Shown here piece after piece: positions 1 through 64,000 of a DNA stretch of 64,000 nucleotides. Position numbers and translations under genes: made by a program. Positions within the stretch are counted from its first letter, which is position 1. Every line of letters starts with the position of its first letter. Source of the DNA: Hymenobacter wooponensis (lineage in GTDB: Bacteria; Bacteroidota; Bacteroidia; Cytophagales; Hymenobacteraceae); NCBI RefSeq assembly GCF_004745865.1, contig NZ_SRKZ01000002.1, positions 62,001 to 126,000 on the forward strand. The letters are read 5' to 3'. The notes under the pieces were generated by a model. That model was not told the DNA's origin, did no database searches, and worked only from the letters and a program-made list of their open reading frames with translations.

Positions 1-20
1 GGCCCGGAGGCAGCGCGAGG

Positions 21-683
21 TCAGGTAGTTGCGGCGGGCGCGTCATCCAGCAAAAACAACACAATGCTGCGCGGGCCATGGGCTCCGAGTACCAGCGTTT
101 TTTCAATATCAGCCGTCCGGCTCGGCCCCGTGGTCAGGGAAATCATGGAGGGTATCCGGTCGGGGCCGTACTTCTGCTGCACCAGCTTCAGGGCATCGCC
201 AATATCAGGCACTACCTGCGAGGTGCGGGCCAGCACCAGATGCTGATCGGGATAGATGCTCAGCCGGCGGCCACTGCTGCTCGCCCCACTAACCAGAATA
301 CTCCCGGTGCGTGCCACGAGGGCTTCGCAGGAGGTTAGGCCAGCATCAGCATGCGCCAAAAACTCGGTTTCGTCCCCTTGGAATACTATGTTTCCATCAT
401 GCAGGAGTTTCTTCAGTTCGGGCTCCCATACAAACAGCCGCTCCAGTTCTTTCTCCTTTTTATAGGCGAATAGCTGATCGTAAAAGTGCTCTTCCGACTC
501 GCAGTAGTAAAACAGACCACCCACCCGCACAAAGTTTTTCGCGAAGTCGATGGCCAAATCTTCCTCGGATACTGGCCTAGGATGTAGCGCAGCGCTGAAG
601 TCGGGCCGAGCGGGTTGCTCTGCCGGCTTCTGCAACGCCTCACGAATGCGGCGCAGGATTATGTCGCGAGAGGTATCGGCCAT
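21..683 (-). CDS. LUD-domain (LutC/YkgG-like) protein
   Basis: A 220-residue protein of the LUD superfamily, whose members include LutC of lactate oxidation; in Bacteroidota it is often a stand-alone protein of unknown role. The family signature is the C-terminal TTGPSRTADIEKTLVLGAHG (about residues 184-203), preceded by SCEALVARTGSILV. The N-terminus MADTSRDIILRRIREAL is the usual LutC beginning, so ATG 683 was chosen over an upstream start that would add 17 residues. A consensus -7 box lies only four bases upstream of this ATG. The neighbour ftsH is the usual Bacteroidota partner, here separated by an oppositely oriented lipoprotein gene. Family assignment is secure; the substrate is unknown. 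Confidence 0.85.
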   Translation of the reverse strand: MADTSRDIILRRIREALQKPAEQPARPDFSAALHPRPVSEEDLAIDFAKNFVRVGGLFYYCESEEHFYDQLFAYKKEKELERLFVWEPELKKLLHDGNIVFQGDETEFLAHADAGLTSCEALVARTGSILVSGASSSGRRLSIYPDQHLVLARTSQVVPDIGDALKLVQQKYGPDRIPSMISLTTGPSRTADIEKTLVLGAHGPRSIVLFLLDDAPAATT

Positions 684-687
684 ACCA

Positions 688-695
688 CAAAGGTA
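688..695 (-). promoter_or_regulatory. -7 promoter box of LUD gene
   Basis: The minus strand reads TACCTTTG, an exact match to the Bacteroidota -7 consensus TAnnTTTG. The last G is only four bases from the ATG at 683, so the transcript would start at or next to the start codon. No clear -33 TTTG is seen at the usual distance. Confidence 0.5.
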
Positions 696-768
696 GCAGT
701 TGAGCGATAGAAGCCGCGCACTACGTGTTACCATGTCTTTCTGCTAATAGCTGTGGGCCAGTTTGCGT

Positions 769-776
769 ATCTTCGT
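769..776 (+). promoter_or_regulatory. Possible -7 box of lipoprotein gene
   Basis: TATCTTCG differs from TAnnTTTG at one position and lies 22 bases before ATG 799. No clear -33 element. Confidence 0.3.
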
Positions 777-798
777 TAAAACCTTCTTTCTTTTAACA

Positions 799-1242
799 AT
801 GCTACTACAACGATTGTATTCACTCACATGCTTGAGCCTTGTAGCCCTCAGCTTATCGAGTTGTAAGGATAATAACCCTATGCCAAGCCCGGTTGTACAA
901 GGTCTACAAAATGTTATAGTTTCCATCTCTATGAAAGGTTTTGCTCAGTCTACAACTACTGGCAGCTTTGGAATAGCCGAAACACAAGCTGAAGCCGAAG
1001 CGAAATCCGGTAATGAGCTAACTGGAACTATCACTTGGGCTGAAACATCTGGAGGTAAGCAATCCAAATCATTTACTCTACTCAACCGAGTAAAAGGTGA
1101 AAAGCTTTGGGTATATGTCACAGCTGATAAAGCACTCACCACAGGCCAAACTATCACGCTAAATGTCCCTATTTCTCAGAGTGTAACACTTACTCCTGGC
1201 TCACCTAACGACATGATAGTAACTCAAATTACTGTAGAATAA
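799..1242 (+). CDS. Hypothetical lipoprotein
   Basis: A 147-residue exported lipoprotein I do not recognise. It starts MLLQRLYSLTCLSLVALSL and has a lipobox LSSC followed by KDNNP. ATG 799 was chosen because the longer frame begins with TTG at 763 inside a likely promoter. The mature part is rich in Thr, Ala, Glu and beta-prone stretches (IVTQITVE at the end), with no catalytic motif visible. The gene is visibly more AT-rich than its neighbours and interrupts the ftsH-LUD pair in the opposite direction, which suggests a later insertion (inference). A strong hairpin terminator follows. Confidence 0.7.
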   Translation: MLLQRLYSLTCLSLVALSLSSCKDNNPMPSPVVQGLQNVIVSISMKGFAQSTTTGSFGIAETQAEAEAKSGNELTGTITWAETSGGKQSKSFTLLNRVKGEKLWVYVTADKALTTGQTITLNVPISQSVTLTPGSPNDMIVTQITVE

Positions 1243-1317
1243 CCAAGCTTATTATAGGTTTATAGATACCACGATAAGTCAAGAATACTGTATTGCTTTT
1301 CTTAACCACAGGCAAAT

Positions 1318-1349
1318 AAAAAGGCCTGCTAAATACAGCAGGCCTTTTT
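1318..1349. terminator. Bidirectional terminator
   Basis: Perfect 13-bp stem (1318-1330 with 1337-1349) around a 6-base loop, A-tract on the left arm and T-tract on the right. It sits between the convergent lipoprotein gene and ftsH and can serve both. Confidence 0.85.
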
Positions 1350-1368
1350 ATTAATCTGAATTAATCGA

Positions 1369-3486
1369 CTACATCGGTGTCACGGCACTGCCGCTAGGCT
1401 CCGTGGTGCTCGTTGAATCATTTGGGCCATCGATACCTGGCAGATTCAAATCTGGCAAGTCATTGCCCAGCGGAACACCAGGGTGCTCCTGCTTCCGCTC
1501 GCTCAAGGTTTCGCTACGGTCGGTGCCAGCCATGTGGGCCTGATAGGTAGTCTGGCTGTCGAACGGACGAGGGCCAACTAAGCGAACCAAGTCATCCTGT
1601 TGCAGAATTTCCTTTTCCAGTAGCTCTTTGGCTATTACCTCCAGCTCGTGGCGACGCTCCGTGAGCAATTCCTTCGTGCGGATGTAAGCTCCTTCGATGA
1701 TGCCACGTACCTCCTCGTCAATCATCTGCGAAGTAGCTTCTGAATAGGGCTTCGAGAAACCATACTCATTCTGCCCTTTCGAGTCGTAGTACGAGATGTT
1801 ACCTAGCTTATTATTCATGCCGTACATCGTCACGATGCTGTAGGCCATCTTAGTGATGCGCTCCAGGTCGCTCAGTGCTCCGGTCGAAATTTTACCGAAC
1901 ACCAGCTCTTCGGCGGCGCGGCCACCCAGCGTCATGCACATTTCGTCCATGAGCTGCTCGGTGTTGTACAGGAACTGCTCGCGGGGCAGGTACTGGGCGT
2001 AACCCAACGCCGCTACGCCACGAGGCACGATGCTCACCTTCACCAATGGGTCGGCGTGCTCCAGGAACCAGCCAGCAATAGCATGACCGGCTTCGTGGTA
2101 GGCCACAATTCTCTTCTCACCGGGGCTGATGATCTTGTTCTTCTTCTCTAAGCCACCGATCACACGGTCAACGGCATCGGTGAAGTCGAGCATGGTTACC
2201 ATCTTCTTGTCGCGGCGCGCGGCAATGAGGGCAGCCTCGTTGCAGACGTTGGCAATTTCAGCGCCAGCAAAGCCAGGAGTTTGAGCAGCCAACTTCTTCG
2301 CTTCTACGTCGGGAGCCAAGGTTAGTGGCTTCAAGTGTACGTTGAAGATCTGCGTGCGACCGTTAATGTCAGGCTTATCAATAGAGATCTGACGGTCGAA
2401 ACGGCCGGGGCGCAGCAGGGCCGAGTCTAGGGTATCGGGCCGGTTGGTTGCAGCCAGGATGATGACCCCAGAGTCGGTGCCGAAACCATCCATTTCTACC
2501 AGCAGGGAGTTCAGCGTGTTCTCACGCTCATCGTTGCCACCGGGTACGTTGCCACGCGAACGGCTCCGACCAATAGCATCAATCTCGTCGATGAAGATAA
2601 TGCAGGGCGCCTTGGCTTTGGCCTGCTTGAACAGGTCACGCACCCGAGCAGCACCTACACCCACGAACATCTCAACGAAGTCGGAACCCGACAGCGAGAA
2701 GAACGGCACATCAGCTTCACCAGCTACTGCTTTAGCCAGCAAGGTTTTACCCGTACCGGGAGGACCTACCAGCAGGGCACCTTTCGGAATCTTACCACCC
2801 AGGATCGTGAACTTAGAAGGGTTCTTCAGGAACTCTACAATCTCTTGTACTTCTTCCTTAGCCTCCTCTAGGCCAGCTACATCCTTGAAGGTAATCTTCA
2901 CTTTATCGCCGCCTTCAAACAAAGCAGCGCGCGACTTACCAATGTTGAATATCTGACCACCCGGTCCGCCAGCACCACTCATGCGGCGCATCAGGAACCA
3001 GAAACCTACGAACAGCAAGAGCATAAAGCCCCAGGTAGTGACATAGTCACCATAGCTGGTTTCATCGGCTACGCGCAGGCCTACTTGCCGGTCAGCGGGT
3101 AAGGTCGACTGTAGCTTATCCAGGTCAGCTTTGAACGTTTTACCATCTACCACCCGGAATCCAAACTGAGGGCCGGGGTCATTGGCGGTAGTAAGCGGAC
3201 CACGAGACACAAGCTTCTGCTTGTATTCAGGCTTGGCTAACGCCTCGCGCTTTAGCGTGACTTTCACTTGGCGGTCATTGACCAGCGACACGTCAGCTAC
3301 GTCGCCAGCAGTCAGCATCTGCTCAAAATCCCGCTGTTTAATTTCTATCAGGGTAGTGCTGCGGTTGAGGTAGATCATCCCCAGGATGAAAACTACCAGC
3401 CCCGTCAGCACCCACAGCTGCATTCCGGGCCGTGGCGCGGGGTTAGGCAGCATGGGTTTTTTCTTTTTAGGGCTTGTATCAGGCAT
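1369..3486 (-). CDS. ftsH: ATP-dependent zinc metalloprotease FtsH
   Basis: A 705-residue membrane-anchored AAA+ protease that degrades misfolded and short-lived membrane and cytosolic proteins. Two transmembrane segments (about residues 23-41 and 150-166) flank a periplasmic domain. Walker A GPPGTGKT is at about 241-248, Walker B IIFIDEID near 296-303, the second region of homology contains [18 protein letters not shown], and the zinc site HEAGH is at about 464-468. The C-terminal tail after the peptidase domain is long and hydrophilic. It lies 100 bases downstream of rsfS on the same strand, so co-transcription is likely. Length and motifs are complete. Confidence 0.98.
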
Positions 3487-3586
3487 GAATAGGAGTTACT
3501 AAAGCGAAAAACAAAAGCGGAACACGCCAACGCTGGGTTTGTTGGCGCAGAACCATCTCAGCTACCTAGACGCAACCAGCGGGCAT

Positions 3587-3979
3587 TTACTTTACCGAAG
3601 CGGCAGTTTCTTCTTCCACGTAAGTGATTTCAGCATCACCCCACAGCTCCTCGAGGGCATAAAACTGCCGACGGTCGCGCAAGAATACGTGCACTACTAC
3701 ATCTACATAGTCAAGCAATACCCACTCACGGTTCATACGCCCCTCAGTTTGCCAGGGGTTTTGTCCGATGAGCTTCTCTACTTCTTCTTCAACTGAACGC
3801 GCAATAGCGTCAATTTGTGTATCTGAGGAAGCTGAACAGATAATAAAATAATCTGCTACAGCATTTTTTAGGTCTTTGAGGTTGAGTACCACGATATCGG
3901 ATGCCTTCTTCTCTTGCATGCCGCGTACTACTACATCTGCCAACTTGTCCGAATCCTGCCGAACCAGGGTACTTTTCAT
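3587..3979 (-). CDS. rsfS: Ribosomal silencing factor RsfS
   Basis: A 130-residue protein of the RsfS/Iojap/YbeB family, which binds ribosomal protein L14 and blocks subunit joining when nutrients are scarce. The region VVLNLKDLKNAVADYFIICS and the later WVLLDYVDVVVHVFLRDRR are typical. It is divergent from birA with only 42 bases between the two start codons, and is followed by ftsH. A near-consensus box TACTTTG (spacer one base short) lies on the minus strand at 4003-4009. Confidence 0.95.
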   Translation of the reverse strand: MKSTLVRQDSDKLADVVVRGMQEKKASDIVVLNLKDLKNAVADYFIICSASSDTQIDAIARSVEEEVEKLIGQNPWQTEGRMNREWVLLDYVDVVVHVFLRDRRQFYALEELWGDAEITYVEEETAASVK

Positions 3980-3989
3980 GGGGTATTGT

Positions 3990-3997
3990 TAGGTTTG
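3990..3997 (+). promoter_or_regulatory. -7 promoter box of birA
   Basis: TAGGTTTG matches TAnnTTTG exactly and lies 24 bases upstream of the chosen GTG start of birA. It overlaps the region that must also hold the divergent rsfS promoter. Confidence 0.5.
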
Positions 3998-4021
3998 AAC
4001 GTCACAAAGTACGAAAATCAG

Positions 4022-4783
4022 GTGGACGCTATATCCCCCCAAACTCTCTTCACGGGCCAACAGCTTGTCTGGTTGCCCGAATGTGCCTCCACAAACACGG
4101 AGGCACAACAACTGGCTGTCCAAAACCGGGCCACGGATGGCTGCTGTGTCATTACCGACAAACAGACCGCTGGCCGAGGTCAACGTGGCAACCAATGGGA
4201 AGCCGCTCCGGGGGAAAACCTGACGATGTCAGTGGTCTGGCAGCCGGCATTTCTACCAGCCGCTGATCAGTTTCAGCTAAGCCAAGCTGTTGCACTAGCC
4301 ATTCACGACTGGGCAACGGCCTTGCTTGGCACCGACCCTGCGTTACGGGTCAAGTGGCCAAATGACATCTTTTACGGAAGCCAAAAGTTAGGTGGCATCC
4401 TGATTGAGAACACACTTCAGGGCCTGAAGATTCAGTATAGCATTGTAGGAATAGGATTAAATATTAACCAGCGAGAATTCGGCGTGCCAACGGCTACCTC
4501 ATTGGCTAAACTAACCGGTCGCGCTTACCAATTGCCTACTGTAGCCGCGCGGCTGCTGGAAAGTTTAGAACGCCGTTATCTGCAACTCCGTTCCGGGCGC
4601 GTAGGAGCCTTACGCCATGATTATCTGCGGGTACTTTACCGTTACCAGGAGGAGCACGAGTACGAAGTAGATGGCCGCCGCGTACGTGGAATAATAGTGG
4701 GAGTAGATGAAGCTGGGCGGCTGGCACTGCATATCAATGGGCAGCTGCGCTACTTCGATTTAAAGGAAATTCGCTATGTATAA
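4022..4783 (+). CDS. birA: Biotin--[acetyl-CoA-carboxylase] ligase
   Basis: A 253-residue biotin protein ligase that activates biotin with ATP and attaches it to the carboxyl-carrier protein. The biotinyl-AMP loop GRGQRGNQW and the catalytic KWPNDIFY are present, followed by the small C-terminal SH3-like domain. There is no N-terminal DNA-binding domain, so this is the monofunctional type. GTG 4022 was chosen because the product then starts just before the conserved FTGQQLVWLPECASTNTEA; the longer frame would run back through the rsfS start. It is divergent from rsfS with a shared promoter region. Confidence 0.92.
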   Translation: MDAISPQTLFTGQQLVWLPECASTNTEAQQLAVQNRATDGCCVITDKQTAGRGQRGNQWEAAPGENLTMSVVWQPAFLPAADQFQLSQAVALAIHDWATALLGTDPALRVKWPNDIFYGSQKLGGILIENTLQGLKIQYSIVGIGLNINQREFGVPTATSLAKLTGRAYQLPTVAARLLESLERRYLQLRSGRVGALRHDYLRVLYRYQEEHEYEVDGRRVRGIIVGVDEAGRLALHINGQLRYFDLKEIRYV

Positions 4784-4805
4784 TCCTATCTTAATTTTTT
4801 CCCTC

Positions 4806-4813
4806 TACCTTTG
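4806..4813 (+). promoter_or_regulatory. Consensus -7 box in 286-bp gap
   Basis: TACCTTTG matches TAnnTTTG. It could drive the T9SS cargo gene at 5070, leaving a leader of about 250 bases, or an unseen short RNA. The rest of the 4784-5069 gap is AT-rich without other recognisable elements. Confidence 0.35.
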
Positions 4814-5069
4814 ATAGATCCGGTAATGACAAAGTTTTCTCTATATATTAAGCCAACGATTATTTTTGGCTTAGCGTATAGTTTTTAAACCTTTTGGGCA
4901 ACTTTCTGCTCTAAGTAATCATCTACTGCTTTACAAGGCACAGCTCCGGTGTAAAACGGGCATGGTGCTTGTCATTGTAGCATATACGGATCATGACTGC
5001 CAGTTTTGGTAGAAGCTTCCGCTTACCTTTCACATGCTGCTTTAGCGGCTGTTTTTCTGTCTTAATGCC

Positions 5070-5597
5070 ATGAACATATTTACTCGTTTTCTTTCCCTGG
5101 CTATGGTACTGCTCGTGCAGTTGCCAATAGTGGCGGCTACCGCTACATATCGTCCTAGTGGCGCTTTGCCTTGGCATACCGATAAAGCGAGCTATCTGCT
5201 CACGAAGCACGAAACCCGCACGTGGTATACGTTGCCTCAATACAGCTTTTCTACTCCTACTGTTTCTTTTCTGCGCTTAGATCAGAATTTTACTCAGTCT
5301 CCAACTGTTGCGGCTCCCAGCTCAGCTGCTCGTGGTTTAGCGCCAACGCTGTCAGTGTATCCTAACCCGGCTCGTGGCCTTGTCACAGTTTCGCTAGGTC
5401 AAAAATTCACTGCCGACTACAAGCTGCGTTTGAATAATATTATTGGTCGGGAAGTGCGTACAGTGTCTTTACGCCCCGAAGCCGCCGACGGTGGAATGGC
5501 CCTCAACCTTTCCGACTTGCCCCCGGGTATGTACTTCTACAGCCTCGTGCTCGACAACAAGGTAATGAGCACTAAGCGGCTAGTTCTTCAAAACTAA
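5070..5597 (+). CDS. T9SS type A sorting-domain protein
   Basis: A 175-residue secreted protein. A signal peptide (MNIFTRFLSLAMVLLVQLPI...VAA) is followed by a short, unremarkable region. From about residue 96 comes a type IX secretion C-terminal sorting domain with its hallmarks: LSVYPNPARG, LPPGMYFYSLVLD and the terminal KRLVLQN. The sorting domain makes up nearly half of the protein, so the passenger is only about 70 residues and shows no known fold. It would be exported by the same system to which the PorE-like protein at 20302 belongs. A very strong terminator follows. Confidence 0.85.
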   Translation: MNIFTRFLSLAMVLLVQLPIVAATATYRPSGALPWHTDKASYLLTKHETRTWYTLPQYSFSTPTVSFLRLDQNFTQSPTVAAPSSAARGLAPTLSVYPNPARGLVTVSLGQKFTADYKLRLNNIIGREVRTVSLRPEAADGGMALNLSDLPPGMYFYSLVLDNKVMSTKRLVLQN

Positions 5598-5611
5598 GCT
5601 TCAAATTGTTC

Positions 5612-5660
5612 CAGCAATAAAAAAGGCAGTCCTCACGCGGGGCTGCCTTTTTTATTGCTG
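5612..5660. terminator. Strong hairpin terminator, 18-bp stem
   Basis: Perfect 18-bp arms (5612-5629 and 5643-5660) with internal A6/T6 runs, directly after the T9SS cargo gene. Confidence 0.85.
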
Positions 5661-5779
5661 GCTGTCAATGGCTTGTTGCACATTTTTTACTGATTTGATG
5701 TTTTCTGAGCCGAACTGTTGGTTGAGCAACTTTAACGGGTTGGTAGAGTACGTTTGACCCGTTGGTTGATTGAAAGGAG

Positions 5780-5807
5780 TTGTCTACCTAGTTATTGTCT
5801 ACTTTTG
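5780..5807 (+). promoter_or_regulatory. Promoter of DUF2723 gene
   Basis: TACTTTTG at 5800-5807 is an exact -7 match; a TTG at 5780-5782, 17 bases before it, could be a weak -33 element. The predicted leader is about 80 bases long. Confidence 0.5.
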
Positions 5808-5888
5808 GTCTTTCACTGATTCTTATCTCTGACTTAAACCCCGTCGTGCTGCGACGGGCGGACCTCGCCCCGCCCCTACTCATTCCTT

Positions 5889-8870
5889 ATGCGGAGTTAC
5901 AAACACCTGAATACCCTGGTTGGCTGGCTGGTATTTGCCATTGCCACCATTACTTACATCCTCACGCTAGAGCCCACGGCCTCGTTCTGGGACTGCGGCG
6001 AGTTCATTGCCTGCTCTTACAAGCTGCTGGTCCCTCACCCTCCGGGAGCCCCCACTTTCTTGCTGCTCGGCCGCCTGTTCTCGCTGCTATCCTTCGGCGA
6101 TGTCACGAAGGTTTCGGTGCTGGTGAACATGCTCTCGGCCTTAAGCTCGTCTTTCACAGTGTTGTTCCTGTTCTGGATCATCACCATGCTGGCCAAGAAA
6201 CTGGTGCTGCACCGCCCCGGCATGCACGATGACCGGAACGTAGAACCAACTAGCGGCCAAACTTGGCTGATTTTGGGTGCCGGTGCCGTGGGGGCTCTGG
6301 CCTACGCCTTCTCGGATTCATTCTGGTTCAACGCAGTAGAGGCCGAGGTGTACGCCATGTCGTCGTTATGTACGGCGGCGGTGGTATGGCTGATGCTGAA
6401 ATGGGAGAACCGTGCCGATGAGGCCGACTCGGATCGGTGGCTGATTTTGATTGCCTACGTTATTGGCCTCAGCATTGGGGTCCACTTGCTGAACCTGCTG
6501 GCTATTCCGACCCTAGGCTTTATTTACTATTACCGGCGCACTCAGAACCCTACCCTCACGGGCGGCATTATTACATTGGCCGTCAGCAGCGTGATTGTAG
6601 GCCTGATTCTGGCCGGCATTATTCCGGGCTTACCCACGCTGGCTGGTAACTTTGAGGTGTTCTTTGTGAACTCCATTGGCCTGCCCTTCAACTGGGGCCT
6701 CGTCATCTTCCTGGTAGTATTTGTGGGCCTAATCTGGTTTGGTTTCCGCCAATCGTTCCAGCGCCGCAGCCGTCTGCTGAACACGGCTATGCTCTCGTTT
6801 GTGTTCATCCTGATTGGCTACTCTTCTTACCTGATTGTTCCCATCCGCAGCAGCTACCACCCCACCATCAATGAAAACGATCCGGAGGATGTGCTGTCCT
6901 TCGTGAGCTACCTTAAGCGGGAGCAATACGGCGACCGTCCGTTGCTCTATGGCCCCCAGTTCAATGCCCAGCCGGTGGCCCAGAATGATGGCGCCCCCCG
7001 CTACGTGCGCAAGGGGGATAAGTACGTGGTAGCCGAATATCGCCCCGAGTTGGAGTACCAGCCCGAGGATAAGATGCTACTGCCCCGCTTGTACAGCAAC
7101 GACCCGCTGCACATGCTCTACTACAAGAAGTGGGTAGATATTCAGGAAGGAGTGAAACCTACCATGGGTCAGAACCTCTCGTTCCTGACGCGCTACCAGA
7201 TGGGTCATATGTTCTGGCGCTATTTCATGTGGAACTACGTCGGCCGCGAAAGCGACATTCAGCAGGCGGGCATTTTGTGGCCTGGCGCCAGCAATGCGGG
7301 CTTGCCCGAGCGTATTGCCGACAGCGAGGCGCGCAACCACTTCTTTGCGCTGCCACTGATTCTGGGTATCCTCGGCCTGTTCTATCAGGTTCGGCGCGAT
7401 GGTCGTAATGCCTTCATCGTAGGCCTATTGTTCCTATTCACGGGTCTGGCCATTGTTCTCTACCTGAACCAGCCGCCAATTGAGCCTCGCGAGCGAGACT
7501 ACACCTTTGCGGGGGCTACGTTTGCCTTTGCCATCTGGATCGGCCTAGGCGTACTGGGGTTGGCCGACCTGCTGAAGACGGCGCTGAAGGCCGACACCGC
7601 CCGGGCAGCTGTGGCTACGCTGCTCGGCCTGGTGATTCCTGGTATCATGGCTGCCCAAGGCTGGGATGACCACGACCGCTCCGACCGCTACAACTCCGTG
7701 GACTCGGCGAAGAACCTGCTGAACTCGTGTGCGCCGAACGCTATTCTGTTCACCAACGGCGACAACGATACCTTCCCGCTCTGGTATGCTCAGGAGGTAG
7801 AAGGTATTCGGACCGACGTGCGCGTAGCCGTATTAAGCTACCTGAACACCGACTGGTACATCGATCAGATGAAGCGCCGCGCCTACAAGTCGCAGCCGCT
7901 GCCCATCTCGATGGAGAATGCTAACTACGCCCAAGGCACCAACGACTACCTGCCTTTCGCTGAGAATCCAGCCGTGAAGGAAATCGATGTGCGTCAGTTC
8001 ATGCAGCTGGTAAACCAGAACAGTGACTTGCTAAAAGTGTCTTATGGCGATGGTACAAAGTCTTTGCTCTCGTTCCCTTCGCGCAAATTCTACCTGCCCA
8101 TTGACACGGCAGCGGTAGATAAGATGGGCATCATTCCGGCGGAGCGCCGCAAGCAGCTGGTGCCCCGCATGGAGTGGGAAGTCAGCAAGAGCGCCATTGA
8201 GAAGAAGAGCCTCGTCATTCTGGATATCCTGGCCACCAACAACTGGCAGCGCCCGGTCTACTTCTCCAGCACCGTGGACTCGCGCGACTTCATGGGCCTG
8301 CAGCCCTACTTCCAGCTCGAAGGCATGGCTTACCGCATTCTGCCCGCTAAAGACCCAAACTATGAGCCCCGCGGCGACGAAGGGTACGTGACCAACGACC
8401 TGATGTACGAGAAGCTGATGAAGACCTTCGCCTACCGTGGGCTGAACGACCCCAACATCTTCTACGACGAGAATAACCTGCGCTTCCCGGCCAACTACCG
8501 CGATAAATTCTCGCGCCTGGCCAACTCTCTGCTGGCCGTGGGTGACAAGACGCGGGCAAAACAGGTTATCGATAAGTGCTTTGACGTGATGCCCGATAAA
8601 GCAGTTCCGTACGACTACTATGTGCCGCAATTCATTCCGGCCCTGGTGGAAGTAGGCGAACAGCAGCGCGCCAACGAAATTATGGACACCATGACTGGCC
8701 GCGCTGAGCAGGCCCTCGCCTACTACAGCACCCACAATAGCGCCATGTTCGATCAGGAGTATCAGACTTACCTGCTGTCGCTGAACAGCGTGGGCCGCGC
8801 CGCTCAGCAAATCGGCGACCAGCCGCGCGCAGCCAAGGCCCTAGGCCTGTTGCAGCAGTACATGCGCTAG
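5889..8870 (+). CDS. DUF2723 membrane protein, probable protein O-mannosyltransferase
   Basis: A 993-residue polytopic membrane protein of the DUF2723 family. Human TMEM260, which shares this domain, is a protein O-mannosyltransferase, so a GT-C type lipid-linked sugar transferase acting on exported proteins is likely here (inference). The N-terminal domain carries the family motif around TASFWDCGEFIACSYKL (residues 30-46), with acidic residues in the first periplasmic loop, and about a dozen hydrophobic segments follow up to residue 590. The soluble C-terminal third contains NGDNDTFPLWYAQEVEGI and ends in TPR-like helices. The gene stands alone between terminators. Confidence 0.85.
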   Translation: MRSYKHLNTLVGWLVFAIATITYILTLEPTASFWDCGEFIACSYKLLVPHPPGAPTFLLLGRLFSLLSFGDVTKVSVLVNMLSALSSSFTVLFLFWIITMLAKKLVLHRPGMHDDRNVEPTSGQTWLILGAGAVGALAYAFSDSFWFNAVEAEVYAMSSLCTAAVVWLMLKWENRADEADSDRWLILIAYVIGLSIGVHLLNLLAIPTLGFIYYYRRTQNPTLTGGIITLAVSSVIVGLILAGIIPGLPTLAGNFEVFFVNSIGLPFNWGLVIFLVVFVGLIWFGFRQSFQRRSRLLNTAMLSFVFILIGYSSYLIVPIRSSYHPTINENDPEDVLSFVSYLKREQYGDRPLLYGPQFNAQPVAQNDGAPRYVRKGDKYVVAEYRPELEYQPEDKMLLPRLYSNDPLHMLYYKKWVDIQEGVKPTMGQNLSFLTRYQMGHMFWRYFMWNYVGRESDIQQAGILWPGASNAGLPERIADSEARNHFFALPLILGILGLFYQVRRDGRNAFIVGLLFLFTGLAIVLYLNQPPIEPRERDYTFAGATFAFAIWIGLGVLGLADLLKTALKADTARAAVATLLGLVIPGIMAAQGWDDHDRSDRYNSVDSAKNLLNSCAPNAILFTNGDNDTFPLWYAQEVEGIRTDVRVAVLSYLNTDWYIDQMKRRAYKSQPLPISMENANYAQGTNDYLPFAENPAVKEIDVRQFMQLVNQNSDLLKVSYGDGTKSLLSFPSRKFYLPIDTAAVDKMGIIPAERRKQLVPRMEWEVSKSAIEKKSLVILDILATNNWQRPVYFSSTVDSRDFMGLQPYFQLEGMAYRILPAKDPNYEPRGDEGYVTNDLMYEKLMKTFAYRGLNDPNIFYDENNLRFPANYRDKFSRLANSLLAVGDKTRAKQVIDKCFDVMPDKAVPYDYYVPQFIPALVEVGEQQRANEIMDTMTGRAEQALAYYSTHNSAMFDQEYQTYLLSLNSVGRAAQQIGDQPRAAKALGLLQQYMR

Positions 8871-8890
8871 TGGCCTAGAACTTCTCCTGC

Positions 8891-8921
8891 AAAAGCCCGC
8901 TCTGAAGTAGAGCGGGCTTTT
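8891..8921 (+). terminator. Rho-independent terminator
   Basis: Perfect 13-bp stem (8891-8903 with 8909-8921) followed by a run of eight T, just after the DUF2723 gene. Confidence 0.9.
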
Positions 8922-9032
8922 TTTTATCTAGAATGGCCTAGGGGTTGAGCAAAATGTCATGTGGTGCCTCTGAATAGAGTGCAGAGCGAAAGCTTAGCCC
9001 TGAAGCTCTGCCCATCTGTCTTATTGGTTACG

Positions 9033-9039
9033 TACTTTG
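9033..9039 (+). promoter_or_regulatory. Possible -7 box of GWxTD gene
   Basis: TACTTTG is a -7-like element with a spacer one base shorter than TAnnTTTG, 24 bases before the GTG at 9064. Confidence 0.3.
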
Positions 9040-9063
9040 GTTACGCGTCTATCTGGTTTGCCT

Positions 9064-10338
9064 GTGAAAACTATCCACTCCTTTTTACTTCTGGTATTGC
9101 TGAGCCTGAGTAGCCTCTCTGGCCTCTGGGCCGCTCCACGTCGTGATTTTGCCGAGCAGTACCGGCCCGACCGACAAATTCTGGTAGATAGTCGCCGCGA
9201 GGGCGACAGCCTTCGTCTATTTCTCCGCTTTCCGGGCAATAATTTTAGGCCAGGCCAAGTGATGTACGTGGCCGCGTGGGCAAGCTATGCAGCCAAGCAA
9301 CCTAAGTGGCAATACCCTACTCAACTGCGGCCGGGGCATTTCCGGCAAGAACCTGGGGGTACCTGGGTAGATATTGCTTTGCCCCTCAGCCGCGTACCGC
9401 TGGGTCAGATTATTAGCGTACAGCCCAGCCTGATACCCGCTTCTGCTAGTGCCTCTATCAGCAAGCAGCAGAGTAGCAACACCCCACTCCCGCCCCCCAA
9501 CTCCGACTATACCGACGGCGCCCTCTGGCTTAACATCACGCCCGCGCGGCTCACTCAATCCTATATTCTCACTGACTCCCTAGGCCACCCGTTGCTACGG
9601 CGCTACTTGCGGGCGGGCGAAACGTTTGGGGTTTCCAGCTATGGCACGGTGCAGCCGCTCCAGACCCGGCGATACCCGCTCAGTTCCCAGCCGGCGCTGC
9701 CGCCCATGTCAAATCCGGCATCGCTAGCTCAGCCCCGCACCCTCGCTCTTACTGATTCGGCCTCGTTCACCCCTGGCCAGGCAGTGCAGCTTTCAAGCGG
9801 ACTGTATCTGCTGCGGGCCGGTAGCAATTCCTCATGGAGTGGCCTACTAGTAGAGGAAAACAGCTTCCCGGAGCTTACCTCTGCCGATGAGCTGATTGCC
9901 CCACTGACGTTCCTGACCACCTCGGCCGAGCGAAAAAAACTGTTTGATGCACCTGATCCTAAGAAGGCCATTGATAAATTCTGGCTTGATTTAGCTGGCG
10001 GCAACCAAGCCGTGGCTAAGCAGCTGATCCGAACATATTATGGCCGCGTAATGGAGGCGAACCGCTTATTTTCAGCCCACAAAGCTGGTTGGCTCACTGA
10101 CCGTGGCCTACTATACTTAGTGATGGGGCCACCAGAATCGGTGTACCGGGAGGTAGGCCAAGAACAATGGGTATATCGGAGCAACCCAGAAAGAGCGGCG
10201 ACCTATACGTTCCGCGCTAAACCAAGTACCTTTGCTCCTGAACACTATGAATTGGTGCGCCGCCCCGAGTACGAACGTCTCTGGTATGCCGCCGTCGAGC
10301 AATGGAGAAAAGGAATAACCGTCCGGACCGGCCGCTGA
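9064..10338 (+). CDS. GWxTD-domain secreted protein
   Basis: A 424-residue exported protein of the GWxTD family, named for a Gly-Trp-x-Thr-Asp motif, here GWLTD at about residues 342-346 followed by RGLLYLVMGPPESVYRE. The family's biochemical role is unknown. GTG 9064 gives a clean signal peptide (VKTIHSFLLLVLLSLSSL...LWA); the longer frame starts with TTG inside the presumed promoter. The N-terminal half is beta-rich and resembles an adhesin-like or chaperone-like region. Its last 37 bases overlap the start of rlmB, so the two are co-transcribed and probably translationally coupled. Confidence 0.8.
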   Translation: MKTIHSFLLLVLLSLSSLSGLWAAPRRDFAEQYRPDRQILVDSRREGDSLRLFLRFPGNNFRPGQVMYVAAWASYAAKQPKWQYPTQLRPGHFRQEPGGTWVDIALPLSRVPLGQIISVQPSLIPASASASISKQQSSNTPLPPPNSDYTDGALWLNITPARLTQSYILTDSLGHPLLRRYLRAGETFGVSSYGTVQPLQTRRYPLSSQPALPPMSNPASLAQPRTLALTDSASFTPGQAVQLSSGLYLLRAGSNSSWSGLLVEENSFPELTSADELIAPLTFLTTSAERKKLFDAPDPKKAIDKFWLDLAGGNQAVAKQLIRTYYGRVMEANRLFSAHKAGWLTDRGLLYLVMGPPESVYREVGQEQWVYRSNPERAATYTFRAKPSTFAPEHYELVRRPEYERLWYAAVEQWRKGITVRTGR

Positions 10339-11237
10339 ATGAGCGTCGCCAATTTTTTGATTCCGAAAACCGGCCCGTGACGCCGCGCCGCCCCGCGCGT
10401 GACGGGGAAGGCCGCGATGAGCGCCCCGCCCGCCGCCCCGAAGGTGGCCGCGACGACAAGCCGCGCTACCCCCACCGCCCGGCCGCCGACCGGAGCATTG
10501 ACATGATTTTCGGCCTGCGCCCCATCCTGGAAGCCTTGAACGCGGGCCGCACGCTGGATAAGATCTTCCTGCTGCGTGGCACGAAGAATTCCATGACGCA
10601 GGATATTCAGGCCTTGGCCAAGGCTGCGAATATCCCTATGTCGATGGTGCCCATTGAGAAGCTCGATGGCATCACGAAGAAGAACCACCAGGGCGCAGTG
10701 GCCTACGTGTCGCCCATCGACTACATGCCTCTGGACAGCATTCTGGCTGGGCTGTATGAAGAAGGCAAAACACCGCTCCTGCTGGTGCTGGACCGTATCA
10801 CCGACGTTCGGAACTTCGGCTCTATTGCCCGGAATGCGGAGTGCTTAGGTGTGCACGCCATTGTGGTGCCCAGCCACGGCGCCGCTCAAATCAACGGCGA
10901 TGCCCTGAAGACCTCCGCTGGCGCCCTTAACCTGATTCCGGTGTGCCGCGAGGCCAACCTAAAAAATACGCTCACGTTCCTGCGCGAGTCGGGAGTGCAA
11001 GTGGTGGCTTGTACCGAGAAAACCGACTCCAGCCTCGAAACCGGCGCGGTTGACCTAACTGGCCCGCTGGCCGTACTCATGGGTAGCGAGGAAGACGGCA
11101 TCAGCCCAGAGTATCTCCAGATAGCCGACTACAAGTTGCGTATTCCCATGGCCGGCCAGATCAGTTCCTTGAACGTGTCCGTAGCAAGCGGCATCATGCT
11201 CTACGAGGTGCTGCGTCAGCGCTTGGTGAAAGGCTAG
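10302..11237 (+). CDS. rlmB: 23S rRNA (guanosine-2'-O)-methyltransferase RlmB
   Basis: A 311-residue SpoU-class (SPOUT) 2'-O-methyltransferase using S-adenosylmethionine to modify the 23S rRNA peptidyl-transferase region. The three family motifs are LDRITDVRNFGSIARNAE, MGSEEDGIS and IPMAGQISSLNVSVASGI. The substrate-binding N-terminal domain begins at IFGLRPILEAL (about residue 68). Ahead of it is an extension of some 65 residues, extremely rich in Arg, Pro, Asp and Gly, probably disordered and RNA-binding. ATG 10302 lies inside the 3' end of the GWxTD gene. The stop codon overlaps the GGCTAGGCC motif. Which RlmB-like position is modified cannot be told from sequence. Confidence 0.92.
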   Translation: MEKRNNRPDRPLNERRQFFDSENRPVTPRRPARDGEGRDERPARRPEGGRDDKPRYPHRPAADRSIDMIFGLRPILEALNAGRTLDKIFLLRGTKNSMTQDIQALAKAANIPMSMVPIEKLDGITKKNHQGAVAYVSPIDYMPLDSILAGLYEEGKTPLLLVLDRITDVRNFGSIARNAECLGVHAIVVPSHGAAQINGDALKTSAGALNLIPVCREANLKNTLTFLRESGVQVVACTEKTDSSLETGAVDLTGPLAVLMGSEEDGISPEYLQIADYKLRIPMAGQISSLNVSVASGIMLYEVLRQRLVKG

Positions 11238-11288
11238 GCCACTGGTTCTGCAAAGTCTTGCTTTTGCTGTCCGGCTTCTCACCCACTA

Positions 11289-11324
11289 AAAAGCCCTTAC
11301 TTCTGCACAGAAGTAAGGGCTTTT
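11289..11324. terminator. Bidirectional terminator
   Basis: Perfect 16-bp stem (11289-11304 with 11309-11324) and a GCAC loop between convergent rlmB and the mannose-1-P guanylyltransferase gene. Its stem core is nearly the same as the terminator at 51343. Confidence 0.88.
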
Positions 11325-11356
11325 ACTTTGCCTACTGGCTGGAGTTTAAACCACAA

Positions 11357-12484
11357 CTAGTTGTAGCCAACTCCCTTTTTCGATTTCACGTCCGCCACGA
11401 ACTCTTTTACGCGCTGCTCTTCGGTGCGCTTACAGATGAGCAGAACGTTGTCATATTCTGCCACAATAAAGCCTTCTAGTCCCTGCACTACTACCAGTCG
11501 CTCAGAAGGTGTTTTAATAACGCACTCACGCGTGTCATAGAGCAGGGCGTTGCCGTCTACCACGTTTTCATCGGCGTCGTGGTGGCCCATGCGGTGCAAG
11601 GAATCCCAAGTACCCAGGTCGCTCCAACCAAAGTCGGCGGGCAGTACATATACGTTATCGGCCTTTTCCATCACGCCGTAGTCGATGCTGATGTTGCGGC
11701 AGCGCGTATAGGCCCGGGTAATAAAATCTTCTTCCCGATCGGTGCCTAACTCATTGTAACCTTCATCAAACACCTCGGCAATATCGCTGAGGTAGTGGTG
11801 GAAGGCGCTTATGATAGCATCAGCCCGCCATACAAACAGGCCGGAGTTCCACAGGAAGTCGCCACTAGACACGAACATCTTCGCCAACTCCAAGTTGGGC
11901 TTCTCTGTGAAGGTTTTCACCTTAAATAATCCCTTAGGGAAGTTGCTTTTGTCAACACCCTTCGCGGCTTTCACATCATCGGAGCTGACGTTCTCATCAA
12001 TGAACTGGATGTAGCCGTAACCGGTATCGGGGCGTGAAGGCTGGATACCCAGCGTAATCAGCACATTGTGCATTTGCGCCGCTCCCAAGGCCGTGCGAAT
12101 GGCATCCCGGAAGTTCTCCTCGTGCATCACGGCGTGGTCGGCGGGGGTCACAACAATAACAGCCTCCGGGTCGCGCTGCGCAATGCGGTAGCTAGCGTAG
12201 GCAATACACGGAGCCGTGTTACGCCCGATGGGCTCACCGAGAATTTGGTTGGGCGGAAGCTCGGGCAAATGCTGCTGTACCAGGTCGGTATAGTCGCGGT
12301 TGGTGACTACAAACACGTTCTCGGGGGAGCATATGCCTCGAAATCGGTCAACGGTGAGTTGCAGCATGGAGCGGCCCATGCCTAACACATCATGAAATTG
12401 CTTGGGATGATGAGTGCGGCTGAAGGGCCAGAAGCGGCTGCCAATGCCGCCAGCCATGACCACGAGGTAGGTGTGCTGTTCCAT
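11357..12484 (-). CDS. Mannose-1-phosphate guanylyltransferase
   Basis: A 375-residue nucleotidyltransferase making GDP-mannose from GTP and mannose-1-phosphate, feeding lipopolysaccharide, exopolysaccharide and protein mannosylation. The N-terminal signature MAGGIGSRFWPFSRTHHPKQ and the later PADHAV and FVSSGDFLWNSGLFVWRAD are typical of the ManC/GMP family. It lacks the fused isomerase domain of long ManC proteins. ATG 12484 was chosen because MEQHTYLVVMAGG is the normal family start; the longer frame adds 20 unrelated residues. GDP-mannose could supply the DUF2723 transferase indirectly (inference). Confidence 0.93.
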   Translation of the reverse strand: MEQHTYLVVMAGGIGSRFWPFSRTHHPKQFHDVLGMGRSMLQLTVDRFRGICSPENVFVVTNRDYTDLVQQHLPELPPNQILGEPIGRNTAPCIAYASYRIAQRDPEAVIVVTPADHAVMHEENFRDAIRTALGAAQMHNVLITLGIQPSRPDTGYGYIQFIDENVSSDDVKAAKGVDKSNFPKGLFKVKTFTEKPNLELAKMFVSSGDFLWNSGLFVWRADAIISAFHHYLSDIAEVFDEGYNELGTDREEDFITRAYTRCRNISIDYGVMEKADNVYVLPADFGWSDLGTWDSLHRMGHHDADENVVDGNALLYDTRECVIKTPSERLVVVQGLEGFIVAEYDNVLLICKRTEEQRVKEFVADVKSKKGVGYN

Positions 12485-12651
12485 AGGAGAAGGGCCCGAA
12501 GTCCCTACAGTGGTGAAAATGATATACAAGAGAGTTGCCGTCAAGCAGTAAGCCCTACTGGCCTAGGCACTCCGGCACGACTAGGTGCTCAAACTAAGCA
12601 GGCAATAAACAAACAAGCATTCATAAAAGCATATTAATTATCCAGTAGGTA

Positions 12652-13629
12652 CTACACCAACCCTTCCCGAAGCAGGTCGTGCAGATGGATAAACCCACAG
12701 AATCGACCGGCATCAGTTACTACCAGTTGGGTGATATTACGGGCCTGCATTCGGGCCAGCGCCTCTACGGCAAAGTCATCAATATCGATGGTGACGGGGG
12801 CGGGCGTAAGAATATCGAGGGCTCTAACAGTATCTAGGCGGCCTTCAAAGGTGGTAAGCATACGGCGCAGGTCGCCATCGGTTATAATTCCGACAAGCTC
12901 ATCAGCGGTATTAAGAACCGCTGTTGCCCCAAGTCGCTTACCGGATATTTCCAGAATTATCTCTTTCAGAGCAGCATCGTCGGGTACCTGGGGCTGCTGG
13001 TTCTGGCGGCTGAGGTCACCAACTTTTAGGTACAATTCTTTTCCTAGCGTACCTCCGGGGTGTAGGCGGGCAAAATCCTGACGGCTGAAGGCCCGACTTT
13101 CCAGCAGGCACACGGCCAGCGCATCGCCTAGCGCCAGGGCTACAGTAGTGCTAGTTGTAGGAGCCAGATTATGCGGACAGGCCTCCCGCGTGACCGGAGC
13201 ATGCAGCACGTAATCGGCTTGCACGGCCAAGTATGACTCCGCGTTGCTGACTAATGCGGCCAGCGGTACCCCTTTGCGCTTGAGCAGGGGCACCAGCACT
13301 TTTATTTCGGGAGTATCACCGCTTTTGCTGATGGCAATAACAAAATCATCTGCCTGAATCATGCCCAAGTCGCCGTGAATGGCGTCGGCGGCGTGCATAA
13401 ACAGGGCGGGTGTACCAGTGGAGTTTAGCGTGGCCACAATTTTTCCGGCGATGTGGGCGCTCTTGCCAATACCAGTAACTACCACCCTACCTCGCAAAGA
13501 GAGAATAGCAGCTACGCATTGTGCAAAATCCGGGCTGTTGCCTAGGCCATCGGCCACCACTTGAATAGCCTCAGCTTCTTGCTGAAGCACTTTTTTTGCA
13601 ATTAGGATGGGGTCGTTCTGCTGTTTCAA
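12652..13629 (-). CDS. kdsD: KpsF/GutQ sugar-phosphate isomerase (KdsD-like)
   Basis: A 325-residue protein with an N-terminal SIS domain (VVVTGIGKSAHIAGKIVATL, ISKSGDTPE) and two C-terminal CBS domains, the layout of D-arabinose-5-phosphate isomerase. This enzyme converts ribulose-5-P to arabinose-5-P for Kdo synthesis in lipopolysaccharide. The central EACPHNLAPTTSTT and RLHPGGTLGK are family hallmarks. The start is TTG at 13629; no ATG is available and the length fits the family. A 14-bp perfect palindrome sits five bases upstream. The precise sugar phosphate is inferred from the family. Confidence 0.9.
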   Translation of the reverse strand: MKQQNDPILIAKKVLQQEAEAIQVVADGLGNSPDFAQCVAAILSLRGRVVVTGIGKSAHIAGKIVATLNSTGTPALFMHAADAIHGDLGMIQADDFVIAISKSGDTPEIKVLVPLLKRKGVPLAALVSNAESYLAVQADYVLHAPVTREACPHNLAPTTSTTVALALGDALAVCLLESRAFSRQDFARLHPGGTLGKELYLKVGDLSRQNQQPQVPDDAALKEIILEISGKRLGATAVLNTADELVGIITDGDLRRMLTTFEGRLDTVRALDILTPAPVTIDIDDFAVEALARMQARNITQLVVTDAGRFCGFIHLHDLLREGLV

Positions 13630-13634
13630 TCTAA

Positions 13635-13648
13635 ATTTGATATCAAAT
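13635..13648. promoter_or_regulatory. 14-bp palindrome before kdsD
   Basis: ATTTGATATCAAAT is a perfect palindrome just upstream of the kdsD TTG start, in the gap divergent to recQ. It could be an operator or part of the kdsD promoter; no regulator is identified. Confidence 0.3.
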
Positions 13649-13714
13649 AGAAAGGAAGAGGCGGCTAGCCGATGCCAAATGGCTTAATCTCTCGCTGCCC
13701 TGTGCTCTCTATCT

Positions 13715-13722
13715 TAATTTTG
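13715..13722 (+). promoter_or_regulatory. -7 promoter box of recQ
   Basis: TAATTTTG matches TAnnTTTG exactly, 27 bases upstream of the first ATG of recQ. No TTTG at the -33 distance. Confidence 0.5.
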
Positions 13723-13748
13723 TCTAGATTAGGAATGCAACTTCAAGT

Positions 13749-15995
13749 ATGTACTCCAGTCTGCAACCCCAATCAGCGCAAGTGAGGATGTCTATGCCAG
13801 CCGCCGTGAAAAATCAAGTGAAGCAAGAGGCTGATCTGAAAGGCAAGTTAAAGGAAGTTTTCGGCTACGGTCAGTTCCGAGGCGTCCAGGAGGATATTAT
13901 CCAGAATGTCATCCGTGGCAATAATACCTTCGTGATTATGCCTACCGGGGCAGGTAAGAGCTTATGCTATCAGCTTCCAGCGCTGGTGTTGCCCGGCACA
14001 GCCATTGTAATTTCTCCGCTCATTGCCCTGATGAAAAATCAGGTGGATCAGCTTAACGCCTTTGGCGTAAACGCCCAGTTTCTGAACTCGACCTTGTCGA
14101 AGTCGGAAATGAACAAGGTGAAGAAGGATGTTATTAGCGGCGAGGTGAAGCTGCTCTACGTAGCCCCCGAGTCGCTGACCAAGGATGAAACCATCGAGTT
14201 TCTCCAGAAGGCTACTATTTCCTTCGTGGCCATTGACGAAGCCCACTGTATCTCGGAGTGGGGCCACGACTTCCGGCCTGAGTACCGTAAAATTCGCAGC
14301 ATTATTGATGGCCTAGGCGTGCAGGTGCCAGTAATTGCCCTCACGGCTACGGCTACGCCTAAAGTGCAGCAGGATATTCAGAAGAACCTGCAGATGGACG
14401 ATGCGTCGGTGTTCAAGACCTCGTTCAACCGCACGAACCTCTACTACGAGGTTCGGCCCAAGCATAACACCAAGAAACAGCTGATTCAGTACGTGAAGCA
14501 GCGCAAGGGTATGGCGGGCATTGTGTATTGCCTGAGCCGTAAGAAGGTGGAGGAAATTGCAGAGCTATTGCGCGTGAATGACGTGCGTGCCCTTCCCTAC
14601 CACGCTGGCCTCGACCCGCACGTGCGTATGGCTAACCAGGATGCCTTCCTAAACGAGGACTGCGACGTGATTGTGGCTACCATTGCTTTCGGTATGGGCA
14701 TCGACAAGCCCGACGTGCGCTTCGTAATTCACTTCGACACGCCTAAGAGCATTGAAGGTTACTACCAGGAAACTGGCCGCGGGGGCCGTGATGGCCTAGA
14801 GGGCGACTGCCTCATGTTCTACAGCTACGACGACATCGTGAAGCTGGAGAAGTTCAACAAGGATAAACCCGTAACCGAGCGCGACAACTCCAAGCTGCTG
14901 CTGCAGGAAATGGCCAACTACGCCGACTCGGCAGTGTGCCGCCGCAAGCAGCTGCTGCACTACTTTGGCGAAAGCTACCCCACCGACTGTGGTTTCTGCG
15001 ACAACTGCAAACACCCCAAAGCCCGCTTCGAAGCCAAGAACGAGGTGGTAATGGCGCTGAAAGCCGTGGTGCAAACGGAAGAGCGCTTCGGCCTCGACCA
15101 CATTGGAACGGTATTGATGGGGATGAATAATCCCCATGTGGAGAGCTATGGCCACGACCAGCTGCCCGTATATGGCCAGGGCAAGGACCACGATGCCCAG
15201 TTCTGGCATTCTCTGTTGCGCCAGGTGCTATTGGCTGGATATCTGGAAAAGGATATCGAAAATTTTGGCGTAATTAAGATTTCGCAGAAGGGTATCGACT
15301 TTATTGAGAACCCACATTCGATCAAGCTCACTCAGGACCACAACTACGAGGAAGAGGTGAAAGAAGAACAGGAACAAGAGGAAGTCCAGCAGGCAGCGGG
15401 TCACGACGAGACGCTGTTCGATATGCTGAAGGCGCTGCGCAAGAAGATTGCGCAGCAGAAGAATCTGCCCCCCTACGTCCTCTTCCAGGATCCGTCCTTG
15501 AAGGAGATGGCCACCACCTTCCCCGTGAAGATGGAGGACCTCGCGCACGTAGGTGGCGTAGGCCAGGGCAAAGCCCAGAAGTTTGGGGCTCCTTTCTTGG
15601 CGCTCATTCAGAAATACGTGGATGAGAATGACATCATAACGGCCGCCGATGTGGTAGTGAAATCGGCCGTTAATAAGTCCAAGATCAAGATCTACATCAT
15701 TCAGCAGATCGATAAGAAGATGGACCTGGAGGAAATTGCTTCTTCCAAGGGCATTGATATGCGAGAGCTGATGGAGGAGATTGAGCACATCTGCTACTCA
15801 GGCACCAAGCTCAACCTCGATTATTATATCGACGGGGTACTAGACCAAGATAGGCAGGACGAAATCACGGACTACTTCCTGCAGGCCAGCACCGATAATA
15901 TTGCGGTGGCCCTGAAGGAACTGGGTTCTGATGAGTACACGGAGGAAGATCTGCGCCTGATGCGCATCAAATTCCTGAGCGAGTACGCCAACTAA
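13749..15995 (+). CDS. recQ: ATP-dependent DNA helicase RecQ
   Basis: A 748-residue superfamily 2 helicase that unwinds DNA 3' to 5' in recombination and fork repair. Walker [17 protein letters not shown], the DEAH box [18 protein letters not shown], the TATATP motif and the helicase C arginine finger region ([12 protein letters not shown]) are present. The zinc-binding RQC segment has four cysteines ([11 protein letters not shown]...CGFCDNC). An HRDC domain and a C-terminal helix-turn-helix-like region follow, with an acidic Glu/Gln-rich linker between them. ATGs at 13788 and 13794 are alternative starts; 13794 would give the more usual length. Confidence 0.95.
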
Positions 15996-16013
15996 CTCTG
16001 CCCCATGTAATTT

Positions 16014-16043
16014 CAAAAAGCCTCGCCCACGCGGGGCTTTTTG
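16014..16043 (+). terminator. Terminator after recQ
   Basis: Hairpin 16014-16043 with a nine-bp CAAAAAGCC/GGCTTTTTG outer stem and a further GC-rich inner pairing. Confidence 0.75.
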
Positions 16044-16147
16044 CGTTCTAGGCCACTTCACCCAGCCCTGAAGTTTTGGGAGGTGCCTCAACCTACAGCC
16101 CACCTATAAGCTTGACAGGCCTAGAAGTACTGGCAGGCCAAATTGCG

Positions 16148-16155
16148 TAGTTTCG
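16148..16155 (+). promoter_or_regulatory. Possible -7 box of carbamoyltransferase gene
   Basis: TAGTTTCG has one mismatch to TAnnTTTG and lies 37 bases before ATG 16193. Confidence 0.3.
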
Positions 16156-16192
16156 GCCCGGGGTTGTTCATGCGTTTTCTAGGTACTCGTTG

Positions 16193-17902
16193 ATGTCACA
16201 GGTTATTCTCGGTATTAATTGCAGCGGATTTCATTCCTCAGCCTGCTTGCTCGGGCCAGATGGACAAGTGCAGTTTGCCATTACGGAGGAGCGTCTCACG
16301 CGAGTAAAACAGGATAAATCGTTTCCGCGCCAAGCCATACAGTACTGTTGCGCGGCAGCCGGCATCAAGCTGCAAGACATTACGGACGTGTTTATTGGCT
16401 GGAATCCAGCCCCCTACTTGCTACAGCCCCGCCAAACATTGGCCGATGCGTTTCAGGACCGGGGCAAGCTAGCCCAGCTTACTCTTAATGAGCTGGCTGC
16501 ATTGCAGGGTGGTGTCAGTAGCATTGGGCAAACGCTTACCGGAGCGACGGGTGCCCACATGCGGCTGCACTACGTTGACCACCACCGCGCCCACCTAGCC
16601 AATGCCTGGCTCTCCTCGGGCTTTACTGAGGCAGATTTCTTTGTGGCCGATGGGTTTGGAGAAACCTCAACTGGCCTACTGGGCACGGTCACGGCTGACG
16701 GAATTGAGGAGCTGGCTGCCAACCGTACTCCTCACTCGCTAGGCCTGTTTTATGCTGCTTTCACAGAATTTTTGGGTTTCCGGCCTAATAGTGATGAGTG
16801 GAAGATTATGGCGCTGGCGGCACGCGGCAACTCCCAGACTTATTACGACCAGCTCCGCCCCCTAATTCAGGTCCAGGGCCTGCAGTATGAGCTAGACCTG
16901 CGCTACTTTGAATTTTATCTGTTTTTTACCCCACATTACTACTCTCCTAAATTAATAGAACTGCTAGGCCCGCCCCTGCCGCCCGGCACTGAGCCCACGC
17001 AACGGGAGTTTGATATTGTGGCCGCTGTTCAGCGCATTACCGAGGAGGTTGTGTTTGAGTTGTTGCACAACCTGCACGCACGCACCGGCCAACGCCGCTT
17101 AGTGTTGGGCGGTGGCGTGCTGATGAACTCAGTGTTGAATGGCAAGCTGACCAAGAACACGCCATATCAGGAGGTGTTCATCGGCGCCACTCCCGACGAT
17201 ACGGGCATTAGTGTTGGCAGCGCCCTTTATGGCCGACAGTACGTGCTAGGCCACTCGGCATCAGCCGCTCAAGCCTGCGTTCATAACTTTTATGGGCGGG
17301 AATACTCTCTCCAAGAGATAGAGAGTGAGCTAGTGCGGCGTAAAGTGGCCTACGAGCAACCTGCTGTAATACCTGAGACTACCGCGGCACTTTTACATGA
17401 AGGGCTGGTGGTGGGCTGGTTTCAGGGCGCCTCTGAGCTAGGCCAACGGGCGCTAGGCCACCGCAGCATCCTGGCCAACCCAACGTTACCCGATATGAAA
17501 ACTCGGGTAAATGCCAGCATCAAGTACCGAGAAGGGTTTCGTCCTTTCGCTCCGGCCGTGCCCGTGGAGCGCCAGCAAGAGTTCTTTGACTTACCTCCGG
17601 GCGAAACAGCTTATTTCATGGAGAAGGTATTTCCGCTATTGCCAGCCGCTCAACGCCTGCTACCCGCCGTAACGCACGACGATGGTACGGGCCGCCTGCA
17701 GAGCGTAAGGGCGGAGGAAAATGAAGCGTTTCATCAGCTTCTGCTGGCTTTTGAGAAGCTTAGTGGAGTACCGGTGCTACTAAACACTTCCTTTAACCTG
17801 AATGGCATGCCCATGGTAGAGTCCCCGACCGATGCGCTAGACTGCTACTTCCGCTCCGGCTTAGATGCGCTGGTGTTAGGCCCCTTCCTGCTGAAGAAAT
17901 AG
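16193..17902 (+). CDS. NodU/CmcH/TobZ-type O-carbamoyltransferase
   Basis: A 569-residue carbamoyltransferase that uses carbamoyl phosphate and ATP to carbamoylate a hydroxyl of a sugar or other small molecule. The N-terminal Kae1-like domain has the metal-binding HHRAHLANAW (histidines at about 130, 131 and 134) and the C-terminal domain has FQGASELGQRALGHRSILAN and FNLNGMPMVESPTDAL. ATG 16193 follows directly on a TTG at 16190. Family members normally sit in nodulation-factor, antibiotic or polysaccharide clusters; here both neighbours are unrelated, so the acceptor is unknown. A 32-bp perfect hairpin follows the stop. Confidence 0.9.
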   Translation: MSQVILGINCSGFHSSACLLGPDGQVQFAITEERLTRVKQDKSFPRQAIQYCCAAAGIKLQDITDVFIGWNPAPYLLQPRQTLADAFQDRGKLAQLTLNELAALQGGVSSIGQTLTGATGAHMRLHYVDHHRAHLANAWLSSGFTEADFFVADGFGETSTGLLGTVTADGIEELAANRTPHSLGLFYAAFTEFLGFRPNSDEWKIMALAARGNSQTYYDQLRPLIQVQGLQYELDLRYFEFYLFFTPHYYSPKLIELLGPPLPPGTEPTQREFDIVAAVQRITEEVVFELLHNLHARTGQRRLVLGGGVLMNSVLNGKLTKNTPYQEVFIGATPDDTGISVGSALYGRQYVLGHSASAAQACVHNFYGREYSLQEIESELVRRKVAYEQPAVIPETTAALLHEGLVVGWFQGASELGQRALGHRSILANPTLPDMKTRVNASIKYREGFRPFAPAVPVERQQEFFDLPPGETAYFMEKVFPLLPAAQRLLPAVTHDDGTGRLQSVRAEENEAFHQLLLAFEKLSGVPVLLNTSFNLNGMPMVESPTDALDCYFRSGLDALVLGPFLLKK

Positions 17903-17910
17903 GCTAAGCT

Positions 17911-17979
17911 ACAGGCCTAGAAACTCAGAAGCCGCGTGCAACACTAGGTTGCACGCGGCTTCTGAGTTTCTAGGCCTGT
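17911..17979. repeat. 32-bp perfect inverted repeat, 5-base loop
   Basis: Arms 17911-17942 and 17948-17979 pair perfectly around ACTAG. The arms begin and end with the ACAGGCCTAG motif. It lies between convergent genes and has no T-run on either side, so it is not a classical intrinsic terminator, though it may still stop transcription or protect 3' ends. Confidence 0.9.
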
Positions 17980-18019
17980 CCTTTAATGCTGAGTGCAAAT
18001 AAGGAGTTGGCCGTGTGAT

Positions 18020-18442
18020 TTAGCAGTACTCTTCGAAAGCGCCCTGCAGGTTGTTAGCAATGCGCATCAGGTCGTTGCCTTCAATGTGGTAGCGCTCAAT
18101 CATGTGCACTAACTCACCGTCTTTGAAGAGCGCGATGCAAGGGCTGCTGGGCGGATAAGGCAACAGGTGCTCACGCACCTTAGCTACTGCTTCCGTTTCC
18201 ATGCCGGCAAATACTGTTACTAGCTTGCTAGGCTTCTTGTCGGAGCTAGAAACAGCTAGTTTCAGGGCGGGGCGAGCCTTACCGGCGGCGCAGCCACACA
18301 CTGAGTTTACAGCTACCAATACGGTGCCGCTCTGCTCGTTGAGCACAGCATCCACTTCTTCGGGGGTCATCAATTGCTCGAAACCGGCCTCAACGAGGTC
18401 CTGACGAATCGGGGCTACCATGTATTCTGGGTACGTGGCCAT
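18020..18442 (-). CDS. Bacilliredoxin, BrxA/BrxB (YphP/YqiW) family
   Basis: A 140-residue thioredoxin-fold protein. In Firmicutes this family removes bacillithiol from S-bacillithiolated proteins; Cytophagales and relatives also often make bacillithiol. The active site CGC is at residues 49-51 in VNSVCGCAAGKARPAL. The length and the segment PSSPCIALFKDGELVHMIER agree with the family. The neighbours are unrelated. The family call is firm; the role in thiol repair is inferred. Confidence 0.9.
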   Translation of the reverse strand: MATYPEYMVAPIRQDLVEAGFEQLMTPEEVDAVLNEQSGTVLVAVNSVCGCAAGKARPALKLAVSSSDKKPSKLVTVFAGMETEAVAKVREHLLPYPPSSPCIALFKDGELVHMIERYHIEGNDLMRIANNLQGAFEEYC

Positions 18443-18500
18443 AGGAGAAAGCTAGGCTTTTAATGAAAACGAGGGCTTGACATTCAGCCCGTCGGAAGTG

Positions 18501-18508
18501 CAAAAATA
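18501..18508 (-). promoter_or_regulatory. -7 promoter box of bacilliredoxin gene
   Basis: The minus strand reads TATTTTTG, an exact TAnnTTTG, 58 bases upstream of the ATG at 18442. Confidence 0.45.
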
Positions 18509-18688
18509 CGCAAACTCTTCCGGCAGACCATCAATCAGCCCATCAACCCCCAGAACCGGCCGGAAGTTTGCGGCTACTCTATTTTTTAAAGCAAAACGCG
18601 CTTCCGTTTGTAGTAGATGGGATACTTAAGCTCAGCACGGGCTACTTGCGTATACACTTACTGCTTTCTAGTCTCAACTTGACCTGCT

Positions 18689-18982
18689 ATGACTTACAAA
18701 GAATTTATCGATTCTCAGACGCAGACCGAAGCCCCCTCAGGCCTTTCCCCGCTGCTAGAAGCTTTATGGTACGCCGGCCGCGATGAATGGCACCGAGCCC
18801 ACGATATCGCTCAGGACAATGAGCACGACCCACTCCACAACTGGCTACATGCCTTTCTCCACCGCCAAGAAGGTGATTTAGGTAACGCCGCTTATTGGTA
18901 CCGGCGGGCTAACCGACCAGTGTACTCTGGCGGCCTGCGGAAAGAATGGCAGGAAATGGTTCGAACTCAACTACCACAGTAA
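18689..18982 (+). CDS. Small TPR-like cytosolic protein, unknown
   Basis: A 97-residue protein without signal peptide or membrane segment. It is rich in Trp, His and acidic residues (DEWHRAHDIAQDNEHDPLHNWLHAFLH), and the helical pattern with GNAAYWYRRANRP resembles one and a half tetratricopeptide units. I do not recognise the family. ATG 18689 is the only good start. The gene lies between the divergent bacilliredoxin and a secreted TPR gene; an AT-rich 146-base gap follows, so it is probably transcribed on its own. Confidence 0.65.
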   Translation: MTYKEFIDSQTQTEAPSGLSPLLEALWYAGRDEWHRAHDIAQDNEHDPLHNWLHAFLHRQEGDLGNAAYWYRRANRPVYSGGLRKEWQEMVRTQLPQ

Positions 18983-19128
18983 CCAAGCCGGCTGCCAGCA
19001 GCACACCCTTTGTTCGGCATATTAATTATATACATAGTACAATTAAATAATAATTTAAACTGTATTCGACTGAGCTTGACTCAATTAAAATTATATTTAA
19101 CCCGCGTCAATGAAACTGGCGGGATGAT

Positions 19129-20193
19129 ATGCTGAAAAATATACTAGCCGTTACAGCTTTGGTATGTGTTGCCAGCGCCGCGCACGCGCAGGTGGATACG
19201 GTCAGGGCCACTACGCTGCCACCGGCCCAGTTGGCCGAAAAGCTTTACAATAGCGGGGTGGCCAAGTACAACCAGAAAAGTTACCGGGCTGCTATCCTGG
19301 ATTTTGACAAAGCTCTGGCTGCTAAGCCTGACTTTGCTAAGGCCTACTACAACCGGGCCACTACTCGCTACGAGCTGAAGGAATACCAGCCAGCCGTTCA
19401 GGACTACGACCAGGCTATTAAGCTCGACCCCAACACGTTTGGGCCGTACTTCGGGCGCGGGCAGGCGCGGGAAGCCCTAGGCCAGTCGGCGGAAGCCGAG
19501 CAGGATTACAGTAAGGCCACCGAGCTGAAAGCAGACTATGCTCCTTCCTGGTATTACCGTGGGGCTCTTCGGTTCGAAAAAGGTAATTATCAGGAAGCTA
19601 AAGCTGATTTTGATCAGGCTATCAAGGCCGACCCAGCGTATGCCTACGCCTGGCACGACCGCGGCAGCGCCCAGCGCCAGCTCAACAACTTGCCCGCGGC
19701 CATTCAAGACTACAGTAAAGCACTGAGCCTGCAGCCCGAGTTGTTACCGGCTTTGCTGAATCGCGCAGCCACTAAGCGCCGCGCCGGCGACCTAAAGGGT
19801 GCCATGCAGGACTACAATGACTACTTGAGCAAGAAGCAGGATAATGCCTTGGCCTACACCAACCGCGGCGCAACCCGTTTTGAGCAAGGCGACTTTAAGG
19901 GAGCGGTTGATGATTTTTCAAAGGCCATTGCGTTACGAGCCGACTATGCCTACGCCTGGAACAACCGGGCTGCCGCCTACCTTAAGCTCGAAGACTACGC
20001 CAAAGCAGAAGCCGATGCTTCAAAAGCTATTGGCTTGAACGCCCAGTACGCGGAGGCTTACCTTACCAGGGGCCACGCCCGCGAAATGCTGCGTCATCCT
20101 GACCAAGCCTGCCAAGACTGGCGCAAGGCTGCTGAACTAGGCCTAGAAGTGGGTAACACCTACGCTTCCAACTCTGGCTGTGGCGCCCAGTAA
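19129..20193 (+). CDS. Secreted tetratricopeptide-repeat protein
   Basis: A 354-residue exported protein. The signal peptide ends in SAAHAQ (residues 16-21) and the rest is a continuous array of about nine TPR units of 34 residues (for example AYYNRATTRYELKEYQPAVQ, AYAWHDRGSAQRQLNNLPAA). TPR arrays bind peptides or partner proteins in complexes; no partner is shown by the sequence, but the next gene encodes a PorE-like protein that also has a TPR domain. The upstream 146 bases are strongly AT-rich, with TATATTTA at 19092-19099 as a possible -7 box. Confidence 0.8.
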   Translation: MLKNILAVTALVCVASAAHAQVDTVRATTLPPAQLAEKLYNSGVAKYNQKSYRAAILDFDKALAAKPDFAKAYYNRATTRYELKEYQPAVQDYDQAIKLDPNTFGPYFGRGQAREALGQSAEAEQDYSKATELKADYAPSWYYRGALRFEKGNYQEAKADFDQAIKADPAYAYAWHDRGSAQRQLNNLPAAIQDYSKALSLQPELLPALLNRAATKRRAGDLKGAMQDYNDYLSKKQDNALAYTNRGATRFEQGDFKGAVDDFSKAIALRADYAYAWNNRAAAYLKLEDYAKAEADASKAIGLNAQYAEAYLTRGHAREMLRHPDQACQDWRKAAELGLEVGNTYASNSGCGAQ

Positions 20194-20301
20194 AGGCTGC
20201 TACTTATTGCCGAGTTAACGAAAGCGCGGCTCCGCTCCCGCTACACGAACCGCGTCTAGCACGGGAACTGCCGTTAGCATCAACTCCTGATTACCAACTT
20301 C

Positions 20302-22338
20302 ATGTATAGATACCTACTCGCCTTCCTGCTGCTCACGACTGCTGCCCAGGCACAGAACGTAGAGTTCAGCAAAGACCGATTTGGCAATGATAAGGATGGC
20401 CTTAAGGCAGCCCTGAAAGAAATAAAGGCCGGCGATGAGTGGTACGAAATGGACCCTCCGCGCTACGAGCAGGCACTGTCGCATTACCTAGCCGCTCAGA
20501 AGTTCAACCCCAATAATGCCCAGCTTAATCTGCGCATCGGCGACAGTTATCTGCACTCCGGCTTTAAGCCTCGCGCTCTGGCTTACTTGCAGAAGGCCTA
20601 CCAGCTTAACCCCGACGTAGACCCGCGCATTCATTACCTGTTGGGCCGGGGCCTGCACCTAAATGCGAAATGGCAAGAAGCTATTGCCGAGTACAAGCGT
20701 GCTACGCCAGCGAGCGGCTCTAAGAACACAGCGGCCTTTACTCAGGATATTCAGAAGAAAATTAAAGAGTGCGAATACGGCCAGAAATTAGCCGCCAAAC
20801 CGACTCGCGTATTCATTGATAATGCCGGACCTGGCGTAAACTCCCCCTACCCCGATTATGGCCCTGTGATTACGGCCGATGAATCGGTAATTCTCTTTAC
20901 CTCTCGGCGCGATAACTCCACCGGTGGCCAGCACGACCCAGAAACTGGGGGCTTCTTCGAAGATATTTATCAAAGCTCCCGTACTGGCCAAGGCGAGTGG
21001 TCGGCGGCGCGCAACTTGGGTGAGCCGGTTAATACCGACGGGCATGATGCCACCGTAGGCCTTGCTCCCGACGGTCAGCGCATGCTCATGTACATGGAGG
21101 ATAATGGCGGCGACCTACACGAGTCGGACCTGCGAGGCACGCAATGGCGCAAGCCTCAGAAGCTGGGGTCCCGCATCAATAGTCGCTCCCACGAATCGTC
21201 GGCGGCCTACACGCCGGATGGGCGCAGTCTGTTCTTCGTGACTGACAAGGAAGGTGGCCTAGGGGCCCGCGACATTTACAAGATTGAGATTGACGGACGT
21301 GGCCCGGCCATCAACCTCGGCCCTACTATTAATACCCAATACGGCGAAGAAGGCGTGTTCCTGCACCCCGATGGCAAGACGATGTACTTCTCCTCGGAGG
21401 GGCACAACTCCATGGGCGGCTACGACATCTTTAAATCGGTGTTTGAAAATGGTAAATGGAGCGCACCCGAAAACCTGGGCTGGCCCATCAACACTCCCGA
21501 TGACGACGTATTCTTTGTGATATCCGCCTCAGGGCGCCACGGCTACTACTCGTCTTTCCGGGATGATGGCCTAGGCTCCAAAGATATTTACCAAATCACG
21601 TTCCTGGGCCCCGAGAAGCAACCATTGCTCAGCCAGGAAGACCAACTGCTGGCCTCACGCGTGCAGCCCGTAAAGGAAACCCTATTGGCACCTCCGGTAG
21701 CTATTGCGTCGGCGCAGGTGACTATTCTCAAGGGTACCGTTACCGACGACAAGACCAAGGAGCCCTTGGAAGCCACCATTGATGTAATCGACAACTCTCG
21801 CAACCAAATTATTGCCTCGTTCCGGGCCAACGCACAGTCGGGCCGTTACCTGGTGTCGTTGCCTTCAGGCATCAACTATGGCATTGTAGTACGTCAAGAG
21901 GGATACTTGTTCCACTCTGAAAACTTTGACTTGCCCGCTGGCGCCGCTTACTCAGAAGTGGTGAAGGATATTGCGCTGAAGAAGCTCGATATCGGAGTGA
22001 AAGTAGTGTTGAACAACATCTTCTTTGACTTCGACAAAGCCACCCTCCGCACGGAAAGCACGAGCGAACTAGAGCGTCTGCAGAAACTCCTTACCGAGAC
22101 TCCGGCGCTACGTCTGGAAATTTCAGGCCATACTGATAACGTGGGGAATGCCGCTTATAACAAAGACTTAAGTCAGCGCCGGGCAAAATCAGTAGTTGAT
22201 TATCTGGTACAGAAGGGTATTAGCAAAGATCGTCTGACGTTTGCCGGCTATGGTGATACCCAGCCCGTAGCACCAAATACCACCAAAGGCGGCCGTCAGT
22301 TGAATCGCCGTACTGAGTTTAAAGTAACTGGTAAATAG
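20302..22338 (+). CDS. PorE-like TPR/beta-propeller/OmpA-domain protein
   Basis: A 678-residue cell-envelope protein with the domain order of Porphyromonas PorE of the type IX secretion system: TPR units (about 45-150), a WD40/PD40-type beta-propeller (about 170-440, with repeated TPDGRSLFF, HPDGKTMYFSS blades), a carboxypeptidase-regulatory-like domain (about 485-565) and a C-terminal OmpA peptidoglycan-binding domain (about 575-676, ISGHTDNVGNAAYNKDLSQR). PorE anchors the T9SS to peptidoglycan. Unlike PorE, this protein has an ordinary signal peptide (AQA before QN) and no lipobox cysteine. A paralogous OmpA/PD40 protein of other role cannot be excluded. Confidence 0.78.
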   Translation: MYRYLLAFLLLTTAAQAQNVEFSKDRFGNDKDGLKAALKEIKAGDEWYEMDPPRYEQALSHYLAAQKFNPNNAQLNLRIGDSYLHSGFKPRALAYLQKAYQLNPDVDPRIHYLLGRGLHLNAKWQEAIAEYKRATPASGSKNTAAFTQDIQKKIKECEYGQKLAAKPTRVFIDNAGPGVNSPYPDYGPVITADESVILFTSRRDNSTGGQHDPETGGFFEDIYQSSRTGQGEWSAARNLGEPVNTDGHDATVGLAPDGQRMLMYMEDNGGDLHESDLRGTQWRKPQKLGSRINSRSHESSAAYTPDGRSLFFVTDKEGGLGARDIYKIEIDGRGPAINLGPTINTQYGEEGVFLHPDGKTMYFSSEGHNSMGGYDIFKSVFENGKWSAPENLGWPINTPDDDVFFVISASGRHGYYSSFRDDGLGSKDIYQITFLGPEKQPLLSQEDQLLASRVQPVKETLLAPPVAIASAQVTILKGTVTDDKTKEPLEATIDVIDNSRNQIIASFRANAQSGRYLVSLPSGINYGIVVRQEGYLFHSENFDLPAGAAYSEVVKDIALKKLDIGVKVVLNNIFFDFDKATLRTESTSELERLQKLLTETPALRLEISGHTDNVGNAAYNKDLSQRRAKSVVDYLVQKGISKDRLTFAGYGDTQPVAPNTTKGGRQLNRRTEFKVTGK

Positions 22339-22346
22339 GCGCCTAT

Positions 22347-22384
22347 ACAGGCCTAGCTGTGCACTCATCAGCAGCTAGGCCTGT
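22347..22384. repeat. 13-bp inverted repeat containing GGCCTAG
   Basis: Arms 22347-22359 and 22372-22384 pair perfectly. It immediately precedes the larger hairpin at 22400 and includes the over-represented heptamer on both arms. Confidence 0.75.
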
Positions 22385-22399
22385 TAGGGGCCATGCATT

Positions 22400-22459
22400 A
22401 AAACTCCCTCCACTATGGTGCTGCCTGTTAAAGGGCAGCACCATAGTGGAGGGAGTTTT
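22400..22459. terminator. 26-bp perfect hairpin terminator
   Basis: Arms 22400-22425 and 22434-22459 pair perfectly and end in A4/T5 runs. It lies between the convergent PorE-like gene and the helical-repeat gene and can act on both. Confidence 0.85.
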
Positions 22460-22492
22460 TAGTATAAGCAAAGTAAACCTTCGCCGTTGGCT

Positions 22493-24034
22493 CTAGCCCA
22501 CGTAGCTACGGCTAGCATGCTCAGCAGCAGTTTGCTCTGCCTCCAGCTTGCGCAGAATATCGAGAGTAAAGAGCCACAAGTTTTCATAAGGAATAATCTC
22601 AATCTCGCCGTAGGCCTCACCGGGCTGCGGAGCCACTTTGAGTCGCTCTAGTAATGGCTGTGCCTTCTGCTCGCAAGCCTGCGACACAAAGTTTTCCTTA
22701 ACCGTCAACAAGAGCATTCTAAAGAACAGTTGACTGCGCAGCGTGGCAGGGTTACGCAAATGTCGTTGCTCGTACTTGCGCAAGCCCTCCAGGCGGGCTA
22801 GCAGCCCTTCAATATCACGACGGCGTAGAAAGTATAAGAACTGTAGAATTAGAATGGCTACGTTGTAGCCCTGCTTGTCTCGACTATAATCGGGAACGGT
22901 TTGCACCAGTTGCGCAAAGTGCCGCATTTTCAGCGGCGACTGTTCTGGTTGGATCAGCTGAATGTAAGCCTCATACAGCTCCCACCGTTGCTGTGCGGCG
23001 GGGCGTTGCTTGCGGTAATAAGGGTTCCGGCGTGCCTGCTGCAGCAAGTCGTAGGCCTGTCCGTACTGCGCCGCATGCATAGCTAGCAGCAGATAAATCT
23101 CTAAGTAATAAAACCAGTTGCCCGAAGAGTAATGGAAATCCTTGAAGTATTCTTCGGCCAACTGCAGGCCCTTTTCGGCTCTTCTACATTGCAAGTGCGC
23201 ATACACACTCATGTAGTTGTTAAAGCGCTTATCAAAACGCTTCTCATTGATCTTTCCCTGCTTGAGTGCCTTGTCCGTCGCCGTAGTCAGCCGGATAATC
23301 TCTTCGTAGTTACCCGTCAACTCTTCCCTCGACATTTTAGTCACGTACAGGAAGTAGAAAGTATTATAGCTCTTAGCCTTCTTATGTAAGGCTTCTAGGC
23401 GTTCTAAGTAATCCGGAAGTTGCTTCAGGATAAATTGGCGCCACCGCACTTTATGCTGAGAGAATACTTTTATCTCATAATAGAGCTGCTCCGCTTCATC
23501 TTCTAGCTCCAATAGCTTTTGCAACTCGTTGAGTTGCTTGTTCATGACTTTGAACCGCGCGGGGTTACGCATCTCTGCATATAATATGCGCAGCATTCTT
23601 GCGCACATCACGGCATATTGGGTCAGCTCTGCCTCCGTAGCCAATGTGAGAGCTTTCCGGTAAAGCCTTTCAGCGAGCTTATATTCTGCTTCACCACTTA
23701 AAATTTTAGCTTGGTGCAGCAAGCCTAGGCAATGCTGCTCATGCCGGCGTGACACCACGTGGCGCGCATCAGTATGATCCAGAAAATACAAGTGGTTTAG
23801 TAGCTTCTGCTGTACCCGAGACTTAAGCTTACGAAAAGTTGTTTGGCTCTTCGCCTCAGTACTTCCATATAAGGTTTTAACTATCTTGTTCTGCGTAATG
23901 GTAGGGTCGCTTTCCAGTAGCCGCACCAACTGTAAGTCCTTGCTAGCTCCATTTCGATCAGAAAAATCTAGAAATGGTAACACCGCTAGTCGCCTATCTG
24001 TCACAATTTTTACTAGCGTAGTCAATTCATCCAT
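22493..24034 (-). CDS. Helical-repeat protein with possible N-terminal winged helix
   Basis: A 513-residue cytosolic protein I cannot name. Residues about 32-85 (LQLVRLLESDPTITQNKIVK, then TTFRKLKSRVQQKLLNHLYF) look like a winged-helix DNA-binding or protein-binding segment. The remaining 400 residues are almost entirely helical with TPR-like spacing (AEYKLAERLYRKALTLATEA, YLEIYLLLAMHAAQYGQAYD). There is no signal peptide. It is divergent from the tandem-repeat secreted protein across a 371-base AT-rich gap with operator-like repeats. The layout of a helical-repeat protein beside a peptide-like gene and an oligopeptide importer recalls RRNPP regulators, but this is only inference. Confidence 0.6.
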   Translation of the reverse strand: MDELTTLVKIVTDRRLAVLPFLDFSDRNGASKDLQLVRLLESDPTITQNKIVKTLYGSTEAKSQTTFRKLKSRVQQKLLNHLYFLDHTDARHVVSRRHEQHCLGLLHQAKILSGEAEYKLAERLYRKALTLATEAELTQYAVMCARMLRILYAEMRNPARFKVMNKQLNELQKLLELEDEAEQLYYEIKVFSQHKVRWRQFILKQLPDYLERLEALHKKAKSYNTFYFLYVTKMSREELTGNYEEIIRLTTATDKALKQGKINEKRFDKRFNNYMSVYAHLQCRRAEKGLQLAEEYFKDFHYSSGNWFYYLEIYLLLAMHAAQYGQAYDLLQQARRNPYYRKQRPAAQQRWELYEAYIQLIQPEQSPLKMRHFAQLVQTVPDYSRDKQGYNVAILILQFLYFLRRRDIEGLLARLEGLRKYEQRHLRNPATLRSQLFFRMLLLTVKENFVSQACEQKAQPLLERLKVAPQPGEAYGEIEIIPYENLWLFTLDILRKLEAEQTAAEHASRSYVG

Positions 24035-24096
24035 TACGAAAAGCTCATTTAGAGTGTATCAGCGGCTATAATACTAATATAAGTTGATGAATTTGC

Positions 24097-24196
24097 TATG
24101 TCACAAAAACAGCATAAACATCCTTTCCATAGGCTAATCTCCTGCTCACCTTTGTATCAGATAAATTTTATCCATTTGAGTCGTTTTATGTCACAA
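24097..24196. repeat. Two TATGTCACAA direct repeats
   Basis: TATGTCACAA occurs at 24097-24106 and again at 24187-24196, exactly 90 bases apart, in the divergent gap before the repeat-protein gene. Both copies are followed by similar A-rich sequence and a CATAAA. Confidence 0.5.
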
Positions 24197-24213
24197 TAAT
24201 GCCATAAAACGAC
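24180..24213. promoter_or_regulatory. Operator-like 11-bp inverted repeat
   Basis: GTCGTTTTATG at 24180-24190 pairs perfectly with CATAAAACGAC at 24203-24213 across 12 bases. The second TATGTCACAA copy lies within it. Its place between divergent genes suggests a binding site or an RNA hairpin. No exact -7 box was found in the 24035-24405 gap. Confidence 0.45.
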
Positions 24214-24405
24214 CTATTAATTATACTTCAAGTACTACTCAACATTAGGTATAAGCTCTTAAAAAGGCTATTCACTACGTACCCGCAGCGCAGAACGGCA
24301 TAAAATTTCACGTCACGTTTACCCAGTTTCTTTCCTTTACGCCGGCTGGTTTGGTCCCCACATTTGTGTCAGTCAACCACTTGAACCACAAATATTTCCC
24401 ATACC

Positions 24406-25014
24406 ATGTTAAACTTCATCGCCGTTGCTCTGCTCCAGTTCTCTAGCCTGACTTCTTCAGTTGCAACTACCCAGCCACATAGTGAACTAGCCTCTCCCAA
24501 GCAAAACGCAGTGACCATTGATCACGGCACCAGCGGTTGGGGCGACGGCTACCTCGCCGCTGCTGAGCATGGGACCAGCGGTTGGGGTGATGGCTATTTA
24601 GCCGCTGTGGAGCACGGTACCAGTGGCTGGGGTGATGAATACTTGGCTGCCGCCGACCACGGCACGAGCGGCTGGGGCGACGGCTATCTGACGGTAGCAT
24701 TTCATGGCAAAAGTGGCTGGGGTGAAAGCGATGTAGCTGCCGCCGACCATGGCACGAGCGGCTGGGGCGACGGTTACCTCGCTACCGCTGATCACGGCAC
24801 CAGCGGTTGGGGCGACGGCTACCTCGCCGCTGCTGAGCATGGGACCAGCGGTTGGGGTGATGGCTATTTAGCCGCTGTGGAGCACGGTACCAGTGGCTGG
24901 GGTGATGGATACTTGGCTGCCGCCGACCACGGCACGAGCGGCTGGGGCGACGGTTACTTGGCAGTAGCGGATCATGGTACCAGCGGCTGGGGCGACGGTT
25001 ACATTACTGCATAA
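24406..25014 (+). CDS. Secreted protein of eleven 15-residue tandem repeats
   Basis: A 202-residue protein: a hydrophobic, signal-like N-terminus (about residues 1-20, ending SSVA), a short spacer, then eleven units of consensus DHGTSGWGDGYLAAA from residue 39 to the end. Unit 5 (FHGKSGWGESDVAAA) is the most divergent and the last unit ends YITA at the stop. Each unit has one Trp, no Cys and four Gly. The units use different synonymous codons, so the amino-acid sequence is being maintained. No Lys/Arg occurs in the repeats except one Lys in unit 5. I do not recognise the family; it could be a multi-copy peptide precursor or a surface structural protein. Confidence 0.8.
   Translation: MLNFIAVALLQFSSLTSSVATTQPHSELASPKQNAVTIDHGTSGWGDGYLAAAEHGTSGWGDGYLAAVEHGTSGWGDEYLAAADHGTSGWGDGYLTVAFHGKSGWGESDVAAADHGTSGWGDGYLATADHGTSGWGDGYLAAAEHGTSGWGDGYLAAVEHGTSGWGDGYLAAADHGTSGWGDGYLAVADHGTSGWGDGYITA
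24520..25011 (+). repeat. 45-bp coding tandem repeat with 270-bp duplication
   Basis: Eleven in-frame 45-bp units. Units 1-3 and most of 4 (from about 24520) recur as units 7-10 (from 24790) with, by eye, one base change in the first 170 or so bases, so a block of six units was duplicated recently. Other units differ mostly at third codon positions. Confidence 0.85.
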
Positions 25015-25112
25015 CCTCCAGATAGAACTGTAGAGCTTTGTTCATATATAAGCAGTCTCCTGCTAAAACATGGTAACTTGCCCGGCAGCAGTGCTTGCAC
25101 AGTTGTCCGTTC

Positions 25113-26834
25113 ATGAAGAGAATTCTAGCTGGTTTGTTTTTGCTGTTGTGGAGTAGTCTGGTAGGCTGCTCCACAACCGTTTCATCTGCTCCCGACGCAG
25201 TACGCATTCGCTGGGCTCGTGACCCCGAGAATCTTGACCCATTGATTGTGAAGACGTCCGGAGCACTTGAAGTTATCAGCTTACTTCATTGCAGCCTTTT
25301 GCAACCCAGCGAAGCTAAGGGCGAATACGTTCCATGGCTAGCGCAGGATTTCCCCCAGGTCACCCGCATCGGTGATTCACTCATGCAGGTTACCTATCAA
25401 GTTCGTCCGGAAGCAACCTGGGATAATGGCAAGCCCATTCTAGCTAGTGACGTGGTTTTCACTCTTAAGGTAATGCACTGCGCCGGGCTACCTACGGAGC
25501 TTGACCAGGCGCGTTTCGGCTTTGTGCGCGACATATTACCCGACGCCAACGACCCCCGGCGTTTCTCACTGCTGTGCCGGGGACAATCAATTGATTTTGT
25601 CCGGAGCTCCGGTGACTTCAGCATTTTGCCTGAGTACGCACTGGACCCCGAGGCTACTTTGCGAGCTATACCAGTGGCTGCTATGGGCAAACCCTTGCCC
25701 GTAGTGCAAGCCTTTGCTCAGCGCTACTTAGCGGGTGACTTTGCTCGTCATCCGGAGCGGGTTCCGGGGAGTGGCCCTTATCAGTTGGAGAACTGGCAAC
25801 CTGGTCGGCAACTTACCCTTACTCGCAAGCCTACGTGGTGGGCTGATCGGATTTCCTCACCTCCTCCGCAGCTTTGGGCCTATCCTCACCGCATCAATTA
25901 CCAGATAATTCCAGAGGCGGCCACGGCAGTGCTGGCCCTGCGCCGGGGCGATATTGACTTATACCCTTTGATTCCGGCCACTGAATTTGCGCGCTTGCAA
26001 CAATCCCCTTCAGATCGTGAGCGTCTGCAGTTTCTCACTGCCGATTCTTATGAGTGCCTAACGGCGAACTTCAACATGCGTAACTCGCTTCTGCAAGACC
26101 AACTGACCCGGCAGGCCCTGTCTTATTTGTTCAACGTTCCGGCGCTCATCAAAGCTTCGCAACTAGGCCATGCTTACCCCAGCGTGGGGCTGATTAGTCC
26201 GAGTGTAAAGCAATACTATAATGACAGCCTGCCCCTACCGACCCACAGCCCTGATCAAGCTGTGCGACTGCTGCAGCAAGCGGGCTGGCAGCGGCAGCCA
26301 GATCGTAGTTGGGTAAAACCTTCCGCATCGGGTACCAAGCAGCCTCTTCGCCTTAGCATTAGTTACCGGGCCGGAGAACCATCCTTCGAAACTACGGCGC
26401 TGCAATTTCAAGCAGCTGCAGCTACCATAGGCATTCCCATAGACCTGCGGCCTACGGAAGCTTCGCTCCTGAGCCAGCAGGTGCTTCAGGGGAAAGTTCA
26501 GATTCTCTTGCGCAACATGCATGGCCAGCCGTTCGCTTATGATTTCACGCCCATTCTACACTCTCAAAGCACTGACTTGTATAATGCATCTGGGTTTGGC
26601 ACTCCCTCCAGCGACCGTCTCATTGAGGATATAGCACAAGAAAATAGTCCACAAAGAAAGGCCCAGCTACTGCGCAAGTTTCAGCGGCTGATTTACGAAG
26701 AACGGCCACTTACCGTGCTCTATTTCCTGCAATACCGGATAGCCGCAGCAAGGCGTCTTGGGAAAGTGCCTGTATCGGGCCTGATGCCTGGCTATGTAGT
26801 TACTAGCATTCGCCTTGATTCTGTGGCCAACTAA
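25113..26834 (+). CDS. ABC importer substrate-binding lipoprotein (peptide/nickel type)
   Basis: A 573-residue family 5 extracellular solute-binding protein, the class that captures oligopeptides, dipeptides or nickel. The signal ends in a lipobox LVGC after MKRILAGLFLLLWSS. The family pattern is seen in RWARDPENLDPLIV, WDNGKPILASDVVFTLKVM, GSGPYQLENWQPGRQLTLTR and NFNMRNSLLQDQLTRQALSY. ATG 25113 (not the ATG 18 bases earlier) gives the lipoprotein signal. It starts 98 bases after the repeat-protein gene and two bases before the permease gene. Ligand unknown; peptides are likely from the family. Confidence 0.88.
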   Translation: MKRILAGLFLLLWSSLVGCSTTVSSAPDAVRIRWARDPENLDPLIVKTSGALEVISLLHCSLLQPSEAKGEYVPWLAQDFPQVTRIGDSLMQVTYQVRPEATWDNGKPILASDVVFTLKVMHCAGLPTELDQARFGFVRDILPDANDPRRFSLLCRGQSIDFVRSSGDFSILPEYALDPEATLRAIPVAAMGKPLPVVQAFAQRYLAGDFARHPERVPGSGPYQLENWQPGRQLTLTRKPTWWADRISSPPPQLWAYPHRINYQIIPEAATAVLALRRGDIDLYPLIPATEFARLQQSPSDRERLQFLTADSYECLTANFNMRNSLLQDQLTRQALSYLFNVPALIKASQLGHAYPSVGLISPSVKQYYNDSLPLPTHSPDQAVRLLQQAGWQRQPDRSWVKPSASGTKQPLRLSISYRAGEPSFETTALQFQAAAATIGIPIDLRPTEASLLSQQVLQGKVQILLRNMHGQPFAYDFTPILHSQSTDLYNASGFGTPSSDRLIEDIAQENSPQRKAQLLRKFQRLIYEERPLTVLYFLQYRIAAARRLGKVPVSGLMPGYVVTSIRLDSVAN

Positions 26835-26836
26835 CT

Positions 26837-27901
26837 ATGAAGTTGAGCCGATATCTGCTGCTTCGGCTTGGCAGAACTTCGTTAGCTGCCTGGGCTATTA
26901 TATCCTGCATTTTCTTGCTTTCTCGTTTAGCCTCCGGCGATGCTCTCATTCGGTCTGTTCTAGACGAAGCTTTCACCCAGCCTACTATTACTGCAACAGA
27001 GCGCGCCGAAACGGAAGCTTTATTACGGCACCGGTTCGGGGTAGATGTGCCGCTCTTCTACCTGTCCTTTTCTACTCCACCTGGTGCTACGGCACCAGCA
27101 TGGCAGTGGCATGGCATGACTAACCAGTACCACCGGTGGCTAGAGTCACTGCTGCACGGCAATTTAGGCTACTCATACAGGGAGGGTGCCGCTGTGGCTG
27201 ATCTTCTTAAGTCAGCTTTACAGTACACGCTTCCGCTCACGTTTCTAGCTGCTATCTTGGCAGTAGCCTTAACATTTGAGTTCTGTATTTGGCTAGGGTC
27301 CCACCCAGCGTGGCGCAGCCCTATCTTATCCACGCTATATGTGGTGCAATCGATACCGCTCTTTGTTATTGCCTTGGTGTTGCTGCTGCTGTTTGCAAAC
27401 CCCGACGTATTCACTTGGTTTCCAGCATATGGCTTAGGCTCAATAGATTCTTTCTCGCCATGGACTGGTGCCCTAGGCCAGTATCTATACCATTTGGTAC
27501 TGCCTCTACTCAGCCTAATCTTGGTGAGTGTGCCTAGCCTAGCTATTCAGCTTAATGCTTCTATACAGATGGAAGCACACGCTTTGTATGTTGCCACAGC
27601 CCGTGCGAAAGGAGTTGCGCCACGCGCCGTTGTCCGGCGCCATATTGTTCGTAATGCTCTTCTACCCGTATTGCCACTGCTCACTGAGCTTGTGCCCAAC
27701 GTAGTGGCGGGGTCAGTAGTAGTGGAAATGATATTTGCCCTACCAGGTATGGGTCGGTTGCTGGCTGAGGCAGCATCAGCGCAGGATTACCCCGTGCTAC
27801 TAGGCGCAGTACTGCTGGTATCATTAGCTCGGTTATTCAGCCAGCTCCTCGCAGATTTGCTCTACCAGTGGATTGACCCACGGATCAGGCTGTCGGCATG
27901 A
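26837..27901 (+). CDS. ABC importer permease, DppB/OppB type
   Basis: A 354-residue inner-membrane permease with about six transmembrane segments. The cytosolic coupling EAA loop is seen as YVATARAKGVAPRAVVRRHI, and the downstream FALPGMGRLLAEAA is typical of DppB/OppB. It follows the binding-protein stop by two bases and overlaps the next permease by four (ATGA), so the three form one operon. Confidence 0.92.
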   Translation: MKLSRYLLLRLGRTSLAAWAIISCIFLLSRLASGDALIRSVLDEAFTQPTITATERAETEALLRHRFGVDVPLFYLSFSTPPGATAPAWQWHGMTNQYHRWLESLLHGNLGYSYREGAAVADLLKSALQYTLPLTFLAAILAVALTFEFCIWLGSHPAWRSPILSTLYVVQSIPLFVIALVLLLLFANPDVFTWFPAYGLGSIDSFSPWTGALGQYLYHLVLPLLSLILVSVPSLAIQLNASIQMEAHALYVATARAKGVAPRAVVRRHIVRNALLPVLPLLTELVPNVVAGSVVVEMIFALPGMGRLLAEAASAQDYPVLLGAVLLVSLARLFSQLLADLLYQWIDPRIRLSA

Positions 27902-28890
27902 AACGGAGACTTCAGCGGATAAATCTCATAGCCTTGGGCTGGCTATTCCTGTTGCTGCTGGGAGCTACAATAGCCCCCACGTCTTCGCCTCCCCCCAATT
28001 TATTACTTACTACAGTCGCGCCCTTTCACTCGGTCCACTGGCTAGGTACTGATCCGGTGGGGCGTGATGTATGGGCTAGTCTGCTAGCGGGTGCCCGCGC
28101 GACTCTGCAAATTAGCTTACCGGCTGCCTTGCTTTCTAATATATTGGGCGGAACACTGGGTGCTATAGCAGGTTATTTTGGCAATAACCGCCTGCGCATT
28201 GCCTACGGCTGGTTTGCCGCACTAGTACTCATGGTATCGGGAATATGTGCTCTTATGGGGCCGCTGTGGCAGTCACTGGGCTTGCTTGTAGTGGGTGCTG
28301 TAGGCCTAAGTGCTGGGCTAGGCTGGCTGCTGAGCAGTTCCCGATGGGGCAGCAACCTCTTATCTGTTCCACTAGATGATATGATTCAGGCGCTTATTGC
28401 CCTGCTCGACTCCATTCCACTTCTAATGCTAATCCTGACGGTAGCAGCTATTCAGCAACCCTCATTGTCAGGGCTAATAGCTCTGCTGACCATCACGTGC
28501 TGGACCACACCTGCCCGGCTGCTGCGGGCAGCTACGTTGCGCACCGTTCCACTACAATTTGTGATGGCCGCAGAAGCCGCAGGTCTGCCACCGTTGCGCA
28601 TCGTTCGGAAGCACATCTGGCCTACTATATGGCCGGTACTACTAGCGCGCATTCCGCTTAGTATAGCACTGATTATAGGTTTGGAAACTACCTTGTCCTT
28701 TCTGGGTGTGGGCCTCCCTCCTGAGGTAGCTAGCTGGGGCAGGCTCTTAGCTTCTTCACGGCTGGCTCCCACGGCATGGTGGCTGATTGTGTGCCCGGGC
28801 ACCGCCATATTCTTAACCATTTGGTCTCTGCAAGCGCTAACAAAAGCAAAATCTTCAACTTTATTAGCGAGTACAGATGTCACAAAATGA
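27898..28890 (+). CDS. ABC importer permease, DppC/OppC type with insertion
   Basis: A 330-residue permease partner. HWLGTDPVGRDVWASLLAGA and the EAA-like loop FVMAAEAAGLPPLRIVRKHI, then ETTLSFLGVGLPPEVASWG, are DppC hallmarks. Between GAIAGYFGNN and LLDSIPLLMLIL lies an extra stretch of roughly 65 residues with two hydrophobic segments that the usual family member lacks. No ATPase gene (DppD/DppF) follows; the operon ends in the AT-rich gap. The ATPases must be encoded elsewhere for import to work. Confidence 0.9.
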   Translation: MKRRLQRINLIALGWLFLLLLGATIAPTSSPPPNLLLTTVAPFHSVHWLGTDPVGRDVWASLLAGARATLQISLPAALLSNILGGTLGAIAGYFGNNRLRIAYGWFAALVLMVSGICALMGPLWQSLGLLVVGAVGLSAGLGWLLSSSRWGSNLLSVPLDDMIQALIALLDSIPLLMLILTVAAIQQPSLSGLIALLTITCWTTPARLLRAATLRTVPLQFVMAAEAAGLPPLRIVRKHIWPTIWPVLLARIPLSIALIIGLETTLSFLGVGLPPEVASWGRLLASSRLAPTAWWLIVCPGTAIFLTIWSLQALTKAKSSTLLASTDVTK

Positions 28891-29461
28891 GCACTTTTTT
28901 CACAAAATCCTCTAAAGAATCAACTCGTTTATATTACTAATGTTGAGCTTATATAGCTCTTCAGAAGCCCTTAGCTTTTACAGAAATCAAAAACCTTAAT
29001 TTGTTCTTTCCCGCTATTTTATAATCTATCTCAGACAAATACAAGTCACAATTAGCGCAAAAGTGTCCTTTACAGCCCTATTATGACGCCTTAATATTGT
29101 CATGTGGAACGGCACAAAGGAGAAAGAAGCCGACTCACACAACTGTCTTGAGTTGTAAACACGATTACAGATTTCATGCTCTTTCATCATCGTCGGAGCT
29201 TTGGCGTGTGGGTGTATTTCCTGAAGAAATAGTACACCAAACGACATTTGCGGCCACTGGCTTCACAACGATCGACGGAGACATTTTATCGTACACTACC
29301 GGAACCGCCGCCATTTACAATGGCACAGCAGTTTTAGTAGGAGGACTTCTCGTCGGAGAGGTCTCGCCGCAAGACATTAAATTTTAAATATAGACTCAGG
29401 CTCCTGCAGTTGCTCGCGGGAATCCCTGATCTTAAGGTTGTTGCAATAGGTGTGTGAAAAT
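28891..29461. other. AT-rich gap after ABC operon
   Basis: About 570 bases, more AT-rich than the coding surroundings. TGTCACAAAA at 28878-28887 overlaps the permease stop codon, and GTCACAA recurs at 29045-29051, echoing the motif in the 24 kb gap. A short open frame sits at its right end. I see no RNA gene or insertion-sequence end. Confidence 0.4.
29208..29387 (+). CDS. Doubtful 59-residue open frame
   Basis: A frame from GTG 29208 encodes a 59-residue peptide with Thr/Gly-rich, alternating hydrophobic sequence (FTTIDGDILSYTTGTAAIYN, AVLVGGLLVGEVSP). There is no ATG in frame, no signal peptide and no clear promoter; the frame could also extend back to a TTG at 29097. It may be a remnant of a longer gene or chance. 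A terminator 75 bases downstream is the main reason to list it. Confidence 0.2.
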   Translation: MGVFPEEIVHQTTFAATGFTTIDGDILSYTTGTAAIYNGTAVLVGGLLVGEVSPQDIKF

Positions 29462-29489
29462 CCCGCAGGCGTTGTCTGCGGGTTTTTTT
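29462..29489 (+). terminator. Rho-independent terminator
   Basis: Stem CCCGCAG (29462-29468) with CTGCGGG (29476-29482) and seven T after it. It ends whatever transcript crosses 28.9-29.4 kb on the plus strand. Confidence 0.8.
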
Positions 29490-29594
29490 ATGGCCTAGGA
29501 GTTAACATTACGTGCCAGTTATTATGTGGCTAGTCGGTAGCCAACGACAGCTCTTAGACTTGTTATAACAGCATCAATTGCTAAACCTGATGTG

Positions 29595-30503
29595 CTACGT
29601 AGTGGCCGTTGTTTGCTGAGCCAGTAGAGCAATACCCTCGGCGAAAGTGTGGGGCTGGTAACCCAGATCTGTTTTAGCCTTTGTAATGATAAAGCCGGTT
29701 CGGAGAGGGCGCCTAGCGGGCTGGGTGAATGTGCTGGCATCTACCTTCTCGATGAGTGAAGCATCTAGATTAAAGTATGCTGCTACTTGCAGAGCCATCT
29801 CATATGGCGTCAGCAGTTCCTGACCGCTTATATGATAAATCCCGGTTGCGTTATGCTGGGCAGCTAGCCAACAGCCTTGTGCTAGATCCTCGGCCAATGT
29901 AGGCGTTCGGAGTTGGTCGCTAACTACTTTAATATGCTTACTGGCCCGTAAGGAGTCACGCACCCAAAGCACAATGTTGGTACGGCCATACTCATGAGCA
30001 GTACCGTAAACCAATACTGTCCGCAGTATAGCCCACGGGGCGCGGCAAGCCTGCACAGCTTTCTCAGCGGCCAATTTGCTCTGCCCATAGAAGTTTACGG
30101 GTTCGGGAATGGCATCCTCTGTCAATGGCCCCTGCTCACCGCTAAAGATAAAATCGGTACTCACGTGTACTAGGTGCACATTAAACTGCTCACAGGCCTC
30201 TACTACGTGTTCTGTGGCTGTTACATTGTTCAGCCAGCACGCCTCATGGTGTAACTCGCACTCATCCACATTGGTCATGGCGGCAGTGTGGATAAGGTGA
30301 GTTGGTTGTTCAGCATCTAACACCTGCTGCACCTGGGCGCGGTCAGTGAGGTCAAGCGGTATAAAGCGCACCTCTGGGTATAGGGTAGCCAGCTTATTTT
30401 CTCCGCGGGAAGTAGCTAGCAGCTGCACTCCAGCTTGCTGGTGGAGCAGGGCTACCAGCTTTTGACCGAGCAGGCCGTTGGAGCCCGTGATAAGTAGTTT
30501 CAT
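29595..30503 (-). CDS. RmlD-like SDR family oxidoreductase
   Basis: A 302-residue extended short-chain dehydrogenase/reductase, related to dTDP-4-dehydrorhamnose reductase. The NAD(P)-binding TGSNGLLGQKL is at residues 6-16, followed by HTAAMTNVDECE, STDFIFSG and the catalytic YGQSK. In canonical RmlD the reaction is the last step of dTDP-L-rhamnose synthesis, but no rmlABC genes are adjacent, so another sugar-nucleotide or an orphan role is possible. It lies 18 bases downstream of the cyclophilin gene on the same strand. Confidence 0.82.
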   Translation of the reverse strand: MKLLITGSNGLLGQKLVALLHQQAGVQLLATSRGENKLATLYPEVRFIPLDLTDRAQVQQVLDAEQPTHLIHTAAMTNVDECELHHEACWLNNVTATEHVVEACEQFNVHLVHVSTDFIFSGEQGPLTEDAIPEPVNFYGQSKLAAEKAVQACRAPWAILRTVLVYGTAHEYGRTNIVLWVRDSLRASKHIKVVSDQLRTPTLAEDLAQGCWLAAQHNATGIYHISGQELLTPYEMALQVAAYFNLDASLIEKVDASTFTQPARRPLRTGFIITKAKTDLGYQPHTFAEGIALLAQQTTATT

Positions 30504-30521
30504 GCCGATAGGGAGTTGCTG

Positions 30522-31163
30522 CTATTGATACTGGTAGCCGTAGAGCGCCGTGATTTTCTTCTTTTTTAGCTTCTCTACCTTCACCGTCATCTTGATATCG
30601 GTTACGGGCCGGTTGCGCTCGGCTACAGGCTGCTGGGCTATTTTATCTACCACTTCTAGGCCACTAATCACCTGCCCATACACCGTGTAGGCCCCGTTTA
30701 GATGGGGGGTGCCGTTGTGATTCTGCACAATATAGAATTGGGAGGCGCTACTGGCACGTTGCGGATTGATCATGTCGCCGGTGCGGGCCGCTGCTACAGC
30801 GCCGTACTTGTGCGTAAACTCTGGCCGAATTTCGGCAGGAATGCGCTTCTCATCCGGTAAGCCTGCTCCATCATTTGCAGGGTCTGCATCTTTGGAATTT
30901 GGGTCACCGCCTTGAATCATGAAGTTGGGAATGACCCGGTGAAACGTGGTGCCGTTGTAGAACCCGCTCTGAGCCAGTTTCAGGAAATTTGCCTTATGCA
31001 GGGGCGTTTGGTCGAATAAAATCAACCGAATATCTCCCTGAGAGGTGCTAATGGTGATAAGCTGATCTTTCTTGGATTTGCGGGGCCATATGGCGGCCTC
31101 CAGGTCGGACGAAAATAGCAGGACAACCCACACCAGCAGGGCAATGCGAGAGAGTAGCTTCAT
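30522..31163 (-). CDS. Secreted cyclophilin-type peptidyl-prolyl isomerase
   Basis: A 213-residue cyclophilin that speeds proline cis-trans isomerisation, exported by a signal peptide (MKLLSRIALLVWVVLLF...LEA). Active-site motifs FHRVIPNFMIQGGDP and SSASQFYIV are present, as is the GTPHLNGAYTVYGQVISGLE region. The C-terminal tail is Lys-rich (EKLKKKKITAL). It probably helps fold periplasmic or outer-membrane proteins. It is the first gene of a likely two-gene unit with the RmlD-like reductase. Confidence 0.92.
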   Translation of the reverse strand: MKLLSRIALLVWVVLLFSSDLEAAIWPRKSKKDQLITISTSQGDIRLILFDQTPLHKANFLKLAQSGFYNGTTFHRVIPNFMIQGGDPNSKDADPANDGAGLPDEKRIPAEIRPEFTHKYGAVAAARTGDMINPQRASSASQFYIVQNHNGTPHLNGAYTVYGQVISGLEVVDKIAQQPVAERNRPVTDIKMTVKVEKLKKKKITALYGYQYQ

Positions 31164-31199
31164 GTAAAAAATTGTTTGAAAAAGAGCGGAGGCTCCAAG

Positions 31200-31630
31200 T
31201 TACGCGCTTTTGGCAGCCAAGAGTACGTATTCTGCCCGCAACAGAGCATATTGATCTAGATCATATAGTTGCCCATCGGCGCCTCGGTAATCTTGGCGGA
31301 AGCAGCCTTCGTGGCGGAAAGACATGCGCTGAATCAGCTGGGCGCTAGCTCATTTTCCGGACGCAACTGACAGTAGATGCGCGCTAGGCCAAGCTGCTGG
31401 ATAGCCCAAGCCACAACTGCCTGCAATGCTTCCTGCATAAGCCCTTGTCCTTCTCCCTCCGCACTAAGCAGGTCGGCCAGTTCCGCTTTAGGGGGGCCCA
31501 GCCAAGATTTCGCAAGCTCACGAGGCCGAACAGCTCCTCGGTTTTAAGGTGCCACTAGCTTAGCTGATAGCCTCGGTGCTGCTGCCACTCACGCTGACGC
31601 TCCCGGATGTAGGAAGGGTTGCTACAACTT
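31200..31630 (-). pseudogene. Decayed GNAT (RimJ/RimL-type) acetyltransferase
   Basis: Reading the minus strand in pieces gives a recognisable GNAT protein: YIRERQREWQQHRGYQLS, then a TAG stop, WHLKTEELFGLVSLRNLGWA, a frameshift at a run of six C, ELADLLSAEGEGQGLMQEAL, AIQQLGLARIYCQLRPENE, a second frameshift, then AQLIQRMSFRHEGCFRQDYR and a Tyr-rich tail ending AAKSA. One stop and two frameshifts make it non-functional. The left boundary is the TAA at 31200-31202; the right boundary is approximate. Confidence 0.75.
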
Positions 31631-31728
31631 CTGAGGCGAAGACCGGAAATTTCTTCCACATTTTCCAGCCATTTCCCAAGGGCCGCGTATGTGGGCCAAG
31701 CTCCTCTTTATTTTCCTCACTTTCCTGC

Positions 31729-32355
31729 ATGAACGACACGACTACCCCGGCACCTCATTGGTTTCCGAAACTGCTGCTAGCTATTTACCTAATAGAGTTT
31801 ATAGTGCTGGGCATTAACCCAGCGGAGCGCAGCACCTGGTGGGCCGAGAATATTCCCATCTTCCTGATTGTGGTAGCTCTAGTAGTGCTGTACCTGCGCG
31901 GAGTGCGTTTCTCTAACCTGGCCTACGCCCTCATGAGCGTGCTATTATTCATGCACACCATTGGGGGGTATTACACCTTCGAGAAAGTACCCTTCGACTG
32001 GTTTAACAACCTGTTCGGCTTCAAGCGCAACATGTACGACCGAGTTGCCCACTTTACCGTGGGCTTTTATGCCTACCCTATCATCGAGCTTACTGACCGC
32101 AACGGCACTATCCGCAACCGCTTTATTAGCTACTTATTTCCACTCTGCGTGATTGGCACCGTGGCCATGACCTACGAGCTGATTGAGTGGGTGTATGCCG
32201 TCACGGCCGGCGGAGAAGCCGGAGCCGCTTTCCTTGGCAGCCAAGGCGACATTTGGGATGCCCAGAAGGACATGCTAGCCGATACTAGCGGCGCCGTATT
32301 TGCCCTGGTATTATACGCCCTGTTTGGCCGCGGCCCACGGCGTGAAGTGGCCTAG
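31729..32355 (+). CDS. DUF2238 (YjdF-like) inner-membrane protein
   Basis: A 208-residue integral membrane protein with about six hydrophobic segments and the DUF2238 features GGYYTFEKVPFDW, DRVAHFTVGF, YELIEWVYA and QGDIWDAQKDMLADTSGA. The conserved Asp/His/Glu residues in and near the membrane suggest a functional core, but the role is unknown. ATG 31729 was chosen because the longer frame reads through the acetyltransferase pseudogene. The stop codon TAG falls within the GGCCTAG motif. Confidence 0.88.
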   Translation: MNDTTTPAPHWFPKLLLAIYLIEFIVLGINPAERSTWWAENIPIFLIVVALVVLYLRGVRFSNLAYALMSVLLFMHTIGGYYTFEKVPFDWFNNLFGFKRNMYDRVAHFTVGFYAYPIIELTDRNGTIRNRFISYLFPLCVIGTVAMTYELIEWVYAVTAGGEAGAAFLGSQGDIWDAQKDMLADTSGAVFALVLYALFGRGPRREVA

Positions 32356-32379
32356 CTCACTTTCAAAGCATATTTCTAG

Positions 32380-32420
32380 CAAGAGAGGCCTACGCAATTT
32401 GCTTGCGTAGGCCTCTCTTG
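32380..32420. terminator. 18-bp perfect hairpin between convergent genes
   Basis: Arms 32380-32397 and 32403-32420 pair perfectly around a five-base loop. There is only a short T-run, so it may be a weak terminator or 3'-end stabiliser for the DUF2238 gene and hemC. Confidence 0.65.
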
Positions 32421-32442
32421 TTAATGCGTATATTGGTTACTG

Positions 32443-33390
32443 CTACGCCACGTTCTCTGTGTTGCGTACCTGCCGGATGTCGTTGAGGATCTGCTGACCA
32501 CCACGTGCTAGCACAGTTTCGGCAATTCGAATACCGAGTGCCTCTGCGTCGTCAGCCGGAGCAGTTTGCTTTACATCGATAAACTGCTGTCCATCAAGGC
32601 TGATGAGGCCGCCGTGCAAGTGCACGTGCCTCTCTGGTGTGAGCGTAGCCAGCGCAAACGACGGAATGCTGCAGCCGCCTTCCATGGTGCGCAGGAAAGC
32701 CCGCTCCGCTACCAGGGCCAGGTGCGTGTCGGGATGGTCAAGCACGCGTTGCAATTCTGCCTTCAGGCTAGGCTCTAAGTTGCGAGCCGATTCAATGGCC
32801 ACGCTTCCCTGACCGGTAGCCGGAACATATTGGTTTTCGGGGAGGGTGTGCCGGATCAGACCGTCATATTCCATCCGGTGCACGCCGGCGTAGGCCAGTA
32901 CCAGAGCGTGGTATTGACCTTCCTCCAGCTTACGCAGCCGGGTTTGCAGGTTGCCTCGGGCTTCAGCCGTGGTGGCATGCGGAAGAAAGCGCTTGAGCAT
33001 GGCCTTGCGCCGAGTGCTGCTGGTGCCCAGTACAAGGTCGGGGCGCTGCAAGTCAAGGTCAGGATCAAAGCTCACGATGACATCGTTTACCCGCTCCCGC
33101 TCCATAAAGGCTAGTAGCTCCAAGTCGGCTGGAATGGTGCTCTGCACATCTTTGGCGCTGTGCACTGCAATATCAATGTGGCCGGTGCGGAGGCTTTCCT
33201 CTAGTTCTTCCGTGAACACGCCTTTTGCGCCAATCTTGTCCAATGACCGATCCAGTACCACGTCGCCGCGGGTGGTGATGATGACAATTTCAGTGGGCAA
33301 ACCGGCCTGCTCCAGACGAGCAGCTACGTGGTTCGCTTGCCAGAGAGCCAGCTTGCTGCCGCGCGTCCCGATGCGGATGGGCTTTTTCAC
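32443..33390 (-). CDS. hemC: Hydroxymethylbilane synthase (porphobilinogen deaminase)
   Basis: A 315-residue enzyme that joins four porphobilinogens into hydroxymethylbilane in haem synthesis. The N-terminus VKKPIRIGTRGSKLALWQAN, the HSAKD motif (about residue 77) and the dipyrromethane cofactor cysteine in MEGGCSIPS (Cys 240) are all present. The start is GTG at 33390; the longer frame begins at a TTG and adds 30 unrelated residues. A consensus promoter box lies 132 bases upstream, leaving a leader without obvious structure. Confidence 0.96.
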   Translation of the reverse strand: MKKPIRIGTRGSKLALWQANHVAARLEQAGLPTEIVIITTRGDVVLDRSLDKIGAKGVFTEELEESLRTGHIDIAVHSAKDVQSTIPADLELLAFMERERVNDVIVSFDPDLDLQRPDLVLGTSSTRRKAMLKRFLPHATTAEARGNLQTRLRKLEEGQYHALVLAYAGVHRMEYDGLIRHTLPENQYVPATGQGSVAIESARNLEPSLKAELQRVLDHPDTHLALVAERAFLRTMEGGCSIPSFALATLTPERHVHLHGGLISLDGQQFIDVKQTAPADDAEALGIRIAETVLARGGQQILNDIRQVRNTENVA

Positions 33391-33521
33391 GAGAAGAATT
33401 CTGATTAAAAAATTAAAAATGTCGCCTTTCTTTAGACCACCATTGGGTAACAGTTGGTTGCGGCGGGCCAGTTCCGACAAGGCTATTTTACAGATGCCTT
33501 ACGCTTGCGCAAGTGGCCTAG

Positions 33522-33529
33522 CAAAGATA
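33522..33529 (-). promoter_or_regulatory. -7 promoter box of hemC
   Basis: The minus strand reads TATCTTTG, an exact TAnnTTTG. It follows a GGCCTAG copy at 33515-33521. Confidence 0.5.
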
Positions 33530-33618
33530 CTGGCCTCCTTTCTTTCCGGCCGACTATACCACATTTAGCACTTGCTATAGCTTTTTACCAAGCTATATTT
33601 TCGAGCTTCACAGCATTT

Positions 33619-34755
33619 CTAGGCCATTTTTAGCAGCTCCGCCACCCGGAGCGATGTATCCACGAAGACCATGCGAGGGTTGGCATTGCGCTCCACGTGG
33701 TAGTGCGCCTCGTTCAGTTCCTGGGCAATGGTATCCGCGTTGCGGGGCGTCACGAAGCGGCTGAAGCCTTGCACAAACTGCTGCTCACTGGTGGGGAGGT
33801 GGGGCACCAGCTTTGGATCGACGCCAAACAGCAGCACCTTGCGCAGCAGCGTGAGAGCATACTGCAGCAGCTCCTTTTGGTTTTCGCGGCCCAGCTTCTG
33901 AAAGTCGTCGGCGCTGGTAAGCATCTTGTCCACTTTCCCGCTAAAGCACAGGCGCATCCAGTCGGCGAAGAAGGTGAAGTAGTCGTTGTCGGCGGTAGCG
34001 GCATCTTTGGAGGCTAGCGCCGCCCCGGGGTTGCCCTCCACTAACTGGGCAATTTGCCGGGCCTTGGCCTCGGGCACGTGGTGCACCGCGTGCAGCCAGT
34101 TGGTAAGCTCCAGCTCAGAGAGCGGGCGTACTACTACCGGCTGCACGCGGCTAATAATGGTAGGCAGCAACTGCTCTGGGGCATTGCTCACCAGCAAAAA
34201 CACCGTAGCAGGTGGCGGCTCTTCCAGCAGCTTCAGCACGGCATTGGAGGCCGAGGGGTGCATCAACTCCGGCAGCCAGATAACCACCAGCTTAAACCGC
34301 GCCTCAAACGCCTTCAGTGATACAAGCTTCAGCAGTTGCAGACTTTCCTCCTTGGAAATGCTGCCCTGCTTGTTATCAGCCCCGATGTGCTGCATCCAAT
34401 CATTGAGCCCCTGGTACGGGTTAGCCAGCACAAACGTCCGCCAGTCGGCGGCGAACTTGCTGCTAATGGCATCTTTAGCCACCGCTTTGGTGGTCGTGAC
34501 GGGCACAATGAAGTTGAGGTCGGGGTGAATCAGCTTGTCGATTTTCTGACAGCTGGAGCATTCCCCGCAAGAATCTTCGGCCTCGGCCGGGCGGTTTTCA
34601 CAGTTCAGAAAAGCCGCGTAAGCCAGAGCCAATGCCAGCGCCGCCGAGCCCTCGGCCCCGCGAAACAGCTGGGCGTGCGCCACATGTTGCCGCTGCACCG
34701 ATTGCACCAGCACCTGTTTGACGCTCTCTTGACCAGGTATTTCAGAAAAACGCAT
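33619..34755 (-). CDS. holB: DNA polymerase III subunit delta'
   Basis: A 378-residue clamp-loader AAA+ subunit. The zinc cluster is CGECSSCQ with an upstream cysteine in NCENRP, followed by KIDKLIHPDLNFI. The AAA+ core has IWLPELMHPSASNAVLKLLEEPP and the sensor region SRVQPVVVRPLS; as in other delta' proteins the Walker A lysine is missing (GAEGSAALALALAYA), so it does not hydrolyse ATP. It starts nine bases after the GlmU-like gene ends, so the two are one transcript. Confidence 0.93.
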   Translation of the reverse strand: MRFSEIPGQESVKQVLVQSVQRQHVAHAQLFRGAEGSAALALALAYAAFLNCENRPAEAEDSCGECSSCQKIDKLIHPDLNFIVPVTTTKAVAKDAISSKFAADWRTFVLANPYQGLNDWMQHIGADNKQGSISKEESLQLLKLVSLKAFEARFKLVVIWLPELMHPSASNAVLKLLEEPPPATVFLLVSNAPEQLLPTIISRVQPVVVRPLSELELTNWLHAVHHVPEAKARQIAQLVEGNPGAALASKDAATADNDYFTFFADWMRLCFSGKVDKMLTSADDFQKLGRENQKELLQYALTLLRKVLLFGVDPKLVPHLPTSEQQFVQGFSRFVTPRNADTIAQELNEAHYHVERNANPRMVFVDTSLRVAELLKMA

Positions 34756-34764
34756 CAGGATATC

Positions 34765-36003
34765 TTACAGCTCAACTCCGGCCTGAGGGGCCACCGGCGC
34801 GGCGCGGTCCCACACCCGATCTTTGACGGTGGCCTCAAATACGTGGCTCATGATAGCTTGCTCGGCTTCATCGTAGGCCAAGTGCCGGCGCGCCATCACG
34901 CGCTCAGCTACTTCGGCTACTTTCGGGAGGCGGAATGTTTCGAAGCCGGCGGCTCCGCCCCAACTGAAGCTCGGAATGAAGGTGCGCGGGAAACCGGCCC
35001 CGAAAATGTTAGCGCCCACGCCTACCACCGTGCCGGTGTTGAACATGGTATTGATACCGCACTTACTGTGGTCGCCCATCATCAGGCCGCAGAACTGCTG
35101 CCCCGTATTTACGAAACGGCCAGCGGCATGGCTCCAGATTTTCACTGCAGCGTAGTTGTTCTTCAGGTTAGAGGTGTTGGTGTCGGCGCCCAGGTTGCAC
35201 CACTCCCCTATCACGGAGTTGCCGAGGTACCCATCGTGGCCTTTGTTGCTGTAGCCGAGCAGAATGCTGTTGCCGACCTCGCCACCCACTTTGCTGAAGG
35301 GGCCTACGGTGTTATCGCCGCGCATTTTGGCGCCTGCGTTAATGTGGGAACCCTCGCACAATGCCAGCGGACCTTTGATGATGGCCCCCTCATGCACCTG
35401 GCTATTTTTGCCGAGGTAGATGGGGCCATCTTCTGCATTTAGGATGGCCGCTCTGATCTTCACCCCCTCCTCGATAAAGATATTTTCTGGAGCGTAGACG
35501 ATGGTATGCGCATCACCCACGGGCTGCGATTGGCGACCTTTGGTGAGTAAATCGAAGTCGCGACGGATTTCGGCGCCGTTGCGCAGGAACAGGTGCCACA
35601 CCTCCTTGATGGCCGTTACCGGCTCGGCCACGTCGCGGGTGCGCTGGAAACCGTCCTGAATCAATTCTGCCACTTGGGAGGCATCCGCCAAGTGCGCTGC
35701 CACCAGCATTTGCTCATCAAACAGAGCTTCACCCGGCTGCAGGTTTTGCACTTGCTGCACCAGTAAATCATCGGGGCATATGGCTCCGTTGATGACCAGC
35801 GCGGGCCCTTGGGTGTTGCCGGCCGGAAATTTGGCTTGCAAGTACGCCTCCGTGAGGTACCCTACCTGCTCGCTGTTTAACCGGTGCTGCCACTTCTCGG
35901 CAATAGTCAGGATGCCGCACCGCAGTGCCGCCACGGGCCGAGTGAAGGTGAAGGGCAATAAGCGCGGCCGAATCAGAGGGTCGTCGAAAAGAAGGATAGT
36001 CAT
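34765..36003 (-). CDS. Bacteroidota-type GlmU-family sugar nucleotidyltransferase
   Basis: A 412-residue protein with an N-terminal divergent nucleotidyltransferase part (MTILLFDDPLIRPRLLPFTF) and a C-terminal left-handed beta-helix with hexapeptide repeats (VKIRAAILNAEDGPIYLGKN, GAIIKGPLALCEGSHINAGA, LGADTNTSNLKNNYAAVKIW). This is the form thought to replace classical GlmU in Bacteroidota, giving UDP-N-acetylglucosamine for cell wall and lipopolysaccharide. The exact activities are inferred. It is followed by holB after nine bases. Confidence 0.88.
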   Translation of the reverse strand: MTILLFDDPLIRPRLLPFTFTRPVAALRCGILTIAEKWQHRLNSEQVGYLTEAYLQAKFPAGNTQGPALVINGAICPDDLLVQQVQNLQPGEALFDEQMLVAAHLADASQVAELIQDGFQRTRDVAEPVTAIKEVWHLFLRNGAEIRRDFDLLTKGRQSQPVGDAHTIVYAPENIFIEEGVKIRAAILNAEDGPIYLGKNSQVHEGAIIKGPLALCEGSHINAGAKMRGDNTVGPFSKVGGEVGNSILLGYSNKGHDGYLGNSVIGEWCNLGADTNTSNLKNNYAAVKIWSHAAGRFVNTGQQFCGLMMGDHSKCGINTMFNTGTVVGVGANIFGAGFPRTFIPSFSWGGAAGFETFRLPKVAEVAERVMARRHLAYDEAEQAIMSHVFEATVKDRVWDRAAPVAPQAGVEL

Positions 36004-36140
36004 GAGCGAAGAGGGATGTAAGCAGATGCTGCGCCGGCGAGAGGTGGCCTAGGCCACTCTTTGAGCCGCGAAGCTACGCAGCCAGCCAGGTACGGCGGGC
36101 AAAAATACGATTCGTGGGGCATCCCGCACGGATAAAAGAA

Positions 36141-36168
36141 AAGCTCCTTCCATTGCTGAAAGGAGCTT
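36141..36168 (-). terminator. Terminator after rpmE2
   Basis: Nine-bp stem 36141-36149 with 36160-36168; read on the minus strand it is followed by a T-rich tract. Confidence 0.75.
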
Positions 36169-36203
36169 CTTTATAGGGCAAACGGCTACGAGCCAGTAGC
36201 GAA

Positions 36204-36449
36204 CTACTTCTTCTGGTAGCGGTTGCGGAACTTCTCTACGCGGCCAGCGGTGTCGAGCAACACGTTTTTGCCGGTGTAGAAGGGGTGCGATTCGCTGCTA
36301 ACTTCCACCTTGATGACGGGGTAAGTCTTGCCGTCTTCCATCGTGATGGTCTCGTTAGAGCTCATCGTCGAACGGGTAACGAATTTGAAGCCGCTAGAAG
36401 TGTCCTGGAACACAACTTCGCGATACTCGGGGTGGATGTCCTTTTTCAT
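36204..36449 (-). CDS. rpmE2: 50S ribosomal protein L31, type B
   Basis: An 81-residue ribosomal protein. [20 protein letters not shown] and [20 protein letters not shown] are typical. It has no cysteine, so it is the zinc-free type B (C-minus) form. It stands alone between a terminator and a well-formed promoter. Confidence 0.97.
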
Positions 36450-36500
36450 GGTTTAATACCGTTTGTACCTGAGTGCCTGCCGATTTTGCGGAAGGGACTG

Positions 36501-36530
36501 CAAAAGTACACGTTACGCCGGAATATCAAA
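36501..36530 (-). promoter_or_regulatory. Complete -33/-7 promoter of rpmE2
   Basis: On the minus strand TTTG (36530-36527), 18 bases, then TACTTTTG (36508-36501): both elements match the Bacteroidota consensus exactly. This is the best complete promoter in the window. The leader is about 50 bases. Confidence 0.75.
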
Positions 36531-36592
36531 AATGTGCGCCGACTTTTCCGTGCATGCAACCCTTAGCAGCCACCCCTGCTCTTGAAATTGCT

Positions 36593-36600
36593 TATGTTTG
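36593..36600 (+). promoter_or_regulatory. -7 promoter box for gene at 36650
   Basis: TATGTTTG is an exact TAnnTTTG, 49 bases before ATG 36650. Confidence 0.5.
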
Positions 36601-36649
36601 GGCCGCTACTCTATCTATATCTACCCGGCTCTACTTACCTGCTTTGCCT

Positions 36650-37045
36650 ATGTCACGCCAACTTATTGCCTGTCTTGTGCTGCTCGGCAGTGGTGTTTTG
36701 CTAGCCTATGGCGCCTCCGTTACGTCCTTTCAAGCCACCTACGACGATACCAGCGTGGTGGTGGAATGGGAAGTAAATAGTGAAGGAGGCGTGCAGGAAT
36801 ACACCTTGTTTCGGAAAGCCAACAACGAGCCTAGTTTCAGCAAGCTCGTCAGCCTGGAGCCCAGCAATCAGCGCTCTTATCAGTACATCGACCAAAATAG
36901 CTATGGTGGTCTGAGCGGAGGGCCTTTCACTTACCGCCTCCAGGTTCGTACTGCCGCTGGCCCGCAGAGCTTCCACACTGTTTTAAACCAAACGCCCAGC
37001 GCCTTCCAGCGCTCTTGGGGCACAATCAAGTCGATGTTCCGCTAA
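36650..37045 (+). CDS. Exported fibronectin-III-like protein, unknown
   Basis: A 131-residue protein with a signal-like N-terminus (MSRQLIACLVLLGSGVLLAY) and one beta-sandwich-like domain (ATYDDTSVVVEWEVNSEGGV, then EYTLFRKANNEPSFSKLVSL and FTYRLQVRT) that resembles a fibronectin type III fold. No lipobox or sorting domain is seen, and the C-terminus ends RSWGTIKSMFR. ATG 36650 was chosen for the signal peptide; the longer frame runs through the rpmE2 promoter. Function unknown. Confidence 0.75.
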   Translation: MSRQLIACLVLLGSGVLLAYGASVTSFQATYDDTSVVVEWEVNSEGGVQEYTLFRKANNEPSFSKLVSLEPSNQRSYQYIDQNSYGGLSGGPFTYRLQVRTAAGPQSFHTVLNQTPSAFQRSWGTIKSMFR

Positions 37046-37178
37046 CGGTGACATGGTAAATGAGTGAATAAGTGAAATGGCCTAGGCAGCGCTAGCAGTG
37101 CCTTTATTACCCTAAACTTTCTACTCATTACGTAGTACTCAGTACACACTACTTGTCACTCCACTCATCCCCTACTGT

Positions 37179-37766
37179 ATGCGTCTTTGCTTTGCTTCTA
37201 ACAATGCCCACAAGCTGGACGAAATCCGGCCGCTGCTGCCGGCTTCGGTAGAGTTGGTTAGTCTGGCTGCCATTGGCTGTGAGGAGGAGCTTCCCGAAAC
37301 TCAGGATACCCTAGAAGGCAACGCGCGCCAGAAGGCGCAGTATGTATGGGACCATTACGGAGTAGCTTGCTTCGCCGACGATACTGGCCTAGAAGTGACA
37401 GCGCTTAACGGAGAGCCGGGTGTGTACTCGGCCCGATACGCGGGGCCGCAACGTTCTGCAACCGATAATGTGCAGAAACTACTCCAGGAACTCCGTGGCC
37501 GCTCCGACCGCTCAGCTCGCTTCCGCACCGTGGTGGCCCTAGTACTCCCCAATGGTCAAGTGCATGATTTTGCCGGTGCCGTGGAGGGCACTATTATCAG
37601 TGAAGTCCGTGGAGGCGAGGGCTTTGGTTACGACCCGGTGTTTTCGCCTATTGAAAGCAACGGACGCACATTTGCCGAGATGAGCCTCCCTGAAAAGAAC
37701 GCCATTAGCCACCGTAGCCGCGCCGTAGCCAAGCTGGTGTACTTCCTAAACCAGCACCTGAAATAG
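37179..37766 (+). CDS. rdgB: RdgB/HAM1 non-canonical purine NTP pyrophosphatase
   Basis: A 195-residue housecleaning enzyme that hydrolyses dITP and XTP to monophosphates, keeping deaminated purines out of DNA. Family motifs are LCFASNNAHKLDEI, FADDTGLEV, PGVYSARYAG, GGEGFGYDPVF and the C-terminal KNAISHRSRA. It lies about 100 bases before udk on the same strand, and both act on nucleotides; udk has its own promoter box. Confidence 0.96.
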   Translation: MRLCFASNNAHKLDEIRPLLPASVELVSLAAIGCEEELPETQDTLEGNARQKAQYVWDHYGVACFADDTGLEVTALNGEPGVYSARYAGPQRSATDNVQKLLQELRGRSDRSARFRTVVALVLPNGQVHDFAGAVEGTIISEVRGGEGFGYDPVFSPIESNGRTFAEMSLPEKNAISHRSRAVAKLVYFLNQHLK

Positions 37767-37819
37767 AGTTTTACGGGGCTCTCTTGCCTGATTTGTCTTC
37801 TACTCAGCGGCAAACTTCT

Positions 37820-37827
37820 TACTTTTG
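37820..37827 (+). promoter_or_regulatory. -7 promoter box of udk
   Basis: TACTTTTG is an exact TAnnTTTG, 40 bases before ATG 37868; a TTTG lies 24 bases upstream at 37792-37795, a little farther than usual. Confidence 0.5.
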
Positions 37828-37867
37828 CAGGGTTGGCCCCGCCGGTACGGGCCTATTCCCACCCCCA

Positions 37868-38497
37868 ATGCAACACCCTTTCATCGTCGGTATCACGGGC
37901 GGTAGCGCCTCCGGAAAGACAACTTTTTTGCGCCGGCTGCTGGCTTCGTTTCCCGAAGAAGAAATCTGCCTGATTTCACAGGACAACTACTATCACCCCC
38001 GTGAAAGCCAGCTGGTAGATGCTCAGGGCGTCACGAACTTTGACCTACCCAGCAGCATCGATTCGGCCGCCTATGCTGCTGACGTTTTGCGCATCAGCCA
38101 AGGTCTGGAAGTACGTCGGCAAGAGTATACGTTTAATAACCCCAACGTAGTACCCGCCGAGCTGGTGTTTCGGCCTGCCCCAATTGTAGTAGTGGAAGGC
38201 ATCTTCGTATTCTACTTCGAAGAGGTAGCCAAGCTGCTCGACCTGAAGGTGTACATCGATGCCCGGGAGCACGTGAAGCTGCAGCGCCGCATCGTTCGGG
38301 ACCGGGATGAGCGTGGCTATGACCTGGAAGACGTACTCTACCGCTACACCAACCACGTGGCGCCTACTTACGAGAAGTACATCAAGCCCTTCAAACACGA
38401 CGCCGACATTATCATTCCAAACAATCGGCACTTCGACCGGGGCTTGGACGTGTTAGTAGGCTACTTGAAAGGTAAAATCCATACTAGCGCTTCGTAA
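37868..38497 (+). CDS. udk: Uridine kinase
   Basis: A 209-residue P-loop kinase that phosphorylates uridine and cytidine in pyrimidine salvage. Walker A is GGSASGKTT near residue 13, followed by ISQDNYYHPRE, NFDLPSSID and VVEGIFVFY; the lid-like RRIVRDRDERGYDLEDVLYR is typical. ATG 37868 is chosen because HPFIVGITGGSASGKT is the normal family start and the promoter box lies inside the longer frame. Confidence 0.93.
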   Translation: MQHPFIVGITGGSASGKTTFLRRLLASFPEEEICLISQDNYYHPRESQLVDAQGVTNFDLPSSIDSAAYAADVLRISQGLEVRRQEYTFNNPNVVPAELVFRPAPIVVVEGIFVFYFEEVAKLLDLKVYIDAREHVKLQRRIVRDRDERGYDLEDVLYRYTNHVAPTYEKYIKPFKHDADIIIPNNRHFDRGLDVLVGYLKGKIHTSAS

Positions 38498-38518
38498 GTA
38501 CTGGCCTAGCAAAAGCAT

Positions 38519-38554
38519 AAAAGCCCCGCTACCTCACTTGGCAGCGGGGCTTTT
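38519..38554. terminator. Bidirectional terminator
   Basis: Perfect 12-bp stem (38519-38530 with 38543-38554) between convergent udk and the putative peptidase gene. Confidence 0.82.
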
Positions 38555-38570
38555 TCATGCCAATCAGCCC

Positions 38571-40013
38571 CTAAAAAACCCACAGCGGCTGCTTAGGCTG
38601 AATAGCTTTCTGCTTCTCCAAATACTGCGCCGCGGCGGGCAGCTTAGCCCGGTCATGCACGTTCACGAGAATTAGCGGTCCGGCTTTGTCGGTTAGGCTA
38701 AGCACAAAGTCTTGCTCAGACCGCAGGCGCTGTTTACTCAAGCTAGGCCAGTTCTGCTGCAGATAGCGCAAGGTAGCGGCGTGCTGTTGCGTGATGATGA
38801 CGACTGGCAGATAGGCTCCTTCCTTAGCAGTGCTTAGGGTTTTGTCTTTGTTTAGAATAGGAGTAGATGTGAGCGTATAAGTGCTTCTAAATGCGTCGCG
38901 GAAGGGCAGCAATGCCGGGGCGGCCGGGTCGGTATCAGTCCAGTACAGCACTTTCCGAAAGAGGTTTACGTACTCAGTGGCGGCCTGCGGGAAGGTGGTA
39001 TTGAAGGTGGCAACCGCTTGTCGCACGAAGGTGCTATCAATGGTGCGGCCACTTTCGATGTAGCTCTCCACTTGCGGATAGAGCGCCTTAGCATATCGGT
39101 TGATGTAGTCGTCGTTGTACCACTCGCCGGCTTCGGGCTGACCGGCTTGTTGCTTGTAAATCCATTCGCCGGCCGCCGTGGCTAGGCCTTCCTCCATTAG
39201 AGAATAGGCATAGCGCCAAGCAGGTGAGCCGCTATTCTGATACCAGCGCTCCACTTGCTGCTGCAACTCCTGCCGTTGCTGAATGGAAAGCGAATGACTC
39301 ATTTCATGAAACATGATGGTGCTCCCCGATACAAAGTCGGTGGAGGCGGGGTGGCAGTCGAGCAGTACGATATTGCTGGCCACCGTGGCAGAGTTGGTAA
39401 ACGTGGTGGCAGGCCCAGGCAGCGGGCTCAGCATAATGCGGTACGGCACCTCATCGGGCCAGCTGCTGCCATAGAAAGTGCGCAGTCGGGTGAAGTGCTT
39501 GAGCAGTTGCTTCTGGTCTAGGAAGGCTTGGTAGGCCTGTCGCTCCTGCGTGAGTTGGGCTTGGTAGGGTCGCCAGAGCAATTCCTCGAAGGCGGGGCTC
39601 AAGGCCTGATACACCTGGCCTAGCTCCACGAGAGTTTGGTTGGGCATGAGGCCAACGGCCCGCTGCTGCAGATCAGAGAGGTCTTTGGCATCAGCGGCGC
39701 ACTTGAGGAAGAGGTTCCAGCTGCTGCCCGACGAGCCGAGGCGGTCGGCGGGGTAGTCAGGCCACTCGAAGTCTACTTCGCGGGGCAGCTGCTGGTAGCG
39801 CCGGATGGCCGCCTGCGCGGCGGGCGTGTTGAAGGTACTTTGCTCAAATTGCTGCCGCGTGCCCCGGTAGCCTTTGCCGCCGGCCACCACATCAACAAAC
39901 CGCACCAGACTGAACGTGCGGTTGAGCTCCACGGTAGCCTGAATACCAGCCGACTGGCCTAGGCACGCTATCTGCACCAGCATCAACAGGATACCTATCC
40001 AAACACCTTTCAT
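38571..40013 (-). CDS. Putative secreted gluzincin-like metallopeptidase
   Basis: A 480-residue exported protein that I cannot place in a named family. The signal peptide is MKGVWIGILLMLVQIACLGQ. A zincin motif HEMSH (about 236-240) is followed 33 residues later by MEEGLATAAGEW, where a Glu could be the third zinc ligand as in gluzincins. The rest is helical, and the C-terminal part (VVIITQQHAATLRYLQQNWP) looks like a separate alpha/beta region. ATG 40013 gives the signal peptide. No peptidase partner or inhibitor is adjacent. Confidence 0.6.
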   Translation of the reverse strand: MKGVWIGILLMLVQIACLGQSAGIQATVELNRTFSLVRFVDVVAGGKGYRGTRQQFEQSTFNTPAAQAAIRRYQQLPREVDFEWPDYPADRLGSSGSSWNLFLKCAADAKDLSDLQQRAVGLMPNQTLVELGQVYQALSPAFEELLWRPYQAQLTQERQAYQAFLDQKQLLKHFTRLRTFYGSSWPDEVPYRIMLSPLPGPATTFTNSATVASNIVLLDCHPASTDFVSGSTIMFHEMSHSLSIQQRQELQQQVERWYQNSGSPAWRYAYSLMEEGLATAAGEWIYKQQAGQPEAGEWYNDDYINRYAKALYPQVESYIESGRTIDSTFVRQAVATFNTTFPQAATEYVNLFRKVLYWTDTDPAAPALLPFRDAFRSTYTLTSTPILNKDKTLSTAKEGAYLPVVIITQQHAATLRYLQQNWPSLSKQRLRSEQDFVLSLTDKAGPLILVNVHDRAKLPAAAQYLEKQKAIQPKQPLWVF

Positions 40014-40112
40014 ACAAGCCATAATAATAGTACCAGGTAGCAAAATGCCTAAAAAATGACTGTCTTAGAGCACTCTATGGCAGGATACTTTGCGCCGCGC
40101 TGCTCAAAAAGG

Positions 40113-40120
40113 TATATTTG
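40113..40120 (+). promoter_or_regulatory. -7 promoter box for gene at 40133
   Basis: TATATTTG is an exact TAnnTTTG, 12 bases before the TTG start at 40133. Confidence 0.5.
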
Positions 40121-40132
40121 TAATTCCTACCC

Positions 40133-40510
40133 TTGAAGACTTTGCGTTTCCTATCCGCCTTTTTACCTCGCTTGCGTTTCGCGCTGCTCACGGCCACTGT
40201 GCTGTTTGTGCTGTCGCTGAATCACCAAGCTGTGGCTACGCTCCGGGTACTGCCGGCGGGTAAAGCCACCCGGGTAGATGCCGGCCCCCGGGCCGCGGTG
40301 GTAAAGCAGCGTGTAACGTTAGAAGCCACCTCGCCGCTGGTCTTTTTGCTGGCGCCGGCGGCTGATGCTTGGCTCCCCCTGCCCACACCGCAGGTAAGCT
40401 TATACCGGTTGCAGGCTCGTTTAGTGGAGCTGCAGCCCCGCCCCAGCGCCGTACCGGATTTATTCCGTAGCCGGCTGCTCGTTGCCGCCCTGTCGCCGCA
40501 CGCGCCCTAG
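40133..40510 (+). CDS. Small exported protein upstream of secDF, unknown
   Basis: A 125-residue protein beginning with a TTG codon. The N-terminus (KTLRFLSAFLPRLRFALLTA, then TVLFVLSLNHQAVA) is positively charged and hydrophobic like a signal peptide or anchor. The rest is rich in Leu, Pro, Ala and Arg with no motif. A consensus -7 box just upstream supports transcription, but the antisense strand is open too, so the coding claim is moderate. The 156-base gap to secDF has no clear promoter beyond TACTTTTT at 40654-40661. Confidence 0.5.
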   Translation: MKTLRFLSAFLPRLRFALLTATVLFVLSLNHQAVATLRVLPAGKATRVDAGPRAAVVKQRVTLEATSPLVFLLAPAADAWLPLPTPQVSLYRLQARLVELQPRPSAVPDLFRSRLLVAALSPHAP

Positions 40511-40666
40511 CGGAGTCAGTCTGCTGAAGAGCACATACCCAGTTACGCTTTCCCGTTGCTGATGCGGCAGGGAATACTGGCCTACAGCGGTATCCCATTG
40601 GCTTTTCTGCAGCTTTGCCGCGCCGCACCAGCCTTTCCCGGATTCAGAATACCTACTTTTTAACTA

Positions 40667-43639
40667 ATGCGAAATAAAGGACTCGTCATTACGCTGACGC
40701 TTATTGTGTCGGCGTTGTGCATCTACTTCCTGACGCTCACCTTCGTGTCACGAGGGGTGCAGCGCGACGCGGTGAACTACGCCAGCCGCGGGGGCAAACT
40801 CGTGGAAGGCAAGCGCCAGCACTACCTCGACTCAGTGTGGCGCGCGCCCGTATTCGGGCCGCTTACTTATAAGGATGTGCGCACCTCGGAGCTGGGCCTT
40901 GGCCTTGACCTGAACGGTGGTATGCACGTAACACTGGAAGTATCGCCAGTGGAGATTGTGCGGGCTATGTCGGCTAACTCGAAAGATCCGGCCTTCAATA
41001 AAGCTATTGCTCAGGCCCAGGAGCTGCAGAAGGCTAGCCCTTCTACGCCCTTCACCACCCTGTTTGCGCAGACCTACCGCGATGCCGCGCCAAACGGCAA
41101 GCTGGCTTCTATCTTCGCCAACACGCTCAACAAGAGCCGTAACATCGACATCAACTCTTCGGATGCGAAGGTGCTGAGCGCCATCAACAAGGAAATTGAG
41201 GAAGCCATTGACCGCTCCTTCAACATCCTGCGTTCCCGCATCGACAAGTTTGGCACCAGCCAGCCTAACATTCAGCGCGTAAAGGGCACTGGCCGTATTC
41301 AGGTAGAATTGCCTGGTGTAGATAACCCTGACCGCGTACGTAAGCTGTTGCAGGGCCAGGCCAAGCTGGAGTTCTGGGAAGTATGGCGCACCGATGAGTT
41401 CGCGCCTTACCTGAACCAGCTCAATGATGTGCTGAGCGCAAAAGAAGCTACTGCTGCTCCGGTAGCTGCTACTACCACGGCTACTACCGACACGGCCAAG
41501 GCTGCTGCCGGCGACTCTACTTCCCTGGCTAGCCAGCTGGCTAAGAAAGGAACGGCTACGGCTAAAACCGACTCGGCTGCTCCCAAGAAAAATGTACTAG
41601 CCAGCCTGTTTACCATGCCCGGCACGCTGGGTTCTAACGTGCGCGATACCGCCCGCGTGAATGCCGTTCTGCGCAGCCCCGACACCCGTGCCGTACTGCC
41701 TTCCAACCTGACTTTCCTGTGGGGCGTGAAGCCTGACGTAATTGATGGCCAGGAATACCTGCAGCTCTACGCCATCCGCAAGTCGCGGGAGGCTGAGGCT
41801 CCTATTGGTGGTGAAGTTATCAGCGAAGCTCGTGGCGACTTTGACCAGCTCAGCGGCCGCGCCGAGGTATCGATGCAGATGACGCCCAGCGGTGCCCGCA
41901 AGTGGCAGAAGCTGACGGCAGCCAACATTGGCCGTCAGGTAGCCATCGTGCTCGACGACAACGTGTACTCTGCTCCCGTAGTACAGGCTGAAATTGCCGG
42001 CGGTAACTCCAGCATTTCGGGCAACTTCACCATTGAGGAAGCGCAAGATTTGGCTAACATTCTGAAGGCTGGTAAGCTGCCTGCTCCTACCCGCATTGTG
42101 GAAGAAGCTGTAGTTGGCCCATCGCTGGGTCAGGAAGCCACCAACCAGGGCCTATACTCTTCGCTGGCTGGCCTCGTGATTATCATGATCTTCATGGCCG
42201 TGTATTACGGCCGGGCTGGTATGGTAGCCGACGCTGCCCTACTCTTCAACATGTTCCTGATCCTGGGTGTGTTGGCGCAGTTCTCCTTCGCCCTCACCCT
42301 GCCTGGTATTGCTGGTCTGGTACTGGTAATTGGCACCTCCGTGGATGCCAACGTACTGATTTTCGAACGTATTCGGGAAGAGCTAGACCACGGCCTGCAG
42401 ACGCAGGATGCTATCAGCAAAGGCTACAGCCGTGCTTTCTCGGCTATTTTTGACTCCAACGTTACCACGCTGATCATTGCTCTGATTCTGGGCTTCTTCG
42501 GTACGGGTCCGGTGCAGAACTTCGCTATTACGCTGGGTATTGGTGTATTCACCTCTTTCCTGTCGGCAGTGTACGTGTCGCGCCTTATCATTGAGCGTCT
42601 CACCAAGGGCAAAGCAACTACCTCCCTCACGTTCGACACGGCTATTTCGCGTCACCTGTTCAAAGGCACCAACTTCGACATCGTAGGCAAGCGCAAGTAC
42701 GCTTACATTGCTTCGACGGTGGTTATCGTGCTGGGCTTCGCCCTGATGGCAATGCAAGGCGGGCCAAACCTGGGCGTTGACTTCCGTGGTGGCCGCGAGT
42801 ACATCGTGGACTTCAACAAAGCTGTTCCGGCTTCCGACGTGCGTGACCTGCTCACCAGCGACTACTTCGGTGGTGCTGGTACGGAGGTAAAAACGTTCGG
42901 CAGCACTAGCCGCCTGCGTATCACAACGGGCTATTTAGCCGCTGACGAAAGCACCGACGCCGACAAGAAAGTGCGTACTGCGCTTGAGACTGGCCTAGCC
43001 AAGAAATACGCGGCGGATGCTCCTACTATCAAGAGCTCTTCGAAAGTAGGCGCTACCATCGCCGACGATATCAAGAAAACTTCGGTAGTGAGCCTGGGCT
43101 TAACCCTGCTGGCCATCTTCGTGTACGTACTGTTCCGCTTTGAGAAATGGCAGTACTCTATGGCTGCCGTAGTGGCCCTGTTCCACGATGCGCTACTGGT
43201 AATTGCCACCTTCCCCATTGCGCGGGCCCTAGGCCTGAACTACGAGATGGACCAGGTGTTTGTGGCGGCCGTGCTCACGGTAATTGGCTTCTCGATGAAT
43301 GACACCGTCGTTATCTATGACCGGATACGAGAATACCTGCGCGAGAACAAGCACCTGACGTTTGCGCAGGTAGTAAACCCTGCTCTCAACAGCACGTTCT
43401 CCCGCACCATGATTACGTTCACCACGGTATTCCTAGTGGTAGGCGTGCTCTACGTATTCGGCGGTGAAACCCTGCGCTCATTCTCCTTCGCCATGCTGAT
43501 CGGTATCGTCTACGGCACGTATTCGTCGCTGTTTATTGCCGCGCCGCTGATCCTGGACACCTACGGCCGCAAGGAGAAAGCCAACCTGAATACGGCTACC
43601 GACGCCGGTGCTCCTAAGCTCTCAACGGCCAATATGTAA
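40667..43639 (+). CDS. secDF: Protein translocase subunit SecDF
   Basis: A 990-residue fused SecD-SecF, the RND-type proton-driven motor that pulls exported proteins through SecYEG. SecD motifs include LGLGLDLNGGMHVTLEV and the transmembrane IGTSVDANVLIFERIREEL; SecF motifs include GPNLGVDFRGGREYIV and GFSMNDTVVIYDRIREYLRE. Twelve membrane segments are predictable in two blocks. The first periplasmic domain holds a low-complexity Ala/Thr/Lys insertion (about residues 260-310). It is followed by a terminator and stands alone. Confidence 0.97.
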   Translation: MRNKGLVITLTLIVSALCIYFLTLTFVSRGVQRDAVNYASRGGKLVEGKRQHYLDSVWRAPVFGPLTYKDVRTSELGLGLDLNGGMHVTLEVSPVEIVRAMSANSKDPAFNKAIAQAQELQKASPSTPFTTLFAQTYRDAAPNGKLASIFANTLNKSRNIDINSSDAKVLSAINKEIEEAIDRSFNILRSRIDKFGTSQPNIQRVKGTGRIQVELPGVDNPDRVRKLLQGQAKLEFWEVWRTDEFAPYLNQLNDVLSAKEATAAPVAATTTATTDTAKAAAGDSTSLASQLAKKGTATAKTDSAAPKKNVLASLFTMPGTLGSNVRDTARVNAVLRSPDTRAVLPSNLTFLWGVKPDVIDGQEYLQLYAIRKSREAEAPIGGEVISEARGDFDQLSGRAEVSMQMTPSGARKWQKLTAANIGRQVAIVLDDNVYSAPVVQAEIAGGNSSISGNFTIEEAQDLANILKAGKLPAPTRIVEEAVVGPSLGQEATNQGLYSSLAGLVIIMIFMAVYYGRAGMVADAALLFNMFLILGVLAQFSFALTLPGIAGLVLVIGTSVDANVLIFERIREELDHGLQTQDAISKGYSRAFSAIFDSNVTTLIIALILGFFGTGPVQNFAITLGIGVFTSFLSAVYVSRLIIERLTKGKATTSLTFDTAISRHLFKGTNFDIVGKRKYAYIASTVVIVLGFALMAMQGGPNLGVDFRGGREYIVDFNKAVPASDVRDLLTSDYFGGAGTEVKTFGSTSRLRITTGYLAADESTDADKKVRTALETGLAKKYAADAPTIKSSSKVGATIADDIKKTSVVSLGLTLLAIFVYVLFRFEKWQYSMAAVVALFHDALLVIATFPIARALGLNYEMDQVFVAAVLTVIGFSMNDTVVIYDRIREYLRENKHLTFAQVVNPALNSTFSRTMITFTTVFLVVGVLYVFGGETLRSFSFAMLIGIVYGTYSSLFIAAPLILDTYGRKEKANLNTATDAGAPKLSTANM

Positions 43640-43676
43640 TGTACTGGAAGTGGCCTAGGCCACTCTCACTGAAGGT

Positions 43677-43709
43677 AAAAAAGCTCGGTCCGGAAGGATC
43701 GGGCTTTTT
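43677..43709 (+). terminator. Terminator after secDF
   Basis: Hairpin 43677-43709 with a GGAA loop, A6/T7 flanks and a GC-rich core containing a few G-T pairs. Confidence 0.85.
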
Positions 43710-43787
43710 TTGTTAGCTTTTCTTCATACTCAGGCAACCTTTCGAAAGGGTGTTCCGAGTGGGTTAGTAGATAGACGCTCCGCTGCC

Positions 43788-44384
43788 GTGGTTACTCCCA
43801 ACCCTGAACATGCGCTCCTTACCCAATTGCTTGCCGGATGCCGGCAGCAAGACCGGGCCAGCCAGCGGCAGCTGTACCTGCGCCATTATGCCTATGCCCT
43901 CAGTATTTGCCTGCGCTACCTCCACGACCAAGATGCCAGTCAGGAAGCCGTGAACGACGGATTCCTTAAAGTTTTTCAGGAGCTTCCACGCTTCGATGCG
44001 GAGCGTTTCCCCGACCTGGCTGGGTCGCTGCGGGGCTGGGTGCGGCGCATTATGGTGCGAACGGCCATTGACCATTTCCGGGCCCGCAACCGCCACGCTT
44101 TCCAGGTAGAACTGGAAGCTGTACCTGCCCCACCTGATTCCTCCGGCTCGCCGCTTGATACGCTTTCCTTTGAGGAGTTGCTGCGGCTCATCGGACACCT
44201 GCCCCCCGCCTACCGGACCGTGTTTAACCTCTTCGTGATTGATGGCTACTCGCACGAAGAAATAGCGGACCAGTTAGGCATCTCAGTTGGTGCTTCTAAA
44301 TCGAACCTGTTTAAGGCTCGGGCCCAGCTCAAACTATTGCTTAAACACCAACAACACCATGCGTACGCCGGATATGTCAGATGA
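43788..44384 (+). CDS. ECF-type RNA polymerase sigma factor
   Basis: A 198-residue sigma-70 family factor of the extracytoplasmic-function class. Region 2 includes LYLRHYAYALSICLRYLHDQ and DASQEAVNDGFLKVF; region 4 has the helix-turn-helix YSHEEIADQLGISVGASKSN. GTG 43788 is chosen because the longer frame begins at a TTG inside the secDF terminator. Its 3' end overlaps the next gene by 26 bases; that gene encodes a membrane-anchored protein likely to be its regulator. Confidence 0.9.
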   Translation: MVTPNPEHALLTQLLAGCRQQDRASQRQLYLRHYAYALSICLRYLHDQDASQEAVNDGFLKVFQELPRFDAERFPDLAGSLRGWVRRIMVRTAIDHFRARNRHAFQVELEAVPAPPDSSGSPLDTLSFEELLRLIGHLPPAYRTVFNLFVIDGYSHEEIADQLGISVGASKSNLFKARAQLKLLLKHQQHHAYAGYVR

Positions 44385-45798
44385 AGAGCTAGACCGGCTG
44401 TTCCAACGGGGAGCCGACGCCTTCCCCGACGAGACATCCCTCGGGGGCTGGCTGCGCTTAGAAACGCAGCTAGACGAGGTGGCGCGGCAGCATCAGCAAC
44501 GGCGGCAACTATGGCAGCGCGTGACCGGCTTGTTTGTGGCTGAGATAGGAGTGGTGGCGTTATTCTTGGCGTTCTGGCTCAACCATTACCCAAGTGGCCT
44601 AGATAGTAGCACTCCAGTTGCTCACTCCGTGGGCACTAGGCCTACACCCAGCGTGGCCGGCGTCACCACCAAAGCAGCTACCAAACAGCATTCCGTTCAG
44701 GAACATACTACACTAGCTCAATCTTCCAGCTCACCATCATTTCTAGCCCATAGGCCACTAGTGACCGATGCCGCGCCGAGCTTGACCAGCTCGCCTGAGT
44801 TTAGTGGTGCTTTGCAGGAAACTCGGTCAGGACGGACTCTTCGGTTTTCACGCCCGAGGAGGTCGTTTGCGGGAGTTGCTAGTCTGGCAGCTGGTGGCTC
44901 CCGCACTTACCGCCCTGCTGTTGAGTCAGCTGCACTTCAAGCTGTCACTAGGGCAACTTCGGAAGCAGAGAACCAAGTGGCTTTTAATAGCACCCCACCA
45001 ACAACTACGGCTGATAAAGAAACAGATCAGGCCGCAACGGGTATGGCGGCTATCAGTAGCCCGTCAGTTTCCGGAACTGATTCAGTGGCTAGTTCCTCTG
45101 CCGCTAACCCGGCAGCTCCTACTGCTTTCCCTACTGCCTCTGCTGATTCTCTGCTGCCAAAGCGGCGGCCTACTAAGCCAGAGTACCGCTTTTTAGTGGG
45201 CATAGTTGGTGGGCCGGAGCTCTCAGCTGTGCTTCCTAGCCCCAGCCCGCGCGCGGGTGGCACCGTAGGCCTGGTGGCCGAATACCGCCTTACCTCCCGG
45301 TTGCGAGTACGAACGGGCTTACTGCGGAGCGTAAAGCGCTACGGAGCTCGTGGCACCGATTATCGGCCCCCAGCGGGCTACTGGACCTGGCGGATTCCTG
45401 TGGACGAAGTAGATGCCAACTGCCGCATCTTGGAAATTCCGCTGGACATTCGGTATGAAATATTACCTCGCGCCGGCTACTCATTTTATGCTAGTGCGGG
45501 CCTCACGTCCTTGATTATGCGCAATGAGCGCTACACCTACCACTATGAGCTGAATGGCGATTACGTGGCCCGCACCTGGAGCTACCCTAACGGCGGCAAG
45601 CAGGCGCTACAGATGCTCCGGCTGGCAGCTGGCTATGAGCGGCACGTGGCACCGCGCTGGGTGGTGCAGGCTGAGCCTTTCCTAAACGTACCCCTGAACG
45701 GCGTCGGGTTCGGGCAAATGCGGCTTAGCAGCACCGGCCTGCTGTTCGGCCTCCGCTATGGCCTAGGCCATACTCGCACGGTAGCTCCGGCACCCTAG
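44359..45798 (+). CDS. Membrane-anchored beta-barrel-like protein, possible anti-sigma
   Basis: A 479-residue protein. The first 50 residues are acidic and cytosolic (DMSDEELDRLFQRGADAFPD, WLRLETQLDEVARQ), like anti-sigma segments found after Bacteroidota sigma genes. One membrane helix follows (about residues 55-75, GLFVAEIGVVALFLAFWLNH). Then comes a Ser/Thr/Ala/Pro linker of some 200 residues and a C-terminal domain like an outer-membrane beta-barrel (VGIVGGPELSAVL, LVAEYRLTSRLRVRTGLLRS, YASAGLTSLIM). ATG 44359 lies inside the sigma gene. Regulation of the sigma factor is inferred from overlap and topology. Confidence 0.7.
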   Translation: MRTPDMSDEELDRLFQRGADAFPDETSLGGWLRLETQLDEVARQHQQRRQLWQRVTGLFVAEIGVVALFLAFWLNHYPSGLDSSTPVAHSVGTRPTPSVAGVTTKAATKQHSVQEHTTLAQSSSSPSFLAHRPLVTDAAPSLTSSPEFSGALQETRSGRTLRFSRPRRSFAGVASLAAGGSRTYRPAVESAALQAVTRATSEAENQVAFNSTPPTTTADKETDQAATGMAAISSPSVSGTDSVASSSAANPAAPTAFPTASADSLLPKRRPTKPEYRFLVGIVGGPELSAVLPSPSPRAGGTVGLVAEYRLTSRLRVRTGLLRSVKRYGARGTDYRPPAGYWTWRIPVDEVDANCRILEIPLDIRYEILPRAGYSFYASAGLTSLIMRNERYTYHYELNGDYVARTWSYPNGGKQALQMLRLAAGYERHVAPRWVVQAEPFLNVPLNGVGFGQMRLSSTGLLFGLRYGLGHTRTVAPAP

Positions 45799-45885
45799 GC
45801 CACTTCCTTCCCCTTTTCTGAACGGGTTTTAGCCTCGCTGAAACCGCCCCCATTGGCTTCCATTTTTTGAAGTCCTGGCTTTGCT

Positions 45886-46833
45886 ATGCCCTTTCTGAAG
45901 CCAGCCTTCGGAGTTGTTTTCCTTTCACTTAACCTACTCACAGCCATGCTCTACACCTTTTCTCTGAGGGCAGCCCACCAGGCTACTCGCCTCTGTTTCC
46001 TCCTTCTGATCGGCTGCCTGCCCCTGCTCAGCAGTTGCAGCGATTCAAAAGAACAGCAAACTGTTACGCCCGACCCGACAATCAAGGTAGCCTCTACTGC
46101 CAACCTGGGCACCTTTCTTACTGACAAGAACGGTAACACGCTGTACTACTTTACTCGCGATACTGATGGCAAAAACGTATGCACGGGTGGCTGCGCGGCC
46201 GTGTGGCCCATTTTCTATGAGGCCGATATTCAGGTGGGTGGCGACCTACAGGCCAGCGACTTTACCACTCAAATGACCGCCGACGGCAAGCCCCAGACCT
46301 TGTACAAAGGGTGGCCCCTCTACTATTACGCTCCTCTGGTGAACGGGCAGAACGTGCGCGAAGCCACTGGCCAAACCACTGGCGACGGTGTGGGCAACGT
46401 CTGGTACGTTGTTAGCCCGTCTTACTCAGTGATGGTAGCCACAAAAAGCATCCTCGATAAATCAACCAACCAGAGCGCTAACAGAAATTTTCTGATTGAC
46501 TCGAAAGGCCGCACGCTTTACACTTTCCTCAAGGACGAGCGCAACCCAACTACCCTCGCTACCAACTGCACAGGCAATTGCGCTACCGTGTGGCCACCCT
46601 TCTATACCACGGGGCGCAACTTACCCTCCGCCTTAAAGGGTAGCGACTTCGGCACCATCACGCGCTCCACCACTACCAGCGGCCCTTATGGAGATGGTAC
46701 TGTTACCAATCAGCAGCTCACCTATAAAGGGAAACCACTCTATTTCTACACCGCCGACAACCAAACTCGCGGACAGGTGGAAGGTAACGGCTTAGTAAGT
46801 GAAGGTGACAAATGGCAAGTAGCAACCCCATGA
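45886..46833 (+). CDS. COG4315-type lipoprotein with Yx(FWY)xxD repeats
   Basis: A 315-residue lipoprotein with two copies of the secreted repeat known from COG4315 / Lipoprotein_15: NTLYYFTRDTDGKNVCTGGC with WPIFY, and RTLYTFLKDERNP with NCTGNCATVWPPFY. Lipobox LSSC lies after LCFLLLIGCLPL. ATG 45946 is an equally good start and gives a shorter signal sequence. The family's function is unknown. It begins an operon with a cytochrome c, YceI and DUF5777; its stop overlaps the next start (ATGA). Confidence 0.82.
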   Translation: MPFLKPAFGVVFLSLNLLTAMLYTFSLRAAHQATRLCFLLLIGCLPLLSSCSDSKEQQTVTPDPTIKVASTANLGTFLTDKNGNTLYYFTRDTDGKNVCTGGCAAVWPIFYEADIQVGGDLQASDFTTQMTADGKPQTLYKGWPLYYYAPLVNGQNVREATGQTTGDGVGNVWYVVSPSYSVMVATKSILDKSTNQSANRNFLIDSKGRTLYTFLKDERNPTTLATNCTGNCATVWPPFYTTGRNLPSALKGSDFGTITRSTTTSGPYGDGTVTNQQLTYKGKPLYFYTADNQTRGQVEGNGLVSEGDKWQVATP

Positions 46834-47270
46834 GCCAGCTACGTGCTTTAACAAGGCAGAAGGTGGCGGGGCGTATGCCCCTGACGCCCTATTCGCCGCG
46901 CCTTTGGTGGCCTAGCCTACTTCTAGTAGTAGGCCTGCTGCCGGCCTGCACCTACGACAACGCCGAAGACCTGCTGAGCAAAAACCCGCCAGCTCCGGCC
47001 TGCGACACTGTGGCCGTTACTTTTTCCGCGTCCGTCGCACCGCTGTTGCAGCAGCGGTGCGTGAGTTGCCACAACACTACCCTGCGCAGCGGCGATGTAA
47101 GCCTTTCCACCTACACCCAAGTGCAGCGTGTGGCTACCGATGGCCGCTTGGTAGGTGTGATTACTCATGCCCCCGGCTACCCCGCCATGCCAGTTGGGGG
47201 CACCAAGCTTTCTGACTGTGAAATAGCCCGCATCCGGTATTGGGTGCGGCAGGGTGCTCCTAATAACTAG
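46830..47270 (+). CDS. Cytochrome c-like lipoprotein
   Basis: A 146-residue lipoprotein with a lipobox LPAC and one haem-binding motif CVSCH (in LLQQRCVSCHNTTLRSGDVS). The Met of PGYPAMPVGGTKLSD can serve as the distal haem ligand. The length and layout suit a periplasmic-face monohaem cytochrome. ATG 46830 overlaps the preceding stop by four bases. It may move electrons for its operon mates, but the partners are unknown. Confidence 0.85.
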   Translation: MSQLRALTRQKVAGRMPLTPYSPRLWWPSLLLVVGLLPACTYDNAEDLLSKNPPAPACDTVAVTFSASVAPLLQQRCVSCHNTTLRSGDVSLSTYTQVQRVATDGRLVGVITHAPGYPAMPVGGTKLSDCEIARIRYWVRQGAPNN

Positions 47271-47277
47271 CTAGCCT

Positions 47278-47865
47278 ATGAACACGTCTTATTTTCGGCC
47301 GCTGCTGATAGGCTGGCTGCTCCTGGGTGCCCATTGGGTGCAGGCTCAGGATACCCGTTACCAAACGCGCACCGGCGTCATTTCTTTCTTCTCCTCTAGC
47401 CCACTAGAAGACATTGAAGCCCGAAGTCAACAAGCCTCGGCCGTGCTGGATCTGCAAACCAGCCAGCTAGCGTTCAGTATTCCTATTCGGTCGTTTGAGT
47501 TCAAGCGCAGCCTCATGCAGGAGCACTTCAATGAGAATTACTTAGAGTCGGAGCGCTATCCCAAGGCCACCTTTACCGGTCGGCTGCTGGAGGTGAACCT
47601 GCCCGAGCTGCGGGAAACCTCCAAGGTACAGACGGTGACAGCAGAGGGCGACCTGACCATTCACGGGGTAACAAGCCGCGTGCGCGTGCCGGGCACCGTG
47701 CAACTGCAAAACGGACAGTTACTGGTGCAGGCCACCTTCAATGTAGCCCCCGCCGACTATAAAATTGAGATTCCGGCCCTTGTGCGCGACCACATTGCCA
47801 AGAGCGTGCAGGTGAAAGTGCGCCTCACCGCCGACCCAATCCAGACTATGGCTTCGCGCCCCTGA
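47278..47865 (+). CDS. YceI-family periplasmic protein
   Basis: A 195-residue exported protein of the YceI family, a lipocalin-like barrel that binds isoprenoid or amphiphilic molecules such as polyisoprenoid quinones. The signal ends in VQAQ; family features are FEFKRSLMQEHFNENYLESE, YPKATFTGRL and LTIHGVTSRVRVPG. It follows the cytochrome gene after seven bases and is followed five bases later by DUF5777, a linkage commonly seen in Bacteroidota. Confidence 0.9.
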   Translation: MNTSYFRPLLIGWLLLGAHWVQAQDTRYQTRTGVISFFSSSPLEDIEARSQQASAVLDLQTSQLAFSIPIRSFEFKRSLMQEHFNENYLESERYPKATFTGRLLEVNLPELRETSKVQTVTAEGDLTIHGVTSRVRVPGTVQLQNGQLLVQATFNVAPADYKIEIPALVRDHIAKSVQVKVRLTADPIQTMASRP

Positions 47866-47870
47866 ACTCA

Positions 47871-48779
47871 ATGGCTATGATTTTACTGACTCCTTTCCGC
47901 TGCTTAGGCTTGCTAGGCCTGCTGTGCTACGCGCATAGTGGCCTAGCACAAGACAACCTGCTTCAAGGCCTAGAGCGCCAAACCGCCGACAGCACCAAAC
48001 GAGAACCAGTAGCGGCCACCTTCAAAGGTACCCGCGTAATTAATGGGCACTCCGTAGAAACACCAGGCGGCGGCACGCTAATCTTTCTGATTTCGCACCG
48101 CTTTGGCACCCTCAATAGTGGCGCGTACAACTTTTTTGGCCTCGACCAAGCTACCATTCGGCTGGGGCTGGAGTATGGCATTACCGACCGGCTGGCGGTG
48201 GGCATTGGGCGCAGCTCCCTGGAAAAAACGTTTGACGGCTTTGTGAAATACCGCGCCCTGCGCCAAAGCACTGGCCTAGGCGCCGCCCCGGTGAGCGTAA
48301 CGTTACTGGGCGCTACGGCTCTCACCAGCCTACGTTACACCAATGAGGGCTTCGACCATACCTTGCCACGCCGACTTACTTATACCTGGCAGGCACTGGT
48401 AGCGCGCAAGTTTACACCTGGCCTCTCAGTGCAGGTAAGCCCCACGGTAGTCCACCGAAATTTGGTTGATACTGAGTCGGATGAGAATGACGTGTACGCA
48501 GTTGGTTTTGCGGGTCGCCAGAAGCTTACCAAACGGTTGGCGCTTACCCTGGAGTACTTCTACCGCTTGCCCAATTCCCGGACTACTGGCCTACGCGATG
48601 CCCTGGCCGCTGGCATTGATATTGAAACGGGCGGCCACGTATTTCAGCTCCACGTTACGAACTCCCGCGGCATGATTGAGCCCTTCTTTGTGCCCCGCAC
48701 CAGCGGTGACTTCTTTAAGGGCGACATCTACTTTGGTTTCAACGTGGCTCGCAATTTCACCCTTAAATCTCGGCTCTAG
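47871..48779 (+). CDS. DUF5777 outer-membrane beta-barrel protein
   Basis: A 302-residue exported protein with a signal peptide (ending SGLAQ) and alternating beta-strands typical of an outer-membrane barrel (YGITDRLAVGIGRSSLEKTF, KLTKRLALTLEYFYRLP). The C-terminal IYFGFNVARNFTLKSRL fits the family. It begins with ATG 47871 (or 47877). It is the last gene of the COG4315-cytochrome-YceI operon, and its stop codon TAG lies in the CTAGGCC motif. The transported substrate is unknown. Confidence 0.82.
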   Translation: MAMILLTPFRCLGLLGLLCYAHSGLAQDNLLQGLERQTADSTKREPVAATFKGTRVINGHSVETPGGGTLIFLISHRFGTLNSGAYNFFGLDQATIRLGLEYGITDRLAVGIGRSSLEKTFDGFVKYRALRQSTGLGAAPVSVTLLGATALTSLRYTNEGFDHTLPRRLTYTWQALVARKFTPGLSVQVSPTVVHRNLVDTESDENDVYAVGFAGRQKLTKRLALTLEYFYRLPNSRTTGLRDALAAGIDIETGGHVFQLHVTNSRGMIEPFFVPRTSGDFFKGDIYFGFNVARNFTLKSRL

Positions 48780-48808
48780 GCCACCTACCGCCTCACTCCG
48801 GAAAAGCA

Positions 48809-48839
48809 AAAAGCCCCGGCCGCAATGGCCGGGGCTTTT
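48809..48839. terminator. Bidirectional terminator
   Basis: Perfect 13-bp stem (48809-48821 with 48827-48839) between the convergent DUF5777 gene and the Nfu gene. Confidence 0.9.
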
Positions 48840-48867
48840 AGTTGGGCTGCGATGTGGCAGCTGATGC

Positions 48868-49500
48868 TTAGAAGGAGGCAGTTACGCCTTCGGCTACTAC
48901 TTCTTTTACTTCGGGTACCATGCGCTTGAGCAGGTTCTCGATGCCTGATTTCAGCGTAACGGTAGCAGAGGGGCAGCCAGAGCACGAACCCTGCAGGTTC
49001 ACGGTCACGATGCCATCTTGGTAGCTCTTGAAGGTGATGTTGCCACCATCCTGCTCCACGGCGGGGCGCACGTAGTTTTCAAGCAGGTCAATGATTTTCT
49101 GGCTGGTCTGCTGATCAACTTCTGAAGAGTTGCCAGTAGCGGCGGCCTGCTGTGCAGCTTGCTGCTCGGCGGCGGGGTCAACGGTGAAGATGGGGCCACC
49201 CGCCTCTACGTACGACTTCAGGAAGGTGCGCAGCTCGGGGATGAGCTGGGCCCACTGGTGGTCAGTGCCTTTGGTTACGGTAACGAAATTCTGAGCAATG
49301 AATACGCGGTTCACGTAATCAAACTGAAACAGCTCCTGGGCCAACGGCGAGTTGGCGGCAGCTTCCGCGTTAGGATAGTCTACGCTCACCCCGTCCGTCA
49401 GGAGCTGGGTGTTGAGCACAAACTTCATGGATTCGGGGTTGGGGCTGGCTTCGGCGTAAATAGAAACCGGAGCAGCGGGGGCAGTGAGTTGTTCAGCCAT
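48868..49500 (-). CDS. NifU/Nfu-type Fe-S scaffold protein
   Basis: A 210-residue protein with an N-terminal Nfu_N domain (SPNPESMKFVLNTQLL) and a C-terminal NifU-like domain with the cluster-binding CSGC in LQGSCSGCPSATVTLK. Such proteins carry 4Fe-4S clusters to client enzymes; QueG at 58.4 kb is an Fe-S protein that would need such supply. ATG 49500 is used instead of a start 22 codons upstream that reads through the promoter side. A Gln/Ala-rich linker joins the two domains. Confidence 0.92.
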   Translation of the reverse strand: MAEQLTAPAAPVSIYAEASPNPESMKFVLNTQLLTDGVSVDYPNAEAAANSPLAQELFQFDYVNRVFIAQNFVTVTKGTDHQWAQLIPELRTFLKSYVEAGGPIFTVDPAAEQQAAQQAAATGNSSEVDQQTSQKIIDLLENYVRPAVEQDGGNITFKSYQDGIVTVNLQGSCSGCPSATVTLKSGIENLLKRMVPEVKEVVAEGVTASF

Positions 49501-49588
49501 GTTTGAAAGACTTGGAGACAAGCGGGAGAAAAGTAGTCGGCAGGAGTGCCGGACTGGTAGGTACAACCGCGCAAGGCGGCAGAAGTTA

Positions 49589-49596
49589 CAAAAGTA
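49589..49596 (-). promoter_or_regulatory. -7 promoter box of Nfu gene
   Basis: The minus strand reads TACTTTTG, an exact TAnnTTTG, 88 bases upstream of the Nfu start. Confidence 0.5.
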
Positions 49597-49789
49597 CGCA
49601 AGTATGCGCAGCTACGGGTTGTTGCCGGAAAGATAAGCAGGCACCAGCCGCACGGCAATTTGCGAGATATAGAATCTAGACTATAACTAACTGCAGGAGA
49701 AATCAGTTTCCGCCTTCACCCTCTCTAGCAGCCGCCCCCTGTTCCTTGTGCTTTCCCTAGCTGACACCGCTAAGCGGCTTCAGCTTATT

Positions 49790-49797
49790 TAGCTTTG
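49790..49797 (+). promoter_or_regulatory. -7 promoter box of HTTM gene
   Basis: TAGCTTTG is an exact TAnnTTTG, giving a leader of about 90 bases before ATG 49891. An inverted repeat GCCCATAC (49814-49821) / GTATGGGC (49852-49859) lies in that leader. The rest of the 49501-49890 gap shows nothing else I can name. Confidence 0.45.
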
Positions 49798-49890
49798 GTG
49801 GGTGCCTTACTTAGCCCATACGTACATATATAGCACGAAGGCAAACTTGGAGTATGGGCGGGTACGTAAGATGGACAAACACTTGGCTCT

Positions 49891-51249
49891 ATGCTCCGTC
49901 GACTTACTGCTGTCCTATTTCGCCCCGTAGATATTGCCTGGCTGGTGGTGTTTCGCATTGGGGCCGGCAGCTTGTTAGCGCTGGAAATGGCGGGGAGTCT
50001 GGCCATGGGCTACTATCGCGAGTACACGCAGCCGCGGTTCAACTTCTCCTACCTCTGGTTCGACTGGCTGCCCCACTGGCCCCCGGCCATAGGCCTGGGC
50101 CTGCATTTCGGAGCCGTAGCGGCGGGGGTAGCCGTGGCAGCAGGCTGGCGCTACCGGCTTAGCGCCTTTCTCCTCACAAGTTGCTACACATTGCTATTTC
50201 TGGCGGAGCAAACGCGTTACATCAACCACCTCTACCTCTATTGCCTGATAGCCGCCTGGCTCTGGGTGCTGCCCGGCCACCGTGCCTATTCAGCCGATGT
50301 GCGCGCCGGCCGCGTAGCACCCACGGCCACCGTTCCGGCCTGGATGCGCTACGTACTCATGTTTCAGCTGAGTGTGGTGTATTTCTACGCGGGTCTTGCC
50401 AAGCTCAACCCCGACTGGCTGCTGGCGCGTCCTCTAATGGTCTGGATGGCTCCCAAAGCGTCCTATCCGCTGTTAGGGCCCGTGCTAGGCCACTGGCTTA
50501 CCCCTTGGGTGATGAGCTACGCTGGGTTGGCCTTTGATCTGCTGGCGGCGCCCCTGCTGCTTTGGTCGCGCACCCGCCGCTGGATGTTTGCAGTAGCCCT
50601 TACCTTCCACCTCTCCAACGTCATCATCTTTGGGCTAGGCACCTTTCCGTGGTTTTCACTGATGATGACGGCCTGCGTGTACTTCCCCCCCGACTGGCCT
50701 AGGCGCCTGCGCGGACTGCGCCGCTGGCTGGCTCCGCGCTTACCCGCCGTTTCAGTACGCCTCCATAACGGGCGGCCAGTCTTCCCTCGCCACACCACAT
50801 TGCTGCTGACAGGACTAGGCCTGTATGTGGCGGTTCAGTTGGTGGTCCCACTTCGGGCTTTTCTGTACCCAGGTGATGTGCACTGGACCGAGGAGGGCCA
50901 CCACTTCTCCTGGCACATGATGCTGCGCAGCAAGTCGGGCCACATTAGCTTCCGGGTAGTACTTCCCGATGGACGCACGGAAGTAGTAGCGCCCAGCACT
51001 TACCTCACGCCACGCCAGTGCAACAAGCTGGCCGCCCAACCCGATTTAGTACTGCAGTTTGCCCACTTCCTGGCCGAGGACTATCGCCGCCGTGGCCTAG
51101 GCCAGGTGCACGTGTACGCCGACTCCTACCTGCAGCTGAACCGTCGCCCGCCGCGCCCCTTGGTTGCCCCTACCCTTGATCTGGCCGCGCAGCCGCGCAC
51201 CTGGTCTCCTTCCCCCTGGATAGCCCCAGCACCGCCGGTGACGGAATGA
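49891..51249 (+). CDS. HTTM-domain, vitamin K gamma-carboxylase-like membrane protein
   Basis: A 452-residue integral membrane protein with an N-terminal HTTM (horizontally transferred transmembrane) domain related to vitamin K-dependent gamma-carboxylase. Hallmarks are VVFRIGAGSLLALEM near residue 20, LAEQTRYINHLYLYCL, QLSVVYFYAGLAKLNPDWLL and FHLSNVIIFGLGTFPWF. The C-terminal part is soluble (FSWHMMLRSKSGHISFRVVL). Bacterial members are widespread but mostly uncharacterised; a carboxylase role is not proven. Confidence 0.87.
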   Translation: MLRRLTAVLFRPVDIAWLVVFRIGAGSLLALEMAGSLAMGYYREYTQPRFNFSYLWFDWLPHWPPAIGLGLHFGAVAAGVAVAAGWRYRLSAFLLTSCYTLLFLAEQTRYINHLYLYCLIAAWLWVLPGHRAYSADVRAGRVAPTATVPAWMRYVLMFQLSVVYFYAGLAKLNPDWLLARPLMVWMAPKASYPLLGPVLGHWLTPWVMSYAGLAFDLLAAPLLLWSRTRRWMFAVALTFHLSNVIIFGLGTFPWFSLMMTACVYFPPDWPRRLRGLRRWLAPRLPAVSVRLHNGRPVFPRHTTLLLTGLGLYVAVQLVVPLRAFLYPGDVHWTEEGHHFSWHMMLRSKSGHISFRVVLPDGRTEVVAPSTYLTPRQCNKLAAQPDLVLQFAHFLAEDYRRRGLGQVHVYADSYLQLNRRPPRPLVAPTLDLAAQPRTWSPSPWIAPAPPVTE

Positions 51250-51342
51250 GTGGAGGGGTTGAATGCTGCCACCGCGAAAAGACCAGTATTCTGGGCAGCA
51301 AGCACTAATACTCCCTTCGAAACCAGCAGTAGAACGTATAGA

Positions 51343-51377
51343 AAAGCCCTTACTTCTAAAGTGGAAGTAAGGGCTTT
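51343..51377. terminator. Bidirectional terminator
   Basis: Perfect 14-bp stem AAAGCCCTTACTTC (51343-51356) with 51364-51377, between convergent HTTM and aroC genes. The stem is the same as the core of the terminator at 11289. Confidence 0.8.
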
Positions 51378-51473
51378 GACATAAACTAGAGGGTTACGAA
51401 CAGACCAGCCTAAGTTGCTTAGTGCAAGGCGGCATAAGAACAGGCCTAGGCCACGCTCAGTTAGTACTTTACA

Positions 51474-52550
51474 TTACGCCTTGTTGCTGCGGGCGCGCAG
51501 GAGCATGTCGGCTAGCACTAGGTTGGTCATGGCATCTACGATGGGCACCGCACGAGGCAGTACGCAGGGGTCGTGGCGGCCTTTGCCAGCGAGGGTAATT
51601 TCTTCGCCCTGGTCATTGACTGTTTTTTGGGGCTGCAGGATGGTAGCAACGGGCTTAAACGCCACCCGGAAATAGATATCCTGGCCATTGCTGATGCCCC
51701 CCTGAATACCGCCCGAATGATTAGTACGGGTGCGCACCTGGTCGGCTTCATCCCGATAGAACTCATCGTTGTGCTCCGAGCCGAAGAGTAGCACCCCACT
51801 AAAACCAGAGCCGTACTCAAACCCTTTCACAGCATTGATGCTGAGCATGGCGTGGCCTAGCTCAGCGTGCAGCCGGTCGAAAACGGGCTCACCGAGGCCT
51901 ACAGGCACGCCCTTGGCTACACCCGTTACTACGCCGCCCACGGTATCGTGCCGGTCGCGGGTTTGGCGAATGAGTTCGGCCATGCGCTCGGCAGTTTCGG
52001 GGTGTGGGCAGCGCACAGGGTTGGAGTCAATCAGCCCCAGGTCTAGCGCCTCATAGCCCACTGGCACTTGCACCGCTCCTACCTGCGACACATAGCTGCT
52101 CACCTGAATACCATACTGCTCCAGCAACTTCTGGGCAATAGCTCCGGCAGCTACGCGCGCCGCAGTTTCGCGAGCCGAACTGCGCCCGCCCCCTCGGTAG
52201 TCGCGGCGGCCGTATTTCTGGTCATAGGTGAAATCGGCATGGGAGGGCCGGTAAGCGTGCTCAATGTGGGAGTAGTCGTGGCTGGCTTGGTCTTGGTTGC
52301 GGATAAACAGCCCAATGGGCGTACCCGTGGTAAACCCCTGAAACAAGCCCGACAGCACTTCTACCTGGTCGGCTTCCTTCCGCGGCGTGGTTAAGTCGCT
52401 CTGCCCAGGCCTACGCCGATCCAGAGCGGCCTGAATATCTGCCACTTCTACCGCCAAGCCGGCTGGGCAGCCGTCAATCACCACCCCAATTCCCGGACCA
52501 TGTGACTCGCCAAAGGTGGTAATGCGAAACAGGGTGCCGAAAGTGTTCAT
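51474..52550 (-). CDS. aroC: Chorismate synthase
   Basis: A 358-residue enzyme that makes chorismate from 5-enolpyruvylshikimate-3-phosphate using reduced FMN, the last shared step to aromatic amino acids. Family signatures are [40 protein letters not shown] and the C-terminal [18 protein letters not shown]. It stands alone; its upstream gap has TACCTTTA on the minus strand near 52632 as a possible -7 box. Confidence 0.97.
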
Positions 52551-52682
52551 ACGGAAGCAGAATGGATGATGAAGTAAGAAAGAGCTTGGCAGCTGAATCA
52601 GCGAAACAAGTCAAGCTGGCTGTAAAGGTATGGCTGGTTCTGGCACAACCTTACTTCTACCGTCGCTCTCTCTCGGAAAGGC

Positions 52683-54164
52683 TCAGCTTTTAGCGCGCCA
52701 CCAGCCCACGGCGGCACCCACCAGCAGCACTAGTAGCAGCACGTTGGCGTAGCGCCGAACATCCTGATACACCGTGATTTTCTGCGGAGTATTGTCAGCG
52801 TCGCGCAAGGCCTCCTGGTAGAAAGGATCAGTAGGGTCGGGCCGAAATTGGAGGTCTTCCCGCACCGGCCCCTGCACCAACGGGTGCAGTTCAGAGCGCA
52901 GTGTGTCGTAACGCACAGTGGTTGGGTTGAACACGACCAGCGAGAAAAGACTATCGAAAGGCAACGCACCTGGCCTACGCGCTACCAAGCGGTATCGGAA
53001 GCTTTTGCGCCCTCCTACTCGGCCACCTTGCCGGGTAGTACTCTGTTCCACATCGGGGCCGTACACTTCTAGGCCAGGGCGCGGGGCCAGTGGCAGCATA
53101 TTAAGCGCCGATAGGTTGCCCTCCCCTTCCACCACGAACGAATACGTGAATGTTTGCCCCGTGCGAAAGGAAGTCCGGCTGATGGCTTCGCGGAGGCGGT
53201 AGTCGCCCACGGGCACTTCATCACGCAGTGGATGCGGCGGCAAGGGCAGTACCGTAATATTAACGGGAGCCGTGAAGTACGTTTTATAGCCCTCCATGCG
53301 ATTGTCAAGTCCTGGCTCGGGCTTCTTGGCCACTCGGTACTTCACCATGCGCAGCGGCACTACGGGAAAGCTCAGTGGCTGGGCATTCAGGGGGTAAAGC
53401 TGGGCTTCGTACAACCGGTAGCGCAGAAAAGGCTTGCCTCCCACTTGCACGGTTTCGGGCACAATCTCCTGTTCATCAAACGTCTCTTCCCACACGGTCC
53501 GCTGCCGCAGCAGCCGGATGATGTTTTGCAGCTGGCCCGCAAAGTTGTAGAAGTCAAGTACGCCTTGGTCTTGGGGCGTTAGATAAAAGTACAAGCCAAT
53601 GTGGACGCCTTCGCCCACATACGCACGGGTTTTGTCTGGTAGCAGAGCCAGAAAGGCTTGGTCCTTGGGCTCCACAAAATCTTGCGGCTTGGGCTTGCCA
53701 AACAACTGGTCTAGTAGGCCTATGGCCGGTGGAGCGGCACCGCCCGGCGGCGTGGGCGGCGCCGTGGCCTGGGGCCCTACCTTAAGCTTAGTCCCCGCTG
53801 AGCGCACGGTTAGCCCATTGATGGTCATGGTGAAGGGCTTGACTTCAAATTCTCCTTCCTCAAAGGCAGCATAGCGCTGAGTGATGGTTAGCTCCGTCGA
53901 GCGCGCACCATTCACAATGCGGGTAGTAGTGGTGCTAGACTTGCCACTTTTCTTGAACCCTTCTATTTCGGGGAAAGCAGAATAGCGTTCTAGGGGTGCT
54001 CCGCGCAGCTGAAAGCTGATGGTGAAATACTCGCTAATGGTAAAAGCCGACGGCCCCAGCACGATTTCAGCTTCGGCACGTGGGGTTGTGGGCTGCGCAG
54101 CTATAGGCAGCGCCCCTAACAGCAACAGCAGAATGAGTACAGTAAGGCGAAAGAAAATCTGCAT
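52683..54164 (-). CDS. BatD-family protein
   Basis: A 493-residue exported membrane-anchored protein of the BatD (aerotolerance) family. It has a signal peptide (MQIFFRLTVLILLLLLGALP), repeated beta-rich domains (AEIVLGPSAFTISEYFTISF, LTITQRYAAFEEGEFEVKPF, TFTYSFVVEGEGNLSALNML) and a C-terminal membrane helix (NVLLLVLLVGAAVGWW). BatD normally sits in a bat operon with the MoxR ATPase and BatA, B, C and E; none is adjacent here, so this is an orphan paralogue. ATG 54164 is set by the signal peptide and a nearby promoter box. Confidence 0.88.
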   Translation of the reverse strand: MQIFFRLTVLILLLLLGALPIAAQPTTPRAEAEIVLGPSAFTISEYFTISFQLRGAPLERYSAFPEIEGFKKSGKSSTTTTRIVNGARSTELTITQRYAAFEEGEFEVKPFTMTINGLTVRSAGTKLKVGPQATAPPTPPGGAAPPAIGLLDQLFGKPKPQDFVEPKDQAFLALLPDKTRAYVGEGVHIGLYFYLTPQDQGVLDFYNFAGQLQNIIRLLRQRTVWEETFDEQEIVPETVQVGGKPFLRYRLYEAQLYPLNAQPLSFPVVPLRMVKYRVAKKPEPGLDNRMEGYKTYFTAPVNITVLPLPPHPLRDEVPVGDYRLREAISRTSFRTGQTFTYSFVVEGEGNLSALNMLPLAPRPGLEVYGPDVEQSTTRQGGRVGGRKSFRYRLVARRPGALPFDSLFSLVVFNPTTVRYDTLRSELHPLVQGPVREDLQFRPDPTDPFYQEALRDADNTPQKITVYQDVRRYANVLLLVLLVGAAVGWWRAKS

Positions 54165-54188
54165 GAGCAGCACGCATTGAGATAGGGC

Positions 54189-54196
54189 CAAATCTA
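54189..54196 (-). promoter_or_regulatory. -7 promoter box of BatD gene
   Basis: The minus strand reads TAGATTTG, an exact TAnnTTTG, 24 bases upstream of ATG 54164. Confidence 0.5.
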
Positions 54197-54415
54197 CGTA
54201 AAACCTTGGCAGTGGCCACTTTTACTGCTGGGCTTACTAACACGCAGAAAAACGTTGTTACAAGATTTTGGCCTTCTGCAATCCGCTTTCTCCAGGCCCG
54301 CGTACCTCAACACAGAATCCCCTAAAGCACTTGCCTAAATCCAAAAAAAGCTACCCTGTGGTGGCCTGGATAAATATTGCCCTTACTTTTTTCTCACTCC
54401 AAACTTTCCCTTCCT

Positions 54416-55141
54416 ATGTCTAACATCACCAAATCAGGTGGAGACGACGCGGAATTCGCCAAGCCGCTTTATACGCCAATCAAGCGCCGCTCCTTCTTCA
54501 TGTATGCTGGTGCCACTGCTGGTGCTACCGCACTGTTGCTGTCTGGCTGCGACGACGATGATAACAACGACTCCATGACCCCCGGCACGGTTAGCTTAGG
54601 CTCCGGTGATGTAGGAGTGCTGAACTACGCGTATGCTCTAGAACAGTTAGAAGCGGCTTTCTATGCTCAGGTAAAAGCTACCCCAGCTGCCGATTTCTCG
54701 GCTGTTGAGAAAGACTACTTCTCTCAGGTTGCTGCTCACGAAGCTATTCACCGCGACTTCCTGAAGGCGGCCATCAACCGCGATGCTCCGGGCAAAATCA
54801 TTCAGGACCTGACTCCCGTTTTCTCCTCTATTGATTTTACTAAGCGCGCGTCCGTATTGGCCACGGCTAAGACGTTTGAAGATCTTGGAGTAGCTGCTTA
54901 CAATGGCGCTGGTAAGTACCTAAAAACCCCTGCGTACCTCGTAGTTGCTGGTAAAATTGTTTCGGTTGAGGCTCGCCACGCCGCCTACGTACGCGACCTT
55001 ATTGCCAACGGAAGCTTCGCCGATGACTCTATCGTTGATGCTGCTACGGGTCTGGATAAAGCCATGGAGCCAGTAGATGTAATTAACGCTGCCCAGTCAT
55101 TTATTCAACAAAAGATTGACGCTTCCAGCGTAGGCAAGTAA
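54416..55141 (+). CDS. Ferritin-like (Ferritin_2) lipoprotein, pair 1 A
   Basis: A 241-residue exported protein with a four-helix ferritin-like domain. The signal combines a twin-arginine-like KRRSFFMYAGATAG and a lipobox LSGC, followed by an acidic run (DDDDNND). The likely di-metal ligands are in LEQLEAAFYAQV, HEAIHRDF, FEDLGVAAYNG and VEARHAAYVRD. This clade is common in stress-tolerant bacteria, but its substrate is not established. ATG 54416 gives the signal; 28 bases separate it from the next ferritin-like gene. A weak box TACTTTTT lies at 54384-54391. Confidence 0.87.
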   Translation: MSNITKSGGDDAEFAKPLYTPIKRRSFFMYAGATAGATALLLSGCDDDDNNDSMTPGTVSLGSGDVGVLNYAYALEQLEAAFYAQVKATPAADFSAVEKDYFSQVAAHEAIHRDFLKAAINRDAPGKIIQDLTPVFSSIDFTKRASVLATAKTFEDLGVAAYNGAGKYLKTPAYLVVAGKIVSVEARHAAYVRDLIANGSFADDSIVDAATGLDKAMEPVDVINAAQSFIQQKIDASSVGK

Positions 55142-55169
55142 TCTCTCCTCAGTTCAACGACACTTCACC

Positions 55170-55979
55170 ATGAACATACTTCGCATTATTGAGCAACTGT
55201 CGGAGGTAGATGCCGACGTCCTGGGACGCTTCGACTCTCGCCGGGCAGTATTCAAAACCCTGGGCAACACCGCCAAATTAGGTGCGCTTGCCGCCGCTCC
55301 TGCTTTCGTTTCTTCTTTGTTCCAGAAAGCATATGGCCAGACCACCAGCACAGGCGTTATCGACGTCCTGAACTATGCCCTCACGCTGGAGCTTCTGGAA
55401 GAAGACTTCTACAAGAAGATGGTAGCTGCCGGTAAAGTACCAACTGGTGCTCCTCAAGGGGCGATTAACCTGATTCTGAAGCACGAATCAGCGCACGTAA
55501 AATTGCTGACTGATACTGTAACCGCGTTAAAAGGCACACCAAAAACTAATGTAAAGTTTAAGGCCTCTGCTTTTCCTGCTGATTACGCTACTCAGTTGGC
55601 CTATGCTCAAGCGCTAGAAGACACTGGCGTACGAGCTTATAAGGGTCAGGCAGGTAACCTAATTGGCGCTATGGCTGGCACTACTAGCTTGCTCCAGGTA
55701 GCTCTTCAGATTCACTCGGTAGAAGCCCGTCACGCGGCTCACATTCGCACCATGCGTATGCAGGCTCCGTGGATTCCAGCGGCTGACTCCAATTTGCCCG
55801 CACCGCTTGGCCCCGTATACACTGGTGCCACACGTGAGGACAATGTAATGCAAGCTGGCGTAGACGTAACCAAGCTTGGCAGTGGTTATTCCGCCTCAGA
55901 CGCAGCCGCTGCATTTGACGAAGTGCTGACCATGGCGGAAGTAACAGATGCTTCACGGGCCGGTGGCCTGATTGAGTAA
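55170..55979 (+). CDS. Ferritin-like (Ferritin_2) protein, pair 1 B
   Basis: A 269-residue partner of the preceding protein. After a short N-terminal helix comes a Tat-like segment (DSRRAVFKTLGNTAKLGALA, then AAPAF). The ferritin-like domain has LTLELLEEDFYKKM, HESAHVKLL, LEDTGVRAYKGQ and VEARHAAHIRTM. It is 28 bases downstream of gene A and is followed by a perfect 42-bp palindrome terminator. Metal binding is inferred from the family. Confidence 0.85.
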   Translation: MNILRIIEQLSEVDADVLGRFDSRRAVFKTLGNTAKLGALAAAPAFVSSLFQKAYGQTTSTGVIDVLNYALTLELLEEDFYKKMVAAGKVPTGAPQGAINLILKHESAHVKLLTDTVTALKGTPKTNVKFKASAFPADYATQLAYAQALEDTGVRAYKGQAGNLIGAMAGTTSLLQVALQIHSVEARHAAHIRTMRMQAPWIPAADSNLPAPLGPVYTGATREDNVMQAGVDVTKLGSGYSASDAAAAFDEVLTMAEVTDASRAGGLIE

Positions 55980-56005
55980 CCTGTAAAGGATTTACTAGCT
56001 TATCT

Positions 56006-56047
56006 CAGCAAAAAGGCTGGCCTAATATTAGGCCAGCCTTTTTGCTG
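56006..56047. terminator. 42-bp perfect palindrome, terminator
   Basis: Perfect, loopless 42-bp palindrome (centre between 56026 and 56027) with A5/T5 runs near its ends, between ferritin pair 1 and pair 2. Confidence 0.85.
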
Positions 56048-56130
56048 TTGTTCTTTGGGTTGTTTGGTTTCGAGACAACCTTTTAGGTTCTCCGCGGCTC
56101 TGCTGTTTAGTGCATCCCGGTTTATCGGAG

Positions 56131-56138
56131 TACATTTG
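56131..56138 (+). promoter_or_regulatory. -7 promoter box of ferritin pair 2
   Basis: TACATTTG is an exact TAnnTTTG; TTTA at 56106-56109, 21 bases before it, could be a weak -33 element. Confidence 0.5.
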
Positions 56139-56192
56139 TTATCAGGCGCCCGCTGCCGGATGCCTAAGATGAGCCCGCTGAGTAATTTACGC

Positions 56193-56906
56193 ATGTCTGA
56201 GCCACTATTTTCTGATTCCTTTTTGGCACGTACGTTGCGTCGCCGCTCGTTTTTTCGTGTGGTTGGTGCCACCGTTGCCACCTCCACACTAGTGCTGGCG
56301 GGCTGCAACGATAACGATGACCCAGAGCCTACGTCTTCCACTCCAACCCTAACCTTGGGTAGCGCAGACAATGGGTTGCTGAACTATGCTTACCTCTTAG
56401 AGCAGATTGAGGCCGCCTTCTACCAGAAAGTAGTTGATGCCTTTCCATCTGACTTCACCGCCGACGATAAAGCAGCCTTTGTGGACCTACGCGACCATGA
56501 GGTAATTCACCGGGAATTTTTTCGGTATGCGCTAGGCACAAATGCCTTCGACTCGGCGGGAACCAGCCTCACCTTTGATTTCTCCTCTTTTACCCTCACT
56601 ACCCGCGCTGGAGTATATGCGGCCGCGCGCACGCTGGAGGACACAGGCGTAGCTGCCTACAATGGCGCCGCGAAGCTTATTACAAACCCGACGACACTGG
56701 CCCTACTGGCTAAAATTGCCTCAGTAGAAGCTCGCCACGCGGCCTTTGTGCGTGATCAGGCTCAACCGGGGTCTTTCGCAGCATCCGATGTAATAACGCA
56801 AACCGGCACTACCGCTGGCCTCGATACTGCTAAAACGCCGCAGGAAGTGGTTGAGTTAATAGCCAAGTTCGTTCCGGCTACTATCACCGCTCCTATCACT
56901 ACCTAA
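56193..56906 (+). CDS. Ferritin-like (Ferritin_2) lipoprotein, pair 2 A
   Basis: A 237-residue paralogue of the protein at 54416. Tat-like LRRRSFFRVVGATVATSTL and lipobox LAGC precede acidic residues (NDNDDPEP). The ferritin-like core has LEQIEAAFYQKV, DHEVIHREFF, LEDTGVAAYNGAAK and VEARHAAFVRD. ATG 56193 is preferred; ATG 56160 would add eleven residues and is also downstream of the promoter box. The order A then B repeats that of pair 1, showing that a two-gene unit was duplicated. Confidence 0.86.
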   Translation: MSEPLFSDSFLARTLRRRSFFRVVGATVATSTLVLAGCNDNDDPEPTSSTPTLTLGSADNGLLNYAYLLEQIEAAFYQKVVDAFPSDFTADDKAAFVDLRDHEVIHREFFRYALGTNAFDSAGTSLTFDFSSFTLTTRAGVYAAARTLEDTGVAAYNGAAKLITNPTTLALLAKIASVEARHAAFVRDQAQPGSFAASDVITQTGTTAGLDTAKTPQEVVELIAKFVPATITAPITT

Positions 56907-56919
56907 GCCACTCTTCCAG

Positions 56920-57798
56920 ATGGATTTTCTGAAACTTCTGGCCCGCTTGGCCGAAACTGACACTCAAAGCCTAACAGTAACAGGCCCGCGTCGCACCGCC
57001 CTTCGCCGCCTCGCACAAGCAGGCACTGCCGTGTTGCCGGCTGTGCTCACGGCGCTGCCACAACCTGCCGCGGCCCGCGACAGCCGCACCGTGCAAGATG
57101 TGTTGAAGCTAGCGCTTGTTTTAGAGCAGCTTGAAAATGCGTTTTACACACAGGCGCTGCAGCAGCCCCTTACCTTTTTTGGTACCACGGAAAACCGAGC
57201 TGCTATCCAAACGATTCAGACCCATGAACAGCAGCATGTGGATCTGTTTACCCGTTTGCTCCTAAACTCCGGAGCTACTCTGGAGGCTGCCCCTCGCTTT
57301 GATTTTACGGGCAGCAAGAATGGCTCCCAAGCAGCGTTGTACCCCGACGTATTTAGCAACTTCGATACGTTTTTGCGAGTAGCGCAACTGCTGGAAGATA
57401 CAGGCGTGCGGGCTTACAAAGGCCAAGTTGAATTCATTCAGTTTGATGACTTCTTGCTCGAGTCGGCAGTACGCACGCACTCAGTGGAGGCACGTCATGC
57501 TTCACACATTCGCACCATGCGGCGGCAGCGCGGTGCTACCGTTAAAAGCTGGGTCAGCTCCAGCGATGCCCCCATTACAACGGCTGGGTCAGTAGCGGCA
57601 AAAGCTTACGCAGGTGAAGAGAATTTTGCGCAATATTTAGCAGGCAATAACCTGGTGCCTTTCGTGGACAATTTGCCGATTAACGTTGCAAAGCCTCCCC
57701 TCTCTCAAGCGGCTATTTTGGCTAAAGTAGCTGAGGCCTTCGATGAGCCGTTGGAAGCCTTAACGGCCACCGAAGTAGCCAGCTTGTTTATCTACTAG
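56920..57798 (+). CDS. Ferritin-like (Ferritin_2) protein, pair 2 B
   Basis: A 292-residue paralogue of the protein at 55170. A short N-terminal helix is followed by RRTALRRLAQAGTAVLPAVL (Tat-like), then the ferritin-like domain with LVLEQLENAFYTQAL, HEQQHVDLFTRL, LEDTGVRAYKGQ and VEARHASHIRTM. It starts 13 bases after gene A. The C-terminal part (about 200-292) has no recognised motif. A terminator follows. Confidence 0.85.
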   Translation: MDFLKLLARLAETDTQSLTVTGPRRTALRRLAQAGTAVLPAVLTALPQPAAARDSRTVQDVLKLALVLEQLENAFYTQALQQPLTFFGTTENRAAIQTIQTHEQQHVDLFTRLLLNSGATLEAAPRFDFTGSKNGSQAALYPDVFSNFDTFLRVAQLLEDTGVRAYKGQVEFIQFDDFLLESAVRTHSVEARHASHIRTMRRQRGATVKSWVSSSDAPITTAGSVAAKAYAGEENFAQYLAGNNLVPFVDNLPINVAKPPLSQAAILAKVAEAFDEPLEALTATEVASLFIY

Positions 57799-57843
57799 CG
57801 AAGCTTCACCTATTCATAACAAGGCTAAAAAGCGCCTTAAAAC

Positions 57844-57872
57844 AAAAAGGAACGGCATAACCGTTCCTTTTT
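57844..57872 (+). terminator. Terminator after ferritin pair 2
   Basis: Perfect 12-bp stem (57844-57855 with 57861-57872) around CATAA, then T-rich sequence. Confidence 0.88.
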
Positions 57873-57915
57873 TCATTTTTATTTTGACCAGATGGAACAA
57901 CTAACAAGCGTTTGC

Positions 57916-57947
57916 TTGTATCCTTCGAACAATCTTTTGTATCTTTC
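57916..57947 (+). promoter_or_regulatory. Possible promoter of gene at 58062
   Basis: TTG at 57916-57918, 21 bases, then TATCTTTC at 57940-57947 (one mismatch to TAnnTTTG). The leader would be about 110 bases. Confidence 0.35.
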
Positions 57948-58061
57948 TATAAACCTAGGTAAAAGTTCTTCTCAACAATAGCCTTTTTTTAAGGCTTGCG
58001 TATAGCAGGTCACATTACCTAACCGCTCTGTTCTAACCCGCTTTTGAAAACCCACTTCACC

Positions 58062-58250
58062 ATGCTTGAGTACGCCAAAACCATCCTGCTCAAAGTGAGC
58101 TTCGACAAAATCTTGTTCGAAAAGGAATTGCGCAAAGCTCTACGAATGCTAGTTCCGGCCGAGCTGTCGGAGCTAAAATCCTGGTGCTACCAGCAGTTCT
58201 CTACGGTGTATCGCCGCATTCTGAACCGCGTGTTCGTACAGACCGCGTAG
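58062..58250 (+). CDS. Small basic helical protein, unknown
   Basis: A 62-residue protein (MLEYAKTILLKVSFDKILFE, then KELRKALRMLVPAELSELKS, WCYQQF) with a basic, mostly helical composition and no signal peptide. The sequence looks conserved rather than random and I believe similar short proteins occur in other Cytophagales, but I cannot give a function. ATG 58062 is preferred over a TTG 18 bases earlier. A perfect 60-bp palindrome follows. Confidence 0.7.
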   Translation: MLEYAKTILLKVSFDKILFEKELRKALRMLVPAELSELKSWCYQQFSTVYRRILNRVFVQTA

Positions 58251-58278
58251 GGCTCTCGCAAAGCCCTACAACCTGAGT

Positions 58279-58338
58279 AGTCCCCGTCCGGCCCGCCCAG
58301 AGTTGCTATAGCAACTCTGGGCGGGCCGGACGGGGACT
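58279..58338. repeat. Perfect 60-bp palindrome
   Basis: Each strand reads the same over 58279-58338; the centre is TATA flanked by GC-rich 28-bp arms. It lies between the small protein gene and convergent queG. No long T-run follows on either side. Confidence 0.92.
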
Positions 58339-58366
58339 TTCGCTTTCAGAGAATTTGGCTAGGCCA

Positions 58367-59323
58367 CTACTGCTCCGGTATGAAAGGTGTATCCTCACCC
58401 GTTACGAAGCGAATGTTGCGCGTAAGCCCAGCATAGCCCGTGCGCTTTACAGCCGACTGCTTAAATAGCTCCGAGAACAGTTCATGCGTGATTTCCCGCC
58501 AGTCGCCGGCGGTGAGGTCTTTTAGACCGGGGTGCGCATTGAACTGGGGCTCCTGATGAGGCTTCGAGAACCGGTTCCAGGGGCACACGTCTTGGCAGAT
58601 ATCACAGCCGAATACCCAATTACCAAACTTGCCTTCCACCTCCCTTGGGATTTGGTCTTTCAGCTCGATGGTGAAGTAGCTGATGCACTTGCTGCCATCT
58701 ACCACGTAGGGCTCCGTAATGGCTCCGGTGGGGCAAGCATCCATACATTTGGTGCAGGTGCCGCAGTAGTCTTTAATGGGACCGTCGTAGGCCAGTTCTA
58801 CGTCTACAATCAGCTCAGCAATGAAGAAGAACGAGCCCACGCCGGGCCGGATCAGGTTGCTGTTCTTACCCACCCAGCCTAGGCCACTCTTCTTAGCCCA
58901 GGCCTTGTCCAGCACCGGCGCCGAGTCAACAAAGCACCGCCCGCCCACTTCCCCAATCTCCGCCTGCATATCCTGCAGCAGAGTCTTGAGCTTGTCTTTG
59001 ATGACGAAGTGGTAGTCGCGGCCGTAGGCGTATTTGCTGACCTTGAGCGTATCGTCGGGCTGCTGGGTTTCCTCGGGCGGGTAATAGTTGAGCAGCAGTG
59101 AAATCACCGATTTGGCTCCGTCTACCAGCAGGCGCGGGTCGAGGCGCTTATCAAAGTGGTTGGCCATGTAGGCCATCTGCCCATGCATTTGGCGGTTCAG
59201 CCAATTCTCGAGGCGCGGCGCTTCCTCCTCCAGAAAGTCAGCTTTGGAGATACCGCAGTACATAAAGCCCAGCTCTGCCGCGCGGCGCTTAATGAAGGCA
59301 GTATAGTGAGCAGTGGGGAGCAT
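58367..59323 (-). CDS. queG: Epoxyqueuosine reductase QueG
   Basis: A 318-residue cobalamin-dependent Fe-S reductase that converts epoxyqueuosine to queuosine in tRNA. Two 4Fe-4S motifs are seen: [16 protein letters not shown] and [12 protein letters not shown]. The N-terminal [20 protein letters not shown] and [11 protein letters not shown], and KYAYGRDYH, are typical of the family. ATG 59323 is used; the 3-codon longer frame starts at TTG. A near-consensus -7 box (GACCTTTG on the minus strand, 59337-59330) leaves almost no leader. Confidence 0.95.
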
Positions 59324-59510
59324 TGGGTACAAAGGTCGGCTAGAAATGCCAAAACACCCTTTGCTACAGAAGCGTTCTTGCCCACGTAGCTCTGAGCTAC
59401 CTATTGAGTCTGCGAACTTATGCTAGTTAATCAACTGCCAGTGCCCCGCTTGGCTTCTGTTCTATGTTCATCACGGGTATAGTATTGCATAAGCTTTATA
59501 CTGGCGCGCT

Positions 59511-59906
59511 TTATTCCTTTATCTTTTTAAAAATGCGAGGCATAGCTTCAGCATCAATTGCATCCATTTCTGTGAGTTTTAAAGACTTTACCATATTCAG
59601 GGTGCTTGTCTTGTACTTCAGGAAATGTGGCGTTTTTAAATGGGCTTCGTAGGCCGCTCTGCTTGCATATATCTCCAGAATACGTATCTGCGTTGGGTTT
59701 TCTTTCTGATACATTGGATAAATAGATATAACCCCAGGCTCTAACTTCATTGATTCTCGGGACTCTTCTTTTAAAATAGCCTTGTATTCTTCTAAACTAG
59801 TTGCATTAACTTCTATTTCAGCTATTCGAATCATCATGCTTTTCTTTTGCGCTAATGCACTGGTAAGTGAAAGAAGAAGTAACGCTACAGTCAGAGACAG
59901 TTTCAT
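59511..59906 (-). CDS. Exported antibiotic-biosynthesis-monooxygenase-domain protein
   Basis: A 131-residue protein with a signal peptide (MKLSLTVALLLLSLTSALAQ) and an ABM-type dimeric alpha-beta barrel: IRIAEIEVNATSLEEYKAIL, GVISIYPMYQKENPTQIRIL, EIYASRAAYEAHLKTPHFLK. Such domains occur in heme-degrading and quinol oxidising enzymes; the catalytic role here is unknown. ATG 59906 is set by the signal peptide. The gene is more AT-rich than its neighbours. Confidence 0.85.
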   Translation of the reverse strand: MKLSLTVALLLLSLTSALAQKKSMMIRIAEIEVNATSLEEYKAILKEESRESMKLEPGVISIYPMYQKENPTQIRILEIYASRAAYEAHLKTPHFLKYKTSTLNMVKSLKLTEMDAIDAEAMPRIFKKIKE

Positions 59907-59989
59907 TCTACCGGGCTTTTGATTTTTTAATGCTATAGTGACCAAATAGCTACGCACCTACCTACGTATTATCTTGGCTACAGGCTGGT

Positions 59990-60307
59990 TCACGCATAGG
60001 CAAGCCCAAGGGCCAGCAAACCTAGGCCACCCAATATCACCCCCAGTATTACGTTGGCAAAGCCTACATCTTTTTTCTCGTAATCACCGCTTCTAGAGGA
60101 AAGCCTTAGACCTCTACCAGTGAACACGAGACCAGTTACCGCAAGCGGCAATAAGCTCAGGCAGAAAACACCTAAAAACAGCCCCTCCCCTATTCCTATT
60201 ACTGCCAGAATCAGGAAAATGAAAGGCAAGGCGTAGCAGTATGTAGCTCGCTTGTACAGCTTTACTATTCTGGCGCGGCTGCTCTTTGCTACTTCAAGAG
60301 AAGCCAT
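59990..60307 (-). CDS. Small membrane protein next to arr
   Basis: A 105-residue protein with three hydrophobic segments (YALPFIFLILAVIGIGEGLF, VFCLSLLPLAVTGLVF, ANVILGVILGGLGLLALGLA) and a basic N-terminus. I do not recognise the family. It starts two bases after the arr stop codon, so the two are co-transcribed. A role in drug response is possible only by association. Confidence 0.7.
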   Translation of the reverse strand: MASLEVAKSSRARIVKLYKRATYCYALPFIFLILAVIGIGEGLFLGVFCLSLLPLAVTGLVFTGRGLRLSSRSGDYEKKDVGFANVILGVILGGLGLLALGLAYA

Positions 60308-60309
60308 GC

Positions 60310-60756
60310 CTACTCCTCAATTGCCTCAATACCCAGTTGCTTTAGCCGCTCCAGGTGCTCCTTCATAGAGTTTAGTTGCTCTGGAGAGTGCCCCTGCCAC
60401 TTTATAACCTCACCAATGACCCGCAGGGGGCTCCGCGTACGATATGACTTCGTTGGGTTGCCGGGGTACTTTTTGTCCGTCAAATTAGGGTCGTCTTCAA
60501 TCGGGCCAGTAGGCTCTACCATGTAAATTCTGCCGGGCCCGTCGCCAAGGGCAAGCTCAGCGCCCCAAGTGGCAGCGTCCAGGGTGGCCATCAGATAGAC
60601 ATATGCCGCCTCTTTTCTCTTGCCGTAATTTGAGTTGAAGCCAGGCGTAATTAACTCTCCCGGCTTCAGGTCGGCTTTGGTACCGTGGTAAAATGCCTGG
60701 GAACCTTGGTCGGAGGCCGGCTCTAGCGACTTATCCTCATTGGTAGCTGTGTTCAT
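60310..60756 (-). CDS. arr: Rifampin ADP-ribosyltransferase Arr
   Basis: A 148-residue enzyme that transfers ADP-ribose from NAD+ to the 23-hydroxyl of rifampin and inactivates it. The family core is intact: FYHGTKADLKPGELITPGF, ATLDAATWGAELALGDGPGR, IYMVEPTGPIEDDPNLTDKK, YRTRSPLRVIGEVIKWQGHS. ATG 60756 starts a hydrophilic leader of about 20 residues. It is followed two bases later by a small membrane protein. Location among housekeeping genes suggests a chromosomal, intrinsic gene, not a mobile one; actual resistance depends on expression. Confidence 0.93.
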   Translation of the reverse strand: MNTATNEDKSLEPASDQGSQAFYHGTKADLKPGELITPGFNSNYGKRKEAAYVYLMATLDAATWGAELALGDGPGRIYMVEPTGPIEDDPNLTDKKYPGNPTKSYRTRSPLRVIGEVIKWQGHSPEQLNSMKEHLERLKQLGIEAIEE

Positions 60757-60934
60757 TACTACTGAATTAGTTGTGGATTCTATTTCACTAACTACAAGCA
60801 CTTGTTTCTACATTCTTACTAGTAAACCTATCCGGCTATTGCTATGCTGTTAATCAGTCTTATTTCCCTCAAAATAGGCTGGGTTAGCTTTATTTCTATG
60901 CTCCGAAAAAAATAGCTTCATCTGAAAAGCAAAA

Positions 60935-60970
60935 GAGCCAGACAGTAGCATAAATGCTACTGTCTGGCTC
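60935..60970. terminator. 17-bp perfect hairpin
   Basis: Arms 60935-60951 and 60954-60970 pair perfectly around AA, just after the ruvB stop codon on the minus strand; read on that strand it runs into a T-rich tract (the A-rich 60900-60934). Confidence 0.75.
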
Positions 60971-60991
60971 CCACTTTACCGGAAGTAATGA

Positions 60992-62038
60992 TTAACTAAA
61001 CAGCTCTCCCGTTGATTCATTCCCGCGCAGGTGCTGGGGCATGGGGCGGCCGAGGTGCTTGTAAGCGTTTTCCGTAGCCTCGCGGCCGCGGCTGGTGCGC
61101 TTAATGAAGCCTTCCTGAATCAGGAAGGGCTCGTACACTTCCTCAATGGTTTCGGCCTCATCGCCGCAAGCAGTGGCGATGGTAGACAGGCCTACGGGGC
61201 CACCCTTGAACTTGTCGATGATGGTGGTCAGGATGCGGATGTCCATTTCGTCGAGGCCGTTCTGGTCAACGTCCAGAGCATTCAGGGCGAAGTGGGCAAT
61301 TTCCTTTGTTATGGTTCCTGTTCCCTTGATCTGGGCAAAGTCGCGGGTACGGCGCAGTAGGTTGTTGGCAATACGTGGCGTACCACGCGAGCGGCGAGCA
61401 ATTTCGAAGGCAGCATCCTCATAAATAGGCGTGCCCAGAATCTCGGCTGAGCGCTGCACAATGCTGGTCAGCAGCTTGGAGTCGTAATACTCTAGGCGGG
61501 AGCTGATGCCGAAGCGGGCCCGCAGCGGCGAGGTGAGCATACCCGAGCGGGTGGTAGCCCCGATCAAGGTAAAGGGCGACAGCGAAATCTGCACCGAACG
61601 CGCATTCGGACCCGAATCGAGCATGATGTCGATGCGGTAGTCTTCCATGGCCGAGTACAGGTACTCCTCCACCACGGGGTTCAGGCGGTGAATCTCGTCG
61701 ATGAAGAGTACGTCGTTGGGCTCTAGGTTGGTGAGCAGGCCAGCCAGGTCGGAGGGCTTGTCGAGCACCGGGCCGCTGGTCATCTTGATGCCCGATTCCA
61801 GCTCATTGGCGATGATGTGCGAGAGCGTGGTTTTGCCCAGGCCGGGAGGCCCGTGCAGCAGCACGTGGTCGAGAGCCTCGCCGCGCTGCTTGGCGGCGGC
61901 CACAAATACTTTAAGGTTTTCAACTACCTTACCCTGCCCCGTGAAGTCATCGAAGGAAAGCGGGCGCAGGGCCTTGTCAATGTCTTTATCGGTAGCGTCG
62001 AAGTGTTCATTGCCACCCGTCATATACGGTTCGCGCAT
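60992..62038 (-). CDS. ruvB: Holliday junction branch migration helicase RuvB
   Basis: A 348-residue AAA+ motor that drives branch migration with RuvA. Walker [13 protein letters not shown], Walker [21 protein letters not shown], sensor [20 protein letters not shown] and the C-terminal winged helix ending [19 protein letters not shown] are all present. ATG 62038 follows a near-consensus box (TATCTTTC on the minus strand, 62069-62062); the longer frame is rejected. RuvA and RuvC are not in the window. Confidence 0.97.
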
Positions 62039-62259
62039 AAGCGTAAGTCGGTTCTGTTTGTCGAAAGATAACACCCGAACGGTGGCCTTTGTGCCTTCTT
62101 TAGCAAAAAATATTGTCCAAAGCCTATTTTAACTAACGCTGTTAGCAAGACATGCATCATAAGCGGCTCCTTGCCTGAATAACTAGGCTATAAACATCTG
62201 TTTTGCTATTTTCGGGCAGCCTCTATTCCCTCTAGGCCAGACTGCTACACCATTTGTTG

Positions 62260-62940
62260 ATGCGCAACTTCTATCTCCTACTGGCCAGCGTGGCCTTTTC
62301 CCACCAGCTCTCGGCTCAAACGGTAGCTCCCCGCCCTCAGCCCACCGACCGACTGCTGTTGAAGATAGCACCCCTTACTCTTTTTGACCCCAGCACCAGC
62401 GCAGTATTGGTGGGCGCGGAGTTTCGGCCCATGCCTCGTATAGGCCTAGAGCTAGACTATGGGTTCCGGTTTACGCCACTGCGGCTATTCAGCTGGAACA
62501 CTAAGAAGGAGAATATGCGCTATCAGAAGTTTAAGGCTGAGGCGCGCTACTATTTCCCGCGCACTGAGCAGAAACAGTGGTATATAGCTGCTGAGGGGTT
62601 TTATGTTCCTGAGGAATACGACCTGGGCAAGGGCAACTTCTACCGTAACGGTGAGTTCAGGGCCTACGAGCGGGCACACATTGAAAAAACAATTGAGGGA
62701 GGCGCTCTGAAAGCCGGCATGATGCGCCGACTAGGCCAGCGGTTCTGGCTGGATGCCGCTCTAGGCCTGGGTTTCCGGCGCATCGAAACCGAATACACTA
62801 CCCAAAACGAGCACCCCGGCGACTACCTCTACGACGCGCCGGAGCAGAATTTCCTGAGCAAAACGCCCGACCCCGGGGTGCAGCGCAAAGTGCATCCAGC
62901 CCTGGCCCTGCGCCTGGCCTACACGCTGCTGAAACGCTGA
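62260..62940 (+). CDS. DUF3575-like outer-membrane barrel protein
   Basis: A 226-residue exported protein with a signal peptide (MRNFYLLLASVAFSHQLSAQ) and beta-strands typical of small outer-membrane barrels: LLLKIAPLTLFDPSTSAVLV, GAEFRPMPRIGLELDYGFR, FKAEARYYFPR, LDAALGLGFRRIETEY. It ends in ALRLAYTLLKR. The start is ATG 62260. TATTTTCG at 62207-62214 is a one-mismatch -7 box. Function unknown; the family resembles DUF3575. Confidence 0.75.
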   Translation: MRNFYLLLASVAFSHQLSAQTVAPRPQPTDRLLLKIAPLTLFDPSTSAVLVGAEFRPMPRIGLELDYGFRFTPLRLFSWNTKKENMRYQKFKAEARYYFPRTEQKQWYIAAEGFYVPEEYDLGKGNFYRNGEFRAYERAHIEKTIEGGALKAGMMRRLGQRFWLDAALGLGFRRIETEYTTQNEHPGDYLYDAPEQNFLSKTPDPGVQRKVHPALALRLAYTLLKR

Positions 62941-63064
62941 TTTTATCTGGTGAAAATTAAGAGCTCCAGGACGCACTCTACTGCGCGTTTGGTGGGCGCC
63001 CGCAGCTTAACCGTAACTCGGTATTGCTGCGCCCGTAACTTGCGGCTTCATCTGTTGTTGCTGC

Positions 63065-64000
63065 ATGCCTTCTCCTTCCTCTTCCTGGCTCGACGCTCTC
63101 CCCCTTGATTTTTACGACCAGCTAGCTCACTGCCTGAGCTTGCACGGTATGGCCGCGGCCGAACTGCTCAGCCGGCCTAGCTCTGAATTTTCTCACCAGC
63201 TCCACCAGCTTACTGGCCTAGAGCAGGCCGACGTTCAGCGGTTGAACACCATTCAGGATCATACGGCGCTCCTCGAAGCCCTCCGTACTGAGCCGCTGGC
63301 CCTCTATCACCTGCTCCTGCTGGGCCGCCTGACGCTGGAGACATCCCTGGCTGTGCCCGTGCTGGCCTACGTGCAACAGCAAATGCACATTCAGGAGGAA
63401 CAGCTGATGGCGCTCAATACCTACTGCCTGGAACTTAGCGGGGCGTTTCTGACTACGTTGGAAGAGCACCTGCCCGCCCCGGCTGGGGCAGCCTCACTTG
63501 GGTTGCACCGCTTGCAGATTGAGGAGGTTTTTGCTCAGTACATAGCGCACATCCCGGCCCCCGTGCCGCCCGTTGCCAACCTGCGCCTTTCCGAGCCGCA
63601 GCTGCAGATGCTACGCCTGTCTTTGCTGCTCGTACACAGCCTACCGCAGACCGCCGACCACCCGTTTATGCGGGCCGTAGGCCAGTTGCAGAATCTGCAG
63701 CCGGAAGCACTAGAACCGTTGCTAGAACACTTAGGCCGCGCCCACGCCCAAGAGCAACTGTCGCTAACAATGCCCGAGCTGGTGCAGCTTTACCAGGGAA
63801 TGCAAGTGTGCGGTATGGTGTTCGTGTCGGATATTATGACGCGCATTGGGCTGGAGGAGCTGTTTCCGGTTCTCCCTACCGATACCGATCCTGCTACCAC
63901 GGAAGCCGCGCCCGCCAGTCACCGCCAAGCCGTGGGCGAGATGGTAACCGGCTTCACCCGCTGGGTGCAGCACACTTTCCCCGACGCTCCGGAAATTGCC
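63065..64000 (+). CDS. Hypothetical helical protein, truncated at window end
   Basis: An open frame from ATG 63065 that is still open at the window edge (312 codons). The product is soluble, Leu/Gln/His-rich and predicted helical (DFYDQLAHCLSLHGMAAAEL, LALYHLLLLGRLTLETSLAV, QMLRLSLLLVHSLPQTADHP). Clear codon structure, including GC-rich third positions, supports it. I do not recognise the family. The last 30 codons contain GEMVTGFTRWVQHTFPDAPE. Confidence 0.65.
   Translation, partial: MPSPSSSWLDALPLDFYDQLAHCLSLHGMAAAELLSRPSSEFSHQLHQLTGLEQADVQRLNTIQDHTALLEALRTEPLALYHLLLLGRLTLETSLAVPVLAYVQQQMHIQEEQLMALNTYCLELSGAFLTTLEEHLPAPAGAASLGLHRLQIEEVFAQYIAHIPAPVPPVANLRLSEPQLQMLRLSLLLVHSLPQTADHPFMRAVGQLQNLQPEALEPLLEHLGRAHAQEQLSLTMPELVQLYQGMQVCGMVFVSDIMTRIGLEELFPVLPTDTDPATTEAAPASHRQAVGEMVTGFTRWVQHTFPDAPEIA

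Follow-up and report, generated by a model that had tools for sequence, protein, structure and literature searches.

The window analysed here, a 64,000-nt stretch of Hymenobacter wooponensis (GCF_004745865.1, NZ_SRKZ01000002.1, positions 62,001-126,000 of the forward strand), contains at 22493-28890 a five-gene cassette that is best read as an RRNPP-like peptide-sensing module of the Bacteroidota, a kind of system so far described for Gram-positive bacteria. The gene for an all-helical protein (HEL, minus strand) is divergent from plus-strand genes for a peptide precursor, a solute-binding lipoprotein (SBP) and two permeases (PERM1 and PERM2). Gene content and order, joint absence from relatives, selection on the precursor's repeat units, the predicted fold of HEL and conserved promoter-like elements form the observed basis. 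That the cassette works like an RRNPP system is judged probable, with export, cleavage, uptake, binding and regulation inferred. The original prediction, in which a repeat precursor, an importer and a helical sensor act together, is supported by most of the genomic and structural tests, every biochemical step still being an inference. Open reading frames and Pfam matches placed the helical protein, the repeat protein, the binding lipoprotein and both permeases at the positions it had given. The features of the locus are as follows (window coordinates).

22493..24034, minus strand: HEL, 513 aa, all-helical, receptor-like; residues 168-502 align with Rap; no Pfam/NCBIfam family
24100..24154, plus strand: putative regulatory element copy 1, GTCAC-N17-CCTTT-N24-TTTG, near HEL and oriented toward the precursor
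24312..24366, plus strand: putative regulatory element copy 2, GTCAC-N17-CCTTT-N24-TTTG, directly upstream of the precursor
24406..25014, plus strand: peptide precursor, 202 aa, with a hydrophobic leader without K/R, a spacer and 11 copies of a HGTSGWGDGYLAAAD-type unit
24406..24453, plus strand: precursor leader segment MLNFIAVALLQFSSLT; the commonest residues among relatives are MLELIAIALLQLAS (position table)
24523..25011, plus strand: repeat array (11 units) from which mature peptide(s) around HGTSGWGDGY are predicted to come, with cleavage positions undetermined
25095..26834, plus strand: SBP, SBP_bac_5 peptide-type ABC solute-binding lipoprotein (Pfam PF00496, 1.9e-49)
26837..27901, plus strand: PERM1, OppB/DppB-type permease (PF00528, BPD_transp_1, 2.3e-28); best NCBIfam model Opp4B, below cut-off
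27898..28890, plus strand: PERM2, OppC/DppC-type permease (PF00528, BPD_transp_1, 2.3e-16); best NCBIfam model Opp4C, below cut-off

The SBP-permease-permease operon makes up one cassette with HEL and the precursor. HEL was found in 193 of 200 genomes of the Hymenobacteraceae and in all six genera sampled (6/6). Neighbourhoods were read at 100 loci from 99 of the 193 HEL genomes, which together with the window gave 101 stretches; five were dropped for want of a divergent HEL-SBP pair, namely a HEL paralogue (L065) that has neither leader peptide nor importer alongside, and four loci cut by contig ends (L081, L086, L106 and L113). Among the remaining 96 loci, the importer (SBP-PERM1-PERM2) was complete in 94, and in 94 a propeptide with a leader and a C-terminal peptide adjoined HEL inside the HEL-SBP gap, the same two loci being without precursor and without complete permeases. 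These counts support co-occurrence of the three components in the family. The 94 precursors comprise those recovered by a relaxed filter (91/96) and three added by eye (L077, L124 and L128); a strict filter (leader plus W) was satisfied in 84/96 gaps, as against 0/96 reverse strands and 18/1920 shuffled controls. Repeat proteins without importer or helical protein nearby had been named beforehand as a possible refutation; the BLAST-found repeat protein adjoined HEL in 45 of 46 rows, and the 46th begins at a contig end. All seven genomes without HEL also lack the cassette SBP, yet they retain the other SBP; HEL, SBP and the permeases were not found at their syntenic site, and one event could account for this shared loss or lack. 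The sole leader+W match in these seven cassette-free stretches (L315, minus strand) was counted as chance: it has no copy of the motif, shares its sequence with other frames and does not sit where the cassette would.

The AF2 model of HEL (pLDDT 87.5, pTM 0.84) has a TPR-like fold resembling the Rap and NprR peptide receptors of Bacillus. In VIA-align, ranks 1-11 were all Rap or NprR, with Z-scores from 18.4 (rmsd 4.4, 297 aligned) down to 16.3, and nine of these 11 structures were solved with peptide; the best unrelated row reached Z 15.7. For the predicted model at least, the expected resemblance of the 513-residue protein to Rap/PlcR-type regulators was met, Rap and NprR being its best structural matches. 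VIA-align merely re-aligns Foldseek's list, and Foldseek alone gave nothing below 1e-3 and ranked generic TPR proteins. Sequence homology between HEL and Rap went undetected (hhalign probability 0.3% against one Rap and 4.5% against ten Raps; an ordinary TPR protein from the window, used as a control, also gave 0.3%), and because hhalign found no relationship the structural matches are read as fold likeness and not as homology. Peptide binding is inferred, in the absence of binding data. The helical family had been called unnamed, correctly: the window HEL has no Pfam match at E <= 0.01 (only NNH6, at 0.049), no NCBIfam match at 0.1, and no TPR or HTH family match, while TPR-family matches each occurred in 1/37 members of HEL set A1. 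The proposed N-terminal winged-helix-like segment was not borne out. The model places helices at residues 32-42, 48-56 and 61-84 without a wing; the N-terminal 100 residues folded alone gave a low-confidence model (pLDDT 69.3) that resembled HTH proteins only weakly, a sigma-factor region scoring best at Z 5.0 and Lrp-type HTH reaching 4.2 and 3.9. On this model it is possible that the N-terminal ~90 residues are an HTH or effector domain.

The window precursor comprises ten 15-residue units followed by a final 13-residue unit. The earlier description of eleven nearly identical 15-residue units thus holds for the number of units and for their likeness, and fails for the length of the last. The exact core HGTSGWGDGY is present in 9/11 units, the remaining two being HGTSGWGDEY and HGKSGWGESD. 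In codons 1-10 the units differ at 0.763 per synonymous site (pS 0.76) versus 0.045 per non-synonymous site; in codons 11-15 (ten full units only) the values are 0.788 and 0.237. The unit cores are under purifying selection and the repeat is more than chance; an artefact or low-complexity gene was rejected on the codon-level selection and the existence of orthologues. Copy number ranges from 1 to 20 in the 94 family precursors, with 20 copies counted at L077: 57 are multi-copy, and 37 are single-copy proteins of 49-80 aa with a hydrophobic leader, a variable spacer and one GGxGxW-type peptide near the C-terminus. At least six switches between single and multiple copies were counted on the HEL tree. 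Judged from these sequences, the 11-unit array of the window is an amplified version of the single-peptide precursor, and it is because of the repeats that its 202 aa lie beyond the propeptide range of about 50-120 aa. The GGxGxW-type motif is inferred to be the mature peptide. Its His is not conserved, and many precursors end without His (e.g., ...QGGGGWGGD and ...GGTGTWDDSN). The repeat protein had been called secreted; this has the hydrophobic N-terminus as its sole basis and cannot be upheld as stated, since residues 2-15 of the leader are without K/R in 89 of the 94 precursors, unlike a normal Sec signal. No exporter or protease was recognised among the cassette genes.

The core CCTTT-N23..25-TTTG occurs at least once in 85 of the 94 intergenic regions scanned (L119 and L120 were left out), twice in 63/94, and on the reverse strand in 0/94. 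Copy 2 in the window is likely the promoter/operator of the precursor, an assignment made from sequence without binding data. A genome scan for the element with at most one mismatch returned seven sites (three exact) versus three for a reversed control pattern, and because of that control no regulon is claimed beyond the two exact sites at the locus; ORFs next to two of the further sites were inspected and set aside.

The importer genes encode an SBP_bac_5 protein and two BPD_transp_1 permeases, as in peptide-nickel ABC importers (Pfam). Translation of SBP likely starts at ATG 25113, which would yield a lipoprotein signal ending ...LVGC. The best NCBIfam model for SBP is NikA, and the NCBIfam matches of SBP, PERM1 and PERM2 are all far below cut-offs; PERM1 scores 176.1 bits against Opp4B and 126.5 bits against the microcin C permease YejB. 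The substrate of SBP is undetermined because nickel-binding NikA proteins come first among its solved relatives, with oligopeptide binders next. The earlier remark that ATPases are missing is accurate for the precursor-SBP-permease operon, which contains no ABC ATPase, but not for the genome, where one unlinked 687-aa ORF has two ABC_tran stretches and oligo_HPY; the search was keyed on oligo_HPY, so that ATPases without this extension escape. This dual peptide-ABC ATPase probably serves the cassette importer, a service that is inferred. A gene for such a dual ATPase stands immediately after HEL in two genomes from a different family.

Certain distant Bacteroidota lineages have HEL paired with leader peptides of other C-termini (GDGxxW, IDRxED). 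Outside the family, the strict leader filter found a leader ORF at 15/59 HEL genes versus 1/59 on the other strand, and none at the other 44; the count is only indicative because L232 looks spurious while the real-looking L228, L253 and L264 were missed. No importer is present within the fetched stretch around the precursor-HEL pair L228. A further distant-family precursor (L281) ends in IIGEGF.

In the mechanism proposed for the module, the hydrophobic leader would move the precursor through the inner membrane, and cleavage of the precursor would release a GxSGW-type peptide of ~8-12 residues, in a single copy or in many. The adjacent SBP and two permeases would return the peptide to the cytoplasm, powered by the unlinked ATPase, and the TPR-like HEL would bind it there, altering the action of HEL on DNA. 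Its probable DNA target would be the pair of GTCAC-N17-CCTTT-N24-TTTG elements that precede the precursor, which would make the circuit autoregulatory; alternatively, HEL may act on a protein partner, as with Rap. Re-import by the cassette permease is inferred from genetic association only (complete importer in 94/96 loci, joint absence in 7/7 genomes). Passage of the signal between cells, or through the periplasm only, is an inference either way; for intercellular action a ~10-mer must also cross the outer membrane, which counts against it.

Other explanations of the same genes were weighed. Gly/aromatic tandem repeats are frequent in surface proteins, and the repeat protein, with its variable copy number (1-20), might be a structural, adhesive or ligand-binding envelope protein next to a peptide-nutrition unit made up of the importer and HEL. 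This is unlikely, as 37 of the 94 orthologues carry a single motif in 49-80 aa, too small for a repeat scaffold, and precursor, importer and HEL are jointly absent while the other SBP remains. We likewise give little credence to a precursor of an antimicrobial or modified (RiPP/microcin-like) peptide with the SBP and permeases as uptake or self-protection route. A short leader with repeated cores does recall multi-core RiPP precursors, YejABE is the uptake route of microcin C, and PERM1 matches the YejB model, albeit more weakly than Opp4B and below cut-off as with Opp4B; but no modification enzyme is among the cassette genes, HEL has a receptor-like fold, and its presence in 193/200 family genomes is unlike that of a patchy bacteriocin.

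The leaders without K/R at residues 2-15 (89/94) and the lack of a recognised exporter in the cassette would suit an intracellular loop, in which the small protein regulates HEL or the importer inside the cell or at the membrane, without export or re-import. Such a loop leaves unexplained the extracytoplasmic binding lipoprotein that accompanies HEL and the amplification to many units, and there is little reason to prefer it. A metal-scavenging loop, with secreted peptides chelating metal, a Nik-like SBP retrieving the complex and HEL as regulator, is very improbable: NikA is both the best NCBIfam model and the nearest solved relative of SBP, and the window's units contain His and Asp, but the His is not conserved in the motif, the NCBIfam matches are all far below cut-off and the Rap-like fold of HEL favours peptide sensing.

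The preferred reading, a peptide-sensing module, places the cassette beside the RRNPPA systems of Bacillota (Rap-Phr, NprR-NprX, PlcR-PapR, AimR-AimP), with which it shares a TPR-like receptor fold (by structural matches), a small precursor adjoining the receptor with an N-terminal leader and a C-terminal peptide, an oligopeptide-type importer and the possibility of several peptide copies per precursor. For these systems 1-4 copies are given (PMC11343458), whereas HEL precursors have up to 20. HEL further differs in having no detectable sequence homology to known receptors and in its host, which belongs to the Bacteroidota and has two membranes; receptor and precursor are divergent, SBP and two permeases lie within the cassette, and the leader is mostly without positive residues. 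Tandemly duplicated propeptides are known from phage Rap systems, where maturation of several pheromones has been demonstrated (PMC11343458). The Hymenobacter propeptide similarly holds several putative pheromones in one protein, but has 11 units in the window (1-20 in relatives), and their maturation has not been demonstrated. The importer resembles Opp/Dpp/Nik systems in its SBP_bac_5 lipoprotein, its BPD_transp_1 permeases and its best models (Opp4B/Opp4C, NikA), and departs from them in NCBIfam matches far below cut-offs, an operon without ATPase and the genetic tie to the precursor and HEL.

Peptide pheromones sensed within the cell have been described in Bacillota and in mobile elements of these bacteria (PMC11343458), and one survey used Firmicutes genomes only (PMC10075063). 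No report of such a system in Bacteroidota was among the matches listed from the open-licence literature. A broader reading, plausible but short of probable, is that Bacteroidota have their own widespread superfamily for intracellular peptide signalling, in which a HEL-type receptor is divergent from a leader peptide with a C-terminal signal, which is GGxGxW in Hymenobacteraceae and GDGxxW or IDRxED in families further away. This superfamily would have originated separately from the RRNPP systems of Bacillota or diverged from them beyond recognition, with the importer captured in Hymenobacteraceae and copy number serving as an evolvable dose. If the peptide-sensing module is real, it raises the questions of how a signal of ~10 residues gets across two membranes and what makes its copy number vary so widely, from 1 to 20. 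With candidate peptide, receptor, importer and likely operator all named, and seven natural relatives without the cassette, cell-cell signalling of a large Gram-negative phylum would then become directly testable.

The five-gene layout originally predicted for this part of the 6.0 Mb genome was borne out, with all five genes in their predicted places. They form a cassette of the receptor-like HEL, a divergent precursor (the repeat protein), the peptide-type solute-binding lipoprotein SBP and two permeases, with two putative regulatory elements between HEL and the precursor:

22493-24034, minus strand, HEL
24100-24154, GTCAC-N17-CCTTT-N24-TTTG element, copy 1, between HEL and precursor
24312-24366, GTCAC-N17-CCTTT-N24-TTTG element, copy 2, between HEL and precursor
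24406-25014, plus strand, precursor with 11 units
25095-26834, plus strand, SBP
26837-27901, plus strand, permease PERM1
27898-28890, plus strand, permease PERM2

The exact core HGTSGWGDGY occurs in nine of the 11 units. In pairwise unit comparisons, synonymous and non-synonymous sites differ by 0.763 and 0.045 per site, respectively, in codons 1-10, and by 0.788 and 0.237 in codons 11-15. The repeat DNA has diverged, the peptide core is kept by selection and the linker is variable. Between an OmpA-type gene and HEL (22400-22459), two perfectly matching 26-bp inverted arms enclose a loop of 8 bases; this looks like a strong bidirectional terminator insulating the cassette.

HEL was present in 193 of the 200 Hymenobacteraceae genomes sampled, in six of six genera. 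Plain BLAST recovered the repeat protein from 42 of the 200, every one of its own genus; 45 of the 46 BLAST rows adjoined a HEL row, and the remaining one lay at a contig start. Gene neighborhoods were compared for 100 HEL loci from 99 genomes, representing all six genera, plus the window (101 stretches in total). The components linked in the original prediction indeed co-occur: a divergent HEL-SBP pair was found in 96 of the 101 stretches, with the full SBP-PERM1-PERM2 operon in 94 of these 96. A filter with strict criteria (a K/R-free hydrophobic start plus G..W close to the C-terminus) detected a precursor in 84/96 HEL-SBP intergenic gaps, versus 0/96 on the reverse strand and 18/1920 in shuffled gaps. 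A relaxed filter raised the count to 91/96, and the precursors of L077, L124 and L128 were recognized by eye, giving 94/96. The five genes are conserved together, as one unit. Both exceptions, for precursor and operon alike, are L119 and L120. In these, a second HEL paralog stands directly before SBP with a gap of less than 100 bp (4628-8153 and 797-4316, respectively) and the precursor stays beside the first HEL; permeases were not found within the two stretches. Tandem HEL pairs were also observed in one genus of the family (L133, L134, L136, L137 and L139), the second copy being more diverged from the HEL of the window.

All seven genomes without HEL also lack the cassette SBP and keep only another SBP (23-26% identical), and three HEL-bearing control genomes possess both. 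The cassette genes thus come and go together, and the cassette importer is not the cell's sole SBP_bac_5 protein. Because the seven genomes may be one clade, their joint absence is possibly a single event. Their syntenic site (L315-L321) was located via an RmlD-like gene, which the ORF caller saw in six of seven stretches (in L319 only the locating search did). The left-flank TPR and OmpA genes were present in all seven, and a PPI gene was called in all except L321; HEL, SBP, PERM1 and PERM2 gave no match at this site in any of them. Judged by start sequence, the place of the cassette is held throughout by the same large gene, split over two frames in L319, and a gene of about 236 aa. In L315, the only stretch so tested with Pfam, these are a hybrid histidine kinase and a LytTR response regulator, and the next gene encodes a PKD-domain protein. 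One regulatory module stands here where another does elsewhere, between the same flanks.

The repeat protein is a small precursor, amplified. Among 94 precursors, 37 are 49-80 aa long with a single motif, many stopping right behind it (e.g., ...HGAGGWGDNH, ...QGGGGWGGD, ...GGTGTWDDSN), and 57 carry 2-20 units. Switches between single- and multi-copy precursors number at least six along the HEL tree (a quick tree, with long branches in part). L126 has instead three tandem single-copy genes, each with terminal GGTGSWDDNN. The leader is conserved, its most frequent residues being M-L-E-L-I-A-I-A-L-L-Q; residues 2-15 contain no K/R in 89 precursors and one K in five. (Note that 84 of the 94 were chosen by a filter requiring a K/R-free start; the other ten were not.)

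The GTCAC-N17-CCTTT-N24-TTTG element has just one further exact site in the genome. Of the 94 HEL-precursor intergenic regions, 85 contain CCTTT-N23..25-TTTG at least once and 63 contain it twice, compared with a frequency of 0.8% in shuffles, and it was never found on the reverse strand of these regions; GTCA-N16..20-CCTTT-N22..26-TTTG occurs in 70. The usual Bacteroidota -7 motif is TTTG with a TA-like box. We infer that the elements are the precursor promoter/operator and likely the target of HEL. A one-mismatch copy lies just downstream of PERM2 (29045-29099), adjoining an uncertain 96-aa ORF (TTG start at 29097); such sites are near chance level across the genome. Elsewhere in the same genome, several small proteins whose N-termini resemble signal sequences are encoded in a cluster (L299, 1017-1920 and 2013-2417), e.g., ...YYSGLATG... 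and ...SYEQGMADGADEEANYASAYGRG....

Outside the family, HEL homologs occur in 82/291 genomes of the order Cytophagales (family members included), 22/296 of the phylum and 16/23 of one distant family. Within the order, one family retains the precursor type at two loci: L228 (...CDNGGWVDKDVKK), where the importer is absent from the fetched stretch, and L264 (...AIGWDDND), accompanied by SBP and both permeases. In the distant family, which belongs to another class, the nine leader precursors read beside HEL share an M[DE]LLxAIL-like leader, with middles hardly alike (pairwise identity averages 0.51 over the first 12 residues, 0.11 over positions 16-30 and 0.45 over the last six); six of the nine end in DRxED. 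At one of these loci, L260, a leader-type precursor with terminal FDRYED is followed by a second small ORF (10071-10232) with three LIDRGENN units, which looks like an independent amplification. Under the strict filter, a leader ORF adjoined 15/59 HEL genes outside the family, versus 1/59 on the control strand, and several paralogs leave no room for one; on this sequence evidence, both observations count against a universal HEL-leader pairing.

The ATPases had been reported missing. None is linked to the cassette; however, oligo_HPY matches in one open frame of the genome, an unlinked 687-aa ORF that also has two ABC_tran stretches and is therefore a dual peptide-ABC ATPase, presumably serving both SBP systems. 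At L232 and L233, from two genomes that belong to a different family within the order, the gene behind HEL is such an ATPase.

The AlphaFold2 model of HEL (61 sequences) is all-helical and confident (pLDDT 87.5, pTM 0.84). The suggested likeness to RRNPP regulators found support in this predicted model: among 958 chains aligned with VIA-align, ranks 1-11 are exclusively Rap or NprR. Z is 18.4 for phi3T Rap and its pheromone (rmsd 4.4, 297 aligned), 17.7 for Rap with CSF, 17.4 for pLS20 Rap with Phr* and 16.5 for NprR with NprX. AimR reached Z 15.2, and the best unrelated rows were a proteasome subunit (Z 15.7) and LGN (Z 15.4). The matches support a Rap-like superhelix with homology unproven, because helical repeats generally score high. 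Foldseek's own ranking gave generic TPR proteins, none with E below 1e-3, and profile comparison with ten Rap proteins found no sequence homology. The N-terminal part (about 90 residues) has three helices and invariant R73 and K77; alone, it matches only weakly to sigma-factor and Lrp-type HTH regions.

Fold, gene neighborhood and precursor logic match those of RRNPPA systems as described in PMC11343458, but a test for sequence relationship between HEL and the known receptors detected none; for this reason HEL is not filed as a member. The precursors have no normal Sec leader, and the nearest solved relatives of SBP bind nickel or oligopeptides. Cell-cell signalling and periplasmic self-sensing are both compatible with the cassette. 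The most economical interpretation is peptide sensing that works like RRNPP, in which the precursor would be cleaved, the peptide taken up by the cassette's own importer and sensed by HEL, and feedback would act on the precursor promoter.
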